This document shows, piece after piece, positions 1 to 64,000 of a DNA stretch of 64,000 nucleotides. Location: positions 34,400 through 98,399 of the IMG/VR virus record IMGVR_UViG_3300025313_000008; one strand, written 5' to 3'. The position numbers were made by a program, and so were the translations under genes. This DNA is from a virus. How positions within the stretch are numbered: the first letter of the stretch is position 1; every line of letters begins with the position of its first letter. The notes beneath the pieces are model-generated. The model did not search any database and had not been told where the DNA came from. It saw nothing but the letters and a program-made list of their open reading frames with translations.

Positions 1-24
1 ATCTATATATATTTCAACTGTCAT
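1..24 (-). CDS. 5' end of an unidentified gene, cut by the left edge
   Basis: An ATG at 24 opens a minus-strand frame that reads M-T-V-E-I-Y-I-D and leaves the window. It begins directly after the stop codon of the 25-273 gene, in keeping with the tight packing here. Only eight codons are visible, so no function can be given. Confidence 0.4.
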
Positions 25-273
25 TTACCATAACCCCGATTTATATTTATCATATCTATTATCCAATAAACTATATGATACTGGATCTTTATTCCATCTT
101 TCTGGCATTTCTGTTTCACAATCCCACCAAATATGTAAACCAGTATCTTCAGTAACTGTTCCTCCTTTCTTTAAAATTTCTTGTACTTCTGGAATAAAAT
201 CTATTAATCTATTACGACCAAAATGAACTGAACCGTCATACACATGAACATTAAATTCTCCTTCACAAACCAT
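25..273 (-). CDS. Hypothetical protein, 82 aa
   Basis: Small acidic protein with several Trp residues (HIWWDCE, residues ~47-53). It starts one base after the stop of the P-loop kinase gene at 275-889 and is probably cotranscribed with MCM and that kinase. No family was recognised. Tight spacing and coding composition like its neighbours support it as real. Confidence 0.7.
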   Translation of the reverse strand: MVCEGEFNVHVYDGSVHFGRNRLIDFIPEVQEILKKGGTVTEDTGLHIWWDCETEMPERWNKDPVSYSLLDNRYDKYKSGLW

Positions 274-274
274 A

Positions 275-889
275 TTATTTCCTCGTAATGAAGTACTCCT
301 GCTTCTTTCCTAATAGATTCAATACAAGCCCTGTAATATAGTTAACAGTTTCATTATTGCCAAGTCTTTCTTCATATTGCACTTGCTCTCTCTTTAAGAA
401 TTCCTTAACCTTATTATCTATTAGTTTTGCTCCATTAAAGCTTTCTTGTCTTCCTATTTTCAGATATGGTTTTACCCTCTTTATGTAAAAATTCAAATTA
501 TTATATTTTTTGAACTCCCTCATTACCATGGCATGATATAACTCATCAAGTGGATCTTGATATACACTGCTTAATAAAATTGGAGAATCAGTAACCATTA
601 CATCTACTTTACCATTAAGTCTAAATTGTCTTTTTGCCTGTTCAGTAAAGATATCCAAATCATTTCTTTGAATGTGAAGCCTTTCCTCCCATACCAAATC
701 CTTTGCATATTCTGATACATATTCAGCATTAATATTATGGTGTTTCAATAAAGTAAACACTCCAGTTGCACATGTGCTTTTTCCAGCTCCTGCTCCTGCA
801 AACAAATTTACACATATTGTAGGTGTTTTAGCCGTATATCTTTTTTTAATGTATTCTGCTCTTTCTTTCTTGGTCAATCTCTTTCTCAT
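275..889 (-). CDS. NadR-like P-loop ATPase/kinase (AAA_28-like)
   Basis: A 204-residue P-loop NTPase. The Walker A motif GAGAGKST is at about residues 32-39, and a Walker B-like strand VMVTDSP has its Asp at about 101. Length and layout resemble the AAA_28/NadR C-terminal kinase group, some members of which phosphorylate nicotinamide riboside. The substrate cannot be read from sequence. A nicotinamide phosphoribosyltransferase at 4887-6269 makes a role in NAD salvage plausible. The gene overlaps the 886-1161 gene by 4 nt, so it is probably translated with the MCM operon. Confidence 0.7.
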   Translation of the reverse strand: MRKRLTKKERAEYIKKRYTAKTPTICVNLFAGAGAGKSTCATGVFTLLKHHNINAEYVSEYAKDLVWEERLHIQRNDLDIFTEQAKRQFRLNGKVDVMVTDSPILLSSVYQDPLDELYHAMVMREFKKYNNLNFYIKRVKPYLKIGRQESFNGAKLIDNKVKEFLKREQVQYEERLGNNETVNYITGLVLNLLGKKQEYFITRK

Positions 890-1161
890 TTGTTATCCTC
901 TCTAAATTTTTCAATCTTATGTTTTAATCCCTCTTTTTTAAGATATTCAGGGTTAACATCATACATTATTGCTCCTTTATCATATGCCGTCCATTTTATT
1001 GCACCTTTGTGTAATTTTTCAATTCCAGCCATTACTTTTTTACACCTATGACATCTAATAAAAATCTCTTCTCCCACTTCATGTCCATTTTCCTTTACCT
1101 CTTCATTATAATCTTCTGGACTCCAATCGTGGTCTAATAAACACTTTAATCTTCCAAACAT
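886..1161 (-). CDS. Small zinc-binding protein, 91 aa
   Basis: Short protein with a single CHRC knuckle (residues ~37-40) after an N-terminal CLLDHDW segment that could complete a metal site. It lies between MCM and the P-loop kinase and overlaps the latter by 4 nt (ATGA-type junction). A weak TATA-like stretch lies just upstream, between it and the MCM stop. Function unknown. Confidence 0.75.
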   Translation of the reverse strand: MFGRLKCLLDHDWSPEDYNEEVKENGHEVGEEIFIRCHRCKKVMAGIEKLHKGAIKWTAYDKGAIMYDVNPEYLKKEGLKHKIEKFREDNK

Positions 1162-1192
1162 TGTATATCTAACATCCTATCCCTTATATTAA

Positions 1193-3160
1193 CTAAACCA
1201 ATGTAACCTCATTACTTGGTTGTTGTACTGATATTACTCCATTTTTGGTTAGTTGGCTAATATATATTCTTGCTTCTTCAGCCGATTTCCATTTGCCACT
1301 AGATACCATTTGTGTTACTATATCATCTACAAATACACAACCTTCCTCAACAATTTTCTTCATTTCATGATATAATACTCTAAATGCTACGTCTTTTGAT
1401 GTTCTACCCATATCTTTTAATAAACCTGTTTGACTAAGTTTATCTGCTTCTGCAAGCGTAAGACCAAAAGTTGCTAATTCCTTTTTATAGAATTCAACAG
1501 CCATATCAGCATATTCTTCCGTTACCTCTTCTTGAAGATCCAGTTTTGCAAACGCCTCAGCCTTTCTTTTTGATACAACAATTCGTCTATTATCTATCAA
1601 TGAATTTTTCTTATATTTGCCTCTCTCTGAAAATGCTAATGATAATTTATATATAGCTTTTTCTGACATTGTTGGTTCTAATAATCGAGCATAATTTAAA
1701 AACTCGTTTAATTCTTCTTCGCTTAATGTATTTTCAGGTCTTTTTTCATTGGCATCGTTTAATATAAACTTGGCAAGTTCAAAATCCTTTTGTGCGTCAG
1801 GTATATCATATAATCTTATTACTATGTCAAATCTTGAAACAACCCTATCTGTTAATCCTAGATTTTCCAGTATAGATAATCTATCGTTCCATTCTGCGAA
1901 TACAGGGTTGGTACAAGCTATTATGGTTGTACTACATGGAAAGGTTGGATTTCCATATCCTGTGATCGGTCTTGAATATTCTTCGTTTTCCATTGCAGTT
2001 AATATCATATCATAAATCACTTTATCTCCTTTTTCAAATTCATCAAGAAATACGTGTCCTCCATTATATTTTACCAAAACTCCTGCTCCTAATGCCTTTT
2101 TACCATCTGGCGTATCAACAACACCAAAAAATAATCCAAACTTACTAGCAGATGGAATACTTGTTAAACATCCTTTACGAGATACAGCTTTAATGAATTT
2201 TGAAGTAGAAGACTTGGCTGAACCCGGCGGACCGACTATAAGTACATGAATTCTTCCACGCTTATTTTCTGTTTTATTTCCACCAACTAATGCCAATAAA
2301 AGAGCCATTTTTTGATCACTATTGCCAGTAATGTAGTAAGCAAAACTTCTAACCAGTAAATCTCTTAATTTTCCTTCCTTAGCCAATTTTTTATATTCTT
2401 CTATTTTTTCGGGTGTTGGTAATTTATCCTTTGGTTTTTCTATGCTTGTTACGCTTACTGCATCTATTATTATTTTACTTACTTCAGTATTCTTCATTGG
2501 TATTGATTTAAACATTCCTGTAACTCTTATGTATTCATTCATTTTAAATTGTTTTGTTTGTTCACGATGAAGCTTTACTGTAAATGTTCTATCGTCTATA
2601 TCAAGTGTTATATCTTTTCCATCTTTTACATAAATGCTTTTTATTGTTTCTGATTCTGAATTTCCTATCCTTGTTAAACGTTCTTCACATATAGGGCATT
2701 CCGGTCTTTCTTCATAAATATCAAATGAATATTCTTGTCCATCTCTACAACCTTTACATATAAAAAGTGCTTGAATTGCTTCAGCATATTCTTGTCCAAC
2801 TGAAGAAACTTGACAATCAAAAGTAATAATTTTTCTTTCATGTTCTTCTGCACTGATGTTTTGGATAGTAATATCCACTGGTATTTCTATAAATAAATCT
2901 ATTCGTTGATATTCCTTTACGGTTTTTGATATTTCACTTAATTGTTCATCATTAAAATTACATTTAATATATGCCTTTATCAGTGCTTTTCTAATCACAT
3001 TTCTAAAATTACCTTTTGTTTCGCCAAGTACATTATTTAAAAATTCATTGTCCTTTAATGATATCTTGAAAACTGTTGTAGGAGTTAACGATTCTATATC
3101 TTCTAATCTCGTTGAAAGAAAATATTCAGATAATTCTTTTTCTAGCGTTAAAACTGTCAT
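1193..3160 (-). CDS. mcm: MCM replicative helicase
   Basis: A 655-residue minichromosome maintenance helicase, the hexameric 3'-5' DNA unwinding motor of archaea. It has an N-terminal domain with a CxxC...CxxC zinc site (Cys ~135, 138, 155, 158), Walker A GPPGSAKS (~310-317), Walker B HVFLDEFEK (~369-377, with LDEFEK where cellular MCMs usually have VDEFDK), sensor 1 ACTN (~415) and an arginine-finger SRFD (~442). A C-terminal winged helix follows. A GTG nine bases upstream is also in frame, but the ATG at 3160 sits about 25 nt after a TATA box (3169-3199) and is preferred, implying a leaderless mRNA. It heads an operon with the 886, 275 and 25 genes. Confidence 0.95.
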   Translation of the reverse strand: MTVLTLEKELSEYFLSTRLEDIESLTPTTVFKISLKDNEFLNNVLGETKGNFRNVIRKALIKAYIKCNFNDEQLSEISKTVKEYQRIDLFIEIPVDITIQNISAEEHERKIITFDCQVSSVGQEYAEAIQALFICKGCRDGQEYSFDIYEERPECPICEERLTRIGNSESETIKSIYVKDGKDITLDIDDRTFTVKLHREQTKQFKMNEYIRVTGMFKSIPMKNTEVSKIIIDAVSVTSIEKPKDKLPTPEKIEEYKKLAKEGKLRDLLVRSFAYYITGNSDQKMALLLALVGGNKTENKRGRIHVLIVGPPGSAKSSTSKFIKAVSRKGCLTSIPSASKFGLFFGVVDTPDGKKALGAGVLVKYNGGHVFLDEFEKGDKVIYDMILTAMENEEYSRPITGYGNPTFPCSTTIIACTNPVFAEWNDRLSILENLGLTDRVVSRFDIVIRLYDIPDAQKDFELAKFILNDANEKRPENTLSEEELNEFLNYARLLEPTMSEKAIYKLSLAFSERGKYKKNSLIDNRRIVVSKRKAEAFAKLDLQEEVTEEYADMAVEFYKKELATFGLTLAEADKLSQTGLLKDMGRTSKDVAFRVLYHEMKKIVEEGCVFVDDIVTQMVSSGKWKSAEEARIYISQLTKNGVISVQQPSNEVTLV

Positions 3161-3168
3161 TATAGTCA

Positions 3169-3199
3169 CTTGTATTTAACTGTATTATAAACGTTTGTG
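3169..3199 (-). promoter_or_regulatory. Promoter of the MCM operon (class A, divergent member)
   Basis: Read on the minus strand: ACAAACG, then TTTATAATAC as TATA box, then an AT-rich start region ending at the MCM ATG at 3160. Box-to-ATG distance is about 25-28 nt. It keeps the upstream ACAAACG of the class A element but has lost the AGTATATAG box. Confidence 0.7.
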
Positions 3200-3229
3200 A
3201 ATTAAGTAAATTTAAAGTTAAATAAAAAT

Positions 3230-3490
3230 TTAACTTGCAATTTGTTCTGAATGATAAAGTCTTTCATGTTCTTTATTTCCCTTATCTTTTTGATAGTAAC
3301 CTTCACAATAAAGACATTTTGCATATGCGTCTTTTCCTAAAAATCGTTGTTTGTCTTTGTCTCTCCAACAATTACATGGTTCACCAGTTGCTGGATCTAT
3401 TGGTGGTTGTGGTATACCTGTCCATGGCTTCCATGCCAAGGTCTTATCACAATTTCTACACTTTGGAGGCTCTCGCTTCACTTGGATCAT
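3230..3490 (-). CDS. Zinc-finger protein, 86 aa
   Basis: Two putative metal knuckles: CRNC (~11-14) with a nearby PCNCW, and CLYC (~59-62) followed by EHERLYH, resembling a C2H2-type finger at the C-terminus. The gene overlaps its upstream neighbour by 35 nt in another frame. It is the last gene before the MCM promoter. Nucleic-acid binding is likely from the finger layout; target unknown. Confidence 0.75.
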   Translation of the reverse strand: MIQVKREPPKCRNCDKTLAWKPWTGIPQPPIDPATGEPCNCWRDKDKQRFLGKDAYAKCLYCEGYYQKDKGNKEHERLYHSEQIAS

Positions 3491-3902
3491 CCCATAAACC
3501 TAATGCTTTGAGTACTTCCTCCTTTGATGCCATATCTATTTCATGACTTCTTTTAGGGTTCCACAAATTTGGAAATTTATCTGCATAAAAATCATAAACT
3601 GCCCACTTTGCCTGACCAAGGGCTTCTTTTTGATACCAATCCTTTATACCTCTTTTTTTGGAAGCTTGATGTATAGCACCCATTAATCTAATGGCGATCT
3701 TCTCAGATGGAATAGCAATATCCAAAACACAATTTGGAGCACTTGCACCATCAATCTTTAAATTCTTTACTACATATTCTTGTTTAACTAAAGCCACTCC
3801 CAATCTATCTCTCAAAATCCTAGCACATCTAACTTGTTCTCGGCGATATTCAGTATTTCCCTGTTCGCCCATGTTTCTTAATATCCAGTTACTGTTTCCC
3901 AT
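3456..3902 (-). CDS. Hypothetical protein, possible degenerate nuclease fold
   Basis: About 148 residues from the ATG at 3902, chosen because a T/A-rich TATA-like stretch (~3915-3930) lies 20-25 nt upstream; an in-frame start at 3965 is possible. The core pattern, an Asp strand (VLDIAIP), then a strand ending in GAIH, then a basic helix and a W-A-V-Y-D-F strand, recalls the Vsr/DUF559 endonuclease-like fold. The position where the fold usually has Glu reads IRLMG, so it may be inactive or the match may be wrong. Family not firmly recognised. Confidence 0.6.
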   Translation of the reverse strand: MGNSNWILRNMGEQGNTEYRREQVRCARILRDRLGVALVKQEYVVKNLKIDGASAPNCVLDIAIPSEKIAIRLMGAIHQASKKRGIKDWYQKEALGQAKWAVYDFYADKFPNLWNPKRSHEIDMASKEEVLKALGLWDDPSEARASKV

Positions 3903-3928
3903 TTTATCACCATAAGTAAAAAATAAAT

Positions 3929-4132
3929 TTAAGCCTTTACCCCCAACACATATGGTTTGTTCCAATATGGCGATTTACACCTTGGGTTAGGGCAATTTTT
4001 AGGCTCAACTGTTTCAACACCAATAATCTTTCCTACATTATTTCTCTCTACAACCGCTCTTAAAAACCACTCATAGTTACAGGTTCTGCAAGAACGTTTT
4101 GGCGTTTGTAGGTAATTAAACTTGCTCCCCAT
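3929..4132 (-). CDS. Zinc-ribbon protein, about 67 aa
   Basis: A CRTC knuckle and a CPNPRC knuckle about 36 residues apart form a classic zinc ribbon. Two starts are possible: an ATG at 4180 that overlaps the stop of the phosphoesterase gene, or the ATG at 4132. The later start is preferred because the first 16 residues look unstructured and a TATA-like stretch lies upstream, but this is uncertain. It is the last gene of the NAMPT operon. Function unknown. Confidence 0.7.
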   Translation of the reverse strand: MGSKFNYLQTPKRSCRTCNYEWFLRAVVERNNVGKIIGVETVEPKNCPNPRCKSPYWNKPYVLGVKA

Positions 4133-4173
4133 GAAAGTTGTATATACTTTACTGAATATATACTTATAGCCAC

Positions 4174-4839
4174 TTAGCATTTTATGACTACTGGTTCGTT
4201 AACCAAATTGTAATTTTCATTCACTACAGAACAGTTTATAAATGTAGTATCCTTTTTCTTGAGAATTCCATATCCTTCATGGATGTGTCCAAATATGTTA
4301 TATTTTGGCTTGTTTCTTTCAATTTTTACTAGTAATAACTCATCGCCTACATGTTCGTTGGGATTAAATCCTGTTTCTGCCACTTTATCCAATATGCCTT
4401 TTGGTGGACAATGAGTTAACAATATATCTGCATTTCTTGGCATCCCTTTCCATGCTCCCTTCATGTCATATCTAGGCTTACCAAATGCAAAATAGTTATA
4501 AACTTCACTATTCCATGGCGTATAAGGCGAACCCCAAATTTTTATTCCTTCTACTTCTACAGTATTATTTAACAGATAATAGGCATTAGTAAATATCTTA
4601 TATCCAAGTGCTTTATCCTTTCCTAATGATATATCATGATTACCAGCTATTACTATCTTATATGGATGTGGTTGTTTTCCAAACCAATCATTAAGATCCA
4701 TTAATACGTCTATTTCTCCCGACATTGTTAAATCCCCCGCATGTAATAATATATCACCATCTGGAACGTTTACATGATGATGAAACCCATGTGTATCAGA
4801 TAAACAAACTATCTTAGTCAATTTTGTGTACTTCCACAT
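4174..4839 (-). CDS. Calcineurin-like metallophosphoesterase
   Basis: A 221-residue member of the calcineurin-type phosphoesterase superfamily with all metal motifs: SDTH (Asp15, His17), HAGDL (~34-37), GNHD (~66-69), a later THCPP and a terminal GHIH. Compact size and motif spacing resemble the MPPED/ICC-like group, which hydrolyses phosphomonoesters or cyclic nucleotides. The substrate is not evident. It overlaps the 31-aa zinc-ribbon gene and follows NAMPT, so a role in trimming nucleotide or NAD-related phosphates is possible but unproven. Confidence 0.88.
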   Translation of the reverse strand: MWKYTKLTKIVCLSDTHGFHHHVNVPDGDILLHAGDLTMSGEIDVLMDLNDWFGKQPHPYKIVIAGNHDISLGKDKALGYKIFTNAYYLLNNTVEVEGIKIWGSPYTPWNSEVYNYFAFGKPRYDMKGAWKGMPRNADILLTHCPPKGILDKVAETGFNPNEHVGDELLLVKIERNKPKYNIFGHIHEGYGILKKKDTTFINCSVVNENYNLVNEPVVIKC

Positions 4840-4909
4840 ATCCAGAGCACTTCAAACAATGAAGCACTTCGTCTTTCCACTCTGTATTACACTGTGGGCA
4901 TCTTTTCAT
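4814..4909 (-). CDS. 31-aa zinc-ribbon microprotein
   Basis: A tiny frame with CPQC and CLKC knuckles spaced 14 residues apart, a minimal rubredoxin-like zinc ribbon. Its start lies inside the end of the NAMPT gene (23-nt overlap), and its end overlaps the start of the phosphoesterase gene by 26 nt. This interlocked layout argues for translational coupling and for the frame being real. Confidence 0.65.
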   Translation of the reverse strand: MKRCPQCNTEWKDEVLHCLKCSGYVEVHKID

Positions 4910-6269
4910 GTAAATATTTCCCCTCAAAATTCTTTATATTTGCTTTTACTAGTTCTGATAATATTATTTTTTCTTGTGATGTATTTTGTTCAAGTGCTAA
5001 TTCTCTAATATCACTCCATTTTTGTCTTAATAATTTAGGACGCGTTGAATGCTCATCCATTTCATAAACTGTTTGATAAAGTCCTTTACTAGAATAATCT
5101 ACAACTAAATTACCATTCTCTTTTATAATATTAACACAGCCGGGAATTGATCTCTTAAACGGATTTGATATTGTTAGCTTCATTCTGTCTTTTCCGTTTG
5201 AATATGCAGTTTTCATGGCATGACCTAGATAATCTCTATCTAAATCATTATAATAACCAGCTCCTATTCCATAACTCATAAATTCAAGTGGTATTCCTTT
5301 TTCCTTTAATATCTTATCATATTCTTTTACCTTTTCAAATGACATTCCTTCTCCTATTATCATTGATACATTTTTGAACTCCCAAAACTTCACTAATCCA
5401 TAAATCTGTATAGTTTGGCTTAATACATCACCTGAATCAGGTCTTAATACAACATGGACTCCTTGTTTTTCTGCGTGTTCTAATACATCTCGCATCATTT
5501 CATGAATGAAACGACTTGGATCATATGTATCAATTACAAGTGCCACTATATTGTGACCTTTTTCTTTTACTTGATCAATAGCATGAATAAATCCTTGTTT
5601 TTCACTATCAAACTGTTGTATAGTTTTATGTGCTGTTGCTGGAATGCTTCCTAATTTTGCCGTAGGACAATGATATTGACCATGAAAATCATCTGTTCCT
5701 GTTAAGAACATATTCCATGCTGTAGTAGCCCAATATGCGTCTTCCAATGAACGATGCCCTCTAAATCCAAAGCTATGAAATCTATGTAATGGCAATTTAT
5801 TTTCTACCAAATAATTCTTCATTTCAAGTGCTCTCGTTGCACATGCACTAGGAAAATATGAATGTAAAAATATTCCTTCCCACCATGTTACTAGTTCACC
5901 AAAACCTTCATCTGTATTGGTTATTTGAGCGAATGGCGTTCCTTGTGGAACCCATGTACCATCTGGAACTGCTTCTACTTGAAGTGGTATCCAACCATGA
6001 AGTTTATCTATAACATTCATCCACATATCAACAGGGAACTTCATACCCATTTTTCTAGCACATTCGTCTGCTTCCATAACCATCGACTCTTGAATCTTTT
6101 GATTTAACAGATTTATAACAATTTCGTTAAATCCATATAGTATCATTGGTCTTGATCTGTTGTAAATATGTGATATTTCATAATCTTGATTTTCTTTGAG
6201 ATACCAGTGACTAAGATTATAACAGTCAGTTAATACCAATGGATTAAAACGTATATCATTAATAGTCAT
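4887..6269 (-). CDS. nadV: Nicotinamide phosphoribosyltransferase (NAMPT)
   Basis: 460 residues, close to the roughly 490 of animal and phage NAMPT. The enzyme joins nicotinamide and PRPP to make NMN, the rate-limiting step of NAD salvage. Visible family blocks are HSFGFRG (~165-171), GTDDF (~191-195), PATAH with the putative catalytic His214, the phosphate-binding LRPDSGDV (~275-282), GEGMS (~306-310) and YGIGAGYY (~333-340). It sits mid-operon behind a class A promoter, suggesting action during host takeover. NAMPT is known from some large bacterial viruses such as vibriophage KVP40; here it is in an archaeal-virus context. Confidence 0.93.
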   Translation of the reverse strand: MTINDIRFNPLVLTDCYNLSHWYLKENQDYEISHIYNRSRPMILYGFNEIVINLLNQKIQESMVMEADECARKMGMKFPVDMWMNVIDKLHGWIPLQVEAVPDGTWVPQGTPFAQITNTDEGFGELVTWWEGIFLHSYFPSACATRALEMKNYLVENKLPLHRFHSFGFRGHRSLEDAYWATTAWNMFLTGTDDFHGQYHCPTAKLGSIPATAHKTIQQFDSEKQGFIHAIDQVKEKGHNIVALVIDTYDPSRFIHEMMRDVLEHAEKQGVHVVLRPDSGDVLSQTIQIYGLVKFWEFKNVSMIIGEGMSFEKVKEYDKILKEKGIPLEFMSYGIGAGYYNDLDRDYLGHAMKTAYSNGKDRMKLTISNPFKRSIPGCVNIIKENGNLVVDYSSKGLYQTVYEMDEHSTRPKLLRQKWSDIRELALEQNTSQEKIILSELVKANIKNFEGKYLHEKMPTV

Positions 6270-6513
6270 TTGCTGGTCTTCCTATATGTAGTCCTTGTTT
6301 AGCTAATACTTGAACAATTTGTGGTTCTATACCTGAACCTACTTCCAATCTTATCAACATTTCCATGTAGTCTTGTCCTTTAATTTCTTTTGCCCTTACA
6401 TACATAATATCTCCTATCTTGGAACCGCCAAAATATACTGAAGCGTCTATTGAAACAGAACCAGAAGTATTTGTTATTACTTCTTTCTTCTTTTTGCCGA
6501 ATATTTTAACCAA
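6259..6513 (-). CDS. Hypothetical protein, 84 aa
   Basis: A lysine-rich N-terminus is followed by a mixed alpha/beta region. The C-terminal part has predicted strands and helices (MYVRAKEI, MLIRLEV, IVQVLAK). Its end overlaps the NAMPT start by 11 nt and its start overlaps the previous gene by 8 nt, placing it firmly in the operon. No family recognised. Confidence 0.75.
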   Translation of the reverse strand: MVKIFGKKKKEVITNTSGSVSIDASVYFGGSKIGDIMYVRAKEIKGQDYMEMLIRLEVGSGIEPQIVQVLAKQGLHIGRPANDY

Positions 6514-6760
6514 AGTGTTGACCCGCTTTATCGTTTTTATTAGTTTGTTTACTAATTCTAATCTTTTCTAACGCTTCAAGTGCTATTTTCATCAAATCTG
6601 GAACGTCTTTGTCCTTGCTTTTGACTGTCACATTTGCGTTTCTGTTGTATTCACTTGTACTATCATTAAGAGAAATATTTACTTCATTTCTTGCGTTTAT
6701 TTCTTCTTCGTCATCGGTTTTTTCTATATTAACATGAACTTCGTCGTCTCCTTCTCCCAT
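6506..6760 (-). CDS. Hypothetical acidic protein, 84 aa
   Basis: The first half is strongly acidic (GDDEVHVN, TDDEEEIN) and the second half is helical with basic residues (MKIALEALEKIRISK). It starts directly after the stop of the 6761-7018 gene. No recognisable family. Confidence 0.75.
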   Translation of the reverse strand: MGEGDDEVHVNIEKTDDEEEINARNEVNISLNDSTSEYNRNANVTVKSKDKDVPDLMKIALEALEKIRISKQTNKNDKAGQHFG

Positions 6761-7018
6761 TTATTTCTCCTCCTTTTTTTCTTTTTGTACGAAATTTAAG
6801 TTTTTTAATTCAACTGGCGGAAGTCCTGCTTCTTTCATACCATTGACATATTGTAGTGTTTTTTTTATTGCCATTTCTATTGCAAGATCCTCGTCATTAG
6901 ATTGATATTTGAATCCTAATTGCCATCTTCCGGTTGCATTTTGATGATGTTCAACCTTTATCCTATACTCATTGAAAAAATTATGGATTTCTCCACGTTG
7001 AGTTTGATTTCCACTCAT
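6761..7018 (-). CDS. Hypothetical protein, 85 aa
   Basis: Predicted beta-beta-alpha layout: two strands (YRIKVEHH and WQLGFKYQ) followed by a helix (DLAIEMAIKKTLQYV) and a basic tail. Its ATG overlaps the stop of the 54-aa gene at 7015-7179 (ATGA). That gene has a similar strand-strand-helix plan, so the two may be distant relatives. Function unknown. Confidence 0.75.
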   Translation of the reverse strand: MSGNQTQRGEIHNFFNEYRIKVEHHQNATGRWQLGFKYQSNDEDLAIEMAIKKTLQYVNGMKEAGLPPVELKNLNFVQKEKKEEK

Positions 7019-7179
7019 TCGTCAACACCTATTAATTTGAATAGTGTAAAACCATTTTCTTCTAATGCTTCTTTCACTCGCCTATCAAATGCCACTTGTT
7101 CATAGTATGGCACATTTGCCTTAGTACGTACTTTCCATTCCCCATTTTTGTTTTGTCGTAAATCTATACTATACTTCAT
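7015..7179 (-). CDS. Hypothetical protein, 54 aa
   Basis: Begins with MKYSIDLRQ and a strand-turn-strand motif (GEWKVRTKA), followed by a helix. Both ends interlock with neighbours: an 11-nt overlap with the upstream zinc-ribbon gene and a 4-nt ATGA overlap with the downstream gene. That arrangement is the main support. Confidence 0.65.
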   Translation of the reverse strand: MKYSIDLRQNKNGEWKVRTKANVPYYEQVAFDRRVKEALEENGFTLFKLIGVDE

Positions 7180-7603
7180 CTAATACCACGTACTTTTGAT
7201 CTTTATCTTTCTTCTCTATATTAATGATTCGATTCTCAGTTGGACATTCGGGGTTCTTTGTAAAGTCATCTAATTTTCTTATACTCCATTCTGCTCCACC
7301 TTCCCCACATTGTGGTTCTATTAGTTTTACTAGAATAGCATTGAATTCAAATCCTTTGCAGTTTCTCCAATCTTTGAATATTTTTACATGGGTCCCAGAT
7401 TTAAAAACTGTTTCCTTTAGTCTTTCCTTATATGTAACATTTCTTGGTTTTGATCTTAATCTGTATCCGCAACATGGACACCATAATCCTTCCCAATTCA
7501 TATAAAGTTCACAAATCTGACATCGTCTTTGTCCAGAAGCATATCTTCCTATGCCTCTTGGTTTTGATGCTTTATGTCTTACACAAACGCCTTTACAAGT
7601 CAT
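7169..7603 (-). CDS. Zinc-ribbon protein, 144 aa
   Basis: CQIC (~29-32) and CPCC (~44-47) form one zinc ribbon near the N-terminus, with further Cys at ~3 and 7. The C-terminal half looks like a small beta-domain. It lies second in the NAMPT operon, after the 50-aa gene at 7607-7759. DNA or RNA binding is plausible but not demonstrated. Confidence 0.78.
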   Translation of the reverse strand: MTCKGVCVRHKASKPRGIGRYASGQRRCQICELYMNWEGLWCPCCGYRLRSKPRNVTYKERLKETVFKSGTHVKIFKDWRNCKGFEFNAILVKLIEPQCGEGGAEWSIRKLDDFTKNPECPTENRIINIEKKDKDQKYVVLDEV

Positions 7604-7606
7604 GAT

Positions 7607-7759
7607 TTATTTCTCCAAATCCTCTAAATAATACTTAGCCGTTATTAAATCAGCTTCAGATTTAGTTTGATATGTTGTTTTTCTGTCAAAGTTTTGTTCT
7701 GATATTGCTAGATTAGAGTATATTTCCGCACTTTTTAAATAATATTCTATACGCTTCAT
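7607..7759 (-). CDS. 50-aa hypothetical helical protein, first gene of the NAMPT operon
   Basis: A short, almost wholly helical protein (MKRIEYYLKSAEI at the start). It is the first gene after the class A promoter at 7769-7799 and is followed after 3 nt by the zinc-ribbon gene. Its position fits a small regulator or anti-host protein, but no family was recognised. Confidence 0.65.
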   Translation of the reverse strand: MKRIEYYLKSAEIYSNLAISEQNFDRKTTYQTKSEADLITAKYYLEDLEK

Positions 7760-7768
7760 TAACAAGTC

Positions 7769-7799
7769 CTATATACCCTAGTGTATATAAACGTTTGTT
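7769..7799 (-). promoter_or_regulatory. Class A promoter of the NAMPT operon
   Basis: On the minus strand: AACAAACG, then the TATA box TTTATATACA, then GGTATATAG close to the expected transcription start, with the first ATG at 7759. The promoter overlaps the end of radA (stop at 7799), so the NAMPT operon can be transcribed independently of radA. Confidence 0.8.
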
Positions 7800-8998
7800 T
7801 ATGCACTCGCGTCTTCGACTCCTTTATTAGTAAGTTCTAATATGGCTTCAGATTTTGCGTGATTTGGTGAATCTATTATGATAGCTACTACCTTTTTACC
7901 ACTTTTCTTTAGATATATCCTATGCGTAGATGTGTGTGATAATACTGTTCCACCTGATGCCTTTATTGGATCGCCAAAACCAGTAGGTGATTGTAATACT
8001 TGGTTTGTTACGATACCAACTATATTGTATGTTTCACAAAGTCGTGATACATGCTTTATGTGTCTCTTTAGTTTCTCTTGTCTTTCACCTATTTCTCCTC
8101 TTCCAAAATAATCAAGCCTAAATGTTGCTGTAATAGAATCTATTATCAAAAGTCTTACTGGAGGTTGCCCTTCTTGATTTATATATGAACCTAATTCTTG
8201 ACCAACTAAAAGCTGATGTCCAGCATTTGCAACTTTAATCAATATTATATTATCAAAAAACTTCATAGCTTTTTCGCGTTCCTCGTCATTAAGTGGTTGT
8301 TTTGGATCTTTTCTTTTTTCTTCCATTTTAGTTTGTTCTTTTGTTTGAACCAAACCGCGTTCATATATGAGTTGTTCTATCCTATCAGGTCTAAACGTGC
8401 CTTCAGTATCAACATAAATAACACGACAAGGCTTTCCTATTTCAGATAACCCGCCAACTGTTAATGTTTTTACATCACATGTTGGACATCTTTCTATTTT
8501 TTGATCCTCAAATACCTCATGACATTTAAAACATTTTCTCTTGTAAGGAAGTTGTGCCATAATGGTTGCCATAAAGCAAAACTGAGTTTTTCCAGCTCCA
8601 AACTCTCCATATAGTTCAGTTATAGCACTACTTTCAAATCCACCACTCATCATTTCATCAAATCCATTTACTCCACTACTTAATGTATATCTTGTTGATG
8701 TCATATAATTATAAAATTCTCTTCCTGTAAATACTGCTTTTGCTACAACTCCTTTATCACGCAAGTATGTTCGTGCATCTTCTATCATTTTTGTTGTATC
8801 ACTAGAATCCATATCAAGTAATACGCCTAATTCTTTGGGTCCTCTTATTATTAAATCAGTTGCATCTAATATTCCTGCTTCTTGTAATTTCTTTAATTTA
8901 ACAGGTCCAATTCCTTCTATATCTGCCAAATTAAAGCTAAGTGCTTCATCAACTTCCTTTAAGCTTTGTTCTATTTCTTCTTTTTTTCTAGGTGCCAA
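7799..8998 (-). CDS. radA: RadA recombinase with a zinc-ribbon insertion
   Basis: A 399-residue RecA/Rad51-family strand-exchange ATPase of archaeal RadA type. It has an N-terminal helix-hairpin-helix domain (~24-60), Walker A GEFGAGKT (~131-138), the VDTEGTFRPDRI block (~196-207), Walker B LLIIDS (~283-288) and a C-terminal GGTVLSH (L2 region)...KSEAILELT block. Unusual is a CxxC...CxxC pair (Cys ~156, 159, 171, 174) between Walker A and the FRPDRI block, plus a charged insertion at ~217-245; as far as I recall, cellular RadA lacks both. It overlaps the upstream gene by 11 nt. Confidence 0.95.
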   Translation of the reverse strand: MAPRKKEEIEQSLKEVDEALSFNLADIEGIGPVKLKKLQEAGILDATDLIIRGPKELGVLLDMDSSDTTKMIEDARTYLRDKGVVAKAVFTGREFYNYMTSTRYTLSSGVNGFDEMMSGGFESSAITELYGEFGAGKTQFCFMATIMAQLPYKRKCFKCHEVFEDQKIERCPTCDVKTLTVGGLSEIGKPCRVIYVDTEGTFRPDRIEQLIYERGLVQTKEQTKMEEKRKDPKQPLNDEEREKAMKFFDNIILIKVANAGHQLLVGQELGSYINQEGQPPVRLLIIDSITATFRLDYFGRGEIGERQEKLKRHIKHVSRLCETYNIVGIVTNQVLQSPTGFGDPIKASGGTVLSHTSTHRIYLKKSGKKVVAIIIDSPNHAKSEAILELTNKGVEDASA

Positions 8999-9248
8999 AT
9001 TCAGTTACCTCTCTTGGTTTTCTTCCTAATACAAGATAAAACCCATCATCTTCAAATTCCATAATCACTTCTATTCTTTTGTTTTTCATTTCTGGGTCTT
9101 TGTCCTCTATTGCCATTATCATTACATTCATGTATGCTTTAAACTTTGCTAACTGTTCTAGATTACGTTCATTTGATCCAAATGAAGAATTGGCATCATC
9201 AAATGTATCAATCTTGTCACCAAGTTTTATTGTTGTTTTTACATTCAT
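8988..9248 (-). CDS. Hypothetical protein, 86 aa
   Basis: A small mixed alpha/beta protein with a central helix (LAKFKAYMNVMIMAI) and a C-terminal hairpin (FYLVLGRK). It overlaps radA by 11 nt and the upstream gene by 4 nt. Constant coupling to radA suggests a recombination accessory role, but no motif proves it. Confidence 0.75.
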   Translation of the reverse strand: MNVKTTIKLGDKIDTFDDANSSFGSNERNLEQLAKFKAYMNVMIMAIEDKDPEMKNKRIEVIMEFEDDGFYLVLGRKPREVTEFGT

Positions 9249-9658
9249 TTTGTGTCATCTTTTATTAAATTTCTCAAATCTTCTTTTATTAAATCGTATG
9301 TTATATTTACTACTTGACCAATTCCCGGTGCGTTTCCTTTCAATGTTGGAAAATGACTAACTATCATTCCAGATAACAAATGTTTTATTGCTATTGCTCT
9401 TTTAACTCCTTTTTCCATTCTTTCCATTTGTTCTTCTGTAAATAATGATTCTGCCTCAGCATCAGTATATTCTTTCACTTCTTTAGTTGGCACTTCTTTA
9501 TCAAAGTCAGTCACGTCTAAATCTAGTAATTTCTGTATCTTATTTATCTGTTTCTTCGCCTTTTCTGGATCTCCTGCTTCTTGACCTTTCTTTATCTTCC
9601 ATTGTTTCTTTAAGTCAAGCCATTGTTTATCTTTTTCTTCTTGTGATAACTCAGTCAT
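9245..9658 (-). CDS. Hypothetical protein, 137 aa, first gene of the radA operon
   Basis: A helical, charged protein. The ATG at 9658 is chosen because a TATA box (about 9686-9694, TTTATATTA on the minus strand) lies about 30 nt upstream; in-frame TTG (9676) and ATG (9667) codons are less well placed. An ATGA junction links it to the 8988-9248 gene. No family recognised. Confidence 0.72.
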   Translation of the reverse strand: MTELSQEEKDKQWLDLKKQWKIKKGQEAGDPEKAKKQINKIQKLLDLDVTDFDKEVPTKEVKEYTDAEAESLFTEEQMERMEKGVKRAIAIKHLLSGMIVSHFPTLKGNAPGIGQVVNITYDLIKEDLRNLIKDDTK

Positions 9659-9681
9659 GTTACACATAGTTACCAAAAAGG

Positions 9682-9696
9682 GTAATATAAATGAAC
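9682..9696 (-). promoter_or_regulatory. TATA box of the radA operon
   Basis: CATTTATATTACCC on the minus strand, about 30 nt upstream of the ATG at 9658. It lies directly behind the stop of the 9696-9986 gene, so the radA operon has its own promoter after the tail genes. Confidence 0.55.
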
Positions 9697-9986
9697 TACT
9701 TTTTCTTTAGTTCATCTACTTGTTTTTTAAGTGCTTCGTTTTCCTTTGTTAATCTACTTACCTCTCGCATGTAAAGATTTAGCTTTTGACCTATGTTTTT
9801 GATTGCTTCAATAGAACCTGTTTTTGCATTTTCGTGTTCTAAGATAACATTGCTCATTAAGTTATTTATATATGCCATAAATGCTTGATCTTCAGTCATT
9901 TGTTGCTCTGGCTGTGGTGGAGTTTTTGGTTCTGTTCCTTTAGGTTCAGGCATTGATACCGATTTTGCACCTTTATTCTTACTCAT
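9696..9986 (-). CDS. Small coiled-coil protein, 96 aa
   Basis: A Pro/Glu-rich N-terminus (~10-30) is followed by a helix and a C-terminal heptad-like coiled coil (~65-96: REVSRLTKENEALKKQVDEL). It follows the 82-aa gene by 2 nt, at the end of the tail cluster, so a virion or assembly-chaperone role is possible. An inverted repeat (ATGAACTA/TAGTTCAT, 9689-9711) spans its stop codon. Confidence 0.72.
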   Translation of the reverse strand: MSKNKGAKSVSMPEPKGTEPKTPPQPEQQMTEDQAFMAYINNLMSNVILEHENAKTGSIEAIKNIGQKLNLYMREVSRLTKENEALKKQVDELKKK

Positions 9987-9988
9987 TA

Positions 9989-10237
9989 CTATTCACCCCC
10001 GACAAATTGAACTGAGTTTCCTATTGTCGCTTCTAATATTTCACTTCTTCTTTCTTCCGTTATTGGAATTCCAGTAAATATATCTATAGGTAAAGAACCA
10101 TCTTCATTCTTTCTGATAGATATTAAAGCATTAATATATTGATTTATTTGTTGTTCAGCATCTACTTTTTCCTTTAAACTTACATACAATTTACCAATTA
10201 ATTGTTCAAGAACTTCATCGCTTATTGCCATAGCCAC
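9989..10237 (-). CDS. Hypothetical helical protein, 82 aa
   Basis: Mostly alpha-helical with a long helix in the first half (EQLIGKLYVSLKEKVDAEQQ). It lies between the fibre gene and the coiled-coil gene in the same direction with short spacing. Possibly a small tail or chaperone protein. Family not recognised. Confidence 0.7.
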   Translation of the reverse strand: MAMAISDEVLEQLIGKLYVSLKEKVDAEQQINQYINALISIRKNEDGSLPIDIFTGIPITEERRSEILEATIGNSVQFVGGE

Positions 10238-10263
10238 ATTACCATATTCTTCTATATAACCTA

Positions 10264-13200
10264 TTAGCCTACTATTCCCATCCCTCTTAATATAGAAGAT
10301 AACAAGTTTAATGTTGATTGTAATCCAGCCAAAGTAGCTGGAGCACTTGGCATTGTGGTTATTGATTGTGGTGTTCTACCTCTAAATCCTATTTGTCCAC
10401 CATCTTGATTCAAGTTTCCACTTATGTTAAATGTTGCTTGTGTAAATGTTTTAGTTCCAGTTATAGTTTGTGTACTGTTTAAGTTTACTGCTGTTCCTGT
10501 TATAGCTGTAGGTTGTATAGAACCAGCAACAAATCCGACAGCACTGTTGAATAATACTCCATTATTAAATGTGTTTATACCAGTCCATGTATTTGTTCCG
10601 CTCAATGATACTCCTCCTACACTTGCCACTAATGTTTGAACTGCTTGCGATGTCATCACAGATGTATTATTATTAGTAGAAGAATTAGTAGTAATGTTAT
10701 TTATTTGTGCTCCAAACTGTAATTGTAAACTATTACCATATATTACATTCCACCTATTACCAAATTCTCCCAAATCACTTAGATTAGAACTAATAAGATC
10801 AGTTACAAATCTTCCGCCAACAGAAATACCATCAGCAATAGAATTTCCAATAAATATCGCTGGTGCAATTAAACTAACAGATGCACCGTTGAATGTATGA
10901 GAACCAGTCCATGTAAAGTTAGCTGTTGTATCAATACCACCACCAACCAATGAATCAACATAGCCTTTTGTAGTTAAAGTTGTTGAAGCATCTCCTCCTA
11001 CTGTTGCTCCACTGTTTATCACTTTAAATCCATTCATATTTAAATTTACAAACGAATCATTCTCTACACTTCCTATTGAAAATTTAGGAACAGCGTTCAC
11101 ATTATAATCGTAAGAATCACCAGCACCAATATTGAAACTTTGACCACTAGGACCTCCAATCCAACTTTGACCAAAAGCATTAGTCCATGAAGTAAAATTC
11201 TGTAATGAGTTACTTGCCAAATTTACAATAGATGTAGCTGGAAATGTTGACCAAGTTGATACGTCTATTCCTGCTATTGCTGAATTTAATGTTTGTAGGT
11301 TTACCGCATCTAAATTATTGAGAGGATTAGAAACATTAGTTATTTGTTTATTACGTACATTTAAATCAGTTATTCCTAATTCCATAAGAGGAGTAGGATT
11401 ACCACTAATAATCCATCTAAAAGCATCGGTTGAACTACCCAACTGGAAATTTTGTAGTCCAGCATTTACAAAAAATGCATGTCCTCCACTAGAAGTCCAT
11501 CCTAAATAATTAGTTATTGTATTAAACGCCATATTAAGCGGTTGTGTTGCAGTGTGATCACCCAAGTTATCTGCTCCACCGGCACTTAATGTTGTTAAGT
11601 TTACATTTGTATTTCCAGATCTAAATATTACGTCATTTCCCACTAATCTGTCTTCGCCATTAAGCATTCCTGTTGTTCCATTTGCGTGATTTGCACCTAA
11701 AATAAATGCACCGTCTGCTATAATGCTTGGATTTGTTATAAATGTATTTGTTTTCATATGAAATGATGCAGTGTTTAAAGTTGCTATAGAAGTAAGATTA
11801 ACTTGCCAATCATAAAACTTACCTAATGGAACACTCCATTGTAATTTAGTGTTCCCTGCATTTACAGCTGAACCATATTCTCCAAATCCTATTACACCAC
11901 TATCTACAGCATATCGTAATACATCCAAATTAAAGATATTAAATGTACCCATATTAAGATCTGCATCTGCAGTAAATCCAATAAAAGAAGTGCCAAATGC
12001 ATTTGTTAAGTTTCTAATAAATCCACCAGTTCCTACCATTATATCTAATGAACCTCCATTATTTACTTGTCTTATCATTCCATCTACCATTCCACTAGTA
12101 CCTAATGTATGAGTTAGTAATTCAAATTGATTTGCTCGTATTCTTGGATCAGAGAATACAAAATTCATTGTTAATAATCCTTCTTCTAAACTCATGAATT
12201 CTGTATCGTTTTCTCTGAAACTAAAACTCTTAAAAAAAGGAACGTTGAACTCTAATCTATTTGCATCAGTAGAGCCAGCTATTGCAAATTGATTTCCTCC
12301 TACTATGCCATTATTAGAACTAAAATTAATCATATCAACATTATGTATATTCTGAGTTTGTAAATTAAGATCAGTAGACATTTTCATTCCACCACCGTTT
12401 GTTGTATTATGTCCTAAGCCATCCAATACAAACATATCTAATTGAGTGTATGAAGGTGCAGGTCCCCTTACTCTAAAGTTCATAGTTTGCGGATTACCAG
12501 TTCCAAAAGGAGGATTTACACCAGCTAGAAATTCTAATCCAAATCCAGCTAAATCAATTATACTTCCTGCATTTGGAAAAAATATTCCTTGAACATTGAA
12601 TATATTATTAGTATACATATCAAGTCCATCTTGTCTAAATTCATATTTTAGATCACTATTAGTTTGTCCAGTATTTTCAAACCATAGTTTAACAGTTTTT
12701 AATTTTGGCACATTAATATTGATTCCAGAATTACCACCACTGATTCTTCTTTGTCCATGATCAATAGATGAAACAAACCCACCAAATGCGTCAAATTGAG
12801 CTTGATCTAGATTAATAATATCATTTGTAACCATATCCAAATTTACATTTGATTTATTAACATTCAACCTCATTTCCATGTTTGCATTTACTCCATTATC
12901 TACGTAAAATGCATGATGAGAACCAGCACCTGTTACAGAATAATATAATCTTGCATTCGATGTTTCACTTGTTATGTGAGCTGTAAATGAAGGGCTATCT
13001 GTAAACCCAAGAAATCTTACATCTTTTATATTAAAGTCATGCATGAGTAAATCAAAAGTATCTAATGTCATGTGTGGAAACCCACCAATATACCATCTAT
13101 ATTGTTGTGATGGTGGAACATTTGCTTCTATTCCCGTTCCAGAAGTTGAAAGTCCCTTTACTGTTGCATCAGTAGGAAAACTAAATCCTCCAGCTGGGGC

Positions 13201-14400
13201 AAATCTTAATTTATCTAAATTAAAAAGATCATATGTATTAGCATCATGATCAACTTGCCATGGAGTATCTTGACCAGCTCCAGCCGGTGCTATTATCTGT
13301 GCATGATAAGTTACTCCTCCATCAGCCGTAACAAATTGTATTAAAGTTTGTGAATTTACAGCAGAATCTATTTGTGTTAATATTGAAGCACCGTTTTTAA
13401 CTGAAGCCGGTAATGCAGTCAAAGTACGACTTCCTGTTCCATCTTGAACCAGTAACACATAAAATTTAAATCCATTTGATGAAGGTGGTGGACTACTAAA
13501 CGTTAATGATATATTTCCTATCATTCTTATTCTCTTATAATGACCGTTTGCTTGATTTAATGATAAACCAACAGCTCCAGACTGATCTCCTAAATCCTCT
13601 TTGGGATATAATATAGGAAAATCAAAAACATTTCCAGCTCCACCACTTGTAACACTTGATAAAACTGGCACCCATCCACCATCAGAAGTTACATTGCTTG
13701 CTCCTTGATATTGAAGAATTACTATTGCATTTTCTATTATATTAAAAGAAGAATCTAAATCCAAATTTCCAGTATTAGCATCGGTTGTTATTGCTCTTCT
13801 AAGCCTTATTGTTTGACCATTCTGTGCTCTTAATAACACTATTTGTCCGTTGTTTTTTGCATTATCTATAAAATGAATTTCATATGGCGTTGCTACACCT
13901 TCTACAATAATTGAAGCTGAACCAGCGTTTAAATGACCTCTGCCAGTTTGTGTATATAACGTTCCATCAACTTTTGCGTTTCCATTTATGCTACCGTTTA
14001 AATTTTCGTTATTAGTAAATGTTCCGCTTATCGAATTTGGTTTAAGTGTTAAAACACCTGTAGTAGAAGTAAGTATATCTATATCTCCTATTATTGCTGT
14101 CGCACCAGAAGTTCCACCAGTAATTGTTTCATTTATCGCAAATTCCATGTTTGGTACTAGCGTTTTATAATTTAACTTATTTATTACACCAGTATCTTTG
14201 GTTAATCTAATTACATTAGGAATAAATGTAGCAGTTCCTGTAGTTGGTAACGAACCACCAATACTAGAGCTTAATTTTCCACCTCCTCTTCCTCCCGAAT
14301 TTAGTGGAAATGCTTTGGCAAACTGCTCTTCTCTTATTTTTGCTACTTCTTCCTTTAACGCTCTTATTGCGTGATCTGCTGTATCATTATCATAGCTCAT
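10264..14400 (-). CDS. Tail fibre, repeat-rich, 1378 aa
   Basis: A large Gly/Asn/Thr-rich fibre. After an N-terminal coiled coil (~10-27) the protein repeats a unit of about 90-110 residues containing 'xNI.N[LV]D.[LI]...AxxG', for example LFNLDKLRF, IINLDQAQF, IHNVDMINF and IFNLDVLRY. This suggests a trimeric beta-prism or beta-helix shaft. It ends in a short helical/glycine tail (LNLLSSILRGMGIVG), as in many phage fibres. It is the last gene of the tail module, so host-receptor binding is the likely role. Confidence 0.85.
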   Translation of the reverse strand: MSYDNDTADHAIRALKEEVAKIREEQFAKAFPLNSGGRGGGKLSSSIGGSLPTTGTATFIPNVIRLTKDTGVINKLNYKTLVPNMEFAINETITGGTSGATAIIGDIDILTSTTGVLTLKPNSISGTFTNNENLNGSINGNAKVDGTLYTQTGRGHLNAGSASIIVEGVATPYEIHFIDNAKNNGQIVLLRAQNGQTIRLRRAITTDANTGNLDLDSSFNIIENAIVILQYQGASNVTSDGGWVPVLSSVTSGGAGNVFDFPILYPKEDLGDQSGAVGLSLNQANGHYKRIRMIGNISLTFSSPPPSSNGFKFYVLLVQDGTGSRTLTALPASVKNGASILTQIDSAVNSQTLIQFVTADGGVTYHAQIIAPAGAGQDTPWQVDHDANTYDLFNLDKLRFAPAGGFSFPTDATVKGLSTSGTGIEANVPPSQQYRWYIGGFPHMTLDTFDLLMHDFNIKDVRFLGFTDSPSFTAHITSETSNARLYYSVTGAGSHHAFYVDNGVNANMEMRLNVNKSNVNLDMVTNDIINLDQAQFDAFGGFVSSIDHGQRRISGGNSGININVPKLKTVKLWFENTGQTNSDLKYEFRQDGLDMYTNNIFNVQGIFFPNAGSIIDLAGFGLEFLAGVNPPFGTGNPQTMNFRVRGPAPSYTQLDMFVLDGLGHNTTNGGGMKMSTDLNLQTQNIHNVDMINFSSNNGIVGGNQFAIAGSTDANRLEFNVPFFKSFSFRENDTEFMSLEEGLLTMNFVFSDPRIRANQFELLTHTLGTSGMVDGMIRQVNNGGSLDIMVGTGGFIRNLTNAFGTSFIGFTADADLNMGTFNIFNLDVLRYAVDSGVIGFGEYGSAVNAGNTKLQWSVPLGKFYDWQVNLTSIATLNTASFHMKTNTFITNPSIIADGAFILGANHANGTTGMLNGEDRLVGNDVIFRSGNTNVNLTTLSAGGADNLGDHTATQPLNMAFNTITNYLGWTSSGGHAFFVNAGLQNFQLGSSTDAFRWIISGNPTPLMELGITDLNVRNKQITNVSNPLNNLDAVNLQTLNSAIAGIDVSTWSTFPATSIVNLASNSLQNFTSWTNAFGQSWIGGPSGQSFNIGAGDSYDYNVNAVPKFSIGSVENDSFVNLNMNGFKVINSGATVGGDASTTLTTKGYVDSLVGGGIDTTANFTWTGSHTFNGASVSLIAPAIFIGNSIADGISVGGRFVTDLISSNLSDLGEFGNRWNVIYGNSLQLQFGAQINNITTNSSTNNNTSVMTSQAVQTLVASVGGVSLSGTNTWTGINTFNNGVLFNSAVGFVAGSIQPTAITGTAVNLNSTQTITGTKTFTQATFNISGNLNQDGGQIGFRGRTPQSITTMPSAPATLAGLQSTLNLLSSILRGMGIVG

Positions 14401-14403
14401 TTA

Positions 14404-17400
14404 TTACACCTCCTCTTCAAAAACAAACTTTCGTTTGCCTGTAATATGTACCATATATCCATCATTATCTATAACATGTTTTACTTCACTGCATATAAGG
14501 TCTTGAGTACCGCCGGGAACTCTACTTCCACTTGCAACAAACTTTTCACCAAATCTTAATCTTACATCTCCGTGACCTTGCATAAACCAAACTTGTTCAA
14601 CAAATTTCTTTCTTTCCCTTGATGCTTGTGATTTTATTTTTAAGTTTAAGTAATCAACTTCAGATGCATCGTGGTCTAATATTGCTCTTGAATTAGAACC
14701 TAATGTTTGAAGTGATTTATTGTTTGAAGTTGTATATAGTTGTTTTTTAAAATGAAGTTCATCTATTGCCAATCTAGCATTATTAATAAGTAAATCATTT
14801 GGTTGATGTTCTTCGCCCGGCAATCCTTGAGAAATAATAAAAGGAAATATTGATCCTGCAACTTGTTCTGATATACTTTTTACATAATCGGGAAACTGAC
14901 TTGCAACATATAGTCCTTCGTTATTGTACCCTGCTTCATAAAATATTCCAATAGCTTTTACAAACCTCCAGTCAAATTCCAATCCTGACCATTCTTTCTC
15001 TTTTAACAACCAATCTGTTTCCAAAACAATACCAAATAATTTAAGATATTCGTCATACCTTCCATGATGTAATTGTCCTGCTGAATTTTCACCAAATGAC
15101 AAATCAAATACATCATATTGTCCGTTTCTTGATATCTTAATTGGTGTGTACCAAATTCTATCAAAAATATCTACAGCCCAACAAACCATAGGCATATCTG
15201 CATAACCAAGAACCAAACCTCCAGTAATTGAGCCATATAATGATAATCTTGCTTTAAAATGAATTGTTTGTATTCTACCCAAGTCTTCACTATCAAGACC
15301 TCTATTCCATCCATATTCTCCTTTATGGTTTAATGTTAAATTATTAGTATCTATAACAGGATTTTTATATACATCACCAACATCTCTTGAAAATGTAGGT
15401 ATTTTCATATATGGAAATTGCATAAACCACCATGCTCCTAAACTAGTATAATTTTTCTTATCTCCTCCTGTTTCACCGGTGAAGTGAAAATTACTTTCAA
15501 ATGGGTTCCAATCAAATCTTAACTCAAATGCTTGACCCGGAATTCCAGATGCTCCTTCTACTAATTTAATATCTTTACAAATATGTAATGGAGATTGCCT
15601 TGTTGCACTACCGAATGTTTGTATATCAAATAAAAATGAAATTGCTGTACCAACAATGGGTCCAAGTGCAGTGACTATAAAAAAAACCCCAACTGTTGTT
15701 AGTCCATTTACTATTTGTTGCCATATTGAATTATCTACACCGCCGGGTGCAATATCCAAAACATTCCAAAACTTTTCCCACTGATTTGTGTCGTTTTTCC
15801 ATACTAACATAACTCCAGTTGCTTGATGACAAATAACCTCACCATGTTCTGGAGATTTGCTGAATTCCCAATCACTAACTGAATCATTTGGATTAAAATC
15901 TGGACCGACATATTCTGCTATTTTATTATCTTGTCCACTAAATATTCCTGTAGGATTTTCTGAAACCAAATATCTTGCACCAAGATAACATTCTTTGTCT
16001 GGTGGTGGTGCATCTAGAGTTTTTATTACGTCTTTTCCTACTACTTGCTCATATTGATTATCAGCTTCTATTCTGTCAAAGTTTGCTCTTACATAATTCC
16101 AATCTGGAACAACTCCTTGATATCCTGCTGTTTCAAAATTATCTTCTTGTTGATTATCACCAATACCAAACAATGTTCCTGCTCTCATTGCTTCAAAATC
16201 AGCAGTCCATGGAGTATAACTAAAGAATCGTGTTCTTCCACCTCTTCCTATAGTTATTGCATTAGAATCAAATAACGGATGATTAAGTCCTCTCAAAAAT
16301 GTTTGTCCTGTGTCAGCCCAATAACTTGTTCCAAAAGGTGCTGGTTTATATATTGATAGATTAGTTGGATTATTTGGTACATCTTGAATTGCTTTGTAAA
16401 ATCTATCGACTGGACTTGGACCTGAATCTGGTTGAACTATTATATCGTCTTTTTTATAACTTGCATATTTATTATAATCTGGAATTGTTACAAAATCTTC
16501 TTCCCAATATGCTTCTTTAAGAGGATCAGTTGTAGGATTTCTATTTATGTTTCCTGTTGTTTGTATTGCTTTAAAAAATCTTATTTCATCTAAAAACGGA
16601 TCAAGAATTCGTACTTCACTTTGATTTGTTCCTAATGTTCCATCATAATATTGTGTGGTTGCATCCCATTCAGGTCTTATTTTTGCATGTTCCCATAAAG
16701 AAGAAAATTTTGCATTTTCCATAGGTAGTGTTCCACCAACTGGATTACCTTCCATCACAACATGGTTTTTAAACTTAATCAAATCGACATTGATTGTTTT
16801 ATCTTTTTCTGTACCCGAAACAAATTCAAAAAGAAGTGGATCTATTATTACTCCTCTATCAACAGTTCCTTCTTCTTCTGCTTTTATTGTTACTGCTTTT
16901 GTTGAAAGAACAAGTGGTTCATAATCAAAAAAGAAATCTCTAAAAACACCGCCTGCAATACTTGGTAAAGACTGTGATTTTGCTATAATTCTAAATAAAT
17001 CATGTGTTGAGGTTGGTGCTAATGGTCGCCATTCTTGACTTAATGATTCTGCATCAGGTAACTTTATAGTTTCATTTATTCCAACAGGATGTATTAATTG
17101 AGTATTAGTTTCACCTTTTATTGTATTATAGGCAGTTATTCTTCTTACAAATGCTTCTTGTGGGGTTTTAAATGGAAAAGTTATTCTTTCTGAATCCAAA
17201 GTTTCTCTTGTATGATATTCAGTAGAAATTAATGTTATCTTAAGTGTTTCTCCCGTTAATGCATCATCTATTAGTGTAGGTTGTCCTATAAAAAATCTAA
17301 ACAGTCTTCCTTCTTCTTCATATACGCCATCCTTATCTCTATCTTGTTTTATTCTTGCTTGTATAATGTAATTATCTTTTGCACCTTCATTTATTAATAT

Positions 17401-17622
17401 TGGTTCTTTTCTTACAAATGTTCCATCTGGTGGAATTCTTAAAGTAATAATCCCACTATTTTGTAACTCATTACCTGTGTTAGTTAGCTCTATTCTAGCC
17501 CTAAATGGTTGTAAATTGCCATTAATCACTTGACCTTCAGTAATTGGAGTTGGTGCTTCAAAGTCTTTATCTAATAAGATTATTTCTTCTTGATAAAACG
17601 CGTTTGTACTTATAAAACTCAT
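14404..17622 (-). CDS. Tail-tip / baseplate hub-like protein, 1072 aa
   Basis: Large protein placed where phages encode the tail-associated (Tal or hub) protein, between the tape-measure-like gene and the fibre. The N-terminal third is beta-rich (LRIPPDGT, Ig-like). A hydrophobic segment sits at about 650-680 (VGVFFIVTALGPIVGTAISF), possibly a membrane-active region used during genome entry. The C-terminus (HVIDNDGYMVHITGKRK) resembles the ending of tail hub proteins. The role is inferred mainly from order and size. Confidence 0.75.
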   Translation of the reverse strand: MSFISTNAFYQEEIILLDKDFEAPTPITEGQVINGNLQPFRARIELTNTGNELQNSGIITLRIPPDGTFVRKEPILINEGAKDNYIIQARIKQDRDKDGVYEEEGRLFRFFIGQPTLIDDALTGETLKITLISTEYHTRETLDSERITFPFKTPQEAFVRRITAYNTIKGETNTQLIHPVGINETIKLPDAESLSQEWRPLAPTSTHDLFRIIAKSQSLPSIAGGVFRDFFFDYEPLVLSTKAVTIKAEEEGTVDRGVIIDPLLFEFVSGTEKDKTINVDLIKFKNHVVMEGNPVGGTLPMENAKFSSLWEHAKIRPEWDATTQYYDGTLGTNQSEVRILDPFLDEIRFFKAIQTTGNINRNPTTDPLKEAYWEEDFVTIPDYNKYASYKKDDIIVQPDSGPSPVDRFYKAIQDVPNNPTNLSIYKPAPFGTSYWADTGQTFLRGLNHPLFDSNAITIGRGGRTRFFSYTPWTADFEAMRAGTLFGIGDNQQEDNFETAGYQGVVPDWNYVRANFDRIEADNQYEQVVGKDVIKTLDAPPPDKECYLGARYLVSENPTGIFSGQDNKIAEYVGPDFNPNDSVSDWEFSKSPEHGEVICHQATGVMLVWKNDTNQWEKFWNVLDIAPGGVDNSIWQQIVNGLTTVGVFFIVTALGPIVGTAISFLFDIQTFGSATRQSPLHICKDIKLVEGASGIPGQAFELRFDWNPFESNFHFTGETGGDKKNYTSLGAWWFMQFPYMKIPTFSRDVGDVYKNPVIDTNNLTLNHKGEYGWNRGLDSEDLGRIQTIHFKARLSLYGSITGGLVLGYADMPMVCWAVDIFDRIWYTPIKISRNGQYDVFDLSFGENSAGQLHHGRYDEYLKLFGIVLETDWLLKEKEWSGLEFDWRFVKAIGIFYEAGYNNEGLYVASQFPDYVKSISEQVAGSIFPFIISQGLPGEEHQPNDLLINNARLAIDELHFKKQLYTTSNNKSLQTLGSNSRAILDHDASEVDYLNLKIKSQASRERKKFVEQVWFMQGHGDVRLRFGEKFVASGSRVPGGTQDLICSEVKHVIDNDGYMVHITGKRKFVFEEEV

Positions 17623-17633
17623 ATTTTATCACC

Positions 17634-18158
17634 TCATTGCACTCCTATGGTTCCACCAGAAGTTAAAACCAGTTCAAAATCAAAGTTTTTAGGTTTACCT
17701 CCTACTCTTGAAATTGATAATTTTTTTATAGTAAGTCCAAATCCATCTGTAGGATCATAATTAAATGGTGTTGAAACAGTGTTGGAAGCTTTAAATCCAA
17801 ATTTACCATATTGATGATATTGTCCTTCTAATTGTAATAGTTCTGCAAAACCCTGTATTTTTAATATATCAAAACTGGCATCTCTAAAACGTCCTCTAAA
17901 TACAAGCGTAAGACCTTGTAACCCGTTATCCTGTTTATTAACCACTCTTTTTCCGGCTGGATTTGACACTGGTGAATCTTTTATGTTATTTTCATATACA
18001 AGTGAAACAGATTCCAACAATTCTTCTGGCAAAGTAAATTGTAATTTTTGATTAGGAGGTAGATTATTTGGATCAAAGTATGTGCTTGGAACTGTGTGAT
18101 TAATGTCGTTCCATTTTTTTGTTGCCTCTGTTCTAAAGAAAAGTAATGCATCTGCCAT
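17634..18158 (-). CDS. Putative distal-tail / baseplate protein, 174 aa
   Basis: A beta-rich protein directly after the tape-measure candidate, where distal tail or LysM-like baseplate proteins usually lie. The start at ATG 18158 is chosen because it follows the upstream stop (18161); an in-frame ATG at 18182 would add an unlikely Trp/Cys-rich leader. The C-terminus alternates strands (IKKLSISRV, FDFELVLTSGG). No specific family. Confidence 0.7.
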   Translation of the reverse strand: MADALLFFRTEATKKWNDINHTVPSTYFDPNNLPPNQKLQFTLPEELLESVSLVYENNIKDSPVSNPAGKRVVNKQDNGLQGLTLVFRGRFRDASFDILKIQGFAELLQLEGQYHQYGKFGFKASNTVSTPFNYDPTDGFGLTIKKLSISRVGGKPKNFDFELVLTSGGTIGVQ

Positions 18159-18160
18159 TT

Positions 18161-19087
18161 TTAAGCACCACCAACATTCCAATTCTGGAATTGAACAACT
18201 CTATCTCTTTGTCTTGTAGTATTAGATACTTCAGGGGGTCCTGATTGTAATTCAACGTCTGAAGTAAAGAACACTCTTCCTGCTCTTCTATCTAACATAT
18301 GATCTAATTCTGCAATTTCTTTAACTTGATCTTTTACAGTTTTTCTTACATCGTAAGGTCCTCCATCTCCATATAGCTTAACAACTTCTTGAAAAATTTG
18401 GTCTGCCATTTCAATAACAGCAAGTGCTATTAATCCATATATTCCGCCTTTTCCTATAAGTCCTTTTAATTTTCCTATTCCAAACCCAACTGGATCTGCG
18501 TTAATTTGTAAAGCTTGTGAAAAATCATTTTGTACTTTACTTAACATTGCCTTCTGTTCTGCTAATTGATCTCTAATTTCTTTTTCTATTTTCTTTTGTT
18601 CTTTCTTTTGTTGTTCTGCTAGCTTTACTGCTTCTTCTAATTGTGCCTGTAATCTTATAATAGTTCCCATTGGAGATTTTTCTTGTCCTGTTCCAAATGC
18701 AGTTCTTCCAGTCTTTAATCTACCAGTAAATGGATCTCTTCCACCCATTCCTTCAAATCCGCCCGCTTCTGATTCTTCAAAGTCTTCTTCACCGCCTATA
18801 TTACCTAATGCAGTTCTGTGTTCTGCTAATTGATTTACTTCTGTGATTGTTCTTTTAATTCGCGTTCTTGCTTTTTCTGCCTTCTCTGCTTCTTTTTCTA
18901 TTTGTTCTACTTTCTTAACAGCGTCATTTAATAATTGATCTTCTTTACTTTGTAAACTTGAGGCTTTTTCAGAATTGGCTTCTGCCTTTTTAGCTAACTC
19001 TTCCAATCTACTAGCATCTTCTTCCATTTGCCTAATATCGGCTTCAGAAAGTGGCTTATCTAAATTAATGTCCTTTTCTACTGGCAT
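18161..19087 (-). CDS. Putative tape-measure protein, 308 aa
   Basis: Long coiled coils fill residues ~20-95 and ~150-200 (Gln/Glu/Lys-rich). Then come a Gly-rich loop and a hydrophobic helix at about 222-240 (GIYGLIALAVIEMADQIF), the usual make-up of tape-measure proteins that set tail length and insert into the host membrane. The position between tail tube and tail tip agrees. At 308 residues it is unusually short, so a very short tail or a second tail-length protein is implied. It overlaps the 19078-19365 gene by 10 nt. Confidence 0.65.
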   Translation of the reverse strand: MPVEKDINLDKPLSEADIRQMEEDASRLEELAKKAEANSEKASSLQSKEDQLLNDAVKKVEQIEKEAEKAEKARTRIKRTITEVNQLAEHRTALGNIGGEEDFEESEAGGFEGMGGRDPFTGRLKTGRTAFGTGQEKSPMGTIIRLQAQLEEAVKLAEQQKKEQKKIEKEIRDQLAEQKAMLSKVQNDFSQALQINADPVGFGIGKLKGLIGKGGIYGLIALAVIEMADQIFQEVVKLYGDGGPYDVRKTVKDQVKEIAELDHMLDRRAGRVFFTSDVELQSGPPEVSNTTRQRDRVVQFQNWNVGGA

Positions 19088-19365
19088 ATCTCCTCAATCT
19101 CTTCTTCATTTATTCCAAATTTGCAATTATAGCAAATTACATTACTATTATCAACAGTTAAAAATCCTAAATATGTTTCACCGCAATCATGACAGCTTGG
19201 TGCTTTTGTTTTACTTGCATCATAAAGTTGCTGTACTCTTTGTTTTATCTTGTATTTTCTATTTGCCCTTGCTAAAGCTTCTTTCCCTTCAGATGTTTTT
19301 CTATACCTCTTTTGTCCTTCATAAATAACATTCTTTACTTCATATTCATCATTAAGACTCTTCAT
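19078..19365 (-). CDS. Zinc-finger protein in the tail module, 95 aa
   Basis: Basic N-terminal half and a C-terminal zinc ribbon (CHDC at ~59-62, CYNC at ~78-81). It lies between the tail-tube group and the tape-measure candidate, where many tailed viruses encode tail-assembly chaperones (gpG/gpGT), although no frameshift signal was identified. The zinc ribbon is unusual for that role. Confidence 0.75.
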   Translation of the reverse strand: MKSLNDEYEVKNVIYEGQKRYRKTSEGKEALARANRKYKIKQRVQQLYDASKTKAPSCHDCGETYLGFLTVDNSNVICYNCKFGINEEEIEEICQ

Positions 19366-19401
19366 AACTAATATAACCGCTCTGGACTATATTAGCATAT
19401 T

Positions 19402-19890
19402 TTATTGTGCAAAAACATGGGCTTTCCACTCTTCTACGTCTTCATTTAGTTTCAGTTGAACTTCAGGTATCTTTTCATTAACAACATTTTTTATAATGTA
19501 AAGTGATTTTAATCCACTTACTATATGTCCTTTTGAGAATAATCTTCTTCCATCTTGAATCCAACTTAACAGTTGTTTAAATCTAGGTCTAATCCAGTGA
19601 TCTTTAGTTCCGTATTCCCGTGCTATTGCCACATCAAAACCTGATTCTGAAAAATAATAATTCTGTAAAGTTACTATTACTTTATCTCTTTCAATTTTAG
19701 ATGTTATAATTTTGGTGTTCATCCATATCTTTTGAGAGAAGTTAGCATTTCTCATTCTGTTTTGAATTTCATCTATAATCAATTCATTAACCCATCTTTC
19801 TGCACTTCTTAGTAAGACAAAATCAATATTATCTCTTATATGAAATATTTTATTCTTATACTTTTGTGCATCTTCTACTGATGGTATCAA
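19402..19890 (-). CDS. HK97 gp10-like head-tail joining protein
   Basis: A 162-residue protein with a central AIAREYGTKDHWIRPR block, like the E-[FY]-G-T...RPF signature of the HK97 gp10 / tail-completion family. It probably starts with TTG at 19890, which overlaps the upstream stop codon (TTGA junction). Genes around it are tail-tube-like and connector-like, which fits. Confidence 0.72.
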   Translation of the reverse strand: MIPSVEDAQKYKNKIFHIRDNIDFVLLRSAERWVNELIIDEIQNRMRNANFSQKIWMNTKIITSKIERDKVIVTLQNYYFSESGFDVAIAREYGTKDHWIRPRFKQLLSWIQDGRRLFSKGHIVSGLKSLYIIKNVVNEKIPEVQLKLNEDVEEWKAHVFAQ

Positions 19891-20429
19891 GGTGCATCGC
19901 TATTTATTGTTCTTCTTACTTCAGATATACTTATTACTTCTCCGGAAACCGGTATACTTACAGTACCACCACTTGCTCCCAAAGTAACGGGACCAAACTT
20001 ATTTGGATCTAAAACAAATTTAAAATGTAAGAATTTTTCTGTTGTATCTCCAGCGGGACCGCTTTGTGCTTCAAGTGTTGTAACAAATATTATTTGAATT
20101 GGCTCATATAACTCGTTTTTAAGCATCCAATAAGAAACTGTCTTTTTATCCGAAGATGTGTCTGGATTTGCTTTATTATATTCATCATCTATTAAATCAG
20201 AAGTAAGTTTTAGATTCATATCAAATGTATGACCATGTCCAGCTGGATCTAATACTTTTATACCGGCATCATCATAATGTGGATCTCTTAACCAATTAAA
20301 TGTAACACTGGCTGTTTGTCTTTCTTTTAATCTAAGGTAATTAGCTGGATTATTTGGATCTTGAAATTGAATAAACCCTTTAAATGCACGAGTTCTTAAT
20401 CCCTGCAAGTTAAAATCAATTATAGCCAT
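19887..20429 (-). CDS. Putative tail tube protein
   Basis: A 180-residue beta-rich protein with the size and order of a major tail tube subunit: after the terminator-like gene, before the gp10-like gene and tape measure. It has alternating strands (FKGFIQFQD, TASVTFNWL, LHFKFVLDP) and Gly/Ser loops. A LysM-like tail-assembly protein is an alternative. Identification is by context. Confidence 0.6.
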   Translation of the reverse strand: MAIIDFNLQGLRTRAFKGFIQFQDPNNPANYLRLKERQTASVTFNWLRDPHYDDAGIKVLDPAGHGHTFDMNLKLTSDLIDDEYNKANPDTSSDKKTVSYWMLKNELYEPIQIIFVTTLEAQSGPAGDTTEKFLHFKFVLDPNKFGPVTLGASGGTVSIPVSGEVISISEVRRTINSDAP

Positions 20430-20469
20430 AACCTACATTCCTCTTTATCGTTTAAAAACATATATTTTT

Positions 20470-21291
20470 TTACCATGTTCCCACCACGAAAAACTGTGTT
20501 GTAACCTTCTCAACTTCACCATAACTACTAGTTCTTGTGCTTGTTCCTACTAAAAATAGCACATTTTTTGGCACTCCGTTTCTTACTAGTTTTCCCTTAA
20601 ATTCTTCCCTTGCTGTATGTAGTTGATCTACAAGAACATCTATATCTGGAGTAGATTCATAGGTTATATTCAAATCTCCTTCCCTTAGTTCCCTTGGATC
20701 ATATTGAACTTGCCCTGTATCTATACTATGTTGATCAACAGTTACACCTGATACATCACTTATTGAAAGAGGTTGAATTGAAAGAGGTCCTGAAAGTGGA
20801 GAACCAGATCCATCACTATCCAATTCAAATGAATTATATGCACCAACAATTCCATCCCCTGTAGTGGATAAAATCTGTCTAAAAGTAAATCGTAATGTGC
20901 TTGTACTACCATAAATTGCACTATCAGTAGTTGAGGTATTCCAACTCTTTTGTTCAAAAAATATTTTTCCCGGTGGTGGTATATCAGCATTTTCCAATAA
21001 CGTTAAAATTTCATCTTCCGTTACTAATCTATCGGCTTCTTCAAATTCTTCTTCTCTTGTATACTTTAGTAACAGTTTTATTTCAAATGTTGTATCTACC
21101 GTAGTTTTTTGAACATCTGACGTAGTTGATGGCGAACCAACCCTTCTTACTTCCACGCTTGGATAATCTGGAAACTTTTGTTCTTGAGTGAAGAACCTTA
21201 ATAGCTTGTATGGATATGTTCCAGTTTTTAATATAGTTACTACCTGATCTTGAGTAAGTGTATCCGCCTGAAAATTGCCTGAAGCACTCAT
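20470..21291 (-). CDS. Putative tail terminator / completion protein
   Basis: 273 residues. The N-terminal ~110 have an alpha/beta pattern (TFEIKLLLKY, then an acidic helix ending in ILTLLENADI) typical of tail terminator proteins (lambda gpU/gpZ-like). A second beta domain (~165-273) begins after a Ser/Gly linker. It sits between the adaptor and the tube gene, the standard site. Confidence is limited by lack of a sharp motif. Confidence 0.6.
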   Translation of the reverse strand: MSASGNFQADTLTQDQVVTILKTGTYPYKLLRFFTQEQKFPDYPSVEVRRVGSPSTTSDVQKTTVDTTFEIKLLLKYTREEEFEEADRLVTEDEILTLLENADIPPPGKIFFEQKSWNTSTTDSAIYGSTSTLRFTFRQILSTTGDGIVGAYNSFELDSDGSGSPLSGPLSIQPLSISDVSGVTVDQHSIDTGQVQYDPRELREGDLNITYESTPDIDVLVDQLHTAREEFKGKLVRNGVPKNVLFLVGTSTRTSSYGEVEKVTTQFFVVGTW

Positions 21292-21293
21292 GT

Positions 21294-21917
21294 TTAAATC
21301 ACCGTAAAGTTAATCTCTTTGAAATTTTTTCTATCTGTTATAATTATAATAGCCGGTTCATTAACTATTGATGAAGCTGGTATTGTAAATGTTATACCTG
21401 AAAATGCTCCATTCTCATCTGTTAATGCTTGTGCTGGAATAGTTGTTACTTGTATCCCGTCAACAGTAATTCTTAACAAAGCATTGGGTAGCCATCTGCT
21501 TCCTTCTATTGTTACAACCTGACTTGGAGGACCAAGAGCTGGATCTAATACAATTAATGGTATTTGTCTAAATGGCACATTTCTTGTATATCCAAATCGT
21601 CTATCAAGATAATTATCTAAGTTTTTTATTGCCGTATCCCAAACCAGTGGTTTTTCCGAAGTTTGTAATCTAAATTTACCTATAACCAAATCTGTTGCTA
21701 TTGCTTTAAGTTCTTCATCTATTGATGGTTCCCCGTCAACAGTTAAAGGAAGTATGATATCATTACCGTTGAAATCAGTAGTTCCTAATTTATTCCTAAT
21801 CCTATTATTTACAAGATCGTCTACTTCCTGTATATAGAGATACATTTCGTCTTTTAAAGTATCATCATTTAATCTTAATTTTTCCTTTACACTTTCCCAC
21901 TCTATTAAACGTGCCAC
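21294..21917 (-). CDS. Head-tail connector (gp6-like adaptor) with IPT/Ig-like C-terminus
   Basis: Residues 1-115 are helical and match the layout of HK97 gp6-type adaptors that bind the portal: a start like 'LIEWESVKEKLRL', a helix with DDLVNNRI and a late helix ending in DRRFGY. Residues ~125-207 form a separate beta domain resembling an IPT/TIG Ig-like fold (VTIEGSRW...LLRITVDG...FTIPASS). The extra Ig domain probably decorates the connector. A TATA-like box (TTTATAATTA, ~21945-21955) lies upstream. Confidence 0.65.
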   Translation of the reverse strand: MARLIEWESVKEKLRLNDDTLKDEMYLYIQEVDDLVNNRIRNKLGTTDFNGNDIILPLTVDGEPSIDEELKAIATDLVIGKFRLQTSEKPLVWDTAIKNLDNYLDRRFGYTRNVPFRQIPLIVLDPALGPPSQVVTIEGSRWLPNALLRITVDGIQVTTIPAQALTDENGAFSGITFTIPASSIVNEPAIIIITDRKNFKEINFTVI

Positions 21918-21942
21918 ATTATAGATACATCTTACTAGTATT

Positions 21943-21979
21943 TAATTATAAATAAAAAGAAAGTGGCTAAATAGCCACT
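21943..21979 (-). terminator. Intrinsic-type terminator of the DUF932-like gene
   Basis: A perfect 8-bp inverted repeat (AGTGGCTA / TAGCCACT, 21962-21979, 2-nt loop) overlaps the stop codon. On the minus strand it is followed by a T-rich tract (TTTCTTTTTATTTAT). Hairpin plus U-tract suggests termination; archaea normally need only the T-tract. Confidence 0.7.
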
Positions 21980-23028
21980 GGAATAGGTACTTTACCTGTA
22001 TAATCAGTTGTTATTAATTCGAAGTTTTGTAGTATTTCTGCATGTGATTCATTAATCTCTTCCTTTCTGTTTTTGCTCTTTTTGATGGTTTCCATATTGC
22101 TTCCTACGTAAGTGGATGCCATATAGATGCCATAAAGGGTTCCATCCCAATCCATTTTACCATTAAGAGTTTTGTCTGACTTGGTAAACAATCGTTTCCA
22201 GATTGCTTTTTGCATGTATTGTGGGATAGGCAAGGCGTTGATTCTCTTTTTTGCTTGTTTCTTAGTTACTTCGATTTCACGGAGTTTAAAGACTTTCTCA
22301 GGTAGAACATCTAGGCTTTCTAGGATTGCTCCAATGTGTTTGTTGATTTCTCTTGCAATTTCTGTGTTTGTTTTCATATGTCTTAGTTTGATTTCTGACG
22401 TTGAATTGTTAGAAATCATTCCATTACCACATATTATAACTACTGCTCCACCATAGAATCTTAGTGATTTATCACCATTATTCTTATTGATGTAGCTTAC
22501 AGTTTTTGCTATTTCTGAACCTTTAGTCACTGCATTTAACAATTTATAGATGCCATTAACGCCTTCAAATTTGACAGTTTTCTCAAATCTGATTCCTTCA
22601 GCAGTTAATCTATCTTCGATTGTTTTTTGAATGAATTCTTGATCTACTGACATATATTTGTTGGAAGTAAATCTAGTTACTATTCCGCCTTTATGCAGTA
22701 TTTGGAATTTCTTTGTTGGTGACTTTGGATATTTGTTTTGGATGTATTTGTTATGTGTTTCTATTCCTTCACCTTTTCTCAAAGTAGCCCTAATTTGTGG
22801 TACTAATTTGGATTTACGAACTTTAATGAAGGTTAAGAATTTACTGAATGGTCTTCCTTGAAGTACGTATTTTGTTCCAGAGTTTTTTGGACTTAGAACT
22901 ATTTGCGGTACATCAATAATTTTTCCGTAGTGATTGACTTTTACCATCTCTAAAGAAGGCATGTAATCTTTCTTTCTGATTACGTCAACAACTGAATTTT
23001 TTTCGTCTTGTATTGCTTCTACGTTCAT
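21967..23028 (-). CDS. DUF932-like protein, 353 aa
   Basis: Resembles the DUF932 / plasmid-phage family TIGR03299: about 350 residues with a VVIICGNGMIS block (~190-200), where the family has a V-C-x-N-G motif, followed by a long helical C-terminus. Biochemical role unknown. The gene has its own class A promoter (23036-23066) and its own hairpin terminator, so it is probably monocistronic. It favours C-ending codons (ATC, TTC, AAC) more than its neighbours, suggesting high expression. Confidence 0.75.
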   Translation of the reverse strand: MNVEAIQDEKNSVVDVIRKKDYMPSLEMVKVNHYGKIIDVPQIVLSPKNSGTKYVLQGRPFSKFLTFIKVRKSKLVPQIRATLRKGEGIETHNKYIQNKYPKSPTKKFQILHKGGIVTRFTSNKYMSVDQEFIQKTIEDRLTAEGIRFEKTVKFEGVNGIYKLLNAVTKGSEIAKTVSYINKNNGDKSLRFYGGAVVIICGNGMISNNSTSEIKLRHMKTNTEIAREINKHIGAILESLDVLPEKVFKLREIEVTKKQAKKRINALPIPQYMQKAIWKRLFTKSDKTLNGKMDWDGTLYGIYMASTYVGSNMETIKKSKNRKEEINESHAEILQNFELITTDYTGKVPIPVAI

Positions 23029-23035
23029 GCTATAT

Positions 23036-23066
23036 CTATATACTAGACGGTATATAAAGGTTTGTT
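23036..23066 (-). promoter_or_regulatory. Class A promoter of the DUF932-like gene
   Basis: On the minus strand: AACAAACC, TATA box TTTATATACC, then AGTATATAG 8 nt upstream of the ATG at 23028. It is a near-perfect member of the motif family. It faces away from the plus-strand promoter 16 nt farther on. Confidence 0.85.
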
Positions 23067-23081
23067 TTTAATCCCTGCGAC

Positions 23082-23115
23082 ACAAGCACTTATATACTAT
23101 ATGGGATAAGGTATA
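23082..23115 (+). promoter_or_regulatory. Plus-strand promoter of the 23118 gene
   Basis: ACAAGCACTTATATAC with a TATA-box centre about 25 nt before the ATG at 23118, and GGTATAG just before the start codon. It is clearly related to the class A element although on the opposite strand, so the two divergent genes may respond to the same factor. Confidence 0.75.
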
Positions 23116-23117
23116 GT

Positions 23118-23504
23118 ATGAAACAAATACTTAGTGAAGAAACCTGTAATAACAGGCATTTTTACAAATGTGTTATCAAGGATAACAAATGTGTAAATTG
23201 TGATAGATCCTATGTTAAAGAAGGAACCATTATAAAGTCCGAATGTAATGATTGTGGTAAAGTTACAAACATTATAGTCGAACATGTATGGCATGAGGGT
23301 TATTATAGGGGATCTTGCCAAGAATGTTTAGATAACCACAAAGCAATCTCTGAATTATATGGAGACTTTACTGGAGCTTGTGAAACATTAGATGGTGATG
23401 CAATTAGAGTAATGGAAGAAAAATCACTTGATAAGATAGTCAAGCTTCCTACAAGCCAATTAAAAACATTCTTAAGATCCATGAATAGTTCTATAGAGCG
23501 ATAA
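23118..23504 (+). CDS. Zinc-finger protein, the only plus-strand gene
   Basis: 128 residues with several Cys pairs in the first 70 residues: CVNC (~25-28), CNDC (~43-46) and CQEC (~67-70), plus His residues, forming one or two zinc ribbons. A helical C-terminal half follows. It is transcribed against the rest of the window, between the DUF932-like gene and the capsid gene. Isolation, orientation and zinc fingers suit a DNA-binding regulator of the early-to-late switch; this is inference. Confidence 0.88.
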   Translation: MKQILSEETCNNRHFYKCVIKDNKCVNCDRSYVKEGTIIKSECNDCGKVTNIIVEHVWHEGYYRGSCQECLDNHKAISELYGDFTGACETLDGDAIRVMEEKSLDKIVKLPTSQLKTFLRSMNSSIER

Positions 23505-23515
23505 TCTATAGAATC

Positions 23516-23556
23516 CCCTTTGTTTTAAAATAAAAAAAAAAGAAAAATAAGTGTGA
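23516..23556. terminator. Convergent terminator region
   Basis: An A/T tract separates the ends of the plus-strand gene (23504) and the capsid gene (23560). On the minus strand it reads as a long T-tract interrupted by a C (TTTTTCTTTTTTTTTTATTTT), a strong archaeal-type terminator for the capsid message. On the plus strand only a weaker CCCCTTTGTTTT is present. Confidence 0.65.
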
Positions 23557-23559
23557 TTC

Positions 23560-25329
23560 TTATAGGTGTGACAATCTTACTGTTGCTTCTACGTTCTTAA
23601 CTACTGCAGAGATTTTCTGAGTTCCAGTCAAATGAATCAACTGTCTCTCGTTCCTTCGCTGAGCTTCCATTGTTAAGTCTCTTCCTGAAACTAAACCAAA
23701 TGCTACATTTGGAATAAACATTACAGATCTTTTTCCACCAACGAAAGTTGTTGGAGCTATTGCAGATGATCTCACTAGATTTGTTCCAGCGATTCTTTCT
23801 ACAGTTGCTTCTGTAATTATTGCAGGTCTAGAGAATCCAATGTATGAATCCAGATCTGGATCTAATGTTAAGTCACGAATTCCTTTACCGCTAGTGTATG
23901 TGATTAAGTTTGAATCGTCTAAACCTTCATCTTGAATTACTCCCTTTGCAGAAAGTAATCCTCTGTAGGTTAAAACTCCTAAACCACCGGCATCAGCTAC
24001 TATTTGAGTTCCTGTATTACCATCGACCCATCTACCAGCTTTTGTACCACCACCTTTTGCCTTTCGAACAGTTGCTGAACCTGAAGAACCTGCATCGAGG
24101 TTGTAAGCTCGAGTCAAAACTTCTACTGATTCATCATTTATGCTCTCAAGTGCAAATGAACGGTTTGCTGAAGCAATAATATCAATCGGACTTTCCTCAG
24201 TTTGTTGATAACCGATATCTATCCTTGTACCTCTTGGATCTGTCTCTGTTCCAGCACTTCTTATGATTGGTGAAGATAATGGAACTGCTACAGCCGGATC
24301 AGTGTCTCCTTCAACGATATCGCTGAAAGTTACTGGTCCAAAGTCGTAGAAGAATGCTTCTCGTGTTCCCGGAGGCAAAACTTTTGTCTCTGTGAATTGA
24401 CGAATTGGAGTTACTACTTTTCCACTAGGTAATACTAGAACTTGTTCTGACATGATTCTCATAAAGTCTCCGTCAGCTGGTCCTGCTACTGAAATTGTTA
24501 CTGCTTCTCCGCCATAAGTCTTACCCACTTCTGTTTTTGGAACTGGGAATTTTAACTCATTGCCGTTGGCATCAAATTTCTTGTAGAATTGCTTACCGTA
24601 ATTCTCATAGATTTTCTCCTTGTTAATGTGCCAGATAAATGCTGGACTTACATTCTCTTCTCTTTGAACCGCTCTGAACCATGCAGAGGGTTTTGATATT
24701 TCTGCCTCGACAGCACTGGTCTTAGAACCATTTGCATAGACTCCTTGTGGAGTGTTTACTAATGCTCTTGGTTTTGAAGACTCTTTTGCTTGTCTAATTC
24801 GTGCATCCAAATCAGCTTCTTTAGCTAGTAATTCTTTAGCACGTACTCGCATTTCGGCTTGTTCTAGTTTTCTCAAAGCTTCGGCTTTTGCAATTTTATA
24901 TGCATAAGTTCCGTTTCTTCGAGCCTCGCTAGTTTTGTCAGCATTTGATCCAGTTAATTTAGTTGGATCTACTGCTGGTTCGCTACCGTCTTGTCCTGTA
25001 ATCAAATCGGTTATTACACCTTTCTCATTGTCATCTGGAAGTTCTGATCCTTCAACAAGATCAACATCGATCCCGTCTACTGTTTCAGCCTCTCCAGTTG
25101 CAGATGAAGCTTTTGCTACTGGTTCAGGTATTGAACGCTTACTTGCGTCACCTAAGTCAGATTTTTCACATTTTCGAGTATGTGCGTTCCAAATTTGACC
25201 ATCCGGACAATTTGCACCACCAGCAGTTCCGTCTGCACCATTATCTGGTACTCCGCTTGCTGGAAGTTTTCCTGTTGGCTCTATTTGATCGCTAACATCC
25301 TCTGTTGCTTTTCTAACCTTTGTAGGCAT
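23560..25329 (-). CDS. Major capsid protein (HK97-like, inferred)
   Basis: 589 residues from the ATG at 25329. An in-frame ATG at 25365 overlaps the TATA box (25349-25360) and would lie upstream of transcription, so it is rejected. It lies immediately after the prohead protease, the standard place. An N-terminal disordered part and a coiled coil (~120-190) resemble a cleavable delta/scaffold domain. The rest is mixed alpha/beta with a long helix (SPIDIIASANRSFALESI) as in HK97 folds. A strong class B promoter and a T-rich terminator fit high expression. Confidence 0.8.
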   Translation of the reverse strand: MPTKVRKATEDVSDQIEPTGKLPASGVPDNGADGTAGGANCPDGQIWNAHTRKCEKSDLGDASKRSIPEPVAKASSATGEAETVDGIDVDLVEGSELPDDNEKGVITDLITGQDGSEPAVDPTKLTGSNADKTSEARRNGTYAYKIAKAEALRKLEQAEMRVRAKELLAKEADLDARIRQAKESSKPRALVNTPQGVYANGSKTSAVEAEISKPSAWFRAVQREENVSPAFIWHINKEKIYENYGKQFYKKFDANGNELKFPVPKTEVGKTYGGEAVTISVAGPADGDFMRIMSEQVLVLPSGKVVTPIRQFTETKVLPPGTREAFFYDFGPVTFSDIVEGDTDPAVAVPLSSPIIRSAGTETDPRGTRIDIGYQQTEESPIDIIASANRSFALESINDESVEVLTRAYNLDAGSSGSATVRKAKGGGTKAGRWVDGNTGTQIVADAGGLGVLTYRGLLSAKGVIQDEGLDDSNLITYTSGKGIRDLTLDPDLDSYIGFSRPAIITEATVERIAGTNLVRSSAIAPTTFVGGKRSVMFIPNVAFGLVSGRDLTMEAQRRNERQLIHLTGTQKISAVVKNVEATVRLSHL

Positions 25330-25340
25330 ACTAATTAAAT

Positions 25341-25370
25341 TTAAGCATAATTCCTTTATAAGCATTTAAT
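25341..25370 (-). promoter_or_regulatory. Class B promoter of the major capsid gene
   Basis: On the minus strand the core reads TTAAATGCTTATAAAGGAA. The TATA box CTTATAAAG lies about 25 nt before the ATG at 25329. The element is 28/30 identical to the one at 44443-44472, and its distance to the ATG differs by only 3 nt. Confidence 0.8.
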
Positions 25371-25416
25371 AAGTATATATTAGGGGTGTTTTTAGTGTAA
25401 TTTTTCGTGCCTATTT

Positions 25417-27534
25417 TTATGCAGTTGTTGAATTATAATTAAATGGTGTTGAAGTTGTAGTTGCCATTACATCGGTTGTAGTAAATGTAATATTGCCTGT
25501 TTCCGATGAAGTTAAATATGGTATAGCTAATGATTCTGCTATTATTGTTTGTTTCGCCCTTTTCTTTAAGTTTGCTTCTACTGCTTCAATAGTTGCTATT
25601 GGAAAACCGGGGTGATATACTAATGAAACTTCTCTAAATTCTGCTCCTCTAATAAGTGTATAACATTCTTGATCACAAACTTGTGGAGAATCAGAATCAT
25701 ACCAAATTCCTAATGATACCGCCATTTGTGCATCATCTACTTCCCTTTGGAAGAATTTGTCTATAATTACTCCTTCATAATAAAGTGTTAATTCTTCGGC
25801 TACCCATTTTAGTTTAACCCATCCTATTTGGTAATCTTCATTTTTTTCAAGAGAACCTCTCATTTTTTCGTCTAATCTATCTAATTCTTCTTCTGCTCCC
25901 GCTACATTGCTATGATTTAATAAAAGTGGCAATGTTTTACCGTCACCTTTTGCTAATTCTTCAGGGAGATAAATACGATTATTTAAAGAAACTCCAGCAT
26001 ATGCTAATACACCTTTTATTTTCTTTCCTTTTTGTTCAATAGTTGGTATTCCAAATAAAAGACCAACTCCTTCATGTGCAGGTCTCTTTAATTTTAATAT
26101 ATTTATTTTTCTTTGAACCCAACCTTCAAACTGTTTCACTGATTTAGGACATACTAGGCACTCTAAGCTTTTTTTTTCAAATGGGTTTTCGGAATCCTTT
26201 TTCTTTTCGAATGGATTATCTGCCTTTTTCTCAAATGGGTTCTCTTTCTTTGGTTCTTGAGGCTGAGTTGATTGTTGTGGTTGTTGATTTAATGGTGGAC
26301 TTGAACCCTGCGGTTGCTGTGTTTGATTTGGTGGTTGATTTGGCATTTGGGTTGGTGTTTGTTGTAATCCAGATTCATTTGGTTGCACACCATCTACATT
26401 GCCGTCTCCTCCACAACGTGGACAATCTTTTAAACCTAAATGTTCAACGGTTACTTTACCAGTACCTTTACAAAAATCACAATTACCTATATCATTTTCT
26501 GAAGCTTTTTTTTTAACTTCAGTATAAACAGTTTTAAATTTTAATATTCCTTTCTCTTTCATAATTATTTTTTCAACAGCAATAACTTCTTCAACTGGTT
26601 CCTTTTGTTCTATTGGTTCCTCTTTTGGTTTGTCTACGTTTTGAGTTATATTTCCTTGTGGAGTATTAATAGTTGGAATTTCTGTTGTTTCTGCTGGTTT
26701 TTGAACTGGCAGTTCTTCTTCGTGTACTTCAAAAATGTTATACTTTTTATATTTACCATTTGATTCTTTTATTATAATACTTTCACTAGTTGGATTTAAT
26801 TGAGGTGTACTTGTTGCAGTTGTTGGTTGTGGCATTGATGATTGTGGGTTTGGAACTATATCACCTTGTTCCTCAGCATCTTTAACATAATAATCATCAT
26901 CTAATTCTAATACATCTTCGTCTGCTTCTTTCCAAAATTTGTTATCATACTCCAAATCATTGTCTTCTGCTTCTCCAGCCCTTGGAATGTAAATTTTTCC
27001 ATCATATTCTATTGATTCTACTTTATTATATGATTCACCATTATATTCAAGACTTTGATGATCTTCTCTCCTTTTGTCTTTATTTTCATCTTCATTTTCT
27101 ATATGTTTTGAACCATTTAGTTTTCCATATGCATTGGTTTTCTTAATATCTGAATCTTGACTAACTTCTGAACTTCCTTGATGTCCTACATTTGCTGGTT
27201 CTGCTTGATCTTGTGGATTTGCTGATGGTTCTGCCTTATCCTGTGCTGGATTTGCTGGCGATAATTCACCTTGTCCAGAAGCAAATGGATTTTCTGCTTC
27301 TCTTGAAGAACCTTGTGGAGATGTTAAATCTTGTGGATCTTCTGTTTTTACATCATCGGCATTTGGTGAAGTTAAAGATTGAGTTTGTTCTGGAACTTCT
27401 GCCTCATTTTGTTTTCTATCAATAGTTGCTACATAAGCGTCTGCCCTTTCTTTTGGCAATCCCTTACTTTGTTGAACTGATTTTGAGGCGTCCTCAAATT
27501 TATCATAAGTTTGATCCCCCATCTTGATAGGCAT
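25417..27534 (-). CDS. Prohead protease (S78-like) with large N-terminal extension
   Basis: 705 residues. The C-terminal ~460-690 is an HK97-type (S78) capsid maturation protease: putative catalytic His541 in LLLNHSN and Ser607 in MAVSLGIWYD, then the hallmark AEFREVSLVYHPG. The N-terminal two thirds are an acidic, Pro/Gln-rich, scaffold-like extension. They contain a DnaJ-like zinc motif (CDFCKGTG...CPRCGGDG, residues ~353-380) and tandem PFEKK repeats near 430-450. The fusion probably combines scaffold and protease functions. It lies between portal and capsid genes. Confidence 0.85.
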   Translation of the reverse strand: MPIKMGDQTYDKFEDASKSVQQSKGLPKERADAYVATIDRKQNEAEVPEQTQSLTSPNADDVKTEDPQDLTSPQGSSREAENPFASGQGELSPANPAQDKAEPSANPQDQAEPANVGHQGSSEVSQDSDIKKTNAYGKLNGSKHIENEDENKDKRREDHQSLEYNGESYNKVESIEYDGKIYIPRAGEAEDNDLEYDNKFWKEADEDVLELDDDYYVKDAEEQGDIVPNPQSSMPQPTTATSTPQLNPTSESIIIKESNGKYKKYNIFEVHEEELPVQKPAETTEIPTINTPQGNITQNVDKPKEEPIEQKEPVEEVIAVEKIIMKEKGILKFKTVYTEVKKKASENDIGNCDFCKGTGKVTVEHLGLKDCPRCGGDGNVDGVQPNESGLQQTPTQMPNQPPNQTQQPQGSSPPLNQQPQQSTQPQEPKKENPFEKKADNPFEKKKDSENPFEKKSLECLVCPKSVKQFEGWVQRKINILKLKRPAHEGVGLLFGIPTIEQKGKKIKGVLAYAGVSLNNRIYLPEELAKGDGKTLPLLLNHSNVAGAEEELDRLDEKMRGSLEKNEDYQIGWVKLKWVAEELTLYYEGVIIDKFFQREVDDAQMAVSLGIWYDSDSPQVCDQECYTLIRGAEFREVSLVYHPGFPIATIEAVEANLKKRAKQTIIAESLAIPYLTSSETGNITFTTTDVMATTTSTPFNYNSTTA

Positions 27535-27536
27535 AT

Positions 27537-27791
27537 CTAAATTACCTCTTCGTCATTTAAAAGCTTTCTTTTTTTCCTTTCTTCAATCATATCCATTTCA
27601 GCCTCATTTGATACAAATCCCTTACAATTACACTCTATTCTATCGGGCTTTCTTTTGACTATTTTAAGGCATCTTACGTCTATGTGGCTAGAATACTTGT
27701 GTTTACATCTAAAACATGTTCGAGATGAGCGAGGCGGTCTTTTCCACCATTTTTCTGTCTCTTTTACCTTTTTAACCATTTTGAGCACCAT
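27537..27791 (-). CDS. Basic zinc-binding protein, 84 aa
   Basis: CFRCKHKYSSHIDVRC (~25-40) and CNCKG form a Cys/His-rich metal site, flanked by strongly basic helices. The start is ambiguous between ATG 27791 and ATG 27779, both overlapping the previous gene. It lies inside the head module, between portal and protease. DNA contact during packaging is one possibility; function unknown. Confidence 0.7.
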   Translation of the reverse strand: MVLKMVKKVKETEKWWKRPPRSSRTCFRCKHKYSSHIDVRCLKIVKRKPDRIECNCKGFVSNEAEMDMIEERKKRKLLNDEEVI

Positions 27792-27984
27792 AAATATACA
27801 CTTTTTCGCCTTTCAAACTCTTTGCAAATTCTCTAGCTTCTTCCGCAGTATTAGTGTGTTTTACAACGGTTACTCTATTTCCTATATCTGAATATTCATC
27901 ATATGTACAAACATTGAATCCTTTCTTTGGTGTTGTTCTTAATTGTTCCTTGATAACTAATTCTATGTAACTTTCATCTGTCAT
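27772..27984 (-). CDS. Hypothetical protein, 70 aa
   Basis: The ATG at 27984 overlaps the portal stop codon (ATGA), so it is preferred to an in-frame ATG at 28020 inside the portal gene. Alpha/beta pattern with an ending like EEAREFAKSLKGEKVYIYG. Function unknown. It is translationally coupled to the portal. Confidence 0.72.
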   Translation of the reverse strand: MTDESYIELVIKEQLRTTPKKGFNVCTYDEYSDIGNRVTVVKHTNTAEEAREFAKSLKGEKVYIYGAQNG

Positions 27985-30900
27985 TGTAAGCACCCTATTA
28001 TAACCAATTCTGGTGGACATTCTGGCGGATTTGCTTTTTTACCACTATCCAAATCATAGAAATAATCCGACATCTTATAAGAATAATCTGTTATAATGTT
28101 CATATTTTCTTTTAAATATTCCTTCATTTCATTATCAAATGGTTTATAAAATTCATGAGCCCAATCTGCCCATTTTTGCTGATTTGGCGTTCTTACCTGA
28201 ACTTCAGAAACTAATCCTTGTTTATCAATAATTGATAAGTGAACGCTTCTATATCCTCCTTTTGAGTTTTCTAAATATTTTTCTTCATTTACAATATTAT
28301 AATTTTCTTTCATATGATTGACTGTTTTATTTACATCATTTAGATTTTCTAATACTAGTCTAACTGCTGATATATCATTTAAATCAGATACATCTTTATA
28401 CAAATTAGGTCTTCTTGCTAATTTTTCTATCATACTGTAAGTTGTTTTCACTCTTCCTGTTACATCTGCATTAGGAAATTCTTGTTTCAAACTGTCAATA
28501 ACCTCTTTGACTCTTTTTTGATGTTTATCTTGTAGTTTTTCTGATTTGATCGCTTGTTTGGTTGCTGTTTCATGATCAAATTTATCTGGAAATGTGTTCG
28601 TAATATCCCTAATTGCATCTGTTCTTTCAATTTGTCTTGAATCATCTATCTTCACCTTTGTTGGTTTTCCCTTTTTTTCTTCTGGCTTCCTTCCTCTTCC
28701 CCTTGTATCCCATCCTTTCTTCGCTCCTTCTGGCGTTCCTGTTTCCTTCGACTGATCTTTTTTTTTTCTCATATCTTTGAATCTTGGTGCTCCTATTACT
28801 TTTTTTGCTGGATTTACAAATACTTGTTCGGACTGAACCCTCATTCCATCAGAAGTCAAAGCCTCAGATACTTTTTTATCTTCGTCTTCCCCTAATACTG
28901 GTTCCCAACCTTCTTCTTTTGGTTCTTCTGGATTAAACAGTTTTTCTACCCTTCCTTGTGGTTCATCAGGTGTAGTATTGTCGAAAACATTGGTATTATC
29001 TTGATTTTGTTTGTCTAATTCAGCATTAAATTGATCTTCTGATACCATTGGTGGTTGATTTATAGGCTCATTTTGATGTCGCTGTCCTTCCAATTCTGCC
29101 TCATATTCCTCCTTAGTTACAATCTCATTTTCCAATTCAACGTTTGGTTGAGTTTCATCTGAATCTGGAGTTTGATCAAATCTTAAATCTGGAACTTCAT
29201 TACCTTGTTCATCAGTTAAGTCTGTATAATTTACTCCTGTTTCTGGATCTACATGTAATTGGTCTGGATCTATCTCATTTGGATCTACTCCTTGATCAAT
29301 ATTTTGTCCTTGTGATGGGTCTGCATTTGGCACTGGTATATCTTTCTGTGTTGGTTGAACTTGCTGTACGTCTTCTGGCTTTACGATCATTCCATCATCA
29401 TGAGGAACAGTTCCTATTGGATCTTCTCTAGTTGGATTTTGTAAGCTATTAGTTTCATCAGGTCTTACATTTAATCCACTTTGATCTATTGGTGGATCGC
29501 CCGGCGTTGGTAATGTAGAATAATCATCATTTCCTGTTAATTCAGCTTGTTTTAATCTATATTGATCAGATTGTCCTATTGCTGGTTCAACAGCATTTCC
29601 ATCTTCACTTATATCATTCTTAATATCATCTAAATTAGTTGCTTGATTTGTAGATTGTCCTTCTTTTGGTGGTCTACTTGGATTTATTCCAGATATGTTG
29701 TTTACTGGTGTTTCTTGTAATGGAGTATCATCTAATTGTGCTTGACCTTTTTGTGGTTCATTTAGATGTGGATTTGGATCTTCAAAAGGTAAACTTGGAT
29801 CTGAGTCTTCTGGCTTCTTTGCGTCTTTATGTGGTTCTTCAAGTGGATCAGGTTTTTTATTTATTTTTTCCGCTTCATTTAATTGCTGACTATTCTCAAG
29901 TTTCTTTAATTTTCCACTCTTTTTATCTTCTTCATCTTTGCCAAATCCTTCCGCTTTTTCATATGGTGGTTCATCTCCTTTCAGTGAACCTAATTGCTTC
30001 AAATCTGGATTTTCAGGTTCATATCCACCTGTTAAACCTCTACTTAAATTATCTCTCTCACGAGGTCCGATATTTGTAGTTTGTGGTTGTCCTTCTTCTG
30101 GTTCTGCTGGTTCATTTTGTATATCTGCCAAATCATGTGGATCTTTTATATCACCAGTAGAATCTTGGTTTATTCTTTGGTCTCCAGTTCCGCCTTTAGT
30201 ATGATCTCCCTTTACCTTACCTTCTAATTCATTAACATAATCGCTTAATTTAACCTGAGGTGGTTGATTAACCACATTTCCAGAAGCATCTACTTGTGGA
30301 ATTCCTTGTCCTCCAGCATTTGTAAAGTCTATTCCTTGACTATCTCCTCTTTTTGCATTCAACATATTTCTTCTTGCTTCTTCTTGTGGATCTAATATTG
30401 GTGGATTCATAGAATCTGCTCTTCTTTGTGGTGCGTTTGGTGGTAGTTCACCTTCAAACTCATCTTTATCCAATCCATACACTTTTCTTAATTCTGGATC
30501 TGTAACATCTGGGCGACCCGGCGTATCTAATCCTTGTGAAACATACAAATCAGATGAACTATTGCTTAATGCTCCTGCCTTTGGTGGTAAAGATATTCTT
30601 TCCTGTGCTTTTAGAGTTGCTTCTACTGCCTTTAAAACTATTTTTTCCACATCGTCTTCTGTCAATGATTCTCCCTTTTTCTTTCTAAATATAGATGGTT
30701 CCTGTTTGTCTGTTCTTGTAGGTGATGGTCTATCTTTTTCAATATCAGGTCTTGGAGGTGTCGTTGGAGCTGGTTTTGTATCACCTTTATCATCTCCTCC
30801 AAACGGTGGTTTTCCTTTATCTCCTATTGGTGTTGGTTCTCCTCCTCCAAATCCATTGTTTTGAGCCTGAACCATAGCAGTATCTTTTTGGTCTTGTTTG

Positions 30901-32168
30901 TCTTGTTTAAGTTCGTTTTGAAATTCATCATAAAGTTGGTCATCTAATGGAATGTTTAATTTTTTATACATTTCTCTCTTTTCTTTAGGTGCTACTGATT
31001 CTGGATCGAGTAGTTTAATATCATCCATTGTAAGTCGTTTAACGTTAGGAGTAAATGATACTTCCACTTCCATTTCTTCAAATTCTTTAAATCCCCATGA
31101 TTCTGCTAATGGTTTTAATAGCTTGTCAATAATGAGTTCGGCAACATCGTTTTGCATGTCCACCATTCTTTGATCTAAAACGTCTAATGGACTTTGAGCA
31201 CTTGAATAACTAAATCCGCCGGGATGGGATATAACTTTTGAAGCAAAGCCCGTAGCTATATCAATGTGTGAATCTACGTTATCTCCATAATCATCAAAAC
31301 GTGTTTGTGCCTGTATTTGTAGTTCTTTTGAATCAACCGGTTTATCAAAAATCCATATGTATTGATCACTGTTTGGATCTGCCATTTCTAACTGTACTTG
31401 CTTCATTTGATCTTGTGGCATTCCCGGAGCAGATACAATGAGTCTTGGTTTACCCATTTTCTCTTTAATTTCTACTTCAGCATTTTGTAGAATTGCTTGA
31501 GCATCTAATAATGGACGTAAGTTTCTATCGGGGTTTATAGGCTGACCTGTGAATTTATCAACTTTTGTAGTTACGGGTCTTGGTGATGCAACAGAAAAGA
31601 ATTCAGATTTTCCAAATGCTTGTCTATCAGGGTTATTAATCATCCAATGCATAAAGTATTCTGGATCGAGTTCTTTGAAAACACCGTCAACAACTTGTAC
31701 TAGTTTAAGTTCATTAGCAAACTGATCCCTGAAAACCCTGAATATAGTCTGCATAGGAATATGTTCTACGTTTCCTATTCTTCCATCAGGTGTATATTGA
31801 ATCTCCATTATTGCGTTTCCTGTAATTAATCCAGATAAGAAATACTCACTAAATTTTTTTCCTGCGTTTGTTGTTTTCCACCATTTTTCTATAAAAACAT
31901 TAAAATATTCATTGTTAGATTTTATTTCTATTCCTGCACCAATTAGTTTTTGATGAGAAGTATCCATGGATCTTTTAATTTGATCCCAATGATGATAAAA
32001 TTCAAATAATCGTTCAAATGTTACTGGAGGAAATTCTCCAACTAATTGTTTAGAAGGACCTACCACTGTTGCATTCTTTTTTCTTACAATAGAACCTAAA
32101 AGTGAGTTAAATGTTTGAAATACTTTTGGTACTGCTTCACTCGCTTTTCGTCTAAATCCAAAAGCCAT
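27981..32168 (-). CDS. Portal protein fused to a RelA/SpoT-like synthetase domain
   Basis: 1395 residues in three parts. Residues 1-~430 form a phage portal domain (HQKLIGAGIEI, FLSGLITGNAIMEI, GFSYSSAQSPLDVLDQR), the dodecameric DNA gate of the capsid. Residues ~430-1180 are an acidic Pro/Gln/Asn-rich low-complexity linker. Residues ~1180-1360 match the RelA/SpoT nucleotide pyrophosphotransferase fold: GRVKTTYSMIEKL (~1238-1250), DISAVR with the putative catalytic Asp1265, GGYRSVH (~1304-1310) and EVQVRT with Glu1322. No HD hydrolase domain is seen. The frame is open throughout. The enzyme would be carried on the virion or released from it; product and target are unknown. Confidence 0.9.
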   Translation of the reverse strand: MAFGFRRKASEAVPKVFQTFNSLLGSIVRKKNATVVGPSKQLVGEFPPVTFERLFEFYHHWDQIKRSMDTSHQKLIGAGIEIKSNNEYFNVFIEKWWKTTNAGKKFSEYFLSGLITGNAIMEIQYTPDGRIGNVEHIPMQTIFRVFRDQFANELKLVQVVDGVFKELDPEYFMHWMINNPDRQAFGKSEFFSVASPRPVTTKVDKFTGQPINPDRNLRPLLDAQAILQNAEVEIKEKMGKPRLIVSAPGMPQDQMKQVQLEMADPNSDQYIWIFDKPVDSKELQIQAQTRFDDYGDNVDSHIDIATGFASKVISHPGGFSYSSAQSPLDVLDQRMVDMQNDVAELIIDKLLKPLAESWGFKEFEEMEVEVSFTPNVKRLTMDDIKLLDPESVAPKEKREMYKKLNIPLDDQLYDEFQNELKQDKQDQKDTAMVQAQNNGFGGGEPTPIGDKGKPPFGGDDKGDTKPAPTTPPRPDIEKDRPSPTRTDKQEPSIFRKKKGESLTEDDVEKIVLKAVEATLKAQERISLPPKAGALSNSSSDLYVSQGLDTPGRPDVTDPELRKVYGLDKDEFEGELPPNAPQRRADSMNPPILDPQEEARRNMLNAKRGDSQGIDFTNAGGQGIPQVDASGNVVNQPPQVKLSDYVNELEGKVKGDHTKGGTGDQRINQDSTGDIKDPHDLADIQNEPAEPEEGQPQTTNIGPRERDNLSRGLTGGYEPENPDLKQLGSLKGDEPPYEKAEGFGKDEEDKKSGKLKKLENSQQLNEAEKINKKPDPLEEPHKDAKKPEDSDPSLPFEDPNPHLNEPQKGQAQLDDTPLQETPVNNISGINPSRPPKEGQSTNQATNLDDIKNDISEDGNAVEPAIGQSDQYRLKQAELTGNDDYSTLPTPGDPPIDQSGLNVRPDETNSLQNPTREDPIGTVPHDDGMIVKPEDVQQVQPTQKDIPVPNADPSQGQNIDQGVDPNEIDPDQLHVDPETGVNYTDLTDEQGNEVPDLRFDQTPDSDETQPNVELENEIVTKEEYEAELEGQRHQNEPINQPPMVSEDQFNAELDKQNQDNTNVFDNTTPDEPQGRVEKLFNPEEPKEEGWEPVLGEDEDKKVSEALTSDGMRVQSEQVFVNPAKKVIGAPRFKDMRKKKDQSKETGTPEGAKKGWDTRGRGRKPEEKKGKPTKVKIDDSRQIERTDAIRDITNTFPDKFDHETATKQAIKSEKLQDKHQKRVKEVIDSLKQEFPNADVTGRVKTTYSMIEKLARRPNLYKDVSDLNDISAVRLVLENLNDVNKTVNHMKENYNIVNEEKYLENSKGGYRSVHLSIIDKQGLVSEVQVRTPNQQKWADWAHEFYKPFDNEMKEYLKENMNIITDYSYKMSDYFYDLDSGKKANPPECPPELVIIGCLQ

Positions 32169-32170
32169 GT

Positions 32171-32527
32171 TTAATCACCCACCATGAAGCCAGTCCAAGT
32201 TCCTTTAAATAAATTACCTGAATTAAACTGAACTAATCCTCTAATTTTCCATCTTCCGTCAACATCAAAAATCCCTGCTGAATCTATTTTTTCTATCAAA
32301 CCATTTTGAGCATCTATAATAGTTGCTACTAACAAAGGCTTTCTTTTTCCTTTTGGAATCTCTAATTCTATCCATACGGTTTGAGCAGTTGTTAGATTCA
32401 CTGGTTCCCTTTCTGATTCTAAACCTTTAACGTCTTCCGGTGCAATAGTATCTTTTACTTTTGTTATCCGTACACGTAATCGCGTGCCTATGTTACCTAC
32501 CTTAATATCTGGAATTATGTTTACCAT
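32171..32527 (-). CDS. BppU-like Ig-fold virion protein, 118 aa
   Basis: A beta-sandwich pattern (LRVRITKV, TVWIELEIPKGK, LLVATIIDAQNGLIE, GRWKIRGLVQF) like the N-terminal domain of phage baseplate upper proteins and other small Ig-like virion domains. It starts 3 nt upstream of the portal in transcription order. A TATA-like box (about 32562-32572) precedes it. It may be a decoration or neck protein. Confidence 0.65.
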   Translation of the reverse strand: MVNIIPDIKVGNIGTRLRVRITKVKDTIAPEDVKGLESEREPVNLTTAQTVWIELEIPKGKRKPLLVATIIDAQNGLIEKIDSAGIFDVDGRWKIRGLVQFNSGNLFKGTWTGFMVGD

Positions 32528-32587
32528 TGACCCACCCTATATATACTTATTGCTAACTTGTTTATAAATTGATAGCCTAATATGCCT

Positions 32588-35500
32588 TTAAACTTCATGA
32601 CCTATCACCGATTCTACATCCAAAATTGATTGTGGCTCGCCTACTACCCCAACAAATGCATCTATTCTAAATGATCTAATTTTTGCCAATTTTGCATTTA
32701 TTAAATATGTTGATTGGTTTCTTTTTATTATTTTTGCATTTATTGTAAATGGTTTATAAGAAGGTTGGAAAATATGAGCATTAATAAAGAATGGTTCATC
32801 CGTGGTAACTGCCGATGCGAGAACCAATATAACACTTGGAGTAACGTTGTTTACTGCTGTTCTTCTTACTATTCTAGCATTTACACTTACCTGTGCTGGA
32901 AGTGGTGAAAGATGTGCATTTATAGTAAATTCTTTCCTTCCTATTAATATTGCATTCATTTTAAACTCTATCTCTTTTTTACCTTTAGTTATCACACCAA
33001 CAGAAAATGTTTCTATTTCTATCCCTGCATTAAGCATAGATATGGTGTCTCCATGAATTAATACCTCTGTTGGCGTACTTGAAGATGTATTGTTTAATCC
33101 AACATAGCCTATCCACATTCCTGTTACATGTGATTCGAAATCCCATGCATTTGTTTCACTTAATATAGCACTACTATCAAATGCATCTTTTAAGTTAACA
33201 CCTTCTATTTCAGCTACTGAACCAGTGGGATTTGATAACGAAATAGGTACATCTGATGAATTGTTGATTATCCATTCTGTTCCATTCCATATGTAAGCTT
33301 GACTTCCAGAAGTTCCATATAATTTAAACAATATTCCTCTTGTTGATGTTGGTATATTTGGTGTTCCTAATATTAATTCATATCCTACCATTACTCCAAC
33401 TGGATTTGATTGTAAACTTAAAATATCTGCTCTCATTTTTGCATTTAGTGATAATGGAATATCCAAGCCTGATCCATCTGTTCTAATTATTGCTGGCAAG
33501 AATCTTGAAACAGAAACTCTTCCAGTTCTACTTCCAGATCCAGTTCTTGTATATAATTGATCTATTTTGAATGCTTTTGTTCCTTCTACAGGAGACTCTG
33601 GCGAAACCTCATGTATATCAATTAATGGTGTAAAAGTTCCACCAGTTACTTCATTTTGACTTATCCATGGAATTGGATTTTGGTCTCCAGTTGCATAACC
33701 ATCCCATGTTTCTATAAACGAACCCGTAGCTGGAACAAATTTCTGTGGAATTGTTGGTAAATTACCTACATATTGAGATACACAAATATCATCTATAGAT
33801 CCTTGAAATATTCTTCCACCTCCACTTGCAACATTATTTCCAACCATTATATATCTAAGATTTGTTGGATTTACTCCAATAGCATCAACAGTGATAGGAC
33901 TTCCTCTTATATGTTGAGTTCTAGCAGAATCTTTATATGTACTCAATCTTAATTTATTATTTTTTAATTCAACTCTTACGTAATAAGGTCCTTTTAATGA
34001 AGCATCTGAAGCTGGAAGATTACTATTTGGATATATCCATAAAGAATGTTGGTTTTTTGCTCCAGAAGATGTGGTTTTAGTTGTTGTTGCATCGTTTACT
34101 ATGCCATTCATTGCTATTGAATCACCAATTACATTAATAAGATCAACTCTAATAGTGCCATTTGTACCTTGTTGTTGTGGATGAGATGTTGTCGCACAAA
34201 GCCCTATTGAAATTACGGCTGGAAAGCCAATTTGCCCCATAGCATCATAATCAAGTTTAAAATCAAGTCTAACATCACCCGAAATAACACTACCTATATC
34301 TTTATATGCATATCTAGGAAAACTTCCTCCTCCACCATCTAGGTTTAATTTTATCAAATCTGGATATAATGGATCATCAATAAATATTCTAGTATTAACA
34401 TTGACTCCTACTTTTACCCATCCGATGCTCGTTGAAATATCATCACAAATAGTTACTGCGTGTAATATTATAGAACCACCATTAACAAAACCCCAATCTC
34501 TTATTGTACCTGTTAAAACATTTGTTACTTGTGAATTACTGAAATTATATTCTGCTACTGTTGATATATCTATACTATCAAAAAGTATATTGTTGTAAGG
34601 AAGTTGTTGTGAATCAGCATTAATGAAAAATACAGTGACAAAACCTGTTACAGAATTAGCATAATTAATACTTGAAGCTGGTAAAATTAAACTCTGTCCA
34701 AAATGAGGTCCGAAACTTACACTTGCACTTGTAGATCCTAATAATCCTCCTCCTTTTGGTATTATATTTGCCGATACTGCAATAGCATCAGGAAAATCAA
34801 CTTGTGAAGCTGGATCATAGATACCATCATATACTGCAAGTCCAATGCTTGATACATATCCAGATATCTCTGACCAAATCAATTCTATGTCACTTCCTAT
34901 TATACTTTCTATTGGAAATGTTTTGAATAAATACCCATGTCCTAAAGAATTATTAACACTCCCACTAATCATTTGAAATCTATTAGGTGCTGTACTCTCC
35001 CGTTGAAAAGTATAAACTGGATTAAATACGCCAGTAGATGTTTTATGTTCTCTAAAATTCCATGCATCTGTTGGTGGTGAAGGTGGTGCTATTAAATCAT
35101 ATGAATAAACACGACCGTTTGTTTGTCCAGTAATAAATAATTTTAATCCATCTGGCTTAAAAAATACACTTGATGGAGCCGTATCTTGAGCACTCACTAA
35201 AATACTTTGAAAAAATACTGCTGTTGATACATTCCATGCTGTAGAAAGATTATATTCATATACACGATCATTTGTTGCTCCTGTTACAAACATTTTTAAT
35301 CCATCAGGTTTAAAAAATACTCCAGTTGAAAATGTATCTTGAGCATTTATATTTTTGCTTTGAACAAATGAAAGTGAAGGATTTGTTATATTCCATGCAG
35401 ATGATAAATTAAATTCATGTATACTATCATTACCCGCATCAGATATATACGCTTTCAATCCATCAGATCTAAAGAATAAATCTGTAGGAGTTGATAATAT

Positions 35501-35905
35501 TGAACTTAAATCAATAGTAGTTATATCAAATGATGCGGTTGATATATTCCATGGTGTTGATAAATTATATTGATGTATTCTTGTACTACCAACATCGCCT
35601 TTTACTATAAACATTCTAGTTCCATCAGGTCTAAAAAATACCCCAACTGGTGAAGATGTGTTTGCATCTACATCAAAAAGTTGAACAAATGAGGCAGTTG
35701 TTATATCCCACGCAATAGAAAGATTGAATTCATAAATTTCATTTGATTCACTACCTATACCACTACCATTGATTCTTGAATTATTTACAACATACATTTT
35801 CAATCCATCGCTTCTAATATATAATCCAGTTGTAGCATGGGTTGAAGCAGTTACTACCGATTTTGAGTTTAAAAATACCGATGTAGAAATATCCCACGCT
35901 GTCAT
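32588..35905 (-). CDS. Fibre with beta-propeller, LamG-like and 'NAxL' repeat domains, 1105 aa
   Basis: Residues ~1-280 hold five or six repeats of about 47 residues with FF[KR]PDG[LT][KR]MF[IV] and EYNLS.AWN, the layout of a beta-propeller. Residues ~285-900 contain jelly-roll lectin-like domains. Residues ~960-1085 contain the same short repeat (F.I[ND]A.[IL]) that fills the next gene. It ends in DVESVIGHEV, similar to the neighbour's ending. The start overlaps the previous stop by 1 nt. Probably a receptor-binding virion protein. Confidence 0.8.
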   Translation of the reverse strand: MTAWDISTSVFLNSKSVVTASTHATTGLYIRSDGLKMYVVNNSRINGSGIGSESNEIYEFNLSIAWDITTASFVQLFDVDANTSSPVGVFFRPDGTRMFIVKGDVGSTRIHQYNLSTPWNISTASFDITTIDLSSILSTPTDLFFRSDGLKAYISDAGNDSIHEFNLSSAWNITNPSLSFVQSKNINAQDTFSTGVFFKPDGLKMFVTGATNDRVYEYNLSTAWNVSTAVFFQSILVSAQDTAPSSVFFKPDGLKLFITGQTNGRVYSYDLIAPPSPPTDAWNFREHKTSTGVFNPVYTFQRESTAPNRFQMISGSVNNSLGHGYLFKTFPIESIIGSDIELIWSEISGYVSSIGLAVYDGIYDPASQVDFPDAIAVSANIIPKGGGLLGSTSASVSFGPHFGQSLILPASSINYANSVTGFVTVFFINADSQQLPYNNILFDSIDISTVAEYNFSNSQVTNVLTGTIRDWGFVNGGSIILHAVTICDDISTSIGWVKVGVNVNTRIFIDDPLYPDLIKLNLDGGGGSFPRYAYKDIGSVISGDVRLDFKLDYDAMGQIGFPAVISIGLCATTSHPQQQGTNGTIRVDLINVIGDSIAMNGIVNDATTTKTTSSGAKNQHSLWIYPNSNLPASDASLKGPYYVRVELKNNKLRLSTYKDSARTQHIRGSPITVDAIGVNPTNLRYIMVGNNVASGGGRIFQGSIDDICVSQYVGNLPTIPQKFVPATGSFIETWDGYATGDQNPIPWISQNEVTGGTFTPLIDIHEVSPESPVEGTKAFKIDQLYTRTGSGSRTGRVSVSRFLPAIIRTDGSGLDIPLSLNAKMRADILSLQSNPVGVMVGYELILGTPNIPTSTRGILFKLYGTSGSQAYIWNGTEWIINNSSDVPISLSNPTGSVAEIEGVNLKDAFDSSAILSETNAWDFESHVTGMWIGYVGLNNTSSSTPTEVLIHGDTISMLNAGIEIETFSVGVITKGKKEIEFKMNAILIGRKEFTINAHLSPLPAQVSVNARIVRRTAVNNVTPSVILVLASAVTTDEPFFINAHIFQPSYKPFTINAKIIKRNQSTYLINAKLAKIRSFRIDAFVGVVGEPQSILDVESVIGHEV

Positions 35906-38900
35906 TAAGTACCACCTATCCCGAATGTAGATTCAATACCAATCATACTTCCATCATTAATTACTGATTCTGCTTCAATTCCCACGTCTATCAACTCTCC
36001 TATGAATGCACTTATAGTAAAGGCGTTAGTCTTATTTAGCTTTGCGTCAACTGTTACTTTAGCTTGTCCAACTCCAACCAATGCATCTATAGTAAATGTA
36101 TTAGTGCAGAATAGATTTCCACTACAAGCTAGACATTTTATTAATGCATCTACCAATGGTTTTACTGTATGTGGTGGATCTATGAAACTATCAATTATGA
36201 ATATTTCATCATATCTATTCACTATCTTTGAATCAATAGTTGTCATCTTGAATGGGAAAACCAATTTGGCATCTATCGTAAATACCTTTGTATTTGGTTG
36301 TTCTGCAAACGTATCAATTATAAATGTAGATGTTCCTATCTTTTTTACTAAAGCGTCTACTATTACAGTTTGTAATACACCTAACTTCTTAACCAATGCG
36401 TCAACTATACTAGTTAGTTCTATTCTATCAGCCAATAAAGCATCACAAGTAAATGTTTTCACTTTTCTCAATCTCAGTAATCCATCGATACGCCATCTAA
36501 CATTTCTAAAGTATGTAATTGCATCTACAATAAATAATACTGGAGGCTGTGTTACTGCCAATGAAGCTGTTATATCAAATGTTATTTCTTTGTCTTTTAC
36601 TATTAATATAGTATCAGTCAAAAATCCATTAACTTCATTCTCTTTCTTTAACAATACATCAACTGTAAATATAAATGGAACAATTATTTTTAAATATGCA
36701 TTAATATTTATCGTATTTTCTGCTCCAAATTTCTTTACTATTGCATCTACAAAGAAGAATTTACTTGGTTCATTAATTATAAATGCATCTACTATGAATG
36801 GAGCAACTTTATTAAAGTATTTTGTTGTTCCGTCTATAGTAAATATCTTTGTTTTTATTTCTGCTATCAATGCATTACAGTTAAATATTTTGTTTATGTC
36901 CTCTGTCTTTAGATCCGCGTCTATGAAAAATGTTTCATTAATTGTACCCTTTAATATAGAATCAACACTAAATAATTTTCCGGGTTCAACCAATAATAAA
37001 CCATCTATACTAAATATTACTAGTGAAGGTATTAATATAGCATCGACTTCAAATCTTTTTATTCCCCCTATTACTATAGCATCTATTAAGAAGTTCTTGA
37101 TTTTTATATTCACTAATTCCGCATCAATTTCAAATGTTTCGTAAATTGGCAGATATAATACAGCATCTGTTGATAATACTTCTGTAAATGCAGATTGTAA
37201 TACAGCATCGCATTTTGGACAGTGGTTTCCTATTCCTTCTATGATATCATCGCCATTTATTACTTCTACTCTAATTACTATGTCTTTAGATATTGTTGTC
37301 AAGTACATCCATGTTAATGGATCAATTATAGAATTTGATTCTCTTCTCATTACCGCACTTCCAGAAATTACGTTACTATCTGATATAACTGGAATTGCTA
37401 TACCTACTCCCTTCGGAGCATTTGTATTTACACCTACAAAATGCTGTAATCCTATTACATAATTACCAGTTAAGAATGGTGTTGTCAGATTATCATAAGT
37501 AAATATAATTTCTTTCCATACTCCAGATGGTAAATCTCCAGATATATTTTGTGCATTTATAGTGTTTTCTGATGTTGCCTCAACAATTTCGCCAGCAAGG
37601 TTTCCTACAACTACATTACTCCATATTTTTCCTGTAATTAATGATGTGTCAGTTATTTCATTAGGAAAACCACTTGCTCTTAACAAAAATGTAACACGTC
37701 TTACCTGTTGGTTATTAAGAACCACCTCTTGTCCTATTAACATATCAACACTTTCTTCATGATCTGGAGTAATTGGTCCCATAAATTGTTCTAATCCCGT
37801 ATCTATTGCAAAGTTTGTATTAGGATAGAAATTACATATTCCGTTGACTCCTAACATCTTTATTAATGCATCTATATAAAATGTCTGTATATTAGTTTCT
37901 CTTATTCTCGAATCTACAGTAAATTGTTTATTTATAGTAAATTGTATTAAAAATGCATCTATTGTAAATGTAAAGAAAACTCCCTCTATTAAAACAGCGT
38001 CAATACTAAATGTTTTATCTACGTTTTGTAAATTAACTATTGCATCTATTGTTATTAATTCTGCTGGTGGAACAAATGGAATACCATCTATTGTAAATAT
38101 CTTGTTTACTGCTCCTTTTAACAGTGGATCTACTGTAAATGTCTTTAATGGACTAGCTAATAAAACAGCATCTACATTAGAATATACGTTTCTAACTATA
38201 TATGCGTCTATATTAAATAGTTTTATTCCTCGTAATCTAGCATCTATACTAAATTTAGATTCTCTTACTAATCTAGCACTTATAGAAAATGTTTCTCCAC
38301 TGAATCCAGAAAGATGAGCATCTACATAAGCTACTGGACATGGAGATGAAAATATCTTAATATTATCAACTTTCCCTATAGTATCTGGTTCTGCTGTAGG
38401 AGCACTTTTGTCGTTTGCGCCAATTATTAACCAACTAAGGTCTAACTGTTCCTTATTTACTGAAGAAGTATCCACATTAACTGGAGATCCTGCTATATGG
38501 GTTGTATGTGTTATATCTGTATATGCATTTAATGTTAATGTGTTTCCTAATGATTCCATTACAATGTATCTTTTTGTTCCTGTTCCCACGTTTAATGTTG
38601 GTGTATTTACATTAACGAACCCATCATCCAATGTAGCAGATATTATTCCTAATCCAGCCGAATTAATATGTAAAGATGATGTATTAGGATCATTATCTGG
38701 ATGTAAGCTTGATTTATTAAGCACTATAAATCTTCCTTTTGTTCCAGATAGGTATGTAAGTTCAAAGTCTACTCTAATATTGTTTCCTCTTACTTTTCCT
38801 ATTCCTCCATATGAATCCAGTTTCTTTCTTCTATATTTTGACTTTAGAATTGGTTGCATTGCTCCAGTGTATCCGCCCGGTGGCATCTGGATATATGCAA

Positions 38901-41900
38901 TTCCATTTAACGGTTCTTGTGAAAGTAGTGATTCTCCATCTATGAATATTTTTTGTGTTCCCCAACCATCTACTACAGTATTATTAACTTCAATACTCCA
39001 ATTAGATGTAGTTGTAAAGTGTTCTTCAAATATATTCTCAAATGGACATCTGTTATCTCCTAATGCCTTGATAAGAGCATCTAAACTAAATATATGTAAT
39101 CTTACAAGATATGCGTCTATTGTAAAGTTGCCCTGAATTGCAATATCTGTAAAAGTATCTATTGTGAAAGTTTTTGTTTTTCTTTTGCTTAATAATGCAT
39201 CTATAGTAGGTCTAGTTCTATATACTAATTTTGCATCAACTGTAAAGTTTTCATCAAATGTATCCTGTAAATAAGAGTCAATAAGGAAATTTGGACATCT
39301 ATCTGCATATATTACTAAATCCTCTATTTCTCCAGTATATTTTCTTGCACTACCCGGACCTGCAGGACCTACGTTTGAAGCTTGCACATATAAAAATGGA
39401 ACTTTAATCTGTGATGATACATCTAATTGAACTGGACTTCCTGTTACATGGATGGTTCTTGCTGAATCTGAAAACATACTTAATGTTATTATACTTGCTA
39501 GATTCTTATCTATCCTTACATAATATGTTGTGTTATTATTCATTGGAATTGCAGTTGCAGTAGAAAGTACTGGATCTGATATTGTTGATCTATAAAGTAT
39601 TCTTATTCCTTCACCATCAGGTCCATCTCCTGCATTAATTCTATATTCTATTTTCGGTACTATTGCAAATTGATGACCTATTCTTGTTGTCGTATCAGTA
39701 AGTCCAAATACAGCATATGATTCAAATCCTGTACATCCTCCAACGTTATTATGTGTAAACTCTATTCTAAATTCTTCGCCTGTTGGAATTGGTAGTGTTT
39801 TTATAGCTTGAGAACCCGGATTAGGTGAATTAACACAGTTATATCTTAACACATTGGGGTTTGCTATTGAATCTACTGTAATCAGTCCAAATGTTGTCCA
39901 TCCTGTTGATGAATCAAAGTTATCTGAAAATATTGGAGTTAAAACACTACATAAGGTATCTCCAGTCATTTTTAATACTGCGTCTATAGTATATGTTTTA
40001 GTTTGCACATATCTTAGTCTGGCTTGAACCGTAAATGTTTCTGTTTGTGTTAATCTTAATCTTGCATCTACTAAAAACACCGCCACTGTTGCTCCGGCTG
40101 GTGTTAATATTGAATCTAATGTAAATATCTTAGTTTTTGCTTGTTCTAATACTGCATCTACTGTGAATGTTTTTACCTTCTCTTTTTCTAATAAAGCATC
40201 TATACTAAATGTATTATAAATCGGCAGATATAGCACAGCGTCTATCGATAATGTTTCCGCGAAAGTTGCTTTTAATATGGCATCCACTGTTGATACTAAT
40301 GATGATGTTAATTTTACTCTAGCATCTATAGTAAATGATTCTATCCCACTTATAATTATTGAAGCATCTATTAAAAATAAAGCAGATGGAACTACAAATG
40401 GTATTCCGTCTATAGTAAAGTTAAAGTTTTGTGTTGCTCTTAAAATTGCATCTATAGTGAAATTAACATCAAACCTACTTACTAATACTGCGTCTATATC
40501 TAATGTTTCGTCAAAAGTCTCTTCAAGTAATCCATCTATTGTAAATGTATTATCAAAAGTATTCTCTAACAATCCATCTACATTAAATGTCTCATCTTGT
40601 GTTTTTCTTAATAAGGCGTCTACTGTAAACGTTTCAGTAAAAACTGCCCTTAATCTCGCATCTAATGTAAATGTTTCTGTGTTAGTTGTTTCTAATTCTG
40701 CGTCTACTAAAAATGTTTTATCCTGTGTTTTCTTTAATAATGAATCAACTAAGAAAATTTCATTTTGTGTTGCTCTTAATATAGAATCTACAGTAAATGT
40801 TTCATCAAATCTTGCTACTAAGATAGAATCACATGTAAATACTTTAGATGGAAATACTATTATGATAGAATCTACAGTAAAGTTATTATCAAATGTTGCT
40901 TGTGTAAATGTATCTACCGCAAATTGAATTGCTTTTATTACTATTCCGTCTATCTTGAAAGTCTTTATCTGTGCTAATCTTGCATCTATATCAAATTCAC
41001 TTGTTTGAACTATCTTTAACCTTACATCACAGGTGAAAGTATTGCTTTGAACTTTTCTTAATCTTGCATCAACGGTAAATGTTTCATCTTGCCTTAATTC
41101 TAATAATGAATCTATTAAAAATGATTCAGTACCTTCTTGTTTAAGTAATGAATCTATTAAGAAGTTAAATATTTGTGTAGTCCTTAGTAAAGCATCGCAA
41201 GTAAATGTCTCAGTTTGTGTTTGTATTAATATAGAATCACAGGTAAATTCTTTTCTTTGTATTAATCTGGCATCTACAGTAAATTCTTCTAATGCCGATA
41301 ATCTCGCATCTATTGTAAATTCCTCTAATGCTGATAGTCTAGCATCAACTGTAAATTCTTCTCTTTGTGCTAATCTAGCGTCTATTGTGAATGTTTCATC
41401 AAATGTCATTTCTAGTAATGCATCTACTAAAAATAGTTTGGTTGTTTCTAATTCAAGAAATGCATCTACTAAGAAATTGAATGTTTGTGTAGTTTCTAAT
41501 AAAGCATCACAAGTAAATGTTTCGTCAAATCTGTTTACTAATATAGCATCACATGTAAATGTTTTATCGAATCTATTTACTACTATTGCGTCACAAGTAA
41601 ATTCCTGTTTTGGTTGATCTGCCATGACAACCCATAAGAATTTCCATGCACTTGAGGCTAAGTTAGTCCAATCCATTGTGAACTTATTAGTTCCAAATGA
41701 TGCGTCGGCTTCTCCATCTACTGTTGGTGCTCCAGCACCTTGATCTAGTATTTGTATTGCTTTTGTATTAGATAATGTTCTACCATAAAACATTGTTGTA
41801 TTGGCATCTAACTCTGAAAATCCTCCACAAATTTCTGTTGAATTCGCTCTTGCACCTATAACAAAAGAACCTGTTTGCTGTGATGTACCTTCTGTTGTTC

Positions 41901-42819
41901 TTCTTCCTGCTATTGTAATTAATCCTGTTGGTGTGAATAAAGTTGTAGTGTCTTTTGTGCTTCCAGCCGTTAATGCAGTTTCATTACCAGTTTGCCATCT
42001 ACCACCTTTAATTATTAAGAAAATAATGGGAGATGCCTGAGCGTCATTTGTTGTCCATGTAATATTTAATGTTGTAGTAATACTTGTAAAATCGGCTTCT
42101 GCCTGTAAAACTCCAGAATCAGAGTCTGTAATTACCATACACTTTGACTCTGAATATGTTTGAAATACTTCGCTGGTTCCAACACCGCTATCGTTTGAAA
42201 TATGATATTGTCCTTCATCTGAAGATGGTACAGCGACACCAAGTCCTATATCCATATCTCCCACCATGTTGTTTAAAGTATCATGATCTGGAGATGCGAA
42301 AAAAACAATTCCTCCGTTTGCACTTATATTTTGGACATCTGAATTTATTGTAACGTTTTGTGTTACTGGTGCTCCCGCAGTTGATTTAAGAAAACTTCCA
42401 GCCTGTGCAGTGATACTAGATCCTCCTATAACAATATAATTTATTACTGTCGCTACAGAATCATTAACTACCCAAGTTACAGTAAATTGATTAGTTCCAA
42501 ATGATATTGTTGCCCTTGATTCTGTTGTACCTCCTGCTACAGTACCAAAAAAAATACAACTAGTATTTCTTATAGTTAATTGTGAAGCCTCTGTTCCAGC
42601 ACCGTCATCTCCATCACTTCCATTACATACGTTATTTATACCATCACTAAATCCATGACTGTAGGATACATCACCATCTCCTAGACCGTTAGAAGTTTGA
42701 AGTAAGGTTCCCCAAACTATTATTGCTTTTGGATCAAATCCAGTTGAAACGTTCTGAGTAGCACCATCTACATTTGTAGCATCCTTAGTAAATTGTCCTA
42801 CTTCGACACTTAAAACCAT
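35905..42819 (-). CDS. Giant repeat fibre, 2304 aa
   Basis: After an N-terminal beta domain (~1-400), most of the protein is dozens of tandem units of about 17-20 residues with consensus 'xTFT[IVC]DA[LR]L' followed by a charged turn. Three jelly-roll-like inserts interrupt them (near 950-1130, 1210-1390 and 1560-1740). The repeats should form a long beta-structured shaft. The C-terminus (FTISAFIG...ESVINDG) matches that of the 32588 protein. DNA-level similarity of the units makes the array prone to expansion and contraction. Confidence 0.85.
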   Translation of the reverse strand: MVLSVEVGQFTKDATNVDGATQNVSTGFDPKAIIVWGTLLQTSNGLGDGDVSYSHGFSDGINNVCNGSDGDDGAGTEASQLTIRNTSCIFFGTVAGGTTESRATISFGTNQFTVTWVVNDSVATVINYIVIGGSSITAQAGSFLKSTAGAPVTQNVTINSDVQNISANGGIVFFASPDHDTLNNMVGDMDIGLGVAVPSSDEGQYHISNDSGVGTSEVFQTYSESKCMVITDSDSGVLQAEADFTSITTTLNITWTTNDAQASPIIFLIIKGGRWQTGNETALTAGSTKDTTTLFTPTGLITIAGRRTTEGTSQQTGSFVIGARANSTEICGGFSELDANTTMFYGRTLSNTKAIQILDQGAGAPTVDGEADASFGTNKFTMDWTNLASSAWKFLWVVMADQPKQEFTCDAIVVNRFDKTFTCDAILVNRFDETFTCDALLETTQTFNFLVDAFLELETTKLFLVDALLEMTFDETFTIDARLAQREEFTVDARLSALEEFTIDARLSALEEFTVDARLIQRKEFTCDSILIQTQTETFTCDALLRTTQIFNFLIDSLLKQEGTESFLIDSLLELRQDETFTVDARLRKVQSNTFTCDVRLKIVQTSEFDIDARLAQIKTFKIDGIVIKAIQFAVDTFTQATFDNNFTVDSIIIVFPSKVFTCDSILVARFDETFTVDSILRATQNEIFLVDSLLKKTQDKTFLVDAELETTNTETFTLDARLRAVFTETFTVDALLRKTQDETFNVDGLLENTFDNTFTIDGLLEETFDETLDIDAVLVSRFDVNFTIDAILRATQNFNFTIDGIPFVVPSALFLIDASIIISGIESFTIDARVKLTSSLVSTVDAILKATFAETLSIDAVLYLPIYNTFSIDALLEKEKVKTFTVDAVLEQAKTKIFTLDSILTPAGATVAVFLVDARLRLTQTETFTVQARLRYVQTKTYTIDAVLKMTGDTLCSVLTPIFSDNFDSSTGWTTFGLITVDSIANPNVLRYNCVNSPNPGSQAIKTLPIPTGEEFRIEFTHNNVGGCTGFESYAVFGLTDTTTRIGHQFAIVPKIEYRINAGDGPDGEGIRILYRSTISDPVLSTATAIPMNNNTTYYVRIDKNLASIITLSMFSDSARTIHVTGSPVQLDVSSQIKVPFLYVQASNVGPAGPGSARKYTGEIEDLVIYADRCPNFLIDSYLQDTFDENFTVDAKLVYRTRPTIDALLSKRKTKTFTIDTFTDIAIQGNFTIDAYLVRLHIFSLDALIKALGDNRCPFENIFEEHFTTTSNWSIEVNNTVVDGWGTQKIFIDGESLLSQEPLNGIAYIQMPPGGYTGAMQPILKSKYRRKKLDSYGGIGKVRGNNIRVDFELTYLSGTKGRFIVLNKSSLHPDNDPNTSSLHINSAGLGIISATLDDGFVNVNTPTLNVGTGTKRYIVMESLGNTLTLNAYTDITHTTHIAGSPVNVDTSSVNKEQLDLSWLIIGANDKSAPTAEPDTIGKVDNIKIFSSPCPVAYVDAHLSGFSGETFSISARLVRESKFSIDARLRGIKLFNIDAYIVRNVYSNVDAVLLASPLKTFTVDPLLKGAVNKIFTIDGIPFVPPAELITIDAIVNLQNVDKTFSIDAVLIEGVFFTFTIDAFLIQFTINKQFTVDSRIRETNIQTFYIDALIKMLGVNGICNFYPNTNFAIDTGLEQFMGPITPDHEESVDMLIGQEVVLNNQQVRRVTFLLRASGFPNEITDTSLITGKIWSNVVVGNLAGEIVEATSENTINAQNISGDLPSGVWKEIIFTYDNLTTPFLTGNYVIGLQHFVGVNTNAPKGVGIAIPVISDSNVISGSAVMRRESNSIIDPLTWMYLTTISKDIVIRVEVINGDDIIEGIGNHCPKCDAVLQSAFTEVLSTDAVLYLPIYETFEIDAELVNIKIKNFLIDAIVIGGIKRFEVDAILIPSLVIFSIDGLLLVEPGKLFSVDSILKGTINETFFIDADLKTEDINKIFNCNALIAEIKTKIFTIDGTTKYFNKVAPFIVDAFIINEPSKFFFVDAIVKKFGAENTININAYLKIIVPFIFTVDVLLKKENEVNGFLTDTILIVKDKEITFDITASLAVTQPPVLFIVDAITYFRNVRWRIDGLLRLRKVKTFTCDALLADRIELTSIVDALVKKLGVLQTVIVDALVKKIGTSTFIIDTFAEQPNTKVFTIDAKLVFPFKMTTIDSKIVNRYDEIFIIDSFIDPPHTVKPLVDALIKCLACSGNLFCTNTFTIDALVGVGQAKVTVDAKLNKTNAFTISAFIGELIDVGIEAESVINDGSMIGIESTFGIGGT
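36010..41610 (-). repeat. Coding repeat array of 'FTxDAxL' units
   Basis: Imperfect repeats of roughly 50-60 bp, seen on the plus strand as recurring GCATCTA(C/T)TGTAAATGT-like words, run through the giant fibre gene between its lectin-like inserts. Shorter sets occur at 32640-32960 and 61150-61330. They are in frame and diverged, so they are selected at protein level rather than being a recent duplication. Confidence 0.8.
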
Positions 42820-42821
42820 GA

Positions 42822-43154
42822 CTAACCCTCATCTAAGGTCAATCCAAGAAATGTGTTAAAGTTAGCCTTTGTAATGTCCCCCATCTGTATTGCAAATATA
42901 CAGGCTTCCAAATCCATTAGCCATTTTTCCCTGTTTAGATTCCCTGCCGTTGTAGCTGGAAAACTGTCGTATTTTGTTTTAAACTTGTCAAAATCCGTTT
43001 CCATATTAGCTGGTATGTTAAAGAAATTAATCATTGCCGTTCTTGTAACGATACCGTGACAGTATAGTTTAAACGCGTTTTCTACTCTATGTCCTGTTAC
43101 TCTTTCACTAGGTGTTAAAGATTGACTTCTTGATATTCTATCTAATAGAGTCAT
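42822..43154 (-). CDS. Hypothetical protein, 110 aa
   Basis: A helical protein (RVENAFKLYCHGI, MINFFNI, LMDLEACIFAIQMG). It starts at an ATGA overlap with the 50-aa gene and is followed by the giant fibre after 2 nt. A fibre-assembly chaperone is conceivable from position. No family recognised. Confidence 0.72.
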   Translation of the reverse strand: MTLLDRISRSQSLTPSERVTGHRVENAFKLYCHGIVTRTAMINFFNIPANMETDFDKFKTKYDSFPATTAGNLNREKWLMDLEACIFAIQMGDITKANFNTFLGLTLDEG

Positions 43155-43303
43155 TTGCTTATCACCTTAATTGCAGTAATAAAGTGCTCACATTTTTTAC
43201 AATAAAGTCCTTCTAGAGAATCTTCTTTACCATATATCAAGAAACCAGTATGACCCGTTGTCTCCTTATGATCTAAAATTTCTTTCTGATATGGGATTTG
43301 CAT
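43151..43303 (-). CDS. 50-aa protein with one CxxC
   Basis: Starts MQIPYQKEIL and carries YCKKCEHF near the C-terminus, a half zinc-ribbon that may bind metal together with upstream His residues (HKETTGH). Its stop overlaps the start of the 110-aa gene (ATGA). It is the first gene of the fibre operon. Confidence 0.6.
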   Translation of the reverse strand: MQIPYQKEILDHKETTGHTGFLIYGKEDSLEGLYCKKCEHFITAIKVISK

Positions 43304-43373
43304 TGTATTGCACCTTTAAAGCATTGTATTGCCATACTAATGAGTAGGTAGACTTCCTATATAAGCATAAAAT

Positions 43374-43799
43374 CTATAAGCTTGGTGTATTTACTGCCGA
43401 ATGTAGTGAGTCTTCTCTCCACTCATCATCCATTTCAATTCTTCCGTCTGGAAGAAGATAAAATATTGCTTTTGAATTGACTTCATTTATAGTTTTTTGC
43501 CAACCTAAAATTATTATAACTCTATGTGACTCTGCTGGAATAGAAACTTTAACATCACCTTGCATTACTGTTCTTGCCCCTGTTGTCATAAGATTTCTTC
43601 TTGCAAAGATTAGCCTTTTTCCTTCGCCCAATTTCACTTGACAAATAGCTATATTTTGCTGATTGATTAATTGAAATGCAATTAATTTTATAAAATCTAT
43701 TTCTTTAAAAGCATGTTCTGTTCCACTTTGTTCTACTTCATCTAAAACAGTATTATCATTATAAATAGCCCGCCATTTTACGGTATCAGTTATACCCAT
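43374..43799 (-). CDS. Hypothetical protein, 141 aa
   Basis: A beta-rich protein with strands such as IAICQVKLGEGKRLIFARR and VIIILGWQ, ending in an acidic tail. A TATA-like box (GGTTAAATAG, ~43825) precedes its ATG, so it has its own promoter. It may be a virion decoration or fibre-associated protein. Family not recognised. Confidence 0.72.
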   Translation of the reverse strand: MGITDTVKWRAIYNDNTVLDEVEQSGTEHAFKEIDFIKLIAFQLINQQNIAICQVKLGEGKRLIFARRNLMTTGARTVMQGDVKVSIPAESHRVIIILGWQKTINEVNSKAIFYLLPDGRIEMDDEWREDSLHSAVNTPSL

Positions 43800-43864
43800 A
43801 TAGTAATAATGAATGGAGTACTATTTAACCTTAAAGTAAAAAAAGAAAATATAAAGAGATTTAT

Positions 43865-44434
43865 TTAAATCTCATCGTATTGGAATGTCCAAGTCTCGTC
43901 TGCTAAATCGCCGGGTGATGCTGTGGTTCCTACATCCATTTGAACTACTATATAATTACTTGTTTCACCGGATGCGTTTATAATTGCACCAGCTTCACTA
44001 ATTGTAACTGTTTTTGGTGAACCTGAAGTGGCAAGAAACGCATCGGTTTTAGCTGTAATAATTGCATGAGTTGTCAATTCGTTTCCAGTTGTTCCTACAG
44101 TTCCAGTTGCTTGGTCATAACCAGCAGTTGAACCTGAGTTTTTAGTTGGAGTTTCAGTTCCAATATATACAACAATACCAGTACCAAATCCAGTTCCGTC
44201 AGTAAAGAACTTTATATTATCAATTTGTGTAAAAGTTCCACCTGTACATCTTAAGTAAATGTGTTTCCAAAATGATCTATTTGTTCCAACAGTTGGAATT
44301 GGAATAGGATTGTTTGCATCAATCACGGCATCATCAGCAGTCTTAAATCGGATATTTGGAGGTCCTAATCCAGCTGTTGGTGTTGCTGTTGGTCCCGCTC
44401 CTGTATCTACATATACTTCTACTGTTGCTACCAT
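43865..44434 (-). CDS. Putative virion decoration protein, 189 aa
   Basis: A Gly/Thr-rich beta protein of Ig- or jelly-roll-like composition (IYLRCTGGTFTQIDNIKFF, NYIVVQMDVG), as in phage head-decoration or fibre proteins. It is preceded by the same class B promoter as the major capsid gene (44443-44472), so it is probably made late and in large amounts. A T-rich tract (43840-43860) follows its stop. Confidence 0.7.
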   Translation of the reverse strand: MVATVEVYVDTGAGPTATPTAGLGPPNIRFKTADDAVIDANNPIPIPTVGTNRSFWKHIYLRCTGGTFTQIDNIKFFTDGTGFGTGIVVYIGTETPTKNSGSTAGYDQATGTVGTTGNELTTHAIITAKTDAFLATSGSPKTVTISEAGAIINASGETSNYIVVQMDVGTTASPGDLADETWTFQYDEI

Positions 44435-44442
44435 GATATAAG

Positions 44443-44472
44443 TTAATCATAATTCCTTTATAAACATTTAAT
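44443..44472 (-). promoter_or_regulatory. Class B promoter of the 189-aa gene
   Basis: Minus-strand core TTAAATGTTTATAAAGGAA with the TATA box about 25 nt before the ATG at 44434. It differs from the capsid promoter at only 2 of 30 positions. Confidence 0.8.
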
Positions 44473-44475
44473 AAT

Positions 44476-44628
44476 CTATTCTTCTTTTTTCTCTTCCACT
44501 TTTGTTTCTTCCACTTTTTCTTCATTTTTTGGAAGTGTTCCAGTTACTGGATCTTTATCAGTTACCGTATGATATCTATCTATTCGGCTTTGTTTTGATC
44601 TCCTAATACCTTTTGTTCGACCCGGCAT
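44476..44628 (-). CDS. 50-aa charged protein with MPGR start
   Basis: A basic N-terminal half (MPGRTKGIRRSK) and an acidic Lys/Glu C-terminal half (KVEETKVEEKKEE). The MPGR start and the sequence just upstream are shared with the genes at 44951 and 45815. A TATA-like CTTTAAATACC lies about 25 nt upstream. Function unknown. Confidence 0.6.
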   Translation of the reverse strand: MPGRTKGIRRSKQSRIDRYHTVTDKDPVTGTLPKNEEKVEETKVEEKKEE

Positions 44629-44663
44629 AAAATGTATTAGTATAAAAGGTATTTAAAGATATT

Positions 44664-44948
44664 CTACTCTACATTATAGTTTAATTGTTTTAATGGATCA
44701 AACCCATTAGCCCTACAACATTGATGAAATGTAGTTTTTATTCTATTAAGACTCATTATAATATCTAATTGTTTTTCACATTTGTAATATGAATCTAATC
44801 GCTCTCTAAGATTAGGAACATCTTTTAATTCATCGAGATTAGATTCTATTGCCTTAATTAAACTGGAAACTTCTAAGTGTGAATAAATTTCTCTTTTTTG
44901 AATGCCGTGAATTCTAAGCCAAAATTTTAGGCAAAGTAATAAACACAA
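44664..44948 (-). CDS. Hypothetical helical protein, 94 aa
   Basis: A helical protein that probably starts with TTG at 44948, 3 nt after the stop of the 267-aa gene; no ATG is available near the N-terminus, so the start is uncertain. It contains SLIKAIESNLDEL and an RIKTTFHQCCRANGF segment. No family recognised. Confidence 0.55.
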   Translation of the reverse strand: MCLLLCLKFWLRIHGIQKREIYSHLEVSSLIKAIESNLDELKDVPNLRERLDSYYKCEKQLDIIMSLNRIKTTFHQCCRANGFDPLKQLNYNVE

Positions 44949-44950
44949 GT

Positions 44951-45754
44951 TTATCTATCTTGGTATAAGAATAGAGTGTCTACAATTAGATATTTGTTAG
45001 TTGCTTCGCCTGATTGAATTGTAGATATTGCATTAACAGAATTATTAGGTAAGTCAGTTGTAAATGTTGCTACTAATACATCGTCAATTAAATATTCAAT
45101 ACTTGGTGTTGATGGATTTGTTCTAATTTCAAATGTATGGAAAAGATTGTCATCTGCAACTCCTGTATCCACACTATCTGGAGTAGTACCGTCACTAATT
45201 TCTGCAAACCAATTTCCTGTTCCATCTGCTCTAAATATAACATAATCGTTTGGTACAGTTGAAAATGGAAATACCCCACCGGGATATGAACCATTATAAA
45301 AATGTCCTCCTAAAAGAACTGATTGTAATGTGTCTCCACTTGATTCTTTTCTAGCTCTCCAAACTAGTCTTGCGTTTTTAGTTGGATCTAATGCTAGTCT
45401 TCCTGTACCACAAATGTTTATTCTTGCTACATCGTCTGTTACTCCGTCAGTTCCTATTCTAGTTTGTCCTCCTACTACATTATCTACAACAGAAATTCCA
45501 CCAGTAGCTTGTTTTTCAAAGTGAACATCCAAACCAGTTGTTGGTGCTGGATAAAAGAATTCATCATAAAACCAAAAATTATCAAAAGGATCAACTACAT
45601 GTTCAGAATCAATACCTCCTCCACCACCTTCAATTATTGCTTGATAAGCTGGATCAATATCTTCTTGTTTAATAGTACCTTGTTTAATATCCTCACTTGT
45701 AATAGTGTTATCAGGTGTTCCACCAATTTTCCAAGGTTGTCCTCTTCCCGGCAT
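44951..45754 (-). CDS. Lectin-like virion protein with MPGRG start, 267 aa
   Basis: Residues 1-45 form a module (MPGRGQPW..GG.PDNTITS.DIK) shared with the 45815 protein, followed by a Gly-rich hinge. Residues ~55-267 look like a concanavalin-type jelly roll (ARLVWRARKES, FHTFEIRTN, IEYLIDDVLVATF). Probably a surface-exposed virion protein that may bind glycans. A TATA box (CTTATATAC) lies about 25-30 nt before the ATG. Confidence 0.72.
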   Translation of the reverse strand: MPGRGQPWKIGGTPDNTITSEDIKQGTIKQEDIDPAYQAIIEGGGGGIDSEHVVDPFDNFWFYDEFFYPAPTTGLDVHFEKQATGGISVVDNVVGGQTRIGTDGVTDDVARINICGTGRLALDPTKNARLVWRARKESSGDTLQSVLLGGHFYNGSYPGGVFPFSTVPNDYVIFRADGTGNWFAEISDGTTPDSVDTGVADDNLFHTFEIRTNPSTPSIEYLIDDVLVATFTTDLPNNSVNAISTIQSGEATNKYLIVDTLFLYQDR

Positions 45755-45787
45755 AATAAAGAATAGTATAGAAAGTATATAAGTATA

Positions 45788-45813
45788 TTTTTAAAAAAAA
45801 TAAAATTTTGTTG
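45788..45813 (-). terminator. T-rich terminator after the 45815 gene
   Basis: On the minus strand, directly after the stop at 45815, the sequence reads AAAATTTTATTTTTTTTAAAAA, an oligo-T tract typical of archaeal termination. It also lies upstream of the promoter of the 44951 gene, separating the two transcripts. Confidence 0.55.
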
Positions 45814-45814
45814 A

Positions 45815-46153
45815 TTATGTAGCTTCTACTACAACAAACCAACCGGGTGTTCCTATCACAACAACATCTACTGGTGTATGAACGCCTTCTGTTATCATTG
45901 GAGGTGCATAAACTCCGGGTCCGTCAACTATTGTTACAGTTACTTTTGCTGGAACCCTTCCTAATCCGTGTGGAATTAGTACTGGTGCTCCTGTCATTGG
46001 TATTGGTGGGCTTTTGAAAAATCCTAATTTAATTCCCCAAACTGCTCCGTTTGCAATATCGCTAGTTCCTACATCCAAATCTTTTATATCTGGACTAGTA
46101 ACAGTTGAATCGGGTAATCCGCCTTCACTCCATGGTTTTCCTCTTCCGGGCAT
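45815..46153 (-). CDS. Small virion-like protein with MPGRG start, 112 aa
   Basis: The N-terminal module MPGRGKPWSEGGLPDS...TSPDIK is clearly paralogous to that of the 44951 protein. The rest is a small beta domain (VLIPHGLGRVPAKVTVTIV), a pattern seen in short C-terminal domains of phage fibres and pre-neck appendages. A TATA box (GTTTATAAGT) lies about 30 nt upstream of the ATG. Probably an appendage protein. Confidence 0.72.
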   Translation of the reverse strand: MPGRGKPWSEGGLPDSTVTSPDIKDLDVGTSDIANGAVWGIKLGFFKSPPIPMTGAPVLIPHGLGRVPAKVTVTIVDGPGVYAPPMITEGVHTPVDVVVIGTPGWFVVVEAT

Positions 46154-46187
46154 AAGATAAATTAGTAATTTTTACTTATAAACATAT

Positions 46188-46679
46188 TTACTCAGTAATG
46201 TCAACTATTCGTTCCTGTTCTAACTGATCGTTTGCATCATTTCCATGTGCTTCTACCTTTACAAGATATTTTCCTGCTAATAACCCATTAATAGTTCTTT
46301 GTTGGAGTGGAACTGGATCATAGAAATCATATGATACTTCGTCCTTGTTCTTTTCTGTTTTATCGTGAATTACATTTGTATTTCCCGAAATCTCTTCTAT
46401 TATTGCTCCTTGGTAAACTTTTAGGTTAACACTATCAAATCTTTTCCCCAATCTAACTATAAATTTTTGACCTAATTTTCCACTTTCAGGGATTTGTGCA
46501 ACTAACTGTTTAATCTTGGGTAACTCTCTTGGCTTTTGTTCAACATTATCTGTTAGTTCTTCTATAAGTTTTCGCTTTCTTTCAGCATCTGGATTAGATT
46601 CTTTAGCTTTGTCATCTCGCGTAATTTCTACCCCGATTTTTGTTGACTCAAAACGAGTATCTTTTTCACTTTCAGACAT
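46188..46679 (-). CDS. Hypothetical protein, charged N-terminus and Ig-like C-terminus, 163 aa
   Basis: The first ~65 residues are highly charged and probably helical or disordered. Residues ~70-160 look like an Ig/fibronectin-like beta domain (KFIVRLGKRFDSVNLKVY, GLLAGKYLVKVEAHG). A TATA-like GGTTATAAAC lies about 25 nt before the ATG. Position suggests a virion protein. Confidence 0.7.
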   Translation of the reverse strand: MSESEKDTRFESTKIGVEITRDDKAKESNPDAERKRKLIEELTDNVEQKPRELPKIKQLVAQIPESGKLGQKFIVRLGKRFDSVNLKVYQGAIIEEISGNTNVIHDKTEKNKDEVSYDFYDPVPLQQRTINGLLAGKYLVKVEAHGNDANDQLEQERIVDITE

Positions 46680-46728
46680 AAAAAGAAATAGAAATCATAG
46701 TTTATAACCTTTTGGTGTTATTCTATGA

Positions 46729-46986
46729 TTAAGATACTTCGGGCTTTGGTGGTGCAGTCCTAAAGTAGAATTGCACTACTAATACCACTATGATTGTCAT
46801 AGTACCTATAACACTCGCCAGTTGCTCCATTGCTGAAATAACACCTATTACTGGATCTGATCCTTCTGCAGTTGCAGTTGTGATTCCATAAAATAGAGTG
46901 AAACCCCATATTAGACAATAGGTTCCTATGATAAGGAAGGCTAGAATGTTGTTTATAGTTATTCTGTCTATTACAGCGTTTGCCAT
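46729..46986 (-). CDS. Two-pass membrane protein (holin-like), 85 aa
   Basis: Two transmembrane segments (~13-35, ILAFLIIGTYCLIWGFTLF; ~54-76, LASVIGTMTIIVVLVVQFYF) with a short polar loop and a charged C-terminus, the plan of class II holins. It has its own TATA box (GATATATACT) and codon use richer in C than its neighbours, as seen for the capsid gene. Lysis is the leading guess; a virion membrane protein is an alternative. Confidence 0.72.
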   Translation of the reverse strand: MANAVIDRITINNILAFLIIGTYCLIWGFTLFYGITTATAEGSDPVIGVISAMEQLASVIGTMTIIVVLVVQFYFRTAPPKPEVS

Positions 46987-47019
46987 GTTATAATCAATTA
47001 CTTAGTAGTATATATCCAT

Positions 47020-47301
47020 TTAGGCATCTTCTTCATAATCATCGCTAGTACTCAGTAACTCTCTAGCTATTTCTTCCAGTTCTGTTTGTAATTCTGGGTG
47101 TGTTTTTTTTGATATACTATCTAATATTTTAGCCATGATTACCACTGTTTTATTTAATCGCCAAACTGCCTTTCTTAAATCCGAAACATCATCTAAATGT
47201 TTCTTTTGATCATCAAGTCGCGTTTTTATTTTCCATCCTATTGCACCAAATACGGCAGTTAAAACTGCACCGAATATAGTTAGAAAGACTTGATTCTCCA
47301 T
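47020..47301 (-). CDS. Single-pass membrane coiled-coil protein, 93 aa
   Basis: One N-terminal transmembrane helix (~4-24, VFLTIFGAVLTAVFGAIGW) followed by a basic stop-transfer segment and a long coiled coil (~28-80) with an acidic end. The layout resembles holin-associated (spanin- or antiholin-like) phage proteins. It lies beside the two-pass protein, so they may act as a pair. Confidence 0.72.
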   Translation of the reverse strand: MENQVFLTIFGAVLTAVFGAIGWKIKTRLDDQKKHLDDVSDLRKAVWRLNKTVVIMAKILDSISKKTHPELQTELEEIARELLSTSDDYEEDA

Positions 47302-47325
47302 ATTGAACTATTGTTTGATTTGAAT

Positions 47326-47532
47326 TTAAACATATTTTTCTTTTCTTTTATAACCGCATTTATAGCATCTATCATCATCAAAAATATGCTTGCATTTTGC
47401 CATCTTTTTTAAATATTGTGTTGTCTGTTTTCCACATTTTGTACAGAAATATAATCTTGTATGCCCTGCTTCTCCAACCTTTGTTAATCCGTAATTATTA
47501 CAATATTTACACTTTTTTAAAGTGTTTGCCAT
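47326..47532 (-). CDS. Double zinc-ribbon protein, 68 aa
   Basis: Three CxxC pairs (CKYC ~8-11, CTKC ~31-34, CYKC ~56-59) and a further Cys/His give room for one or two zinc ribbons. Strongly basic. Probably nucleic-acid binding. Own TATA-like box upstream (TATATTTAAT). Confidence 0.75.
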   Translation of the reverse strand: MANTLKKCKYCNNYGLTKVGEAGHTRLYFCTKCGKQTTQYLKKMAKCKHIFDDDRCYKCGYKRKEKYV

Positions 47533-47556
47533 AAACCAGTTTAGTAATTATAGTTA

Positions 47557-47643
47557 TTAAATATACTTTTTGCATTTACAACCAAAAAAATAGCATCTTC
47601 CTACGTGTATGTTATTTTCGTGATTACAGTTCTTGCACTTTAT
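47557..47643 (-). other. Out-of-frame zinc-ribbon reading frame without a normal start
   Basis: After a TAG at 47644-47646, a 28-codon frame runs to a TAA at 47557 and encodes CKNC and CKCKK knuckles, a good minimal zinc ribbon. No ATG, GTG or TTG is in frame; it begins ATA-AAG-TGC. It overlaps the last 20 bases of the 47624-47845 gene in the +1 frame, so it could be reached by a +1 frameshift, use a rare start, or be a remnant. Confidence 0.3.
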
Positions 47644-47845
47644 CTACTTTCACCTTATAAATAATTGATACCCTAATATAACCATCGCCTTGATCTATAG
47701 TGATTTTATCTTCATCTTTTACGTCTATTGTTTTAAGAAATTCATTAACAGGTTCATCTATTTGTTTGGGATCTTTCGTTTTTGTCACCGTATCAAATAT
47801 GAATGTTTTAATCTGGAATTTAGTAGATTTACTCTTCCTCATCGA
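47624..47845 (-). CDS. Hypothetical basic protein, 73 aa
   Basis: A small alpha/beta protein (FQIKTFIFDTV, YIRVSIIYKVKVD). The ATG at 47845 is chosen because it overlaps the end of the acidic 36-aa gene; an ATG at 47881 would add only a Lys-rich leader that is the shifted reading of the acidic gene. Function unknown. Confidence 0.65.
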   Translation of the reverse strand, partial: SMRKSKSTKFQIKTFIFDTVTKTKDPKQIDEPVNEFLKTIDVKDEDKITIDQGDGYIRVSIIYKVKVDKVQEL

Positions 47846-47939
47846 AGTCTTCTTCTTCCTCTTTATATTCTTCTTTTTCATACTCTGGGTTCCCCTTTGG
47901 ATTCACTTTTTCCATTTCTTCTTCGAAAACTAGACTCAT
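47829..47939 (-). CDS. 36-aa acidic microprotein
   Basis: Starts MSLVFEEEMEK and ends in a run of Glu/Asp. It is followed by a basic protein whose start overlaps it by 17 nt, a possible acidic/basic partner pair. Support is mainly the interlocked arrangement, since low-complexity frames can arise by chance. Confidence 0.45.
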   Translation of the reverse strand: MSLVFEEEMEKVNPKGNPEYEKEEYKEEEEDFDEEE

Positions 47940-47996
47940 ACAATAGATTAGGTTGACTCAGAATAAAAACATTATCTAGGTTTAAAATGGGATAAT

Positions 47997-48353
47997 TCAT
48001 GCTTTTTTGGTAGTTTTCTTTTTTGATTCGTCTTTATTAACCAAAAAATGTAGTGCTGTTTTTCTACGTATCGAATCATAACTTTTTATGAATTCATATT
48101 GCCTATCAACTAATCCCATTTCTCTTAATACATCTAATCTGTTTCGTGCAATTCTAATTTTTATACCCAATTTTTTTGCTACTAACGCATATGTAACAAA
48201 TTTTCTTGATTTCATAAAATCTAAAATTTCTACTAATTCATCACTTACTGTACCATTAAATAAAAGCAATGGTTCTTGTTCTGCCTCTATTTCTTTTAAA
48301 TCTTCTGCCGTAATTACTATTTCCTTCAAACGTTTATCACTGGTTTTTCCCAT
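47997..48353 (-). CDS. Winged-helix DNA-binding protein, 118 aa
   Basis: Residues ~35-85 form a winged helix-turn-helix: ELVEILDFMKSRKFVTYALVAKKLGI, then ARNRLDVLREMGLVDR, a standard ArsR/MarR-like pattern for archaeal regulators. A Lys-rich tail follows. It overlaps the phosphoesterase gene by 28 nt, so the two are cotranscribed. Likely a transcription regulator of the virus or host. Confidence 0.78.
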   Translation of the reverse strand: MGKTSDKRLKEIVITAEDLKEIEAEQEPLLLFNGTVSDELVEILDFMKSRKFVTYALVAKKLGIKIRIARNRLDVLREMGLVDRQYEFIKSYDSIRRKTALHFLVNKDESKKKTTKKA

Positions 48354-49237
48354 TTTATTGGTGCCAAATGTGGTTCAACTATAATCTTGCCGTTAGATTC
48401 AACAATGACTTCAATGTTACCAACTGTAGGCATTTCTGGTTCGCCTTGTTTGTATAAGAATCCATCTGGAAACTTCCATGCTGGCGTTGATAGTCCTATT
48501 GTATTTGGAAATCTTACCTCAACATAATAGTGAACATGGCTTCTGACCAATAAATCTGTATGAAATCCATTCTCTCTATGTTGAAAATGCATCTTTACTA
48601 ATTCTCTTGCTATTGGTGTTGGTCTATACATCCACCATCCAGAATATCCTACGTGATGAGTAAAGTGTATATGTTTATCAAAAACTTTGAATGTAGCCTC
48701 AAAATCAGCCATTGTTTCATTTCCTATTACACTTGTATAAGACTCTGCTCCTATTTTCTTTCCAAATATTTTCTCAAAGTTTGTTGCTTCTCTTGTTGAA
48801 TGATATGGTGATCCACTGGTTAAATATATCTTTTCGTGTGGTATCATCTTGATTAATTTTTCGACGTCTGTCATTTGATCTAGATAATTTGTAGACCAAA
48901 CTGAATCTCCTAAACTTCGTGGATTACTTCCATCAACTGGTTCTCCGTTTATTACTAATATTTTTGGTTTTGTTATTAATGCATCTATTGATTCCTGCCA
49001 TGATGCTAATAACTTTCTTTGCATTCTTGATGGTCTATAACTACCACCATTATCTAGCGTTGGTTCTTCAGAACACACTGCGTATTTCGAACCATCATGT
49101 ATGTCACTGAATATTGCAAGAGATTTTGATGAAGTTGAACGACCTGATTTTAATTCGATATTTTGTTGTGTCAGTCTTTCTATTCTCGCTAATTGTTTTG
49201 TGTTTAAATCCTTTAACTGTTCTATTGTTTGCCCCAT
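48326..49237 (-). CDS. Calcineurin-like phosphoesterase, phage type
   Basis: About 303 residues. After an N-terminal coiled coil (~8-32) come the superfamily motifs FSDIHDG, NGEPVDG (Glu where Asp is usual), GSPYHS (in place of GNHD), FTHHVG and a C-terminal SHVHYY. This altered set resembles a phage/virus group with a G-T/S-P-x-H motif. The start at ATG 49237 is chosen because a TATA box (TTTATATA, ~49261-49270) lies 25-30 nt upstream; the ATG at 49261 overlaps that box. Substrate unknown. Confidence 0.8.
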   Translation of the reverse strand: MGQTIEQLKDLNTKQLARIERLTQQNIELKSGRSTSSKSLAIFSDIHDGSKYAVCSEEPTLDNGGSYRPSRMQRKLLASWQESIDALITKPKILVINGEPVDGSNPRSLGDSVWSTNYLDQMTDVEKLIKMIPHEKIYLTSGSPYHSTREATNFEKIFGKKIGAESYTSVIGNETMADFEATFKVFDKHIHFTHHVGYSGWWMYRPTPIARELVKMHFQHRENGFHTDLLVRSHVHYYVEVRFPNTIGLSTPAWKFPDGFLYKQGEPEMPTVGNIEVIVESNGKIIVEPHLAPIKWEKPVINV

Positions 49238-49257
49238 TCGCAATCTCTGTATTACCT

Positions 49258-49279
49258 CCATTATATAAACGCTTTGTTA
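49258..49279 (-). promoter_or_regulatory. Class A-like promoter of the phosphoesterase/regulator operon
   Basis: On the minus strand: AACAAAGCG, TTTATATAATGG, then the ATG at 49237 about 27 nt downstream. The upstream half matches the class A element; the AGTATATAG box is not evident. Confidence 0.6.
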
Positions 49280-49678
49280 GATCAATGGCAATAGATAAGT
49301 TTCTTTTTTTAGTATCTTAGCTTGCTTGAGTGTCCAACATGCTCCGCTTCTCTCATGATCTGTTGTGTTACAATGATAACATGGTTCCGTTTTTAGTTTT
49401 GTTGGAAGACAATAAAGTATATCACATTCTTGTGCAATCCTTAAGTTTCTTACCTTGTATCCATCCCAATTCTGTTCTGCTGGTTTAAATATCTTACATT
49501 CTATACCTAATTGTTTTGCTACGTCTTCCGCCTGTGTATCTACACCTTTCGCTCCACCCGATATTAAAGTAACAGTGCCTTGTTTTAAGTAGTTCTTTAA
49601 TATTGTAGAACTAACTTGACGTGCTGTCCGTTCTTCTCCTTCTGATAAATGACTTGATCCTACTATTGCTATTTTCAT
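49277..49678 (-). CDS. SLOG-superfamily Rossmann protein, 133 aa
   Basis: MKIAIVGSSHLSE at the start and SGGAKGVDTQAEDVAKQLG (~40-58) are hallmarks of the SLOG/DprA-like Rossmann fold (YpsA/DUF2493 relatives), which binds nucleotides or NAD-derived ligands. An insertion with CYHCNTTDHERSGAC (~97-111) adds a possible zinc site. It shares a 4-nt ATGA overlap with the HExxH gene. It might sense or process NAD metabolites together with NAMPT; this is speculation. Confidence 0.78.
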   Translation of the reverse strand: MKIAIVGSSHLSEGEERTARQVSSTILKNYLKQGTVTLISGGAKGVDTQAEDVAKQLGIECKIFKPAEQNWDGYKVRNLRIAQECDILYCLPTKLKTEPCYHCNTTDHERSGACWTLKQAKILKKETYLLPLI

Positions 49679-50052
49679 ATCTTTAAAAACGGTAAAACTG
49701 ATTGTGGTATTGTGGGTATTTTAATACGACTGTGACTATCACCTTTAATTTCTCTAAGCACATCCCAATGTGAATGCCAATCACATTTACATTTCATATG
49801 TAAAATCTCATGCCATAATACTCCCCCGCCATTCATTAAATGATCCCATTTTCCTATACGATCCTTATAACCATGAGATAATTGTATTATATTAGTATCC
49901 TCAAATATCCCGTTTTTATAAATAGCCCTTCCTAACGCTCTTTCTGCATTGGGGATTTTACCATCATATATTACAATATCCCATTCTTGTGAACAATCAT
50001 AATAAGGCGATGCAAATGTAAGAGCACATATTGTTATTAGTGTTTCAATCAT
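49675..50052 (-). CDS. Secreted HExxH metalloprotein
   Basis: 125 residues with a hydrophobic N-terminus (~1-16) like a signal peptide and a zincin signature HEILH (residues 81-85). A possible third ligand is His93 or His95 in CDWHSHW. Cys residues around the site (CKC) could form disulfides. Probably an extracellular zinc peptidase. A role in cutting host S-layer or cell-surface proteins at entry or egress is plausible. It overlaps its neighbours on both sides by 4 nt. Confidence 0.72.
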   Translation of the reverse strand: MIETLITICALTFASPYYDCSQEWDIVIYDGKIPNAERALGRAIYKNGIFEDTNIIQLSHGYKDRIGKWDHLMNGGGVLWHEILHMKCKCDWHSHWDVLREIKGDSHSRIKIPTIPQSVLPFLKI

Positions 50053-50219
50053 ATCTGACTTGCTCTTCCTTCAAATTCTGCATTACATTCTCTATGAGCA
50101 ATGGATTTCATATCACCGTATGGAAATGGAATAACCCAATTTTCGGTTTTAAATACAAGTTTTCTACAATGACAACATTTTCCTATGCTATCATCAAACT
50201 CTCTTAATCCTTCAGTCAT
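50049..50219 (-). CDS. 56-aa zinc-binding protein
   Basis: CCHCRK (~15-20) and a later AHREC (~42-46) could form a treble-clef-like zinc site around a short hairpin. Its stop overlaps the start of the HExxH gene (ATGA). Function unknown. Confidence 0.65.
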   Translation of the reverse strand: MTEGLREFDDSIGKCCHCRKLVFKTENWVIPFPYGDMKSIAHRECNAEFEGRASQI

Positions 50220-50226
50220 GTCCTAA

Positions 50227-50400
50227 TCAATAATACGTGTCTTCTTGTATTTTCTCTAAATCAACAACTTTGGTTTCCCTGTTTTCTCTTGCCATTACTT
50301 TTTCCTTTGTTTCACTTGCTTCTTCAAGACTTTCAAACGCCTCTTCTTCCTGCCAATCTCCGTTTTTGTTAATGAATCTAACTGAATATCTGTATCTCAT
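50227..50400 (-). CDS. 57-aa hypothetical protein
   Basis: Strand-turn-strand start (RYRYSVRFINKNGDW) then an acidic helix, like other short proteins of this region. It follows the hairpin terminator of the 50434 gene and is probably the first gene of the HExxH operon. Confidence 0.6.
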   Translation of the reverse strand: MRYRYSVRFINKNGDWQEEEAFESLEEASETKEKVMARENRETKVVDLEKIQEDTYY

Positions 50401-50411
50401 TTTCTCACCAT

Positions 50412-50442
50412 AAAAAAAAGAAACACTGGGTTTCTACCCAGT
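50412..50442 (-). terminator. Hairpin terminator of the 87-aa gene
   Basis: A 7-bp inverted repeat (ACTGGGT / ACCCAGT, 50425-50442) overlaps the stop codon and is followed on the minus strand by TTTCTTTTTTTT. With the one at 21.96 kb it is one of only two clear hairpin-plus-T-tract terminators seen. Confidence 0.72.
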
Positions 50443-50697
50443 CACCTCTGTAGCACTCGCGATTTTTAAAGAGTCGGCTACCTCAGAAGCTAATGCGACT
50501 GGGATAACTGTGCCTTTTTTGCTGTACTTTTCTCCAGCCTTGGTTTTACCTTGCTCGTTTAGGAAGAACTTTTTCTTTCCACTATCGTTGTCGGTAATAA
50601 GACTGAATACAAGATACTTATCTTGGGCTTCAGAACTTTTCCACTTTTTAATTTCCTTAAAGGTGGAATTGTATTTTGGCTTTTCTTGGTCTGCCAT
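50434..50697 (-). CDS. Basic protein with biased codon use, 87 aa
   Basis: A Lys-rich alpha/beta protein (KYLVFSLITDND, KKKFFLNEQGKTKAG, VALASEVADSLKIA). Codons ending in C/G (GTC, ATC, GAG, GCG) are much more common than in adjacent genes, and the gene has its own hairpin terminator. Both point to strong, independent expression. A DNA-compacting or ssDNA-binding role would fit the charge, but no family was recognised. Confidence 0.75.
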   Translation of the reverse strand: MADQEKPKYNSTFKEIKKWKSSEAQDKYLVFSLITDNDSGKKKFFLNEQGKTKAGEKYSKKGTVIPVALASEVADSLKIASATEVTG

Positions 50698-50737
50698 TAA
50701 TAATGTATTAACACGAAGGGGTATATTAATTTATCGT

Positions 50738-50833
50738 TTAATTGAACTTACTACAAAATTTACACGTACCACTTTCTTTCTTGGTTAGTGGAACCCCACA
50801 GAATATACATTTTTTTGGTAGTCGTTCAGCCAT
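50738..50833 (-). CDS. 31-aa zinc-ribbon microprotein
   Basis: CIFC and CKFC knuckles 14 residues apart in a basic peptide: a minimal zinc ribbon like that at 4814-4909. Its start overlaps the end of the 58-aa gene by 8 nt. Confidence 0.65.
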   Translation of the reverse strand: MAERLPKKCIFCGVPLTKKESGTCKFCSKFN

Positions 50834-51002
50834 AGGTTGTTCCTCTTTCAGTTAATGTAAGTAATTTTTTGGAATATTTTTCAAATTCTTTTTGATTCTT
50901 CTTTAGTCTTTCTCTCAAAAATATTTCCTCGAATTTAATCTGAAGTAATTTTACTTCTAGATCCTCATGAGGATCCTTTATTCGCCCTGTTCTATTAACC
51001 AT
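50826..51002 (-). CDS. 58-aa coiled-coil protein
   Basis: Nearly all helix with heptad pattern from ~12 to 50 (LEVKLLQIKFEEIFLRERLKK). Overlaps the neighbouring frames on both sides (8 and 25 nt). Unknown function. Confidence 0.6.
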   Translation of the reverse strand: MVNRTGRIKDPHEDLEVKLLQIKFEEIFLRERLKKNQKEFEKYSKKLLTLTERGTTYG

Positions 51003-51136
51003 GCCTCTAAAGTGTCTCGTAATTGTATATCATCTTCTTTACAATATTCATTATTCTTATAGTCTGGAAAAGCATAATGGAACCAATTATACATAGTCTT
51101 GGCACTTTCGACAGTTAGATTCATATCAAATAACAT
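50978..51136 (-). CDS. 52-aa hypothetical protein
   Basis: A short acidic, aromatic-rich protein (MYNWFHYAFPDYKNNEYC) with a C-terminal helix. It overlaps the coiled-coil gene by 25 nt. No family recognised. Confidence 0.55.
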   Translation of the reverse strand: MLFDMNLTVESAKTMYNWFHYAFPDYKNNEYCKEDDIQLRDTLEAWLIEQGE

Positions 51137-51175
51137 AGCGATTACCTTAAATATAACCTTTATAACAGTTTCGGC

Positions 51176-51544
51176 TCATTTTTTTACCTTTTTAGCGTAA
51201 TTACGTTCCTTCAATGTTTCGTGAAGATAGCCCATTGTATTAAACAAAATAGCACAAACCGATTCTTCCAATTCTTCTCTACCTTCAAATCCCCTATGTT
51301 CAAGCCACATATCCTCAGTGTGCCGTAATAAACTTTTCATATATTGATCTTTTGGTATTCCTTTTTGCCAATTATCAGAATCTCTTAGAGTTCCATCAGA
51401 TTGTACTCTATGTTTTGACATATACTCCCCATATCTTTTCAATACTATTGGTGATATAAATCCTTCATAATCTAGTTTTCCAGCGTCTGTATCTCTGGTT
51501 GCACCAGTTTCAAATTTTCTTACTTTGCCTCTCTTCCTTCCCAT
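51176..51544 (-). CDS. DUF5664 family (dATP/dGTP diphosphohydrolase-like)
   Basis: 122 residues matching the DUF5664 pattern common in phages: GATRDTDAGKLDYEGFISPIVLKRYGEYM, then DNWQKGIP, SLLRHTEDMW and a helix with CAILFNTMGYLHE. The family is related to MazG-type all-alpha NTP pyrophosphatases; some members (MazZ) prepare nucleotides for 2-aminoadenine genomes. No PurZ homologue was seen here, so general dNTP-pool control is the safer call. Confidence 0.82.
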   Translation of the reverse strand: MGRKRGKVRKFETGATRDTDAGKLDYEGFISPIVLKRYGEYMSKHRVQSDGTLRDSDNWQKGIPKDQYMKSLLRHTEDMWLEHRGFEGREELEESVCAILFNTMGYLHETLKERNYAKKVKK

Positions 51545-51572
51545 CGCATGTTAATTCGTATTGTCCCATATA

Positions 51573-51770
51573 TTAACCATTGCCTTTTTCTTTTTTCAGT
51601 CTTTCATCGTATTCTTCTCTAGTCAACCAGCCGGGAATTTTTTCTTTAATCATAGAAGCTATTCTTTTAGGATATTTCTTTTTACATCTATCACAAAATG
51701 AGTGTCCACAAAGTGAACAATATGTTGTATCTATTGAATCACAATAAAGGCATTTATCCACGTTCATCAA
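51573..51770 (-). CDS. Zinc-finger protein, B-box/FYVE-like, 65 aa
   Basis: CLYC...CSLCGHSFCDRC (~7-29) is a tight cross-braced Cys/His cluster reminiscent of small B-box or HIT-type fingers. A charged helical tail follows. It overlaps the 47-aa gene by 17 nt. Confidence 0.75.
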   Translation of the reverse strand: MMNVDKCLYCDSIDTTYCSLCGHSFCDRCKKKYPKRIASMIKEKIPGWLTREEYDERLKKEKGNG

Positions 51771-51897
51771 CTTCTTCTTTTGATAATGTTTTAATCAGTT
51801 GAAATGGAGTTATTATCTTATCTGTTACTTCATATTCTATGCCTTCCCCATCATCTATTCTTATTATAAACCGTTCTCCTTTATCTAATATCTTCAT
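51754..51897 (-). CDS. 47-aa hypothetical protein
   Basis: Starts with a strand (ERFIIRIDDGEGIEYEV) and ends in a short helix. A TATA-like GTTTATATTG (~51920) lies 25-30 nt upstream of its ATG, so it may open a small operon with the zinc-finger gene. Confidence 0.6.
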   Translation of the reverse strand: MKILDKGERFIIRIDDGEGIEYEVTDKIITPFQLIKTLSKEEVDERG

Positions 51898-51958
51898 AAC
51901 ATAAAATGGACATCTAACAATATAAACATTATAGGAACCTGTAATTATTGTTTAATTC

Positions 51959-52090
51959 CTAGTCTTCTTCCTGTGTATCTGGAATGTTTTTCTCATAAAG
52001 TGCATCCCTTGGACACAGAGTAATGTATTTGCCGATCATTTGCTCGTCATCTATGCTATCGAGTAAAGCTCCGCACTTCATACAATGCAT
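51959..52090 (-). CDS. 43-aa zinc-binding protein
   Basis: CMKCG at residues 3-7 and a later CPRD could form a small zinc site; the C-terminus is acidic. Independent of its neighbours by spacing (about 60 nt downstream, 40 nt upstream). Confidence 0.55.
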   Translation of the reverse strand: MHCMKCGALLDSIDDEQMIGKYITLCPRDALYEKNIPDTQEED

Positions 52091-52130
52091 GTATACCGAT
52101 TATAGTTACTACCTTGTAGTATATAACTAT

Positions 52131-52355
52131 TTAAGTGTTTTTAGGTATTATTTCCTTATTTTTTAGATATTCTCGCCATAATTTAGATATTTCTTTATTG
52201 AACCATGCTGTTGACAGTACTTCATCTATATCTTTCCACATTACTTCCAATTCAACTTGTACTTTCTCTATCTGATCATTAGTTCCATGCTTTGCTAAGT
52301 AAACTAATCCAGAGATTATATTTTCCATTATATCATTTAGATTTTTTTGGCTCAT
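52131..52355 (-). CDS. 74-aa helical protein
   Basis: All-helical and charged (LNDIMENIISGLVYLAKHG, then VQVELEVMWKDIDEVL). It overlaps the Pro-rich gene by 23 nt. Unknown function. Confidence 0.65.
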   Translation of the reverse strand: MSQKNLNDIMENIISGLVYLAKHGTNDQIEKVQVELEVMWKDIDEVLSTAWFNKEISKLWREYLKNKEIIPKNT

Positions 52356-52611
52356 CTTTTATTGCCTCCATTATCTTATCCCAACATGCGTCATCTGTTG
52401 CTATAAAAAGTGGTTGTTCATCTCCATCAAATGTAATTAGAATTCCTTTCTTAACATTTTTTATGTGTTTCTCCTTCCATTTTTTCTCTACTTCTTTTTC
52501 TATAGTGTATGTTCCTGTAATCGCTGGATATACATCTGGATAAATCCATGGTTGTGGTGTATAAGGTGGGTATGTTGGAAGTTGTGGATACCAAGGTTCT
52601 ACTATTACCAT
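52333..52611 (-). CDS. Pro/Tyr/Trp-rich N-terminus protein, 92 aa
   Basis: Residues 4-32 are an aromatic-proline stretch (EPWYPQLPTYPPYTPQPW); residues ~33-90 form a compact alpha/beta domain (GILITFDGDEQPLFIAT). The proline-rich arm could bind a host SH3/WW-like domain or line a virion surface. It begins directly after the 42-aa gene. Family unknown. Confidence 0.65.
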   Translation of the reverse strand: MVIVEPWYPQLPTYPPYTPQPWIYPDVYPAITGTYTIEKEVEKKWKEKHIKNVKKGILITFDGDEQPLFIATDDACWDKIMEAIKDEPKKSK

Positions 52612-52740
52612 TTACTTTCGCCCCGTATCTCTAAGGTGTTCTAGAGTATAAAAATGTTTCTCACAATACCACTTTCCATCTATATCATCGTATTTAGTTT
52701 TTCCTTGACATTGATTTGGATATTTTTCACACTGTGCCAT
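52612..52740 (-). CDS. 42-aa Cys-containing protein
   Basis: CEKYPNQC and WYCEKH give a Cys/His set that could hold one zinc ion. Both ends abut neighbours with no gap, typical of this operon. Confidence 0.6.
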   Translation of the reverse strand: MAQCEKYPNQCQGKTKYDDIDGKWYCEKHFYTLEHLRDTGRK

Positions 52741-52865
52741 TACTTTCCCTCTTTACACTTTCTATGTCTAAACATGTGATTACCACAGAATGGTAGATTA
52801 CATCCTTTGCATATATCCTTTATGGCGTAACTTCCACACATTGGGCATCGCATATCATAAGACAT
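52740..52865 (-). CDS. 41-aa zinc-finger protein
   Basis: CPMC, CKGC and a CGNH...HRKC set fit a double zinc knuckle (AN1-like) in a basic peptide. The last base of its stop is also the first base of the following ATG. Confidence 0.65.
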   Translation of the reverse strand: MSYDMRCPMCGSYAIKDICKGCNLPFCGNHMFRHRKCKEGK

Positions 52866-52883
52866 TTCTACCTAATAAAACTA

Positions 52884-53327
52884 TTATTGTTTATATAACC
52901 TTTTACCACAAAATGGACAGAAATCTATCTTATAATAATCTCCATACGCACTAATAAAATACGCTCTTATCTCAGAATTAGAAAACTCATCAAATGCCTG
53001 AATCGCTCTTACCCCCTTACATAAAGGGAATTTTGCACAGTTACACATTGATTTTGCCTTTACTTCCTTCTTTGTTTCATTAACGGCTTCCTTCATTGGA
53101 TTTGGCTTTTTTGTTGTAGTTATTTTAATTTTATCCTCTACGCCTTCAGTTGTCAATGGAACTTCGGTAACTTCAGCAAATTGAGATTCTGAACATGCAT
53201 TACATAACAATTCAACTGTTTGTGTTTTATGATAAGGCACTAATCTTAATTCATCTTCACCAAATGTTTTTTCACAAACTACACATTTTTCTTGGCTTTC
53301 GTTTCTTCCGGCTCCTATAAGTCCCAT
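52884..53327 (-). CDS. Multi-zinc-finger protein, 147 aa
   Basis: An N-terminal zinc ribbon (CVVC ~16-19, CNAC ~43-46), a Lys/Thr-rich linker and a C-terminal ribbon (CNCAKFPLC ~100-108, FCPFCGKRLY at the end). Two separated ribbons suggest a nucleic-acid adaptor. It starts one base after the stop of the 68-aa gene. Confidence 0.78.
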   Translation of the reverse strand: MGLIGAGRNESQEKCVVCEKTFGEDELRLVPYHKTQTVELLCNACSESQFAEVTEVPLTTEGVEDKIKITTTKKPNPMKEAVNETKKEVKAKSMCNCAKFPLCKGVRAIQAFDEFSNSEIRAYFISAYGDYYKIDFCPFCGKRLYKQ

Positions 53328-53328
53328 A

Positions 53329-53535
53329 TCACTTCAGTTGATCCTCGTGGCATTTAACCTTTCCATAACAATCATCACATAAATAATCCCTAAACCTAGA
53401 AAAATTCTCACATTTATGATGTGGACATTCACATCTTACAATACCTCTAATAGGCTGTCTTCCTTTTTCTACGCCTTTTTTTGTATCTTTAGCTATGCTC
53501 TTTTTTGTAGTTTTTTTCTTTCCAAATCCAAACAT
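53329..53535 (-). CDS. Basic zinc-finger protein, 68 aa
   Basis: A Lys-rich N-terminus (FGFGKKKTTKKS) and a C-terminal cluster CECPHHKC...CDDC...CH, probably one zinc-binding module. It shares a single-base stop/start overlap with the 105-aa gene. Confidence 0.75.
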   Translation of the reverse strand: MFGFGKKKTTKKSIAKDTKKGVEKGRQPIRGIVRCECPHHKCENFSRFRDYLCDDCYGKVKCHEDQLK

Positions 53536-53852
53536 TATGACTCCCTCCAGTTACTATCACATGTATCACATCGTCCCATATAACCGTTGTACCTTGGTTC
53601 ATACCACCTTATAGTTAAATCTCCACATAACAGACACATATCTTCTTTTAAAATCCGTGTCAATAAAGATATTTTTTCTTCCAATTCTTTTTTAGCATTT
53701 TCGTAATACATGTAAAACTCAGGTATTATTTTTAGTTGCTCTTTCAAATGAGTTTCTATTGCAGATATTAATTTTTCATAGTTTATAATCTGTGCTTCTA
53801 ATACTCCAATATATGTTAGATTTGTTTCTCCTTCAATCGGTTTTGGGTACAT
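53535..53852 (-). CDS. Coiled-coil plus zinc-ribbon protein, 105 aa
   Basis: Residues ~15-70 are helical/coiled coil; a C-terminal ribbon is formed by CLLC (~74-77) and CDTC (~96-99). The layout of a dimerising helix plus ribbon resembles small DNA-binding regulators. It overlaps its upstream neighbour by 20 nt. Confidence 0.75.
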   Translation of the reverse strand: MYPKPIEGETNLTYIGVLEAQIINYEKLISAIETHLKEQLKIIPEFYMYYENAKKELEEKISLLTRILKEDMCLLCGDLTIRWYEPRYNGYMGRCDTCDSNWRES

Positions 53853-54045
53853 TTGGTATATCCACCATATGCTTGCTCTCTATATATCCCTTGCCATCGC
53901 AATAACTGCAAGTTTCCCTATCAATACAAAACCCCTGTGTTACTGCTTCTTTTGGATGGGTTTTCTCATGTTCTAAAATCTCTCGTATGTTATCATGTTC
54001 AATAGATGTAAATGAACAATCTGCTTTTGGACATGTGTATTTCAT
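53833..54045 (-). CDS. C2H2 zinc-finger protein, 70 aa
   Basis: A classical finger CPKADC-x(16)-HEKTH (~5-30), followed by a second CSYC...H site. One of the most eukaryote-like C2H2 fingers in the window. Probably binds DNA or RNA. It shares an ATGA-type junction with the 37-aa gene downstream in the operon. Confidence 0.78.
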   Translation of the reverse strand: MKYTCPKADCSFTSIEHDNIREILEHEKTHPKEAVTQGFCIDRETCSYCDGKGYIESKHMVDIPNVPKTD

Positions 54046-54155
54046 TTTGTGTTACCTACTATTCCAAATCTAAACGTATGGCATTCGCATTTACAATGAT
54101 TAGGCATCATTACATCTTTATAATTATCATGGTTCCAAATACATTTATCGCACAT
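54042..54155 (-). CDS. 37-aa Cys-rich microprotein
   Basis: CDKC at residues 2-5 and CKCECH at ~21-26 form a compact metal site. Its ATG shares a base with the previous stop (TAATG), and its stop overlaps the next start, so translation is presumably coupled. Confidence 0.6.
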   Translation of the reverse strand: MCDKCIWNHDNYKDVMMPNHCKCECHTFRFGIVGNTK

Positions 54156-54325
54156 TATTTTACCCTCAGTTTTAATACCATCTGGATGTATTTAATCTCT
54201 TCCAAAGATCGTTCTGACCATCTTATATAGCTATCCATTTCAAATATTTTCTTCGTAAGTGATTCTTCCAAGTCCTTTTTTGAATAGTTATCATAAAAAT
54301 AGTATGGGCTTACTGGTTCACTCAT
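54155..54325 (-). CDS. 56-aa helical protein
   Basis: Tyr-rich N-terminus (PYYFYDNYSKKD) and amphipathic helices. It overlaps the MazG-like gene's stop by 4 nt. Unknown. Confidence 0.6.
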   Translation of the reverse strand: MSEPVSPYYFYDNYSKKDLEESLTKKIFEMDSYIRWSERSLEEIKYIQMVLKLRVK

Positions 54326-54663
54326 CGCTCACTTCCCTCCCCACGTATTACTCCTCTTTCTTCTCTATCTGCCAGTTTTAAAATATTTTCATCCCATACT
54401 TGTTCAAGTGGAATAAATGTAGTTCCTAATAATTCACATATCTTAGCCCATGCTCTAATTCTATACCACTCAAAATCTCCCATTTCTTCTTTCATCTTAG
54501 CAAATCTTTCTGGAGTTATTTTTCCTCTATCATCTCTTTCTATTCTCTTTAAATGACCAAAAAACTCTCCAAGTTCTTCAACCATTCCCTTTAAGTAATA
54601 ATCTAATGTATGCGGTGAAACATCTGTTATTGGTGCTCTTTTAGAATATTCTGTAGAATTCAA
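54322..54663 (-). CDS. MazG-like NTP pyrophosphohydrolase
   Basis: 113 residues with the MazG signature EELGE (~33-37) and KEEMGDFEWY (~58-67), i.e. the ExxE...ExxD metal-binding set, and the phage-type ending KLADREERGVIRG. It hydrolyses (d)NTPs to monophosphates; in other systems MazG also lowers alarmone levels. The start is a TTG at 54663 that overlaps the previous stop; no ATG is suitably placed. Confidence 0.85.
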   Translation of the reverse strand: MNSTEYSKRAPITDVSPHTLDYYLKGMVEELGEFFGHLKRIERDDRGKITPERFAKMKEEMGDFEWYRIRAWAKICELLGTTFIPLEQVWDENILKLADREERGVIRGEGSER

Positions 54664-54821
54664 ATTCCATCACTTCCTACTCTTTTATTATAATCTTCTA
54701 TAACTTCATTTATTTTTCTAGCTAATTTACACATATTTTGATTCGTTCTATCTTGTAATTCAATATTATGAACCCCACAAACAATAGTATTAATTTCACT
54801 CATGTCTATCTTCTTAATCAT
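54660..54821 (-). CDS. 53-aa hypothetical protein
   Basis: A helical protein with two Cys (TIVCGVHN, MCKLARKIN). It overlaps the TTG start of the MazG-like gene by 4 nt, consistent with coupling. No family. Confidence 0.58.
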   Translation of the reverse strand: MIKKIDMSEINTIVCGVHNIELQDRTNQNMCKLARKINEVIEDYNKRVGSDGI

Positions 54822-54845
54822 ACTTAAATTAACTATTATAGGTAA

Positions 54846-54884
54846 TATAAATGAATATAAAAAAATAAAAAAAAGGAATTAATC
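54846..54884 (-). terminator. T-rich terminator after the secreted 105-aa gene
   Basis: On the minus strand, just after the stop at 54887: CCTTTTTTTTATTTTTTTAT. A strong oligo-T termination signal that isolates this gene. Confidence 0.6.
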
Positions 54885-54886
54885 CT

Positions 54887-55204
54887 TTATAGTGTATCTA
54901 TGTGTTTTCTTTCAGTGTATCCACCATAGTATCCACGATCAGATAATACTGGTGCTCCTTCGCCTGATGCACATATATGATCTCCACAAACTGTTTGTGC
55001 TGGACTTTGGAAGTTACCGTAAGAATTTGGTCTTAGAATTGCTCTTTCTGCTACTGCAGGGTTTTCTGACACGTTTCCTATGCCAGATCCGTCGCCAGCA
55101 AATGTTGTTTCTATTTCCCAATTTGAAGCTTGTACCGAACTAACCAAACCTACAGTAAATACCATAGCGATTAGTGGTAGTATAGCTAATGTCTTGCTAT
55201 TCAT
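54887..55204 (-). CDS. Secreted Cys-containing protein, 105 aa
   Basis: A clear signal peptide (~1-26, hydrophobic core ILPLIAMVFTVGLVSS and an AXA-like VQAS site). The mature part contains SPAQTVCGDHICASGEGAP (~66-84), whose CGDHICxxGE motif I recall from extracellular proteins of ammonia-oxidising archaea. It may mimic a host surface protein or modify the envelope. Own TATA box (GATTATATAACC) and a T-tract terminator flank it, so it is a single-gene unit. Confidence 0.78.
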   Translation of the reverse strand: MNSKTLAILPLIAMVFTVGLVSSVQASNWEIETTFAGDGSGIGNVSENPAVAERAILRPNSYGNFQSPAQTVCGDHICASGEGAPVLSDRGYYGGYTERKHIDTL

Positions 55205-55236
55205 AAAATATAGTTGGTAAGAAGGGTTATATAATC

Positions 55237-55497
55237 TTATAGCTTCGCTTTAAAAAAATGCAATAAAGTATAATTATGTCCCACTCTTGCAAAAAGCCTT
55301 CTTATTGAAAACCCTCTAGCATATGAAGAAACCGTAAAAATGGTTGTTACTATAAAACTGGTAATCATATCATATTCACTAATACCTTTTGCAAAATAAG
55401 GAAGTATGAAATAATTGATTAAATAAGAAATAGTAAATCCTACAATTACATTCAATATTACCTCAGAATGGCATTTGCCACATGAATCTCCAGTCAT
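55237..55497 (-). CDS. Membrane protein, DUF7220-like, 86 aa
   Basis: Two transmembrane helices (~12-33, NVIVGFTISYLINYFILPYF; ~42-60) and a basic C-terminus with RGFSIRRLFAR. This order (G-F-x-I-x-Y-x-x-N...IFT...R-x-Y/F...RRLF) is that of a widespread phage family of unknown role. A cytosolic CGKC lies at the N-terminus. Possibly holin-like or superinfection-related. Confidence 0.75.
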   Translation of the reverse strand: MTGDSCGKCHSEVILNVIVGFTISYLINYFILPYFAKGISEYDMITSFIVTTIFTVSSYARGFSIRRLFARVGHNYTLLHFFKAKL

Positions 55498-55538
55498 TAT
55501 AATATATGATATGATATATGCAATAATATAAAGGTATC

Positions 55539-55802
55539 CTATTTCTCTGCTTTTGTTATTTTTCTTTTATCTAGGTATTGCTTACATTTAAGTGCCAACA
55601 TTGCGGTAGGAAATGGAAACTCGATCCAATCACCAAATTCCTTATGAAACTCATTTACCATTTTTTTTGTGTACCAAACCGCACTACATGATTTCAAGTG
55701 AGCACAATTAGCACATGAACGATGTTCTATTTCATCGTTTCCAACAGGTTCTGGCTTCTTTTCTAGATTTATTAAAGGAGATTTAACGTCCGGTAAACTC
55801 AT
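55539..55802 (-). CDS. Cys-cluster protein, 87 aa
   Basis: CANCAHLKSC (~30-39) plus a later CKQY (~73) give a C-x2-C-x5-C...C spacing that could bind zinc or an iron-sulfur cluster. The central FHKEFGDWIEFPFP is aromatic. Family not recognised. Confidence 0.7.
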   Translation of the reverse strand: MSLPDVKSPLINLEKKPEPVGNDEIEHRSCANCAHLKSCSAVWYTKKMVNEFHKEFGDWIEFPFPTAMLALKCKQYLDKRKITKAEK

Positions 55803-55834
55803 TTGCTATATTAATGTTGAATTAGTATATAACT

Positions 55835-55987
55835 TTATGGAGATATCCACAATAAAGCTAAGAAAAAAGCCATACTAAGAACAGATAAACCCAAGTATAT
55901 TTTTATTTTCTTATGTCGTGGTAAAATTTCAGGTCTGTGTGGTTCGTCTTTATACTTATCCCAACCCTTATCTTCTGCAAATCCCAT
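55835..55987 (-). CDS. 50-aa single-pass membrane protein
   Basis: A charged N-terminal half and one C-terminal transmembrane helix (IYLGLSVLSMAFFLALLWI). It abuts the 99-aa gene. A small virion or lysis protein is possible. Confidence 0.6.
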   Translation of the reverse strand: MGFAEDKGWDKYKDEPHRPEILPRHKKIKIYLGLSVLSMAFFLALLWISP

Positions 55988-56287
55988 TTATTCCGCCCAC
56001 TTTTTTTCTGTTTCCTTTAACAATCTATAAGTCAAACCATCTTTAAATATACGAAGTCCTTCCATTAATACACCGATTTCTCCCATTAATGTTAGTGTTT
56101 TCTTTGTATGTTCCATCATTTTTTTATCGGCATTTTCTTGTATACTCCAATTTTCTCTTTTTGATGGCAATTCCAGCATTTCTTTATAATGTTTGGCTTT
56201 CCCCAATTCTGTTTCAGCACGTTGCATTATTTCTTTTATGATTTTTTCCATTGCATTTGTAAATTGGATATTTATATCAGTAGGCAT
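55988..56287 (-). CDS. Helical protein, 99 aa
   Basis: Almost entirely helical (MEKIIKEIMQRAETELGKAKHY and following). The ATG at 56287 is chosen because it overlaps the previous stop by 11 nt; an ATG at 56326 would lie well inside the neighbour. No family. Confidence 0.65.
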   Translation of the reverse strand: MPTDINIQFTNAMEKIIKEIMQRAETELGKAKHYKEMLELPSKRENWSIQENADKKMMEHTKKTLTLMGEIGVLMEGLRIFKDGLTYRLLKETEKKWAE

Positions 56288-56504
56288 TCTTATACGCACC
56301 CAGTAATTCGTGAACCTTACCATCAAATATTAATTTTAATACAACTTTTGGTCTCAATTTTCCTTTCCCAAATATATATAGATCCTTCAATATACTTAAG
56401 TCTTCTTTTGTTAAAGAATCAGTCTTTACTGCCAAAGTTACTACGTTTTTTTCTTTTTCAGTTGTATACCTTGTTAGAATACCTTCTGCGTTAATCTCTT
56501 TCAT
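56277..56504 (-). CDS. Hypothetical protein, 75 aa
   Basis: Alpha/beta protein (NVVTLAVKTD, RPKVVLKLIFDGKVHELLGAY). The start is taken as the ATG at 56504, overlapping the previous stop by 14 nt; ATGs at 56513 and 56531 are alternatives. Function unknown. Confidence 0.6.
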   Translation of the reverse strand: MKEINAEGILTRYTTEKEKNVVTLAVKTDSLTKEDLSILKDLYIFGKGKLRPKVVLKLIFDGKVHELLGAYKNAY

Positions 56505-56706
56505 TTTTATCATTCCTATGAATCCATTCAAAAAGGATTAGTGTAAGTGTATTAGCATCTTTTCCAAAACTAATGAGAAATTCATTTTGTTTTCCAACGT
56601 GCATTTTTGGAAATCTATTCAAGTCTTCAGAATATTCATTTATTGCTTTCGCTATTGAAATAAACTCGCTTTCGTCCTTTACTTTTCTTTGTGGTATTTT
56701 AGTCAT
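56491..56706 (-). CDS. Hypothetical protein, 71 aa
   Basis: Basic N-terminus, then a helix and two strands (NEFLISFG, LTLILFEWIHR). It overlaps both neighbours (8 and 14 nt). No family recognised. Confidence 0.65.
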   Translation of the reverse strand: MTKIPQRKVKDESEFISIAKAINEYSEDLNRFPKMHVGKQNEFLISFGKDANTLTLILFEWIHRNDKNERD

Positions 56707-56911
56707 TTTTGTAAACCTCTAGAATTGTAGTTGCCCCGCTAGATTTTGCTTTACTCACGGCATTATTGAAAGACATCCTAATATTAACGTTCTTTAGATT
56801 AATTTTGTTTGTCTTGCGAATGGTTCCTTTTTCCACATCTTGAACTATAATGGGCTTTCCTGTATGTTTATCGGCTTTACAATACCACAATCGCATTACT
56901 ACTTTATCCAT
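56699..56911 (-). CDS. Hypothetical protein, 70 aa
   Basis: A compact beta-rich start (KVVMRLWYCKADKHTGK) and a helix; it resembles small nucleic-acid-binding folds only in composition. It begins right after the stop of the 42-aa gene. Confidence 0.65.
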   Translation of the reverse strand: MDKVVMRLWYCKADKHTGKPIIVQDVEKGTIRKTNKINLKNVNIRMSFNNAVSKAKSSGATTILEVYKND

Positions 56912-57040
56912 TTATTTATCTCTCTCCCTTGTTTTATCTGAAAGTTCGGTTTCTTTACCACTTACGATAAAGCACTTAAATCCAAGTTCTTTTTCTATGT
57001 TTTTAACTAAATCTTCTACTTCTTCATCAGTAACAGTCAT
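56912..57040 (-). CDS. 42-aa acidic protein
   Basis: A helix-strand pattern (DEEVEDLVKNIEKELGFKCFIV), charged tail. ATGA overlap with the 47-aa zinc-finger gene upstream. Unknown. Confidence 0.6.
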   Translation of the reverse strand: MTVTDEEVEDLVKNIEKELGFKCFIVSGKETELSDKTRERDK

Positions 57041-57180
57041 ATCCACTTCACTTTTCCTTCGGTTGTATTTCTTTTTTCTATCTTACACTTGGAATGAAAT
57101 CTTTCATGAGCCATTTTCCTTTCATTAATTAAAGGATCATTATCTTTAAAATTCATTTCACAAAGACTACACTTTGCCAT
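57037..57180 (-). CDS. 47-aa C2H2/C2HC zinc finger
   Basis: CSLC (~4-7) followed by AHERFHSKC (~24-32) gives a single C2H2-type finger with an extra Cys. Its ATG shares a base with the previous stop. Likely nucleic-acid binding. Confidence 0.65.
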   Translation of the reverse strand: MAKCSLCEMNFKDNDPLINERKMAHERFHSKCKIEKRNTTEGKVKWI

Positions 57181-57503
57181 TAGCTAGACCTCTTAAATAA
57201 ATCAAATTTCATTTTCAAGTCCTTTAGAAATCTCACTGATAATCTATAGGCTTTGATTGCCTCATATATTTCAAATATTTCATCATAACCTAGCTTATGT
57301 TCCTTTAGTTTTGCATTTGGAATACCAAAGTCTTCTATAGTTGCAATCATATCATAAACAGGGGCTATTCCTTGAATCTTCATTACACATTTACCTAAAC
57401 TTACTTTTCTACGTTCCCATCCACCATTAAGCGGTTCAATACGAATTGCTTCTTTCTTCCATAATTTAAATAATTTGTCCTTTACTTGTTCTTCGTAATT
57501 CAT
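57180..57503 (-). CDS. Hypothetical protein, 107 aa, first gene of a class A operon
   Basis: Mostly helical in its C-terminal half (DEIFEIYEAIKAYRLSVRFLKDL). It starts 8 nt after the AGTATATAG box of a class A promoter (57511-57541), so its mRNA is likely leaderless. It heads a run of six or seven overlapping small genes. Function unknown. Confidence 0.75.
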   Translation of the reverse strand: MNYEEQVKDKLFKLWKKEAIRIEPLNGGWERRKVSLGKCVMKIQGIAPVYDMIATIEDFGIPNAKLKEHKLGYDEIFEIYEAIKAYRLSVRFLKDLKMKFDLFKRSS

Positions 57504-57510
57504 ACTACAT

Positions 57511-57541
57511 CTATATACTAAGAGGTATATAAACCCTTGTT
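57511..57541 (-). promoter_or_regulatory. Class A promoter before the 107-aa gene
   Basis: On the minus strand: AACAAGGG, TATA box TTTATATACC, AGTATATAG, then ATG at 57503. Lies between PCNA and the small-gene operon. Confidence 0.85.
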
Positions 57542-57548
57542 TGTAAAT

Positions 57549-58280
57549 TTATGACAACTGCTTATGAGCTTGAACATATTGTACGCTTCCCATAGCTGGA
57601 CTTTCTAAGGTTAAGCTAAGTGGCATATTATTACCCGTTTCTACTATTATAGTTTCAAACGCTGTTCCAAATGTCTTTATTGCTTCAGATAATAGTTCTA
57701 CCGTAAATTCACTTTTAATTTTTTCTTCTTGTGATGTTATAGTTCCTTCTGCCTCAACTTCCACTTTTCCTCTATCGCCTTTACCTGATAGTTTCATTTT
57801 GCCTTCTGCTATCTCTATCACAAAATTATTATCAACAACTGCTACATCTTTTACATAGTCACTGAAATTAGAATATGACATAATTGCCTTAGATTGAAAC
57901 TTAAAATTAGGCACAGGAGCATCTTGTTCAATGGATATCAAACTAAGAGTAAAATGCTTCTTACCTTCAATATGAATATTAAGAGGTGAGTTTTCACTTT
58001 CTACTTCTATTGTCATTTCATCTCCGTCTTTTGCCCTTTTTATTACTTCCAAGAAATCATTTGGTTTTATGGTGAATTTTAATTCGTTTTCGACTTTGAA
58101 TCTAAGAAATCGATCTGCTGGAAAAGTTACTTCCAAGTATCTTACATGGGATGGTTCTAGTCCCCTAAACTTTATTCCTTGCTCATTAACAAAAAAAGTG
58201 GCTTCTTCTATAAGTCCTTGGATTGACGAAATTGCTGTTTTAAACTCCTTGGTTGTTCTTAATGTTGCACTAAATTTCAT
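57549..58280 (-). CDS. pcn: PCNA sliding clamp
   Basis: 243 residues, the normal archaeal PCNA length. Two-fold internal topology: ISSIQGLIEEATFFVNEQGIKFRGLEPSHV (N-domain), the interdomain region near ~115-130 (LISIEQDAPVPNFKF) and a C-domain ending SLTLESPAMGSVQYVQAHKQL. It forms a trimeric ring that tethers polymerase, ligase and nucleases. Its ATG shares a base with the stop of the 55-aa gene. Together with MCM and RadA it gives the virus its own archaeal-type replisome parts. Confidence 0.95.
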   Translation of the reverse strand: MKFSATLRTTKEFKTAISSIQGLIEEATFFVNEQGIKFRGLEPSHVRYLEVTFPADRFLRFKVENELKFTIKPNDFLEVIKRAKDGDEMTIEVESENSPLNIHIEGKKHFTLSLISIEQDAPVPNFKFQSKAIMSYSNFSDYVKDVAVVDNNFVIEIAEGKMKLSGKGDRGKVEVEAEGTITSQEEKIKSEFTVELLSEAIKTFGTAFETIIVETGNNMPLSLTLESPAMGSVQYVQAHKQLS

Positions 58281-58447
58281 TATGCTTCTTCCACTGGTGA
58301 TTTTTTATATCCAAGTGACTCCAAAATAAGTAAGTTAGTAGCTACTATGTATTCTAATCCGCCCATTCTTGATGAAGGTAATCCCCATCTTAATAATACT
58401 TCCCCAAGAAATTTCTTTCCATCAACTGATTTTATTTTCTTAGGCAT
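58280..58447 (-). CDS. 55-aa hypothetical protein upstream of PCNA
   Basis: Alpha/beta peptide with a central GLPSSRMGGLEYIVATNLL. It is coupled to PCNA by a TAATG junction, so it may be a replication accessory protein; no PIP-box is evident. Confidence 0.62.
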   Translation of the reverse strand: MPKKIKSVDGKKFLGEVLLRWGLPSSRMGGLEYIVATNLLILESLGYKKSPVEEA

Positions 58448-58766
58448 TTGGACACTCACTCATCATTTTATAGTAAAAAACATTTACCATTTCTTCAATC
58501 TTCCAACATGTGGTTTCGTCTTCACTAAAGACTACTTTACCTATCAATGAATGTGGTATCTTTGTTTCTACGTTATCAGTCATTGTTAAACCATCTTCCA
58601 AATGAACAGATATAATATTATTAGTACAATCTTGACCAAGTAAAAATCTATCCCAACATTCTGCACCTGTAACTTGTTCATTATTATTTACAGTTCTTGT
58701 AATTGTTACCACTAATAATGCTAACGATATTACAACTAATATACTCAATATTGCAGTTTTTTGCAT
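58440..58766 (-). CDS. Membrane-anchored extracytoplasmic protein, 108 aa
   Basis: An N-terminal transmembrane/signal segment (AILSILVVISLALLVVTI, ~4-21) followed by an extracytoplasmic domain with four Cys (ECWDRFLLGQDC and a later TTCW/SEC) that may form disulfides. The ATG at 58766 is preferred because a TATA box (~58785-58795) lies about 24 nt upstream; an ATG at 58790 falls inside that box. Unknown function at the host surface. Confidence 0.72.
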   Translation of the reverse strand: MQKTAILSILVVISLALLVVTITRTVNNNEQVTGAECWDRFLLGQDCTNNIISVHLEDGLTMTDNVETKIPHSLIGKVVFSEDETTCWKIEEMVNVFYYKMMSECPNA

Positions 58767-58805
58767 TATATACCCTTTGTTATATACCATATATAATTGT
58801 ATACT

Positions 58806-58985
58806 TTATTCCTCTTCTTCCCATGGAAATGTTGCTTCTTCGCCTAGAAACTTCCATAATTCTCGTTCATGCTCGTGACATAATCTAAAGTCATATGTAT
58901 CTTCCCCTTGCCTTCTATATAGATCACATTCATAATCCTTGTATGCTTGGCACTTGGTACAATAATTGGTAAAGTTTTCACTCAT
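58806..58985 (-). CDS. 59-aa Cys/His-rich acidic protein
   Basis: CTKC (~9-12), CDLY and LCHEHE provide potential zinc ligands; the C-terminus is acidic with Trp. ATGA overlap with the GTG-start gene upstream. Confidence 0.65.
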   Translation of the reverse strand: MSENFTNYCTKCQAYKDYECDLYRRQGEDTYDFRLCHEHERELWKFLGEEATFPWEEEE

Positions 58986-59104
58986 AGTTTTAATCTCCTA
59001 ATAATATATGACAATTCATGAGCAAATTTGTAATCTAGCTTATGCAACATGTAAATTCTAATATTCCATGTAAGAACTTTTTCTAGTTGTTTATCTTTAT
59101 TCAC
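58982..59104 (-). CDS. 40-aa basic helical protein, GTG start
   Basis: Begins with GTG at 59104, overlapping the stop of the 42-aa gene. It is basic and helical (WNIRIYMLHKLDYKFAHELSY). Its stop overlaps the next ATG, so it is part of a coupled chain. Confidence 0.55.
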   Translation of the reverse strand: MNKDKQLEKVLTWNIRIYMLHKLDYKFAHELSYIIRRLKL

Positions 59105-59225
59105 GATAAAACTCCTCGATTTGCATACATTGTTGTATAAAGTAATTAAATGTTGACTTTCCCTGTGTATATCTATTTAGTTCTCTTTGAAGCTTTTTGA
59201 TCTCCTTTTTCTTATCTTCACTCAT
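59097..59225 (-). CDS. 42-aa basic helical protein
   Basis: Short charged helix (DKKKEIKKLQRELNRY) with one Cys. It overlaps both neighbours by 8 nt. No family. Confidence 0.58.
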   Translation of the reverse strand: MSEDKKKEIKKLQRELNRYTQGKSTFNYFIQQCMQIEEFYRE

Positions 59226-59436
59226 TGTCTTTTGCCTCTTTTAGTTCTTCATTCAAGTTCTTTATCTTTGTTGATATCCTACCCGTTATATATGATAAAA
59301 ATGTTGACTTTGCTGAATCGTCTAACTCTAAAAACGGTACAATGATTTCTTTATACATATCATCAAACCCTTCTAACTCCTTGTAAAGATATTTTTCCAC
59401 ATACAAATTTGCCAACACAACAGCTAAGTTTTGCAT
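59218..59436 (-). CDS. 72-aa helical protein
   Basis: The ATG at 59436 shares a base with the stop of the 31-aa gene (TAATG), so it is preferred to an in-frame TTG at 59469. All-helical (ANLYVEKYLYKELEGF and ITGRISTKIKNLNEELKEA). Unknown. Confidence 0.62.
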   Translation of the reverse strand: MQNLAVVLANLYVEKYLYKELEGFDDMYKEIIVPFLELDDSAKSTFLSYITGRISTKIKNLNEELKEAKDNE

Positions 59437-59531
59437 TATGAAATACCTCTTGTTCTTATATTCTTCCAATAAGCATTTCTTGATGCTTGTTTTCTTTTAC
59501 AATCATGGCATGTTTCTGGATTATGATTCAT
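59436..59531 (-). CDS. 31-aa basic peptide with CHDC
   Basis: CHDCKRKQ near the N-terminus followed by aromatic/basic residues; it resembles the HNH-associated 'CxxCRR' knuckle seen in small phage proteins. It sits between coupled genes. Confidence 0.5.
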   Translation of the reverse strand: MNHNPETCHDCKRKQASRNAYWKNIRTRGIS

Positions 59532-59532
59532 T

Positions 59533-59658
59533 CTAAATCTCCTCAAATTCCCTCTTATATGCGTGATTTGCTATAAACTCTAAACACTTCTCAATGTTTT
59601 CGCCCTTTACATAAAAGTGATTAGTTTCTCCTACAGTTATTCTCATACTAGTGGTCAT
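59533..59658 (-). CDS. 41-aa hypothetical protein
   Basis: Strand-strand-helix miniature (MRITVGETNHFYVKG then a helix). ATGA overlap with the 43-aa gene. No family. Confidence 0.55.
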   Translation of the reverse strand: MTTSMRITVGETNHFYVKGENIEKCLEFIANHAYKREFEEI

Positions 59659-59786
59659 TTTAATATTCTCCTATTTAATTCGTCTTCAAATCCTATGTTT
59701 TGAAGTGTTAAATTTTCAATCTCTTTGTTATTTTCTTCCATTAGTTTTAATATGTATTCAGTAGACGCTTCTTCCAACTCAGTCAT
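59655..59786 (-). CDS. 43-aa acidic helical protein
   Basis: Entirely helical with many Glu/Asn (LEEASTEYILKLMEENNKEI). Coupled on both sides. Unknown. Confidence 0.55.
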   Translation of the reverse strand: MTELEEASTEYILKLMEENNKEIENLTLQNIGFEDELNRRILK

Positions 59787-59919
59787 TTTTCTTTACCTCT
59801 TCAACTTCAAATAATCCACATGGATCAGGCATAACCATTTCTCCAAGTTGATCAATAGCGTCATCCCTATCTTTTGCTTCTATCTCTATTGGGTGCATAT
59901 AGACTTTGAAAATCTTCAA
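59779..59919 (-). CDS. 46-aa hypothetical protein, TTG start
   Basis: No ATG is in frame near the start; a TTG at 59919 with AGAGGTAA eight bases upstream is the best start, one of the few Shine-Dalgarno-like cases here. Sequence includes IEIEAKDRDDAIDQLGE. It heads the coupled chain down to 58.8 kb. Confidence 0.5.
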   Translation of the reverse strand: MKIFKVYMHPIEIEAKDRDDAIDQLGEMVMPDPCGLFEVEEVKKND

Positions 59920-59994
59920 TTCTTTGTTACCTCTTTTTTCTTCAAGTCGCTTTTACACTCAAAATTAGTGTGTAGTAATAAAAAGTGAGATTGA

Positions 59995-60138
59995 TTAGTC
60001 ATAAGTATCCATCCTTGCATCATTCCATGCTTCTGCACGATCTTGTCTACATCCATCACACATGGATTCAAAGTCGTCTTCATCACATGTTTTATATCCG
60101 TAAGGACATGTTATAAGTTCTTCTTCCTTTTGATTCAT
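59995..60138 (-). CDS. 47-aa Cys-rich acidic protein
   Basis: Four Cys (CPYGYKTC...CDGC) in an acidic background, likely a single zinc site. The ATG at 60138 lies 8 nt after the AGTATATAG box of a class A promoter; an ATG at 60192 would fall inside the promoter and is rejected. Confidence 0.7.
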   Translation of the reverse strand: MNQKEEELITCPYGYKTCDEDDFESMCDGCRQDRAEAWNDARMDTYD

Positions 60139-60145
60139 ATTATAC

Positions 60146-60176
60146 CTATATACTGTGGGGTATATAAATGCTTGTT
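60146..60176 (-). promoter_or_regulatory. Class A promoter before the 47-aa gene
   Basis: On the minus strand AACAAGCATTTATATACC, CCACAG and AGTATATAG. It is identical over the 31-nt core to the promoter at 60860-60890. Confidence 0.85.
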
Positions 60177-60179
60177 TTT

Positions 60180-60368
60180 TCATTTTGAACACTCCTTACA
60201 TTTACAAGTAAATCCGATAAACTGGTTTTTATGCATACGAATTATTTGAGCACTTTCAGCACGAAGTAAACAATCATTACACATACAGTCAGATATATGG
60301 TTCTCACATTTTTTGTTAAGAGTTTCATGATGAAATCTCACCATTGCACTATATTCATTTATATTCAT
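60180..60368 (-). CDS. 62-aa zinc-finger protein
   Basis: CMCNDC (~28-33) and TCKCKEC (~54-60), with His nearby, form a Cys-rich zinc site. The ATG at 60368 overlaps the previous stop (ATGA) and is preferred to a GTG at 60401. Last gene of the operon that starts at 60852. Confidence 0.68.
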   Translation of the reverse strand: MNINEYSAMVRFHHETLNKKCENHISDCMCNDCLLRAESAQIIRMHKNQFIGFTCKCKECSK

Positions 60369-60538
60369 TCTGCGTGTCTCTCCCCAAATGTTTTCATCCA
60401 CTTTGTTAATAAATTCCCTGCTTCTTGTGGTTCAACATCAAATTCCTCAACTATATAAGGTCTTGCTCCAAACATATTAGTTACTCCAGATTCCCTAAGA
60501 TCGTCTAGGAATTCAAATACTTGCTCTTCATCTACCAT
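60365..60538 (-). CDS. 57-aa acidic protein
   Basis: Helical and acidic (VFEFLDDLRESGVTNMFGARPYIVEEF). The pattern GVTNMFGARPYIVEEF resembles a short phage/plasmid motif of unknown role. ATGA overlap downstream; 15-nt gap upstream. Confidence 0.62.
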   Translation of the reverse strand: MVDEEQVFEFLDDLRESGVTNMFGARPYIVEEFDVEPQEAGNLLTKWMKTFGERHAE

Positions 60539-60553
60539 TACCTACACCTCCTT

Positions 60554-60721
60554 CTAACATTTAATGTACCTTCCTTGTTTTAATTCACTTTGTAATACTG
60601 GCACTATATAATCTTCATGAACTACTGTATAATATCTATCAGTTTGTTTTTTCTTTATAATTTCCCAATCGCTTCCATGATCTTCAGTATCAAATATCTT
60701 AAATGCTATGTATTTGGTCAT
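60554..60721 (-). CDS. 55-aa hypothetical protein
   Basis: Alpha/beta peptide starting with MTKYIAFKIFDTEDHG and a later strand (YYTVVHEDYIVPVL). ATGA overlap with the first gene of the operon. Unknown. Confidence 0.6.
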   Translation of the reverse strand: MTKYIAFKIFDTEDHGSDWEIIKKKQTDRYYTVVHEDYIVPVLQSELKQGRYIKC

Positions 60722-60852
60722 TTTCTCAAGTCCTTTTTTACTTGATCTAAAAGACTTAGAAATTCGTCTCTAGTTTTTGGAACTTCAATTCCTGCTTTAT
60801 TCATGGCACTTAGGAAAATCCTATTTCCATCAATTACCTTTGTTTGTTTCAT
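60718..60852 (-). CDS. 44-aa basic protein, first gene of a class A operon
   Basis: A short helical, basic protein with RDEFLSLLDQVKKDL. The ATG lies 8 nt after the AGTATATAG box of the class A promoter, implying a leaderless transcript. Three coupled genes follow. Confidence 0.62.
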   Translation of the reverse strand: MKQTKVIDGNRIFLSAMNKAGIEVPKTRDEFLSLLDQVKKDLRK

Positions 60853-60859
60853 GATATAC

Positions 60860-60890
60860 CTATATACTGTGGGGTATATAAATGCTTGTT
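60860..60890 (-). promoter_or_regulatory. Class A promoter of the 60.85-kb operon
   Basis: On the minus strand AACAAGCATTTATATACC, then CCACAGTATATAGG, ATG at 60852. It lies directly behind the LamG adhesin gene. Confidence 0.85.
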
Positions 60891-60904
60891 TGTTCACTTT
60901 ATTG

Positions 60905-63900
60905 CTACACTAATGTCCAAACAGATTGCCACCAATCTGGATCGCTTCCATCGTTTTGCACTGTTCCATTTTTATATAGATAGTTAAGCCAACCTTTTAC
61001 CCTATGTTTCTTTCCTAAGAAACCCCATTCTAGTTCAACTTCCGTTATTTCCCTTATTTCATCCGTTATCTCATCTCCTGTAAGACCTAGTGGGTTTTCC
61101 ACTAATACTCTTATAATGAGATCACCAATATCTCTGAATAAACCAAAGTCTCCCGATAATACAATCCTAGCATCTATTAAGAATAATTTTGCTGGTGGAG
61201 CGAATGGTAATCCGTCTATTATAAATGTTTTATTTAAGACTAATGGTACTACAAGTCTAGCATTTACTAAAAATAATTTTGCTGGTGGAGCATATGGTAT
61301 TCCATCTATGGTAAATGTTTTGCTTGGTCGTGATAATATATTGGTTGCATTTACATAACCATAGTCTTGAGTTGTTCCTGATAGATATTGAGAAACAGTT
61401 GGTGAAACAAATTCCCAAGTTCCTATACTAGATACAGTTACATCTTTTATGAAAAGACTAGTATTGTTACCAGCGTTAGCATCGTCCAATCCAAAACCCA
61501 CTGTAATAAAGTCTTCTGTAGATCCTGCATAATTAATATCTTCACCATTTATAGTAAATGTGGCTTCTGGAGTAGGATTAGTAATTGGTAATGAACCCAA
61601 ACTGCCTATTCCTTTAAATACATCTGCACTGTTGGTAGGAAAATCAACCAATGATGTTGCATCATAATCACCATCCGCTATAAAAAAGAAAGTACCAGCA
61701 TTTGTTGTAGGAAATTCTTCTATAGTTATTGATATATCACTTCCTCTTCCCCCAATTAAACTCATGTCGTCTATTGTTCCATTAATCTCGTTAGCCGATC
61801 CTCCTACTTCTGATAAACTTAGTAATTTGATATAACGTAAACCTATTAATGTTGATGGAATTGAAACTATTTGTGTTTCGACTAATGTTGTATAAAGTGC
61901 ATCAGAATAAAGAGAAATTGTAGCTGTTGTAGCACTAGTTCTTTTAATTTTAACATAAAATATTCCAGCTACGGGTGCTGTAGCAAAATCTTGTACATTA
62001 ACATTCCATGATCCATTATTGGCATACATAGCCTGAATCTTACTACTAATGCTATCACATCTTATATTTATTCCAAAAGAATCACTTACTCCTAAGTAAT
62101 TAGATGTACTATCTGATAATAGAATTGAAAGAGCCTGAATATTAGGTGAACTAGCAATAAAAACATCAATATCAAGTTTAAATCTAAATTCCCATTCTGT
62201 ATCCGATATACTTCCAATACCAAGATCATAATACAATACTTCTGTAAACCCGAAATCAGTATCAAAGTCAATAGTTCCTCCTCCTGTATCAACATTTAAT
62301 GCAGAGGAATTGGTTGTAGTCCAACCTGTAGCACTAGAGAAATCAAAACTAAATATATCTCCTCCCTCAATTAAATCGGATTTTCTAAACACTTTGAAAA
62401 TATGTCCATGTCCATATCCTAAACCAGCCGTAGAACCGCTATGTATTTCAAATCTATTAGGAGAAGCAACTTCAGATAAAAATGTAAAATCTGGAGTTAA
62501 TGGTACGGTATAATTATAATGTTCCCTAAATTGCCAAGTTGCACTAATAGTTACTAATACTGCATCTACCAAAACTGTTATTGAACTTGCTGGTGCTTCT
62601 ACGCATGAATCACCATAAATTCCATGTGCAGATCCAGAATTATATAATGTACTTATTTCAGCATCTGTTAGTTCTCTTCTCCAAATAGAATATTCATCAA
62701 GTTTTCCATCTAAAGCACTAGAAATTGGTGTACTAATTCTATTTAAAATTCTCACTGCATTGTTGCTTGTAGTAAAGCCAACTGCGGTTCCTGTGTTAGA
62801 TTCATAAAGTTTAACAGAACCATCTACTGATGACCATACTTGATTAGTTGATGCTTTATATCCAAATGTTATCATGTGCCATAAGAAATCTAGTGGATAC
62901 ATATTTAAAAATGAAAATCCTGAATTATTACCACCCCCACATTTGTAAACTTCTCCGTTTCCAGAAGAAAAGTTTCTTACTCTTGGTGTGATAAATCCAC
63001 TACTTAATGTGATTTCTAATCCTGTATTAGAACCTGTACTATTTGCACTATTTAATAACCAAAAGAATCCATTATCATCGCTTTTTTGCCAAATATTTAT
63101 AGACCAATCACCTGTTTTATCAGTAATAAATGAACCTAATGATGTAGATGTATCCAATGGAACCATAGCACTGCCTATACCAGTTCCTTCTACTGCAAAT
63201 CCTTGACATGGAACTATTGAAGATACACCGCGAACCAACCCAAGTGGAGTTATATCCCAACTACTTCCCCCTGAAGCCAAAGCTTCTGAATTATTTATAT
63301 AATCCAATGTTGTTTCTTCAAATTTCCAATATGCTACTAAACCCATATCATCTACATTGGCTAAGTCATTAAATTCAAAGTCATCGAAAGTACCATCTAT
63401 TGCTCCTGTACCTGAAAACGTAACATCATTCATTAATTTTAAATATCTTAATCCTAATGTTCCAGATAACGCTGAAGTTGTTTGTGTTTCTGAAGGAGTT
63501 GTATATGTATTATCTGGATATAAACTAACAGTTCCTGTATTACTATCACGTTTCATTTCTACATAATAAGTTGTTACAGATGGTATTGTTGAAAATGTAG
63601 CATCGTTTGAAGCTAATTTAGGTTGCTCACCATTTGGAGTTTTTATAAGGAAAAACTTATTAGTTTGATCTATAGCCAAATAAAAGAAAAATCCATCTTG
63701 TGGATTATCTGCCCCACTTATAGCATCTTCATCAAAGAGTCCTATGTAAAGTCTTTTATCTATTGCACCACTTGTTCCGCCATCCAAATTAGTTATATCT
63801 AATTTATATCTTATTCTCCAGTGATTTGAAGTGATTGCTGGTACTGTGGTTCCATTCCAAAACTGAACATCGGCAATAGTTCCTTGAAAGTTTCCTGTCT

Positions 63901-64000
63901 GTGTAACTGTTGACTGATTCATTATTTTTATATATCTTAAACCAGTAACTCCAACTGGACAAGTTCCTGTTGCACTTACTATAGATACTGTATATTCTGG
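60905..64000 (-). CDS. LamG-domain adhesin/fibre, N-terminus beyond the window
   Basis: At least 1031 residues; the frame is still open at 64000. The codons upstream of the first in-window ATG (63922) continue the repeat pattern (VGVTGLRYIKIMN), so that ATG is internal. Two types of jelly-roll domain are seen, one ending in LDGKLDEYSIWRRELTDAEISTLYN (canonical LamG). Near the C-terminus are FT[IV]DG[IL]PxAPPAKLFL[IV][ND]AR repeats that match the giant fibre. Probably a host-attachment protein. Confidence 0.85.
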   Translation of the reverse strand, partial: PEYTVSIVSATGTCPVGVTGLRYIKIMNQSTVTQTGNFQGTIADVQFWNGTTVPAITSNHWRIRYKLDITNLDGGTSGAIDKRLYIGLFDEDAISGADNPQDGFFFYLAIDQTNKFFLIKTPNGEQPKLASNDATFSTIPSVTTYYVEMKRDSNTGTVSLYPDNTYTTPSETQTTSALSGTLGLRYLKLMNDVTFSGTGAIDGTFDDFEFNDLANVDDMGLVAYWKFEETTLDYINNSEALASGGSSWDITPLGLVRGVSSIVPCQGFAVEGTGIGSAMVPLDTSTSLGSFITDKTGDWSINIWQKSDDNGFFWLLNSANSTGSNTGLEITLSSGFITPRVRNFSSGNGEVYKCGGGNNSGFSFLNMYPLDFLWHMITFGYKASTNQVWSSVDGSVKLYESNTGTAVGFTTSNNAVRILNRISTPISSALDGKLDEYSIWRRELTDAEISTLYNSGSAHGIYGDSCVEAPASSITVLVDAVLVTISATWQFREHYNYTVPLTPDFTFLSEVASPNRFEIHSGSTAGLGYGHGHIFKVFRKSDLIEGGDIFSFDFSSATGWTTTNSSALNVDTGGGTIDFDTDFGFTEVLYYDLGIGSISDTEWEFRFKLDIDVFIASSPNIQALSILLSDSTSNYLGVSDSFGINIRCDSISSKIQAMYANNGSWNVNVQDFATAPVAGIFYVKIKRTSATTATISLYSDALYTTLVETQIVSIPSTLIGLRYIKLLSLSEVGGSANEINGTIDDMSLIGGRGSDISITIEEFPTTNAGTFFFIADGDYDATSLVDFPTNSADVFKGIGSLGSLPITNPTPEATFTINGEDINYAGSTEDFITVGFGLDDANAGNNTSLFIKDVTVSSIGTWEFVSPTVSQYLSGTTQDYGYVNATNILSRPSKTFTIDGIPYAPPAKLFLVNARLVVPLVLNKTFIIDGLPFAPPAKLFLIDARIVLSGDFGLFRDIGDLIIRVLVENPLGLTGDEITDEIREITEVELEWGFLGKKHRVKGWLNYLYKNGTVQNDGSDPDWWQSVWTLV

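Follow-up and report, generated by a model that had tools for sequence, protein, structure and literature searches.

A viral portal protein fused to a RelA/SpoT-type synthetase domain in a probable thaumarchaeal virus

The window examined here is the whole 64,000-nucleotide stretch at positions 34,400 to 98,399 of a viral record (IMGVR_UViG_3300025313_000008). On its minus strand a single frame runs from an ATG at 32168 to 27981 over 1395 codons, free of stops (ORF check of the window). ORF, Pfam and homology evidence confirmed the preliminary description of this frame as joining a portal, an acidic linker of about 750 residues and a RelA/SpoT-type (RSH) synthetase. The fusion gene lies, by the homologies of its neighbors (Table 1), in a head-assembly operon, upstream of a prohead protease and an HK97-type major capsid protein, as is the case for the portal in Caudoviricetes.

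Table 1. Features of the fusion gene and the adjoining head genes (window coordinates)
Feature	Position	Strand	Evidence and remarks
118-aa gene directly upstream of portal	32171..32527	(-)	conserved in L031/L032 (27%, 6e-12)
Portal-linker-RSH fusion gene	27981..32168	(-)	1395 aa; identical in L002/L003, 90% in L004
Portal domain, residues 1-430	30879..32168	(-)	homology to Nvie-Pro1-5 and L032 portals
Acidic, proline/glutamine-rich linker, residues 431-1179	28632..30878	(-)	composition; dN/dS 0.15
RSH (RelA/SpoT-type) synthetase domain, residues 1180-1395	27984..28631	(-)	PF04607, PDB, motif table, dN/dS 0.22
82-aa gene	27772..28020	(-)	overlaps RSH 3' end by 40 nt; Nvie-Pro1-7 homologue (3e-6)
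84-aa cysteine-rich protein	27537..27791	(-)	kept beside portal in RSH-less relative too (67%)
Probable prohead protease, 705 aa, zinc-finger-like insert	25417..27534	(-)	homologous to N-terminal part of Nvie-Pro1-8
Major capsid protein	23560..25365	(-)	homologous to C-terminal part of Nvie-Pro1-8

We examined if the fusion frame could have arisen through misassembly of two unrelated genes, one for a portal and one for an RSH. Nothing was found in favor of such a join. The frame recurred in three further viral contigs, two of them (L002/L003) with 0 differences from the window gene and the third (L004) a separately assembled variant, 90% identical overall and 81% within RSH, that kept the whole frame and differed by codon-length indels only. 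Comparison of the window with this variant gave dN/dS values of 0.07, 0.15 and 0.22 for portal, linker and RSH, so that the linker itself appears constrained, and by this measure the RSH domain is under purifying selection. Since a divergent variant keeps the whole frame at these dN/dS values, the gene represents neither a mis-join nor decay; a join artefact within it is very unlikely, to the point of being barely credible. Scans of viral contigs mostly returned the same three near relatives, with L031/L032 added by capsid and portal profiles; viral contigs scanned with P0003 gave no match, and genome contigs scanned with A1 and with P0003 yielded no relative.

The window protein itself had no direct Pfam or PHROG portal match, and the assignment of its N-terminal ~430 residues as a phage portal was borne out through its relatives. 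Residues 13–562 were 47% identical (3e-175) to the L032 portal, which matched the Pfam families SPP1_portal (4e-5) and Portal_Mu (6e-4); residues 47–423 aligned (2e-7) with Nvie-Pro1-5, which matched Portal_Mu at 9e-8, above the family cut-off. No MuF domain was matched in the fusion protein, the N-terminus being portal. The linker has a disordered-type composition (residues 431–1160: net charge −65, rich in P/D/E/G/K/Q, 19% hydrophobic). AlphaFold models of the portal, from an input of two near-identical rows, and of RSH, from single-sequence input, gave pLDDT values of 35.4 and 48.6, too low for a usable structure.

A profile search of the C-terminal domain was significant, with PF04607 matching residues 1238–1341 at 1.3e-18 (67.8 bits; cut-off 27). 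The best solved sequence relatives were the RelQ/RelP small alarmone synthetases (PDB 2be3, 5dec, 5f2v, 6ewz), with 2be3 matched at 8e-12, or 8e-19 by profile. The motifs GRVKTTYS, DISAVR (D1265), GGYRSVH and EVQVRT (E1322) were present and numbered as previously described, and 18 of the 18 synthetase positions checked (R, K, S, K; D; GYRSxH; E.Q.RT) were identical to those of RelQ-type enzymes; D1265 and E1322 are the predicted catalytic residues of what looks like an intact active site. Only the synthetase domain was found: Pfam detected no HD, TGS or ACT domain in the fusion protein, as had been claimed for the hydrolase. The Syn signatures read AVR / SVH / VR, not the RYT / GxN / YH of Apk2, and agree with guanosine-type signatures; an Apk2-type (p)ppApp synthetase was not favored, since these motifs differ. 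The bacterial "phage" matches to RSH that were examined were RelQ-type, long RSH or stand-alone proteins, without a recognizable head part, and were not portal fusions.

The same gene order, portal, RSH, small gene and protease-capsid protein, occurs as genes nvie-Pro1-5 to -8 of the Nitrososphaera provirus Nvie-Pro1 (FR725450). Its RSH, annotated in FR725450 already as Rel_Spo-like, is 41% identical to the window RSH and retains 17 of the 18 synthetase positions; it is encoded by a separate gene in another frame that overlaps the end of the portal gene, and, being unfused, its incorporation into virions is not assured. The window protease matched Nvie-Pro1-8 at 2e-17 and its L031/L032 counterpart at 60% identity, and the C-terminal part of Nvie-Pro1-8 matched PHROG major head proteins. 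L031/L032 are closer to the window than is Nvie-Pro1 (capsid 54%); they share its portal and the first ~130 residues of its linker, and have neither RSH nor the 82-aa gene. Both are present in the window, L004 and Nvie-Pro1, and since they are absent together in L031/L032 they behave like a cassette (n=3 lineages). The 82-aa protein had no Pfam family match and none to antitoxin families; it is a candidate immunity protein, or it could be a small head protein. An HD hydrolase (PF13328), sought as an immunity gene, was not found in the 98.4-kb record, which may be incomplete.

Portal, protease and major capsid protein, homologous and in the same order, place the virus with the Nvie-Pro1-like thaumarchaeal head-tailed group, and the record encodes the archaeal-type replication genes MCM, RadA/Rad51, PCNA and Prim-Pol. 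The earlier assignment to an archaeal virus agrees with these genes and with a capsid module homologous to that of a thaumarchaeal provirus; from the same two lines the hosts are probably thaumarchaeal archaea of the ammonia-oxidizing type. An Nvie-type terminase was sought across the full record and not found.

We propose, at about an even chance, that the portal subunit has a second role, bearing an effector of the RSH pyrophosphokinase type in the way that MuF proteins bear polymorphic toxins; the synthetase is probably an enzyme carried in the virion and used on the host, its activity, packaging and delivery being read from sequence and gene context. The C-termini of the P22 portal face inward (PMC4992974), and up to twelve RSH copies would lie on its lumen-facing side in the present virus, each on a flexible tether. 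The prohead protease may cleave the linker, and the RSH copies would enter the host together with, or ahead of, the DNA. There they would transfer pyrophosphate from ATP to a nucleotide 3'-OH, most likely of GTP/GDP, and host growth and translation would be slowed, or purine nucleotides drained, early in infection; the 82-aa protein would keep RSH inactive in the producing cell. Against this, delivery of a portal-fixed RSH needs cleavage or threading.

The enzyme might instead act in the producing cell, where newly made portal subunits would raise alarmone or deplete nucleotides late in infection and shut down the host, with virion inclusion incidental. RSH is encoded among late head genes, translation could also begin separately and in frame ahead of it (Met1109, Met1133), and the unfused Nvie-Pro1 enzyme would remain cytoplasmic unless packaged; yet a twelve-copy portal fusion is an odd route to a soluble late enzyme, and enzyme–head-protein fusions are generally taken as packaged effectors (PMC5576092, PMC9503650), which leaves this a doubtful possibility. 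It is unlikely that the domain acts as toxSAS enzymes do, in which case it would block translation by pyrophosphorylating host tRNA at the CCA end, and the small gene would encode its antitoxin. The RSH domains of FaRel2 and CapRel did match the window profile (7.6e-7 and 6e-6), and tRNA, being present in every cell, would be a sensible target given that tested archaea had no detectable (p)ppGpp (PMC8646023); the best matches, however, were to the alarmone-type RelQ/RelP (8e-19), not toxSAS, and the small gene resembled no antitoxin family.

A structural or sensory exaptation, in which RSH binds ATP/GTP on the portal and regulates packaging or assembly, its catalysis lost or unused, would fit attachment of the domain to the packaging gate and the faster evolution of linker and RSH than of portal. 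We consider it quite improbable, as catalytic residues are conserved between viruses 41% identical in this domain, and the portal of a close relative lacks RSH altogether. Carrying the effector reading further, portal-tethered RSHs of archaeal tailed viruses may be injected as active alarmone synthetases into hosts that themselves lack a stringent response; the small overlapping gene would be the first of a new immunity family and the portal a polymorphic-effector carrier in archaea; this fuller version is offered only tentatively.

The preliminary description was sound as to domain architecture, lack of a hydrolase and archaeal virus, and overstated the novelty. It held MuF and RelA/SpoT toxins to be known separately, which is wrong, as fusions of MuF head proteins with toxin domains of the RelA/SpoT type were described in 2012 (PMC3482391) and surveyed in 2017 (PMC5576092). 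A portal with RSH in an archaeal virus, thought to be new, is so, within the searches made, as a single-chain fusion; an RSH at a provirus portal had already been annotated (FR725450). As far as searched, what is new is the single-chain fusion, the series of split, fused and absent states among relatives, and the RSH and small-gene cassette. The concept of head proteins as effector carriers is thereby widened from bacterial MuF to an archaeal portal, the series shows how such cassettes are gained and lost, and the 82-aa gene is a concrete candidate immunity gene.

Among known systems, RelQ/RelP share the Syn motifs of the window RSH and are stand-alone bacterial enzymes, unlike the viral structural-protein fusion seen here. 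The toxSAS toxins FaRel2 (8pu1) and CapRel (7ztb) likewise have RSH-fold toxin domains; they belong to bacterial toxin-antitoxin/defence systems and are less similar to the window RSH than are RelQ/RelP. The Apk2 MuF toxins (prophages of S. pneumoniae, B. caccae and M. haemolytica; PMC12226406), assayed as toxic (p)ppApp synthetases with small immunity genes adjoining (PMC12226406, PMC11699363), resemble the window in that a head protein has a C-terminal RSH-fold synthetase and that the locus lies beside head genes and is followed by a small gene. Their carrier is MuF rather than portal, their phages are bacterial and temperate, their signatures are RYT/GxN/YH versus AVR/SxH/VR, and their loci encode a hydrolase, Aph1, whereas none (PF13328) was found in the 98.4-kb record. 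Phage portals that bear a Nudix, 2H or ART enzyme, thought to be head-packaged and injected, offer the same kind of carrier with other enzymes, no RSH being among them in the available text (PMC9503650). Pro-Nvie1 (FR725450) shares with the window the order of its homologous genes, from portal through RSH (41%) and small gene to protease and major capsid protein, and differs in that its RSH is separate, the 750-residue linker is missing, and protease and capsid protein form one protein.

The C-terminal domain of the fusion protein was matched by PF04607 (RelA/SpoT synthetase family, RSH) at residues 1238–1341 (1.3e-18, far above the family cut-off), and its nearest solved structures were small alarmone synthetases (2be3, 8e-12; 8e-19 using a three-sequence profile). 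In an alignment that included eleven RSH proteins taken from contigs of the phage collection, 18/18 checked synthetase positions in the window protein were the RelQ types, D1265 and E1322 among them; a Pfam domain search of the protein found no hydrolase, TGS or ACT domain. The preliminary description of a RelA/SpoT-type domain with intact key motifs and no hydrolase thus held, and the domain is probably an active synthetase.

The N-terminal portal it proposed was also borne out, and is visible only through relatives. The window protein by itself had no portal match in Pfam or PHROGs; residues 13–562 were 47% identical (3e-175) to a protein of L032, one of two related contigs (L031/L032) with a portal and without RSH, and this homologue matches SPP1_portal and Portal_Mu. 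A distant homologue (2e-7), Nvie-Pro1-5 of the Nitrososphaera provirus Nvie-Pro1 (FR725450; reportedly described by Krupovic et al. in 2011), matches Portal_Mu over the curated cut-off. By homology, then, the N-terminal part is a portal. The linker (431–1160) carries a net charge of −65, and hydrophobic residues make up just 19% of it; the window protein and the RSH-less relative have its first ~130 residues in common.

That this is one open frame, rather than an assembly join, is supported by two contigs in which the gene has zero differences, and by a separately assembled variant (L004) whose fusion protein is 90% identical, with the frame kept and indels of codon length only. The dN/dS for window versus L004 (Nei–Gojobori) was 0.07 for portal, 0.15 for linker and 0.22 for RSH, so that RSH is constrained while changing faster (81% identity, versus 94% for portal). 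The fusion gene is real and under selection.

Archaeal-type MCM, Rad51/RadA and PCNA within the window, and Prim-Pol outside it, point to an archaeal virus. The sole relative of the window capsid protein in 50,697 phage records was that of Nvie-Pro1 (5e-40). Nothing similar to the large terminase of Nvie-Pro1 (TerL) turned up in the 98.4-kb record, a linear and possibly incomplete sequence; the terminase is either very divergent or absent from an incomplete record. The 2304-aa repeat protein, with its 1105-aa neighbour, may be a fibre or adhesin.

Coordinates of the fusion gene and other features (window positions unless stated)
Feature	Position	Strand	Remarks
Portal-linker-RSH fusion gene	32168 to 27981	minus	1395 codons, ATG to stop
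Nicotinamide phosphoribosyltransferase-like gene	4887-6269	minus	PHROG 448, 3e-57; NAD salvage in a putatively archaeal virus
Rad51/RadA recombinase	7799-8998	minus	Rad51 match in three pieces, HypA-like cysteine-rich stretch between
DUF932 protein	21967-23028	minus	4e-11; among head and tail genes, just past capsid gene
Probable prohead protease	25417-27534	minus	~450-residue low-complexity N-terminal part with DnaJ-like CxxC zinc motif
1105-aa protein	32588-35905		With 2304-aa protein, just upstream of head genes
2304-aa protein	35905-42819	minus	Many short ETFTVDARL / KTFTIDALL-type repeats with larger inserts
Mom-family DNA modification protein	L016 10255-10851 (full record G000, outside window)		8e-34
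Nvie-Pro1 portal and RSH region	L005 4429-6445 (provirus record)		RSH open frame starts at ATG 5753, 60 nt upstream of annotated GTG

The capsid of L031/L032 was 54% identical to that of the window, and their portal stops at 678 aa. Both RSH and the 82-aa gene overlapping its 3' end were looked for in these contigs and neither was present; the cysteine-rich 84-aa gene was retained. Because the window is more closely related to L031/L032 than to Nvie-Pro1, joint loss, or joint exchange, of RSH and the 82-aa gene is the simple reading, and in this sample of three lineages the two are taken as a putative cassette. The 82-aa protein had no Pfam family match and, in the phage collection, nothing except its Nvie-Pro1 counterpart. 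A search of the record for an alarmone hydrolase gave none, which leaves the 82-aa protein as the one immunity candidate identified; that it is the immunity partner of RSH is a tentative proposal.

The distribution of the portal–RSH fusion is drawn from viral contigs, and no such fusion was found in the open-licence literature. The preliminary claim that MuF carriers (phage head proteins) and RelA/SpoT toxins have been described only apart from each other was incorrect (PMC3482391, PMC5576092, PMC12226406). MuF-RSH proteins synthesise (p)ppApp and are lethal to E. coli when the neighbouring immunity proteins are missing (PMC12226406, PMC11699363). Few archaea have RSH genes (PMC3153485), and (p)ppGpp was undetected in Haloferax or Sulfolobus (PMC8646023). 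In P22, C-terminal portal domains face the capsid interior and nearby proteins exit via the portal (PMC4992974); portals that carry other enzymes are regarded as packaged and injected (PMC9503650). The sequences themselves establish how the protein is built, that its active site is intact, that it is under selection and encoded in the head operon, and the cassette pattern; beyond this, RSH copies would hang within the head on the flexible linker, be freed or ejected upon infection, and pyrophosphorylate a host nucleotide. Carriage within the virion is reasonably likely, and for delivery into the host as an effector the chances appear even.

The Syn2/3/4 signatures of the window RSH are AVR, SVH and VR, those given for guanosine-type enzymes by the authors describing Apk2, a MuF-borne (p)ppApp synthetase with RYT/GxN/YH instead; GTP/GDP is therefore the more likely acceptor on signature grounds. 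Swapping Syn motifs failed to convert specificity (PMC12226406), so these motifs are a weak predictor.

The genes of Nvie-Pro1 run portal, RSH, 72-aa gene, protease-MCP, and those of the window run portal-RSH fusion, 82-aa gene, 84-aa gene, protease, MCP; the last two are one fused protein in L031/L032 and Nvie-Pro1. The provirus portal tail carries a NPYHDERGRFAS motif directly ahead of the overlap (about 89 nt) between the portal gene and the RSH open frame. The Nvie-Pro1 RSH is 41% identical to that of the window, as a separate gene in a different frame, and its deposited annotation reads 'protein with N-terminal Rel_Spo-like domain'; the window gene therefore presents, in fused form, a feature that was already documented.
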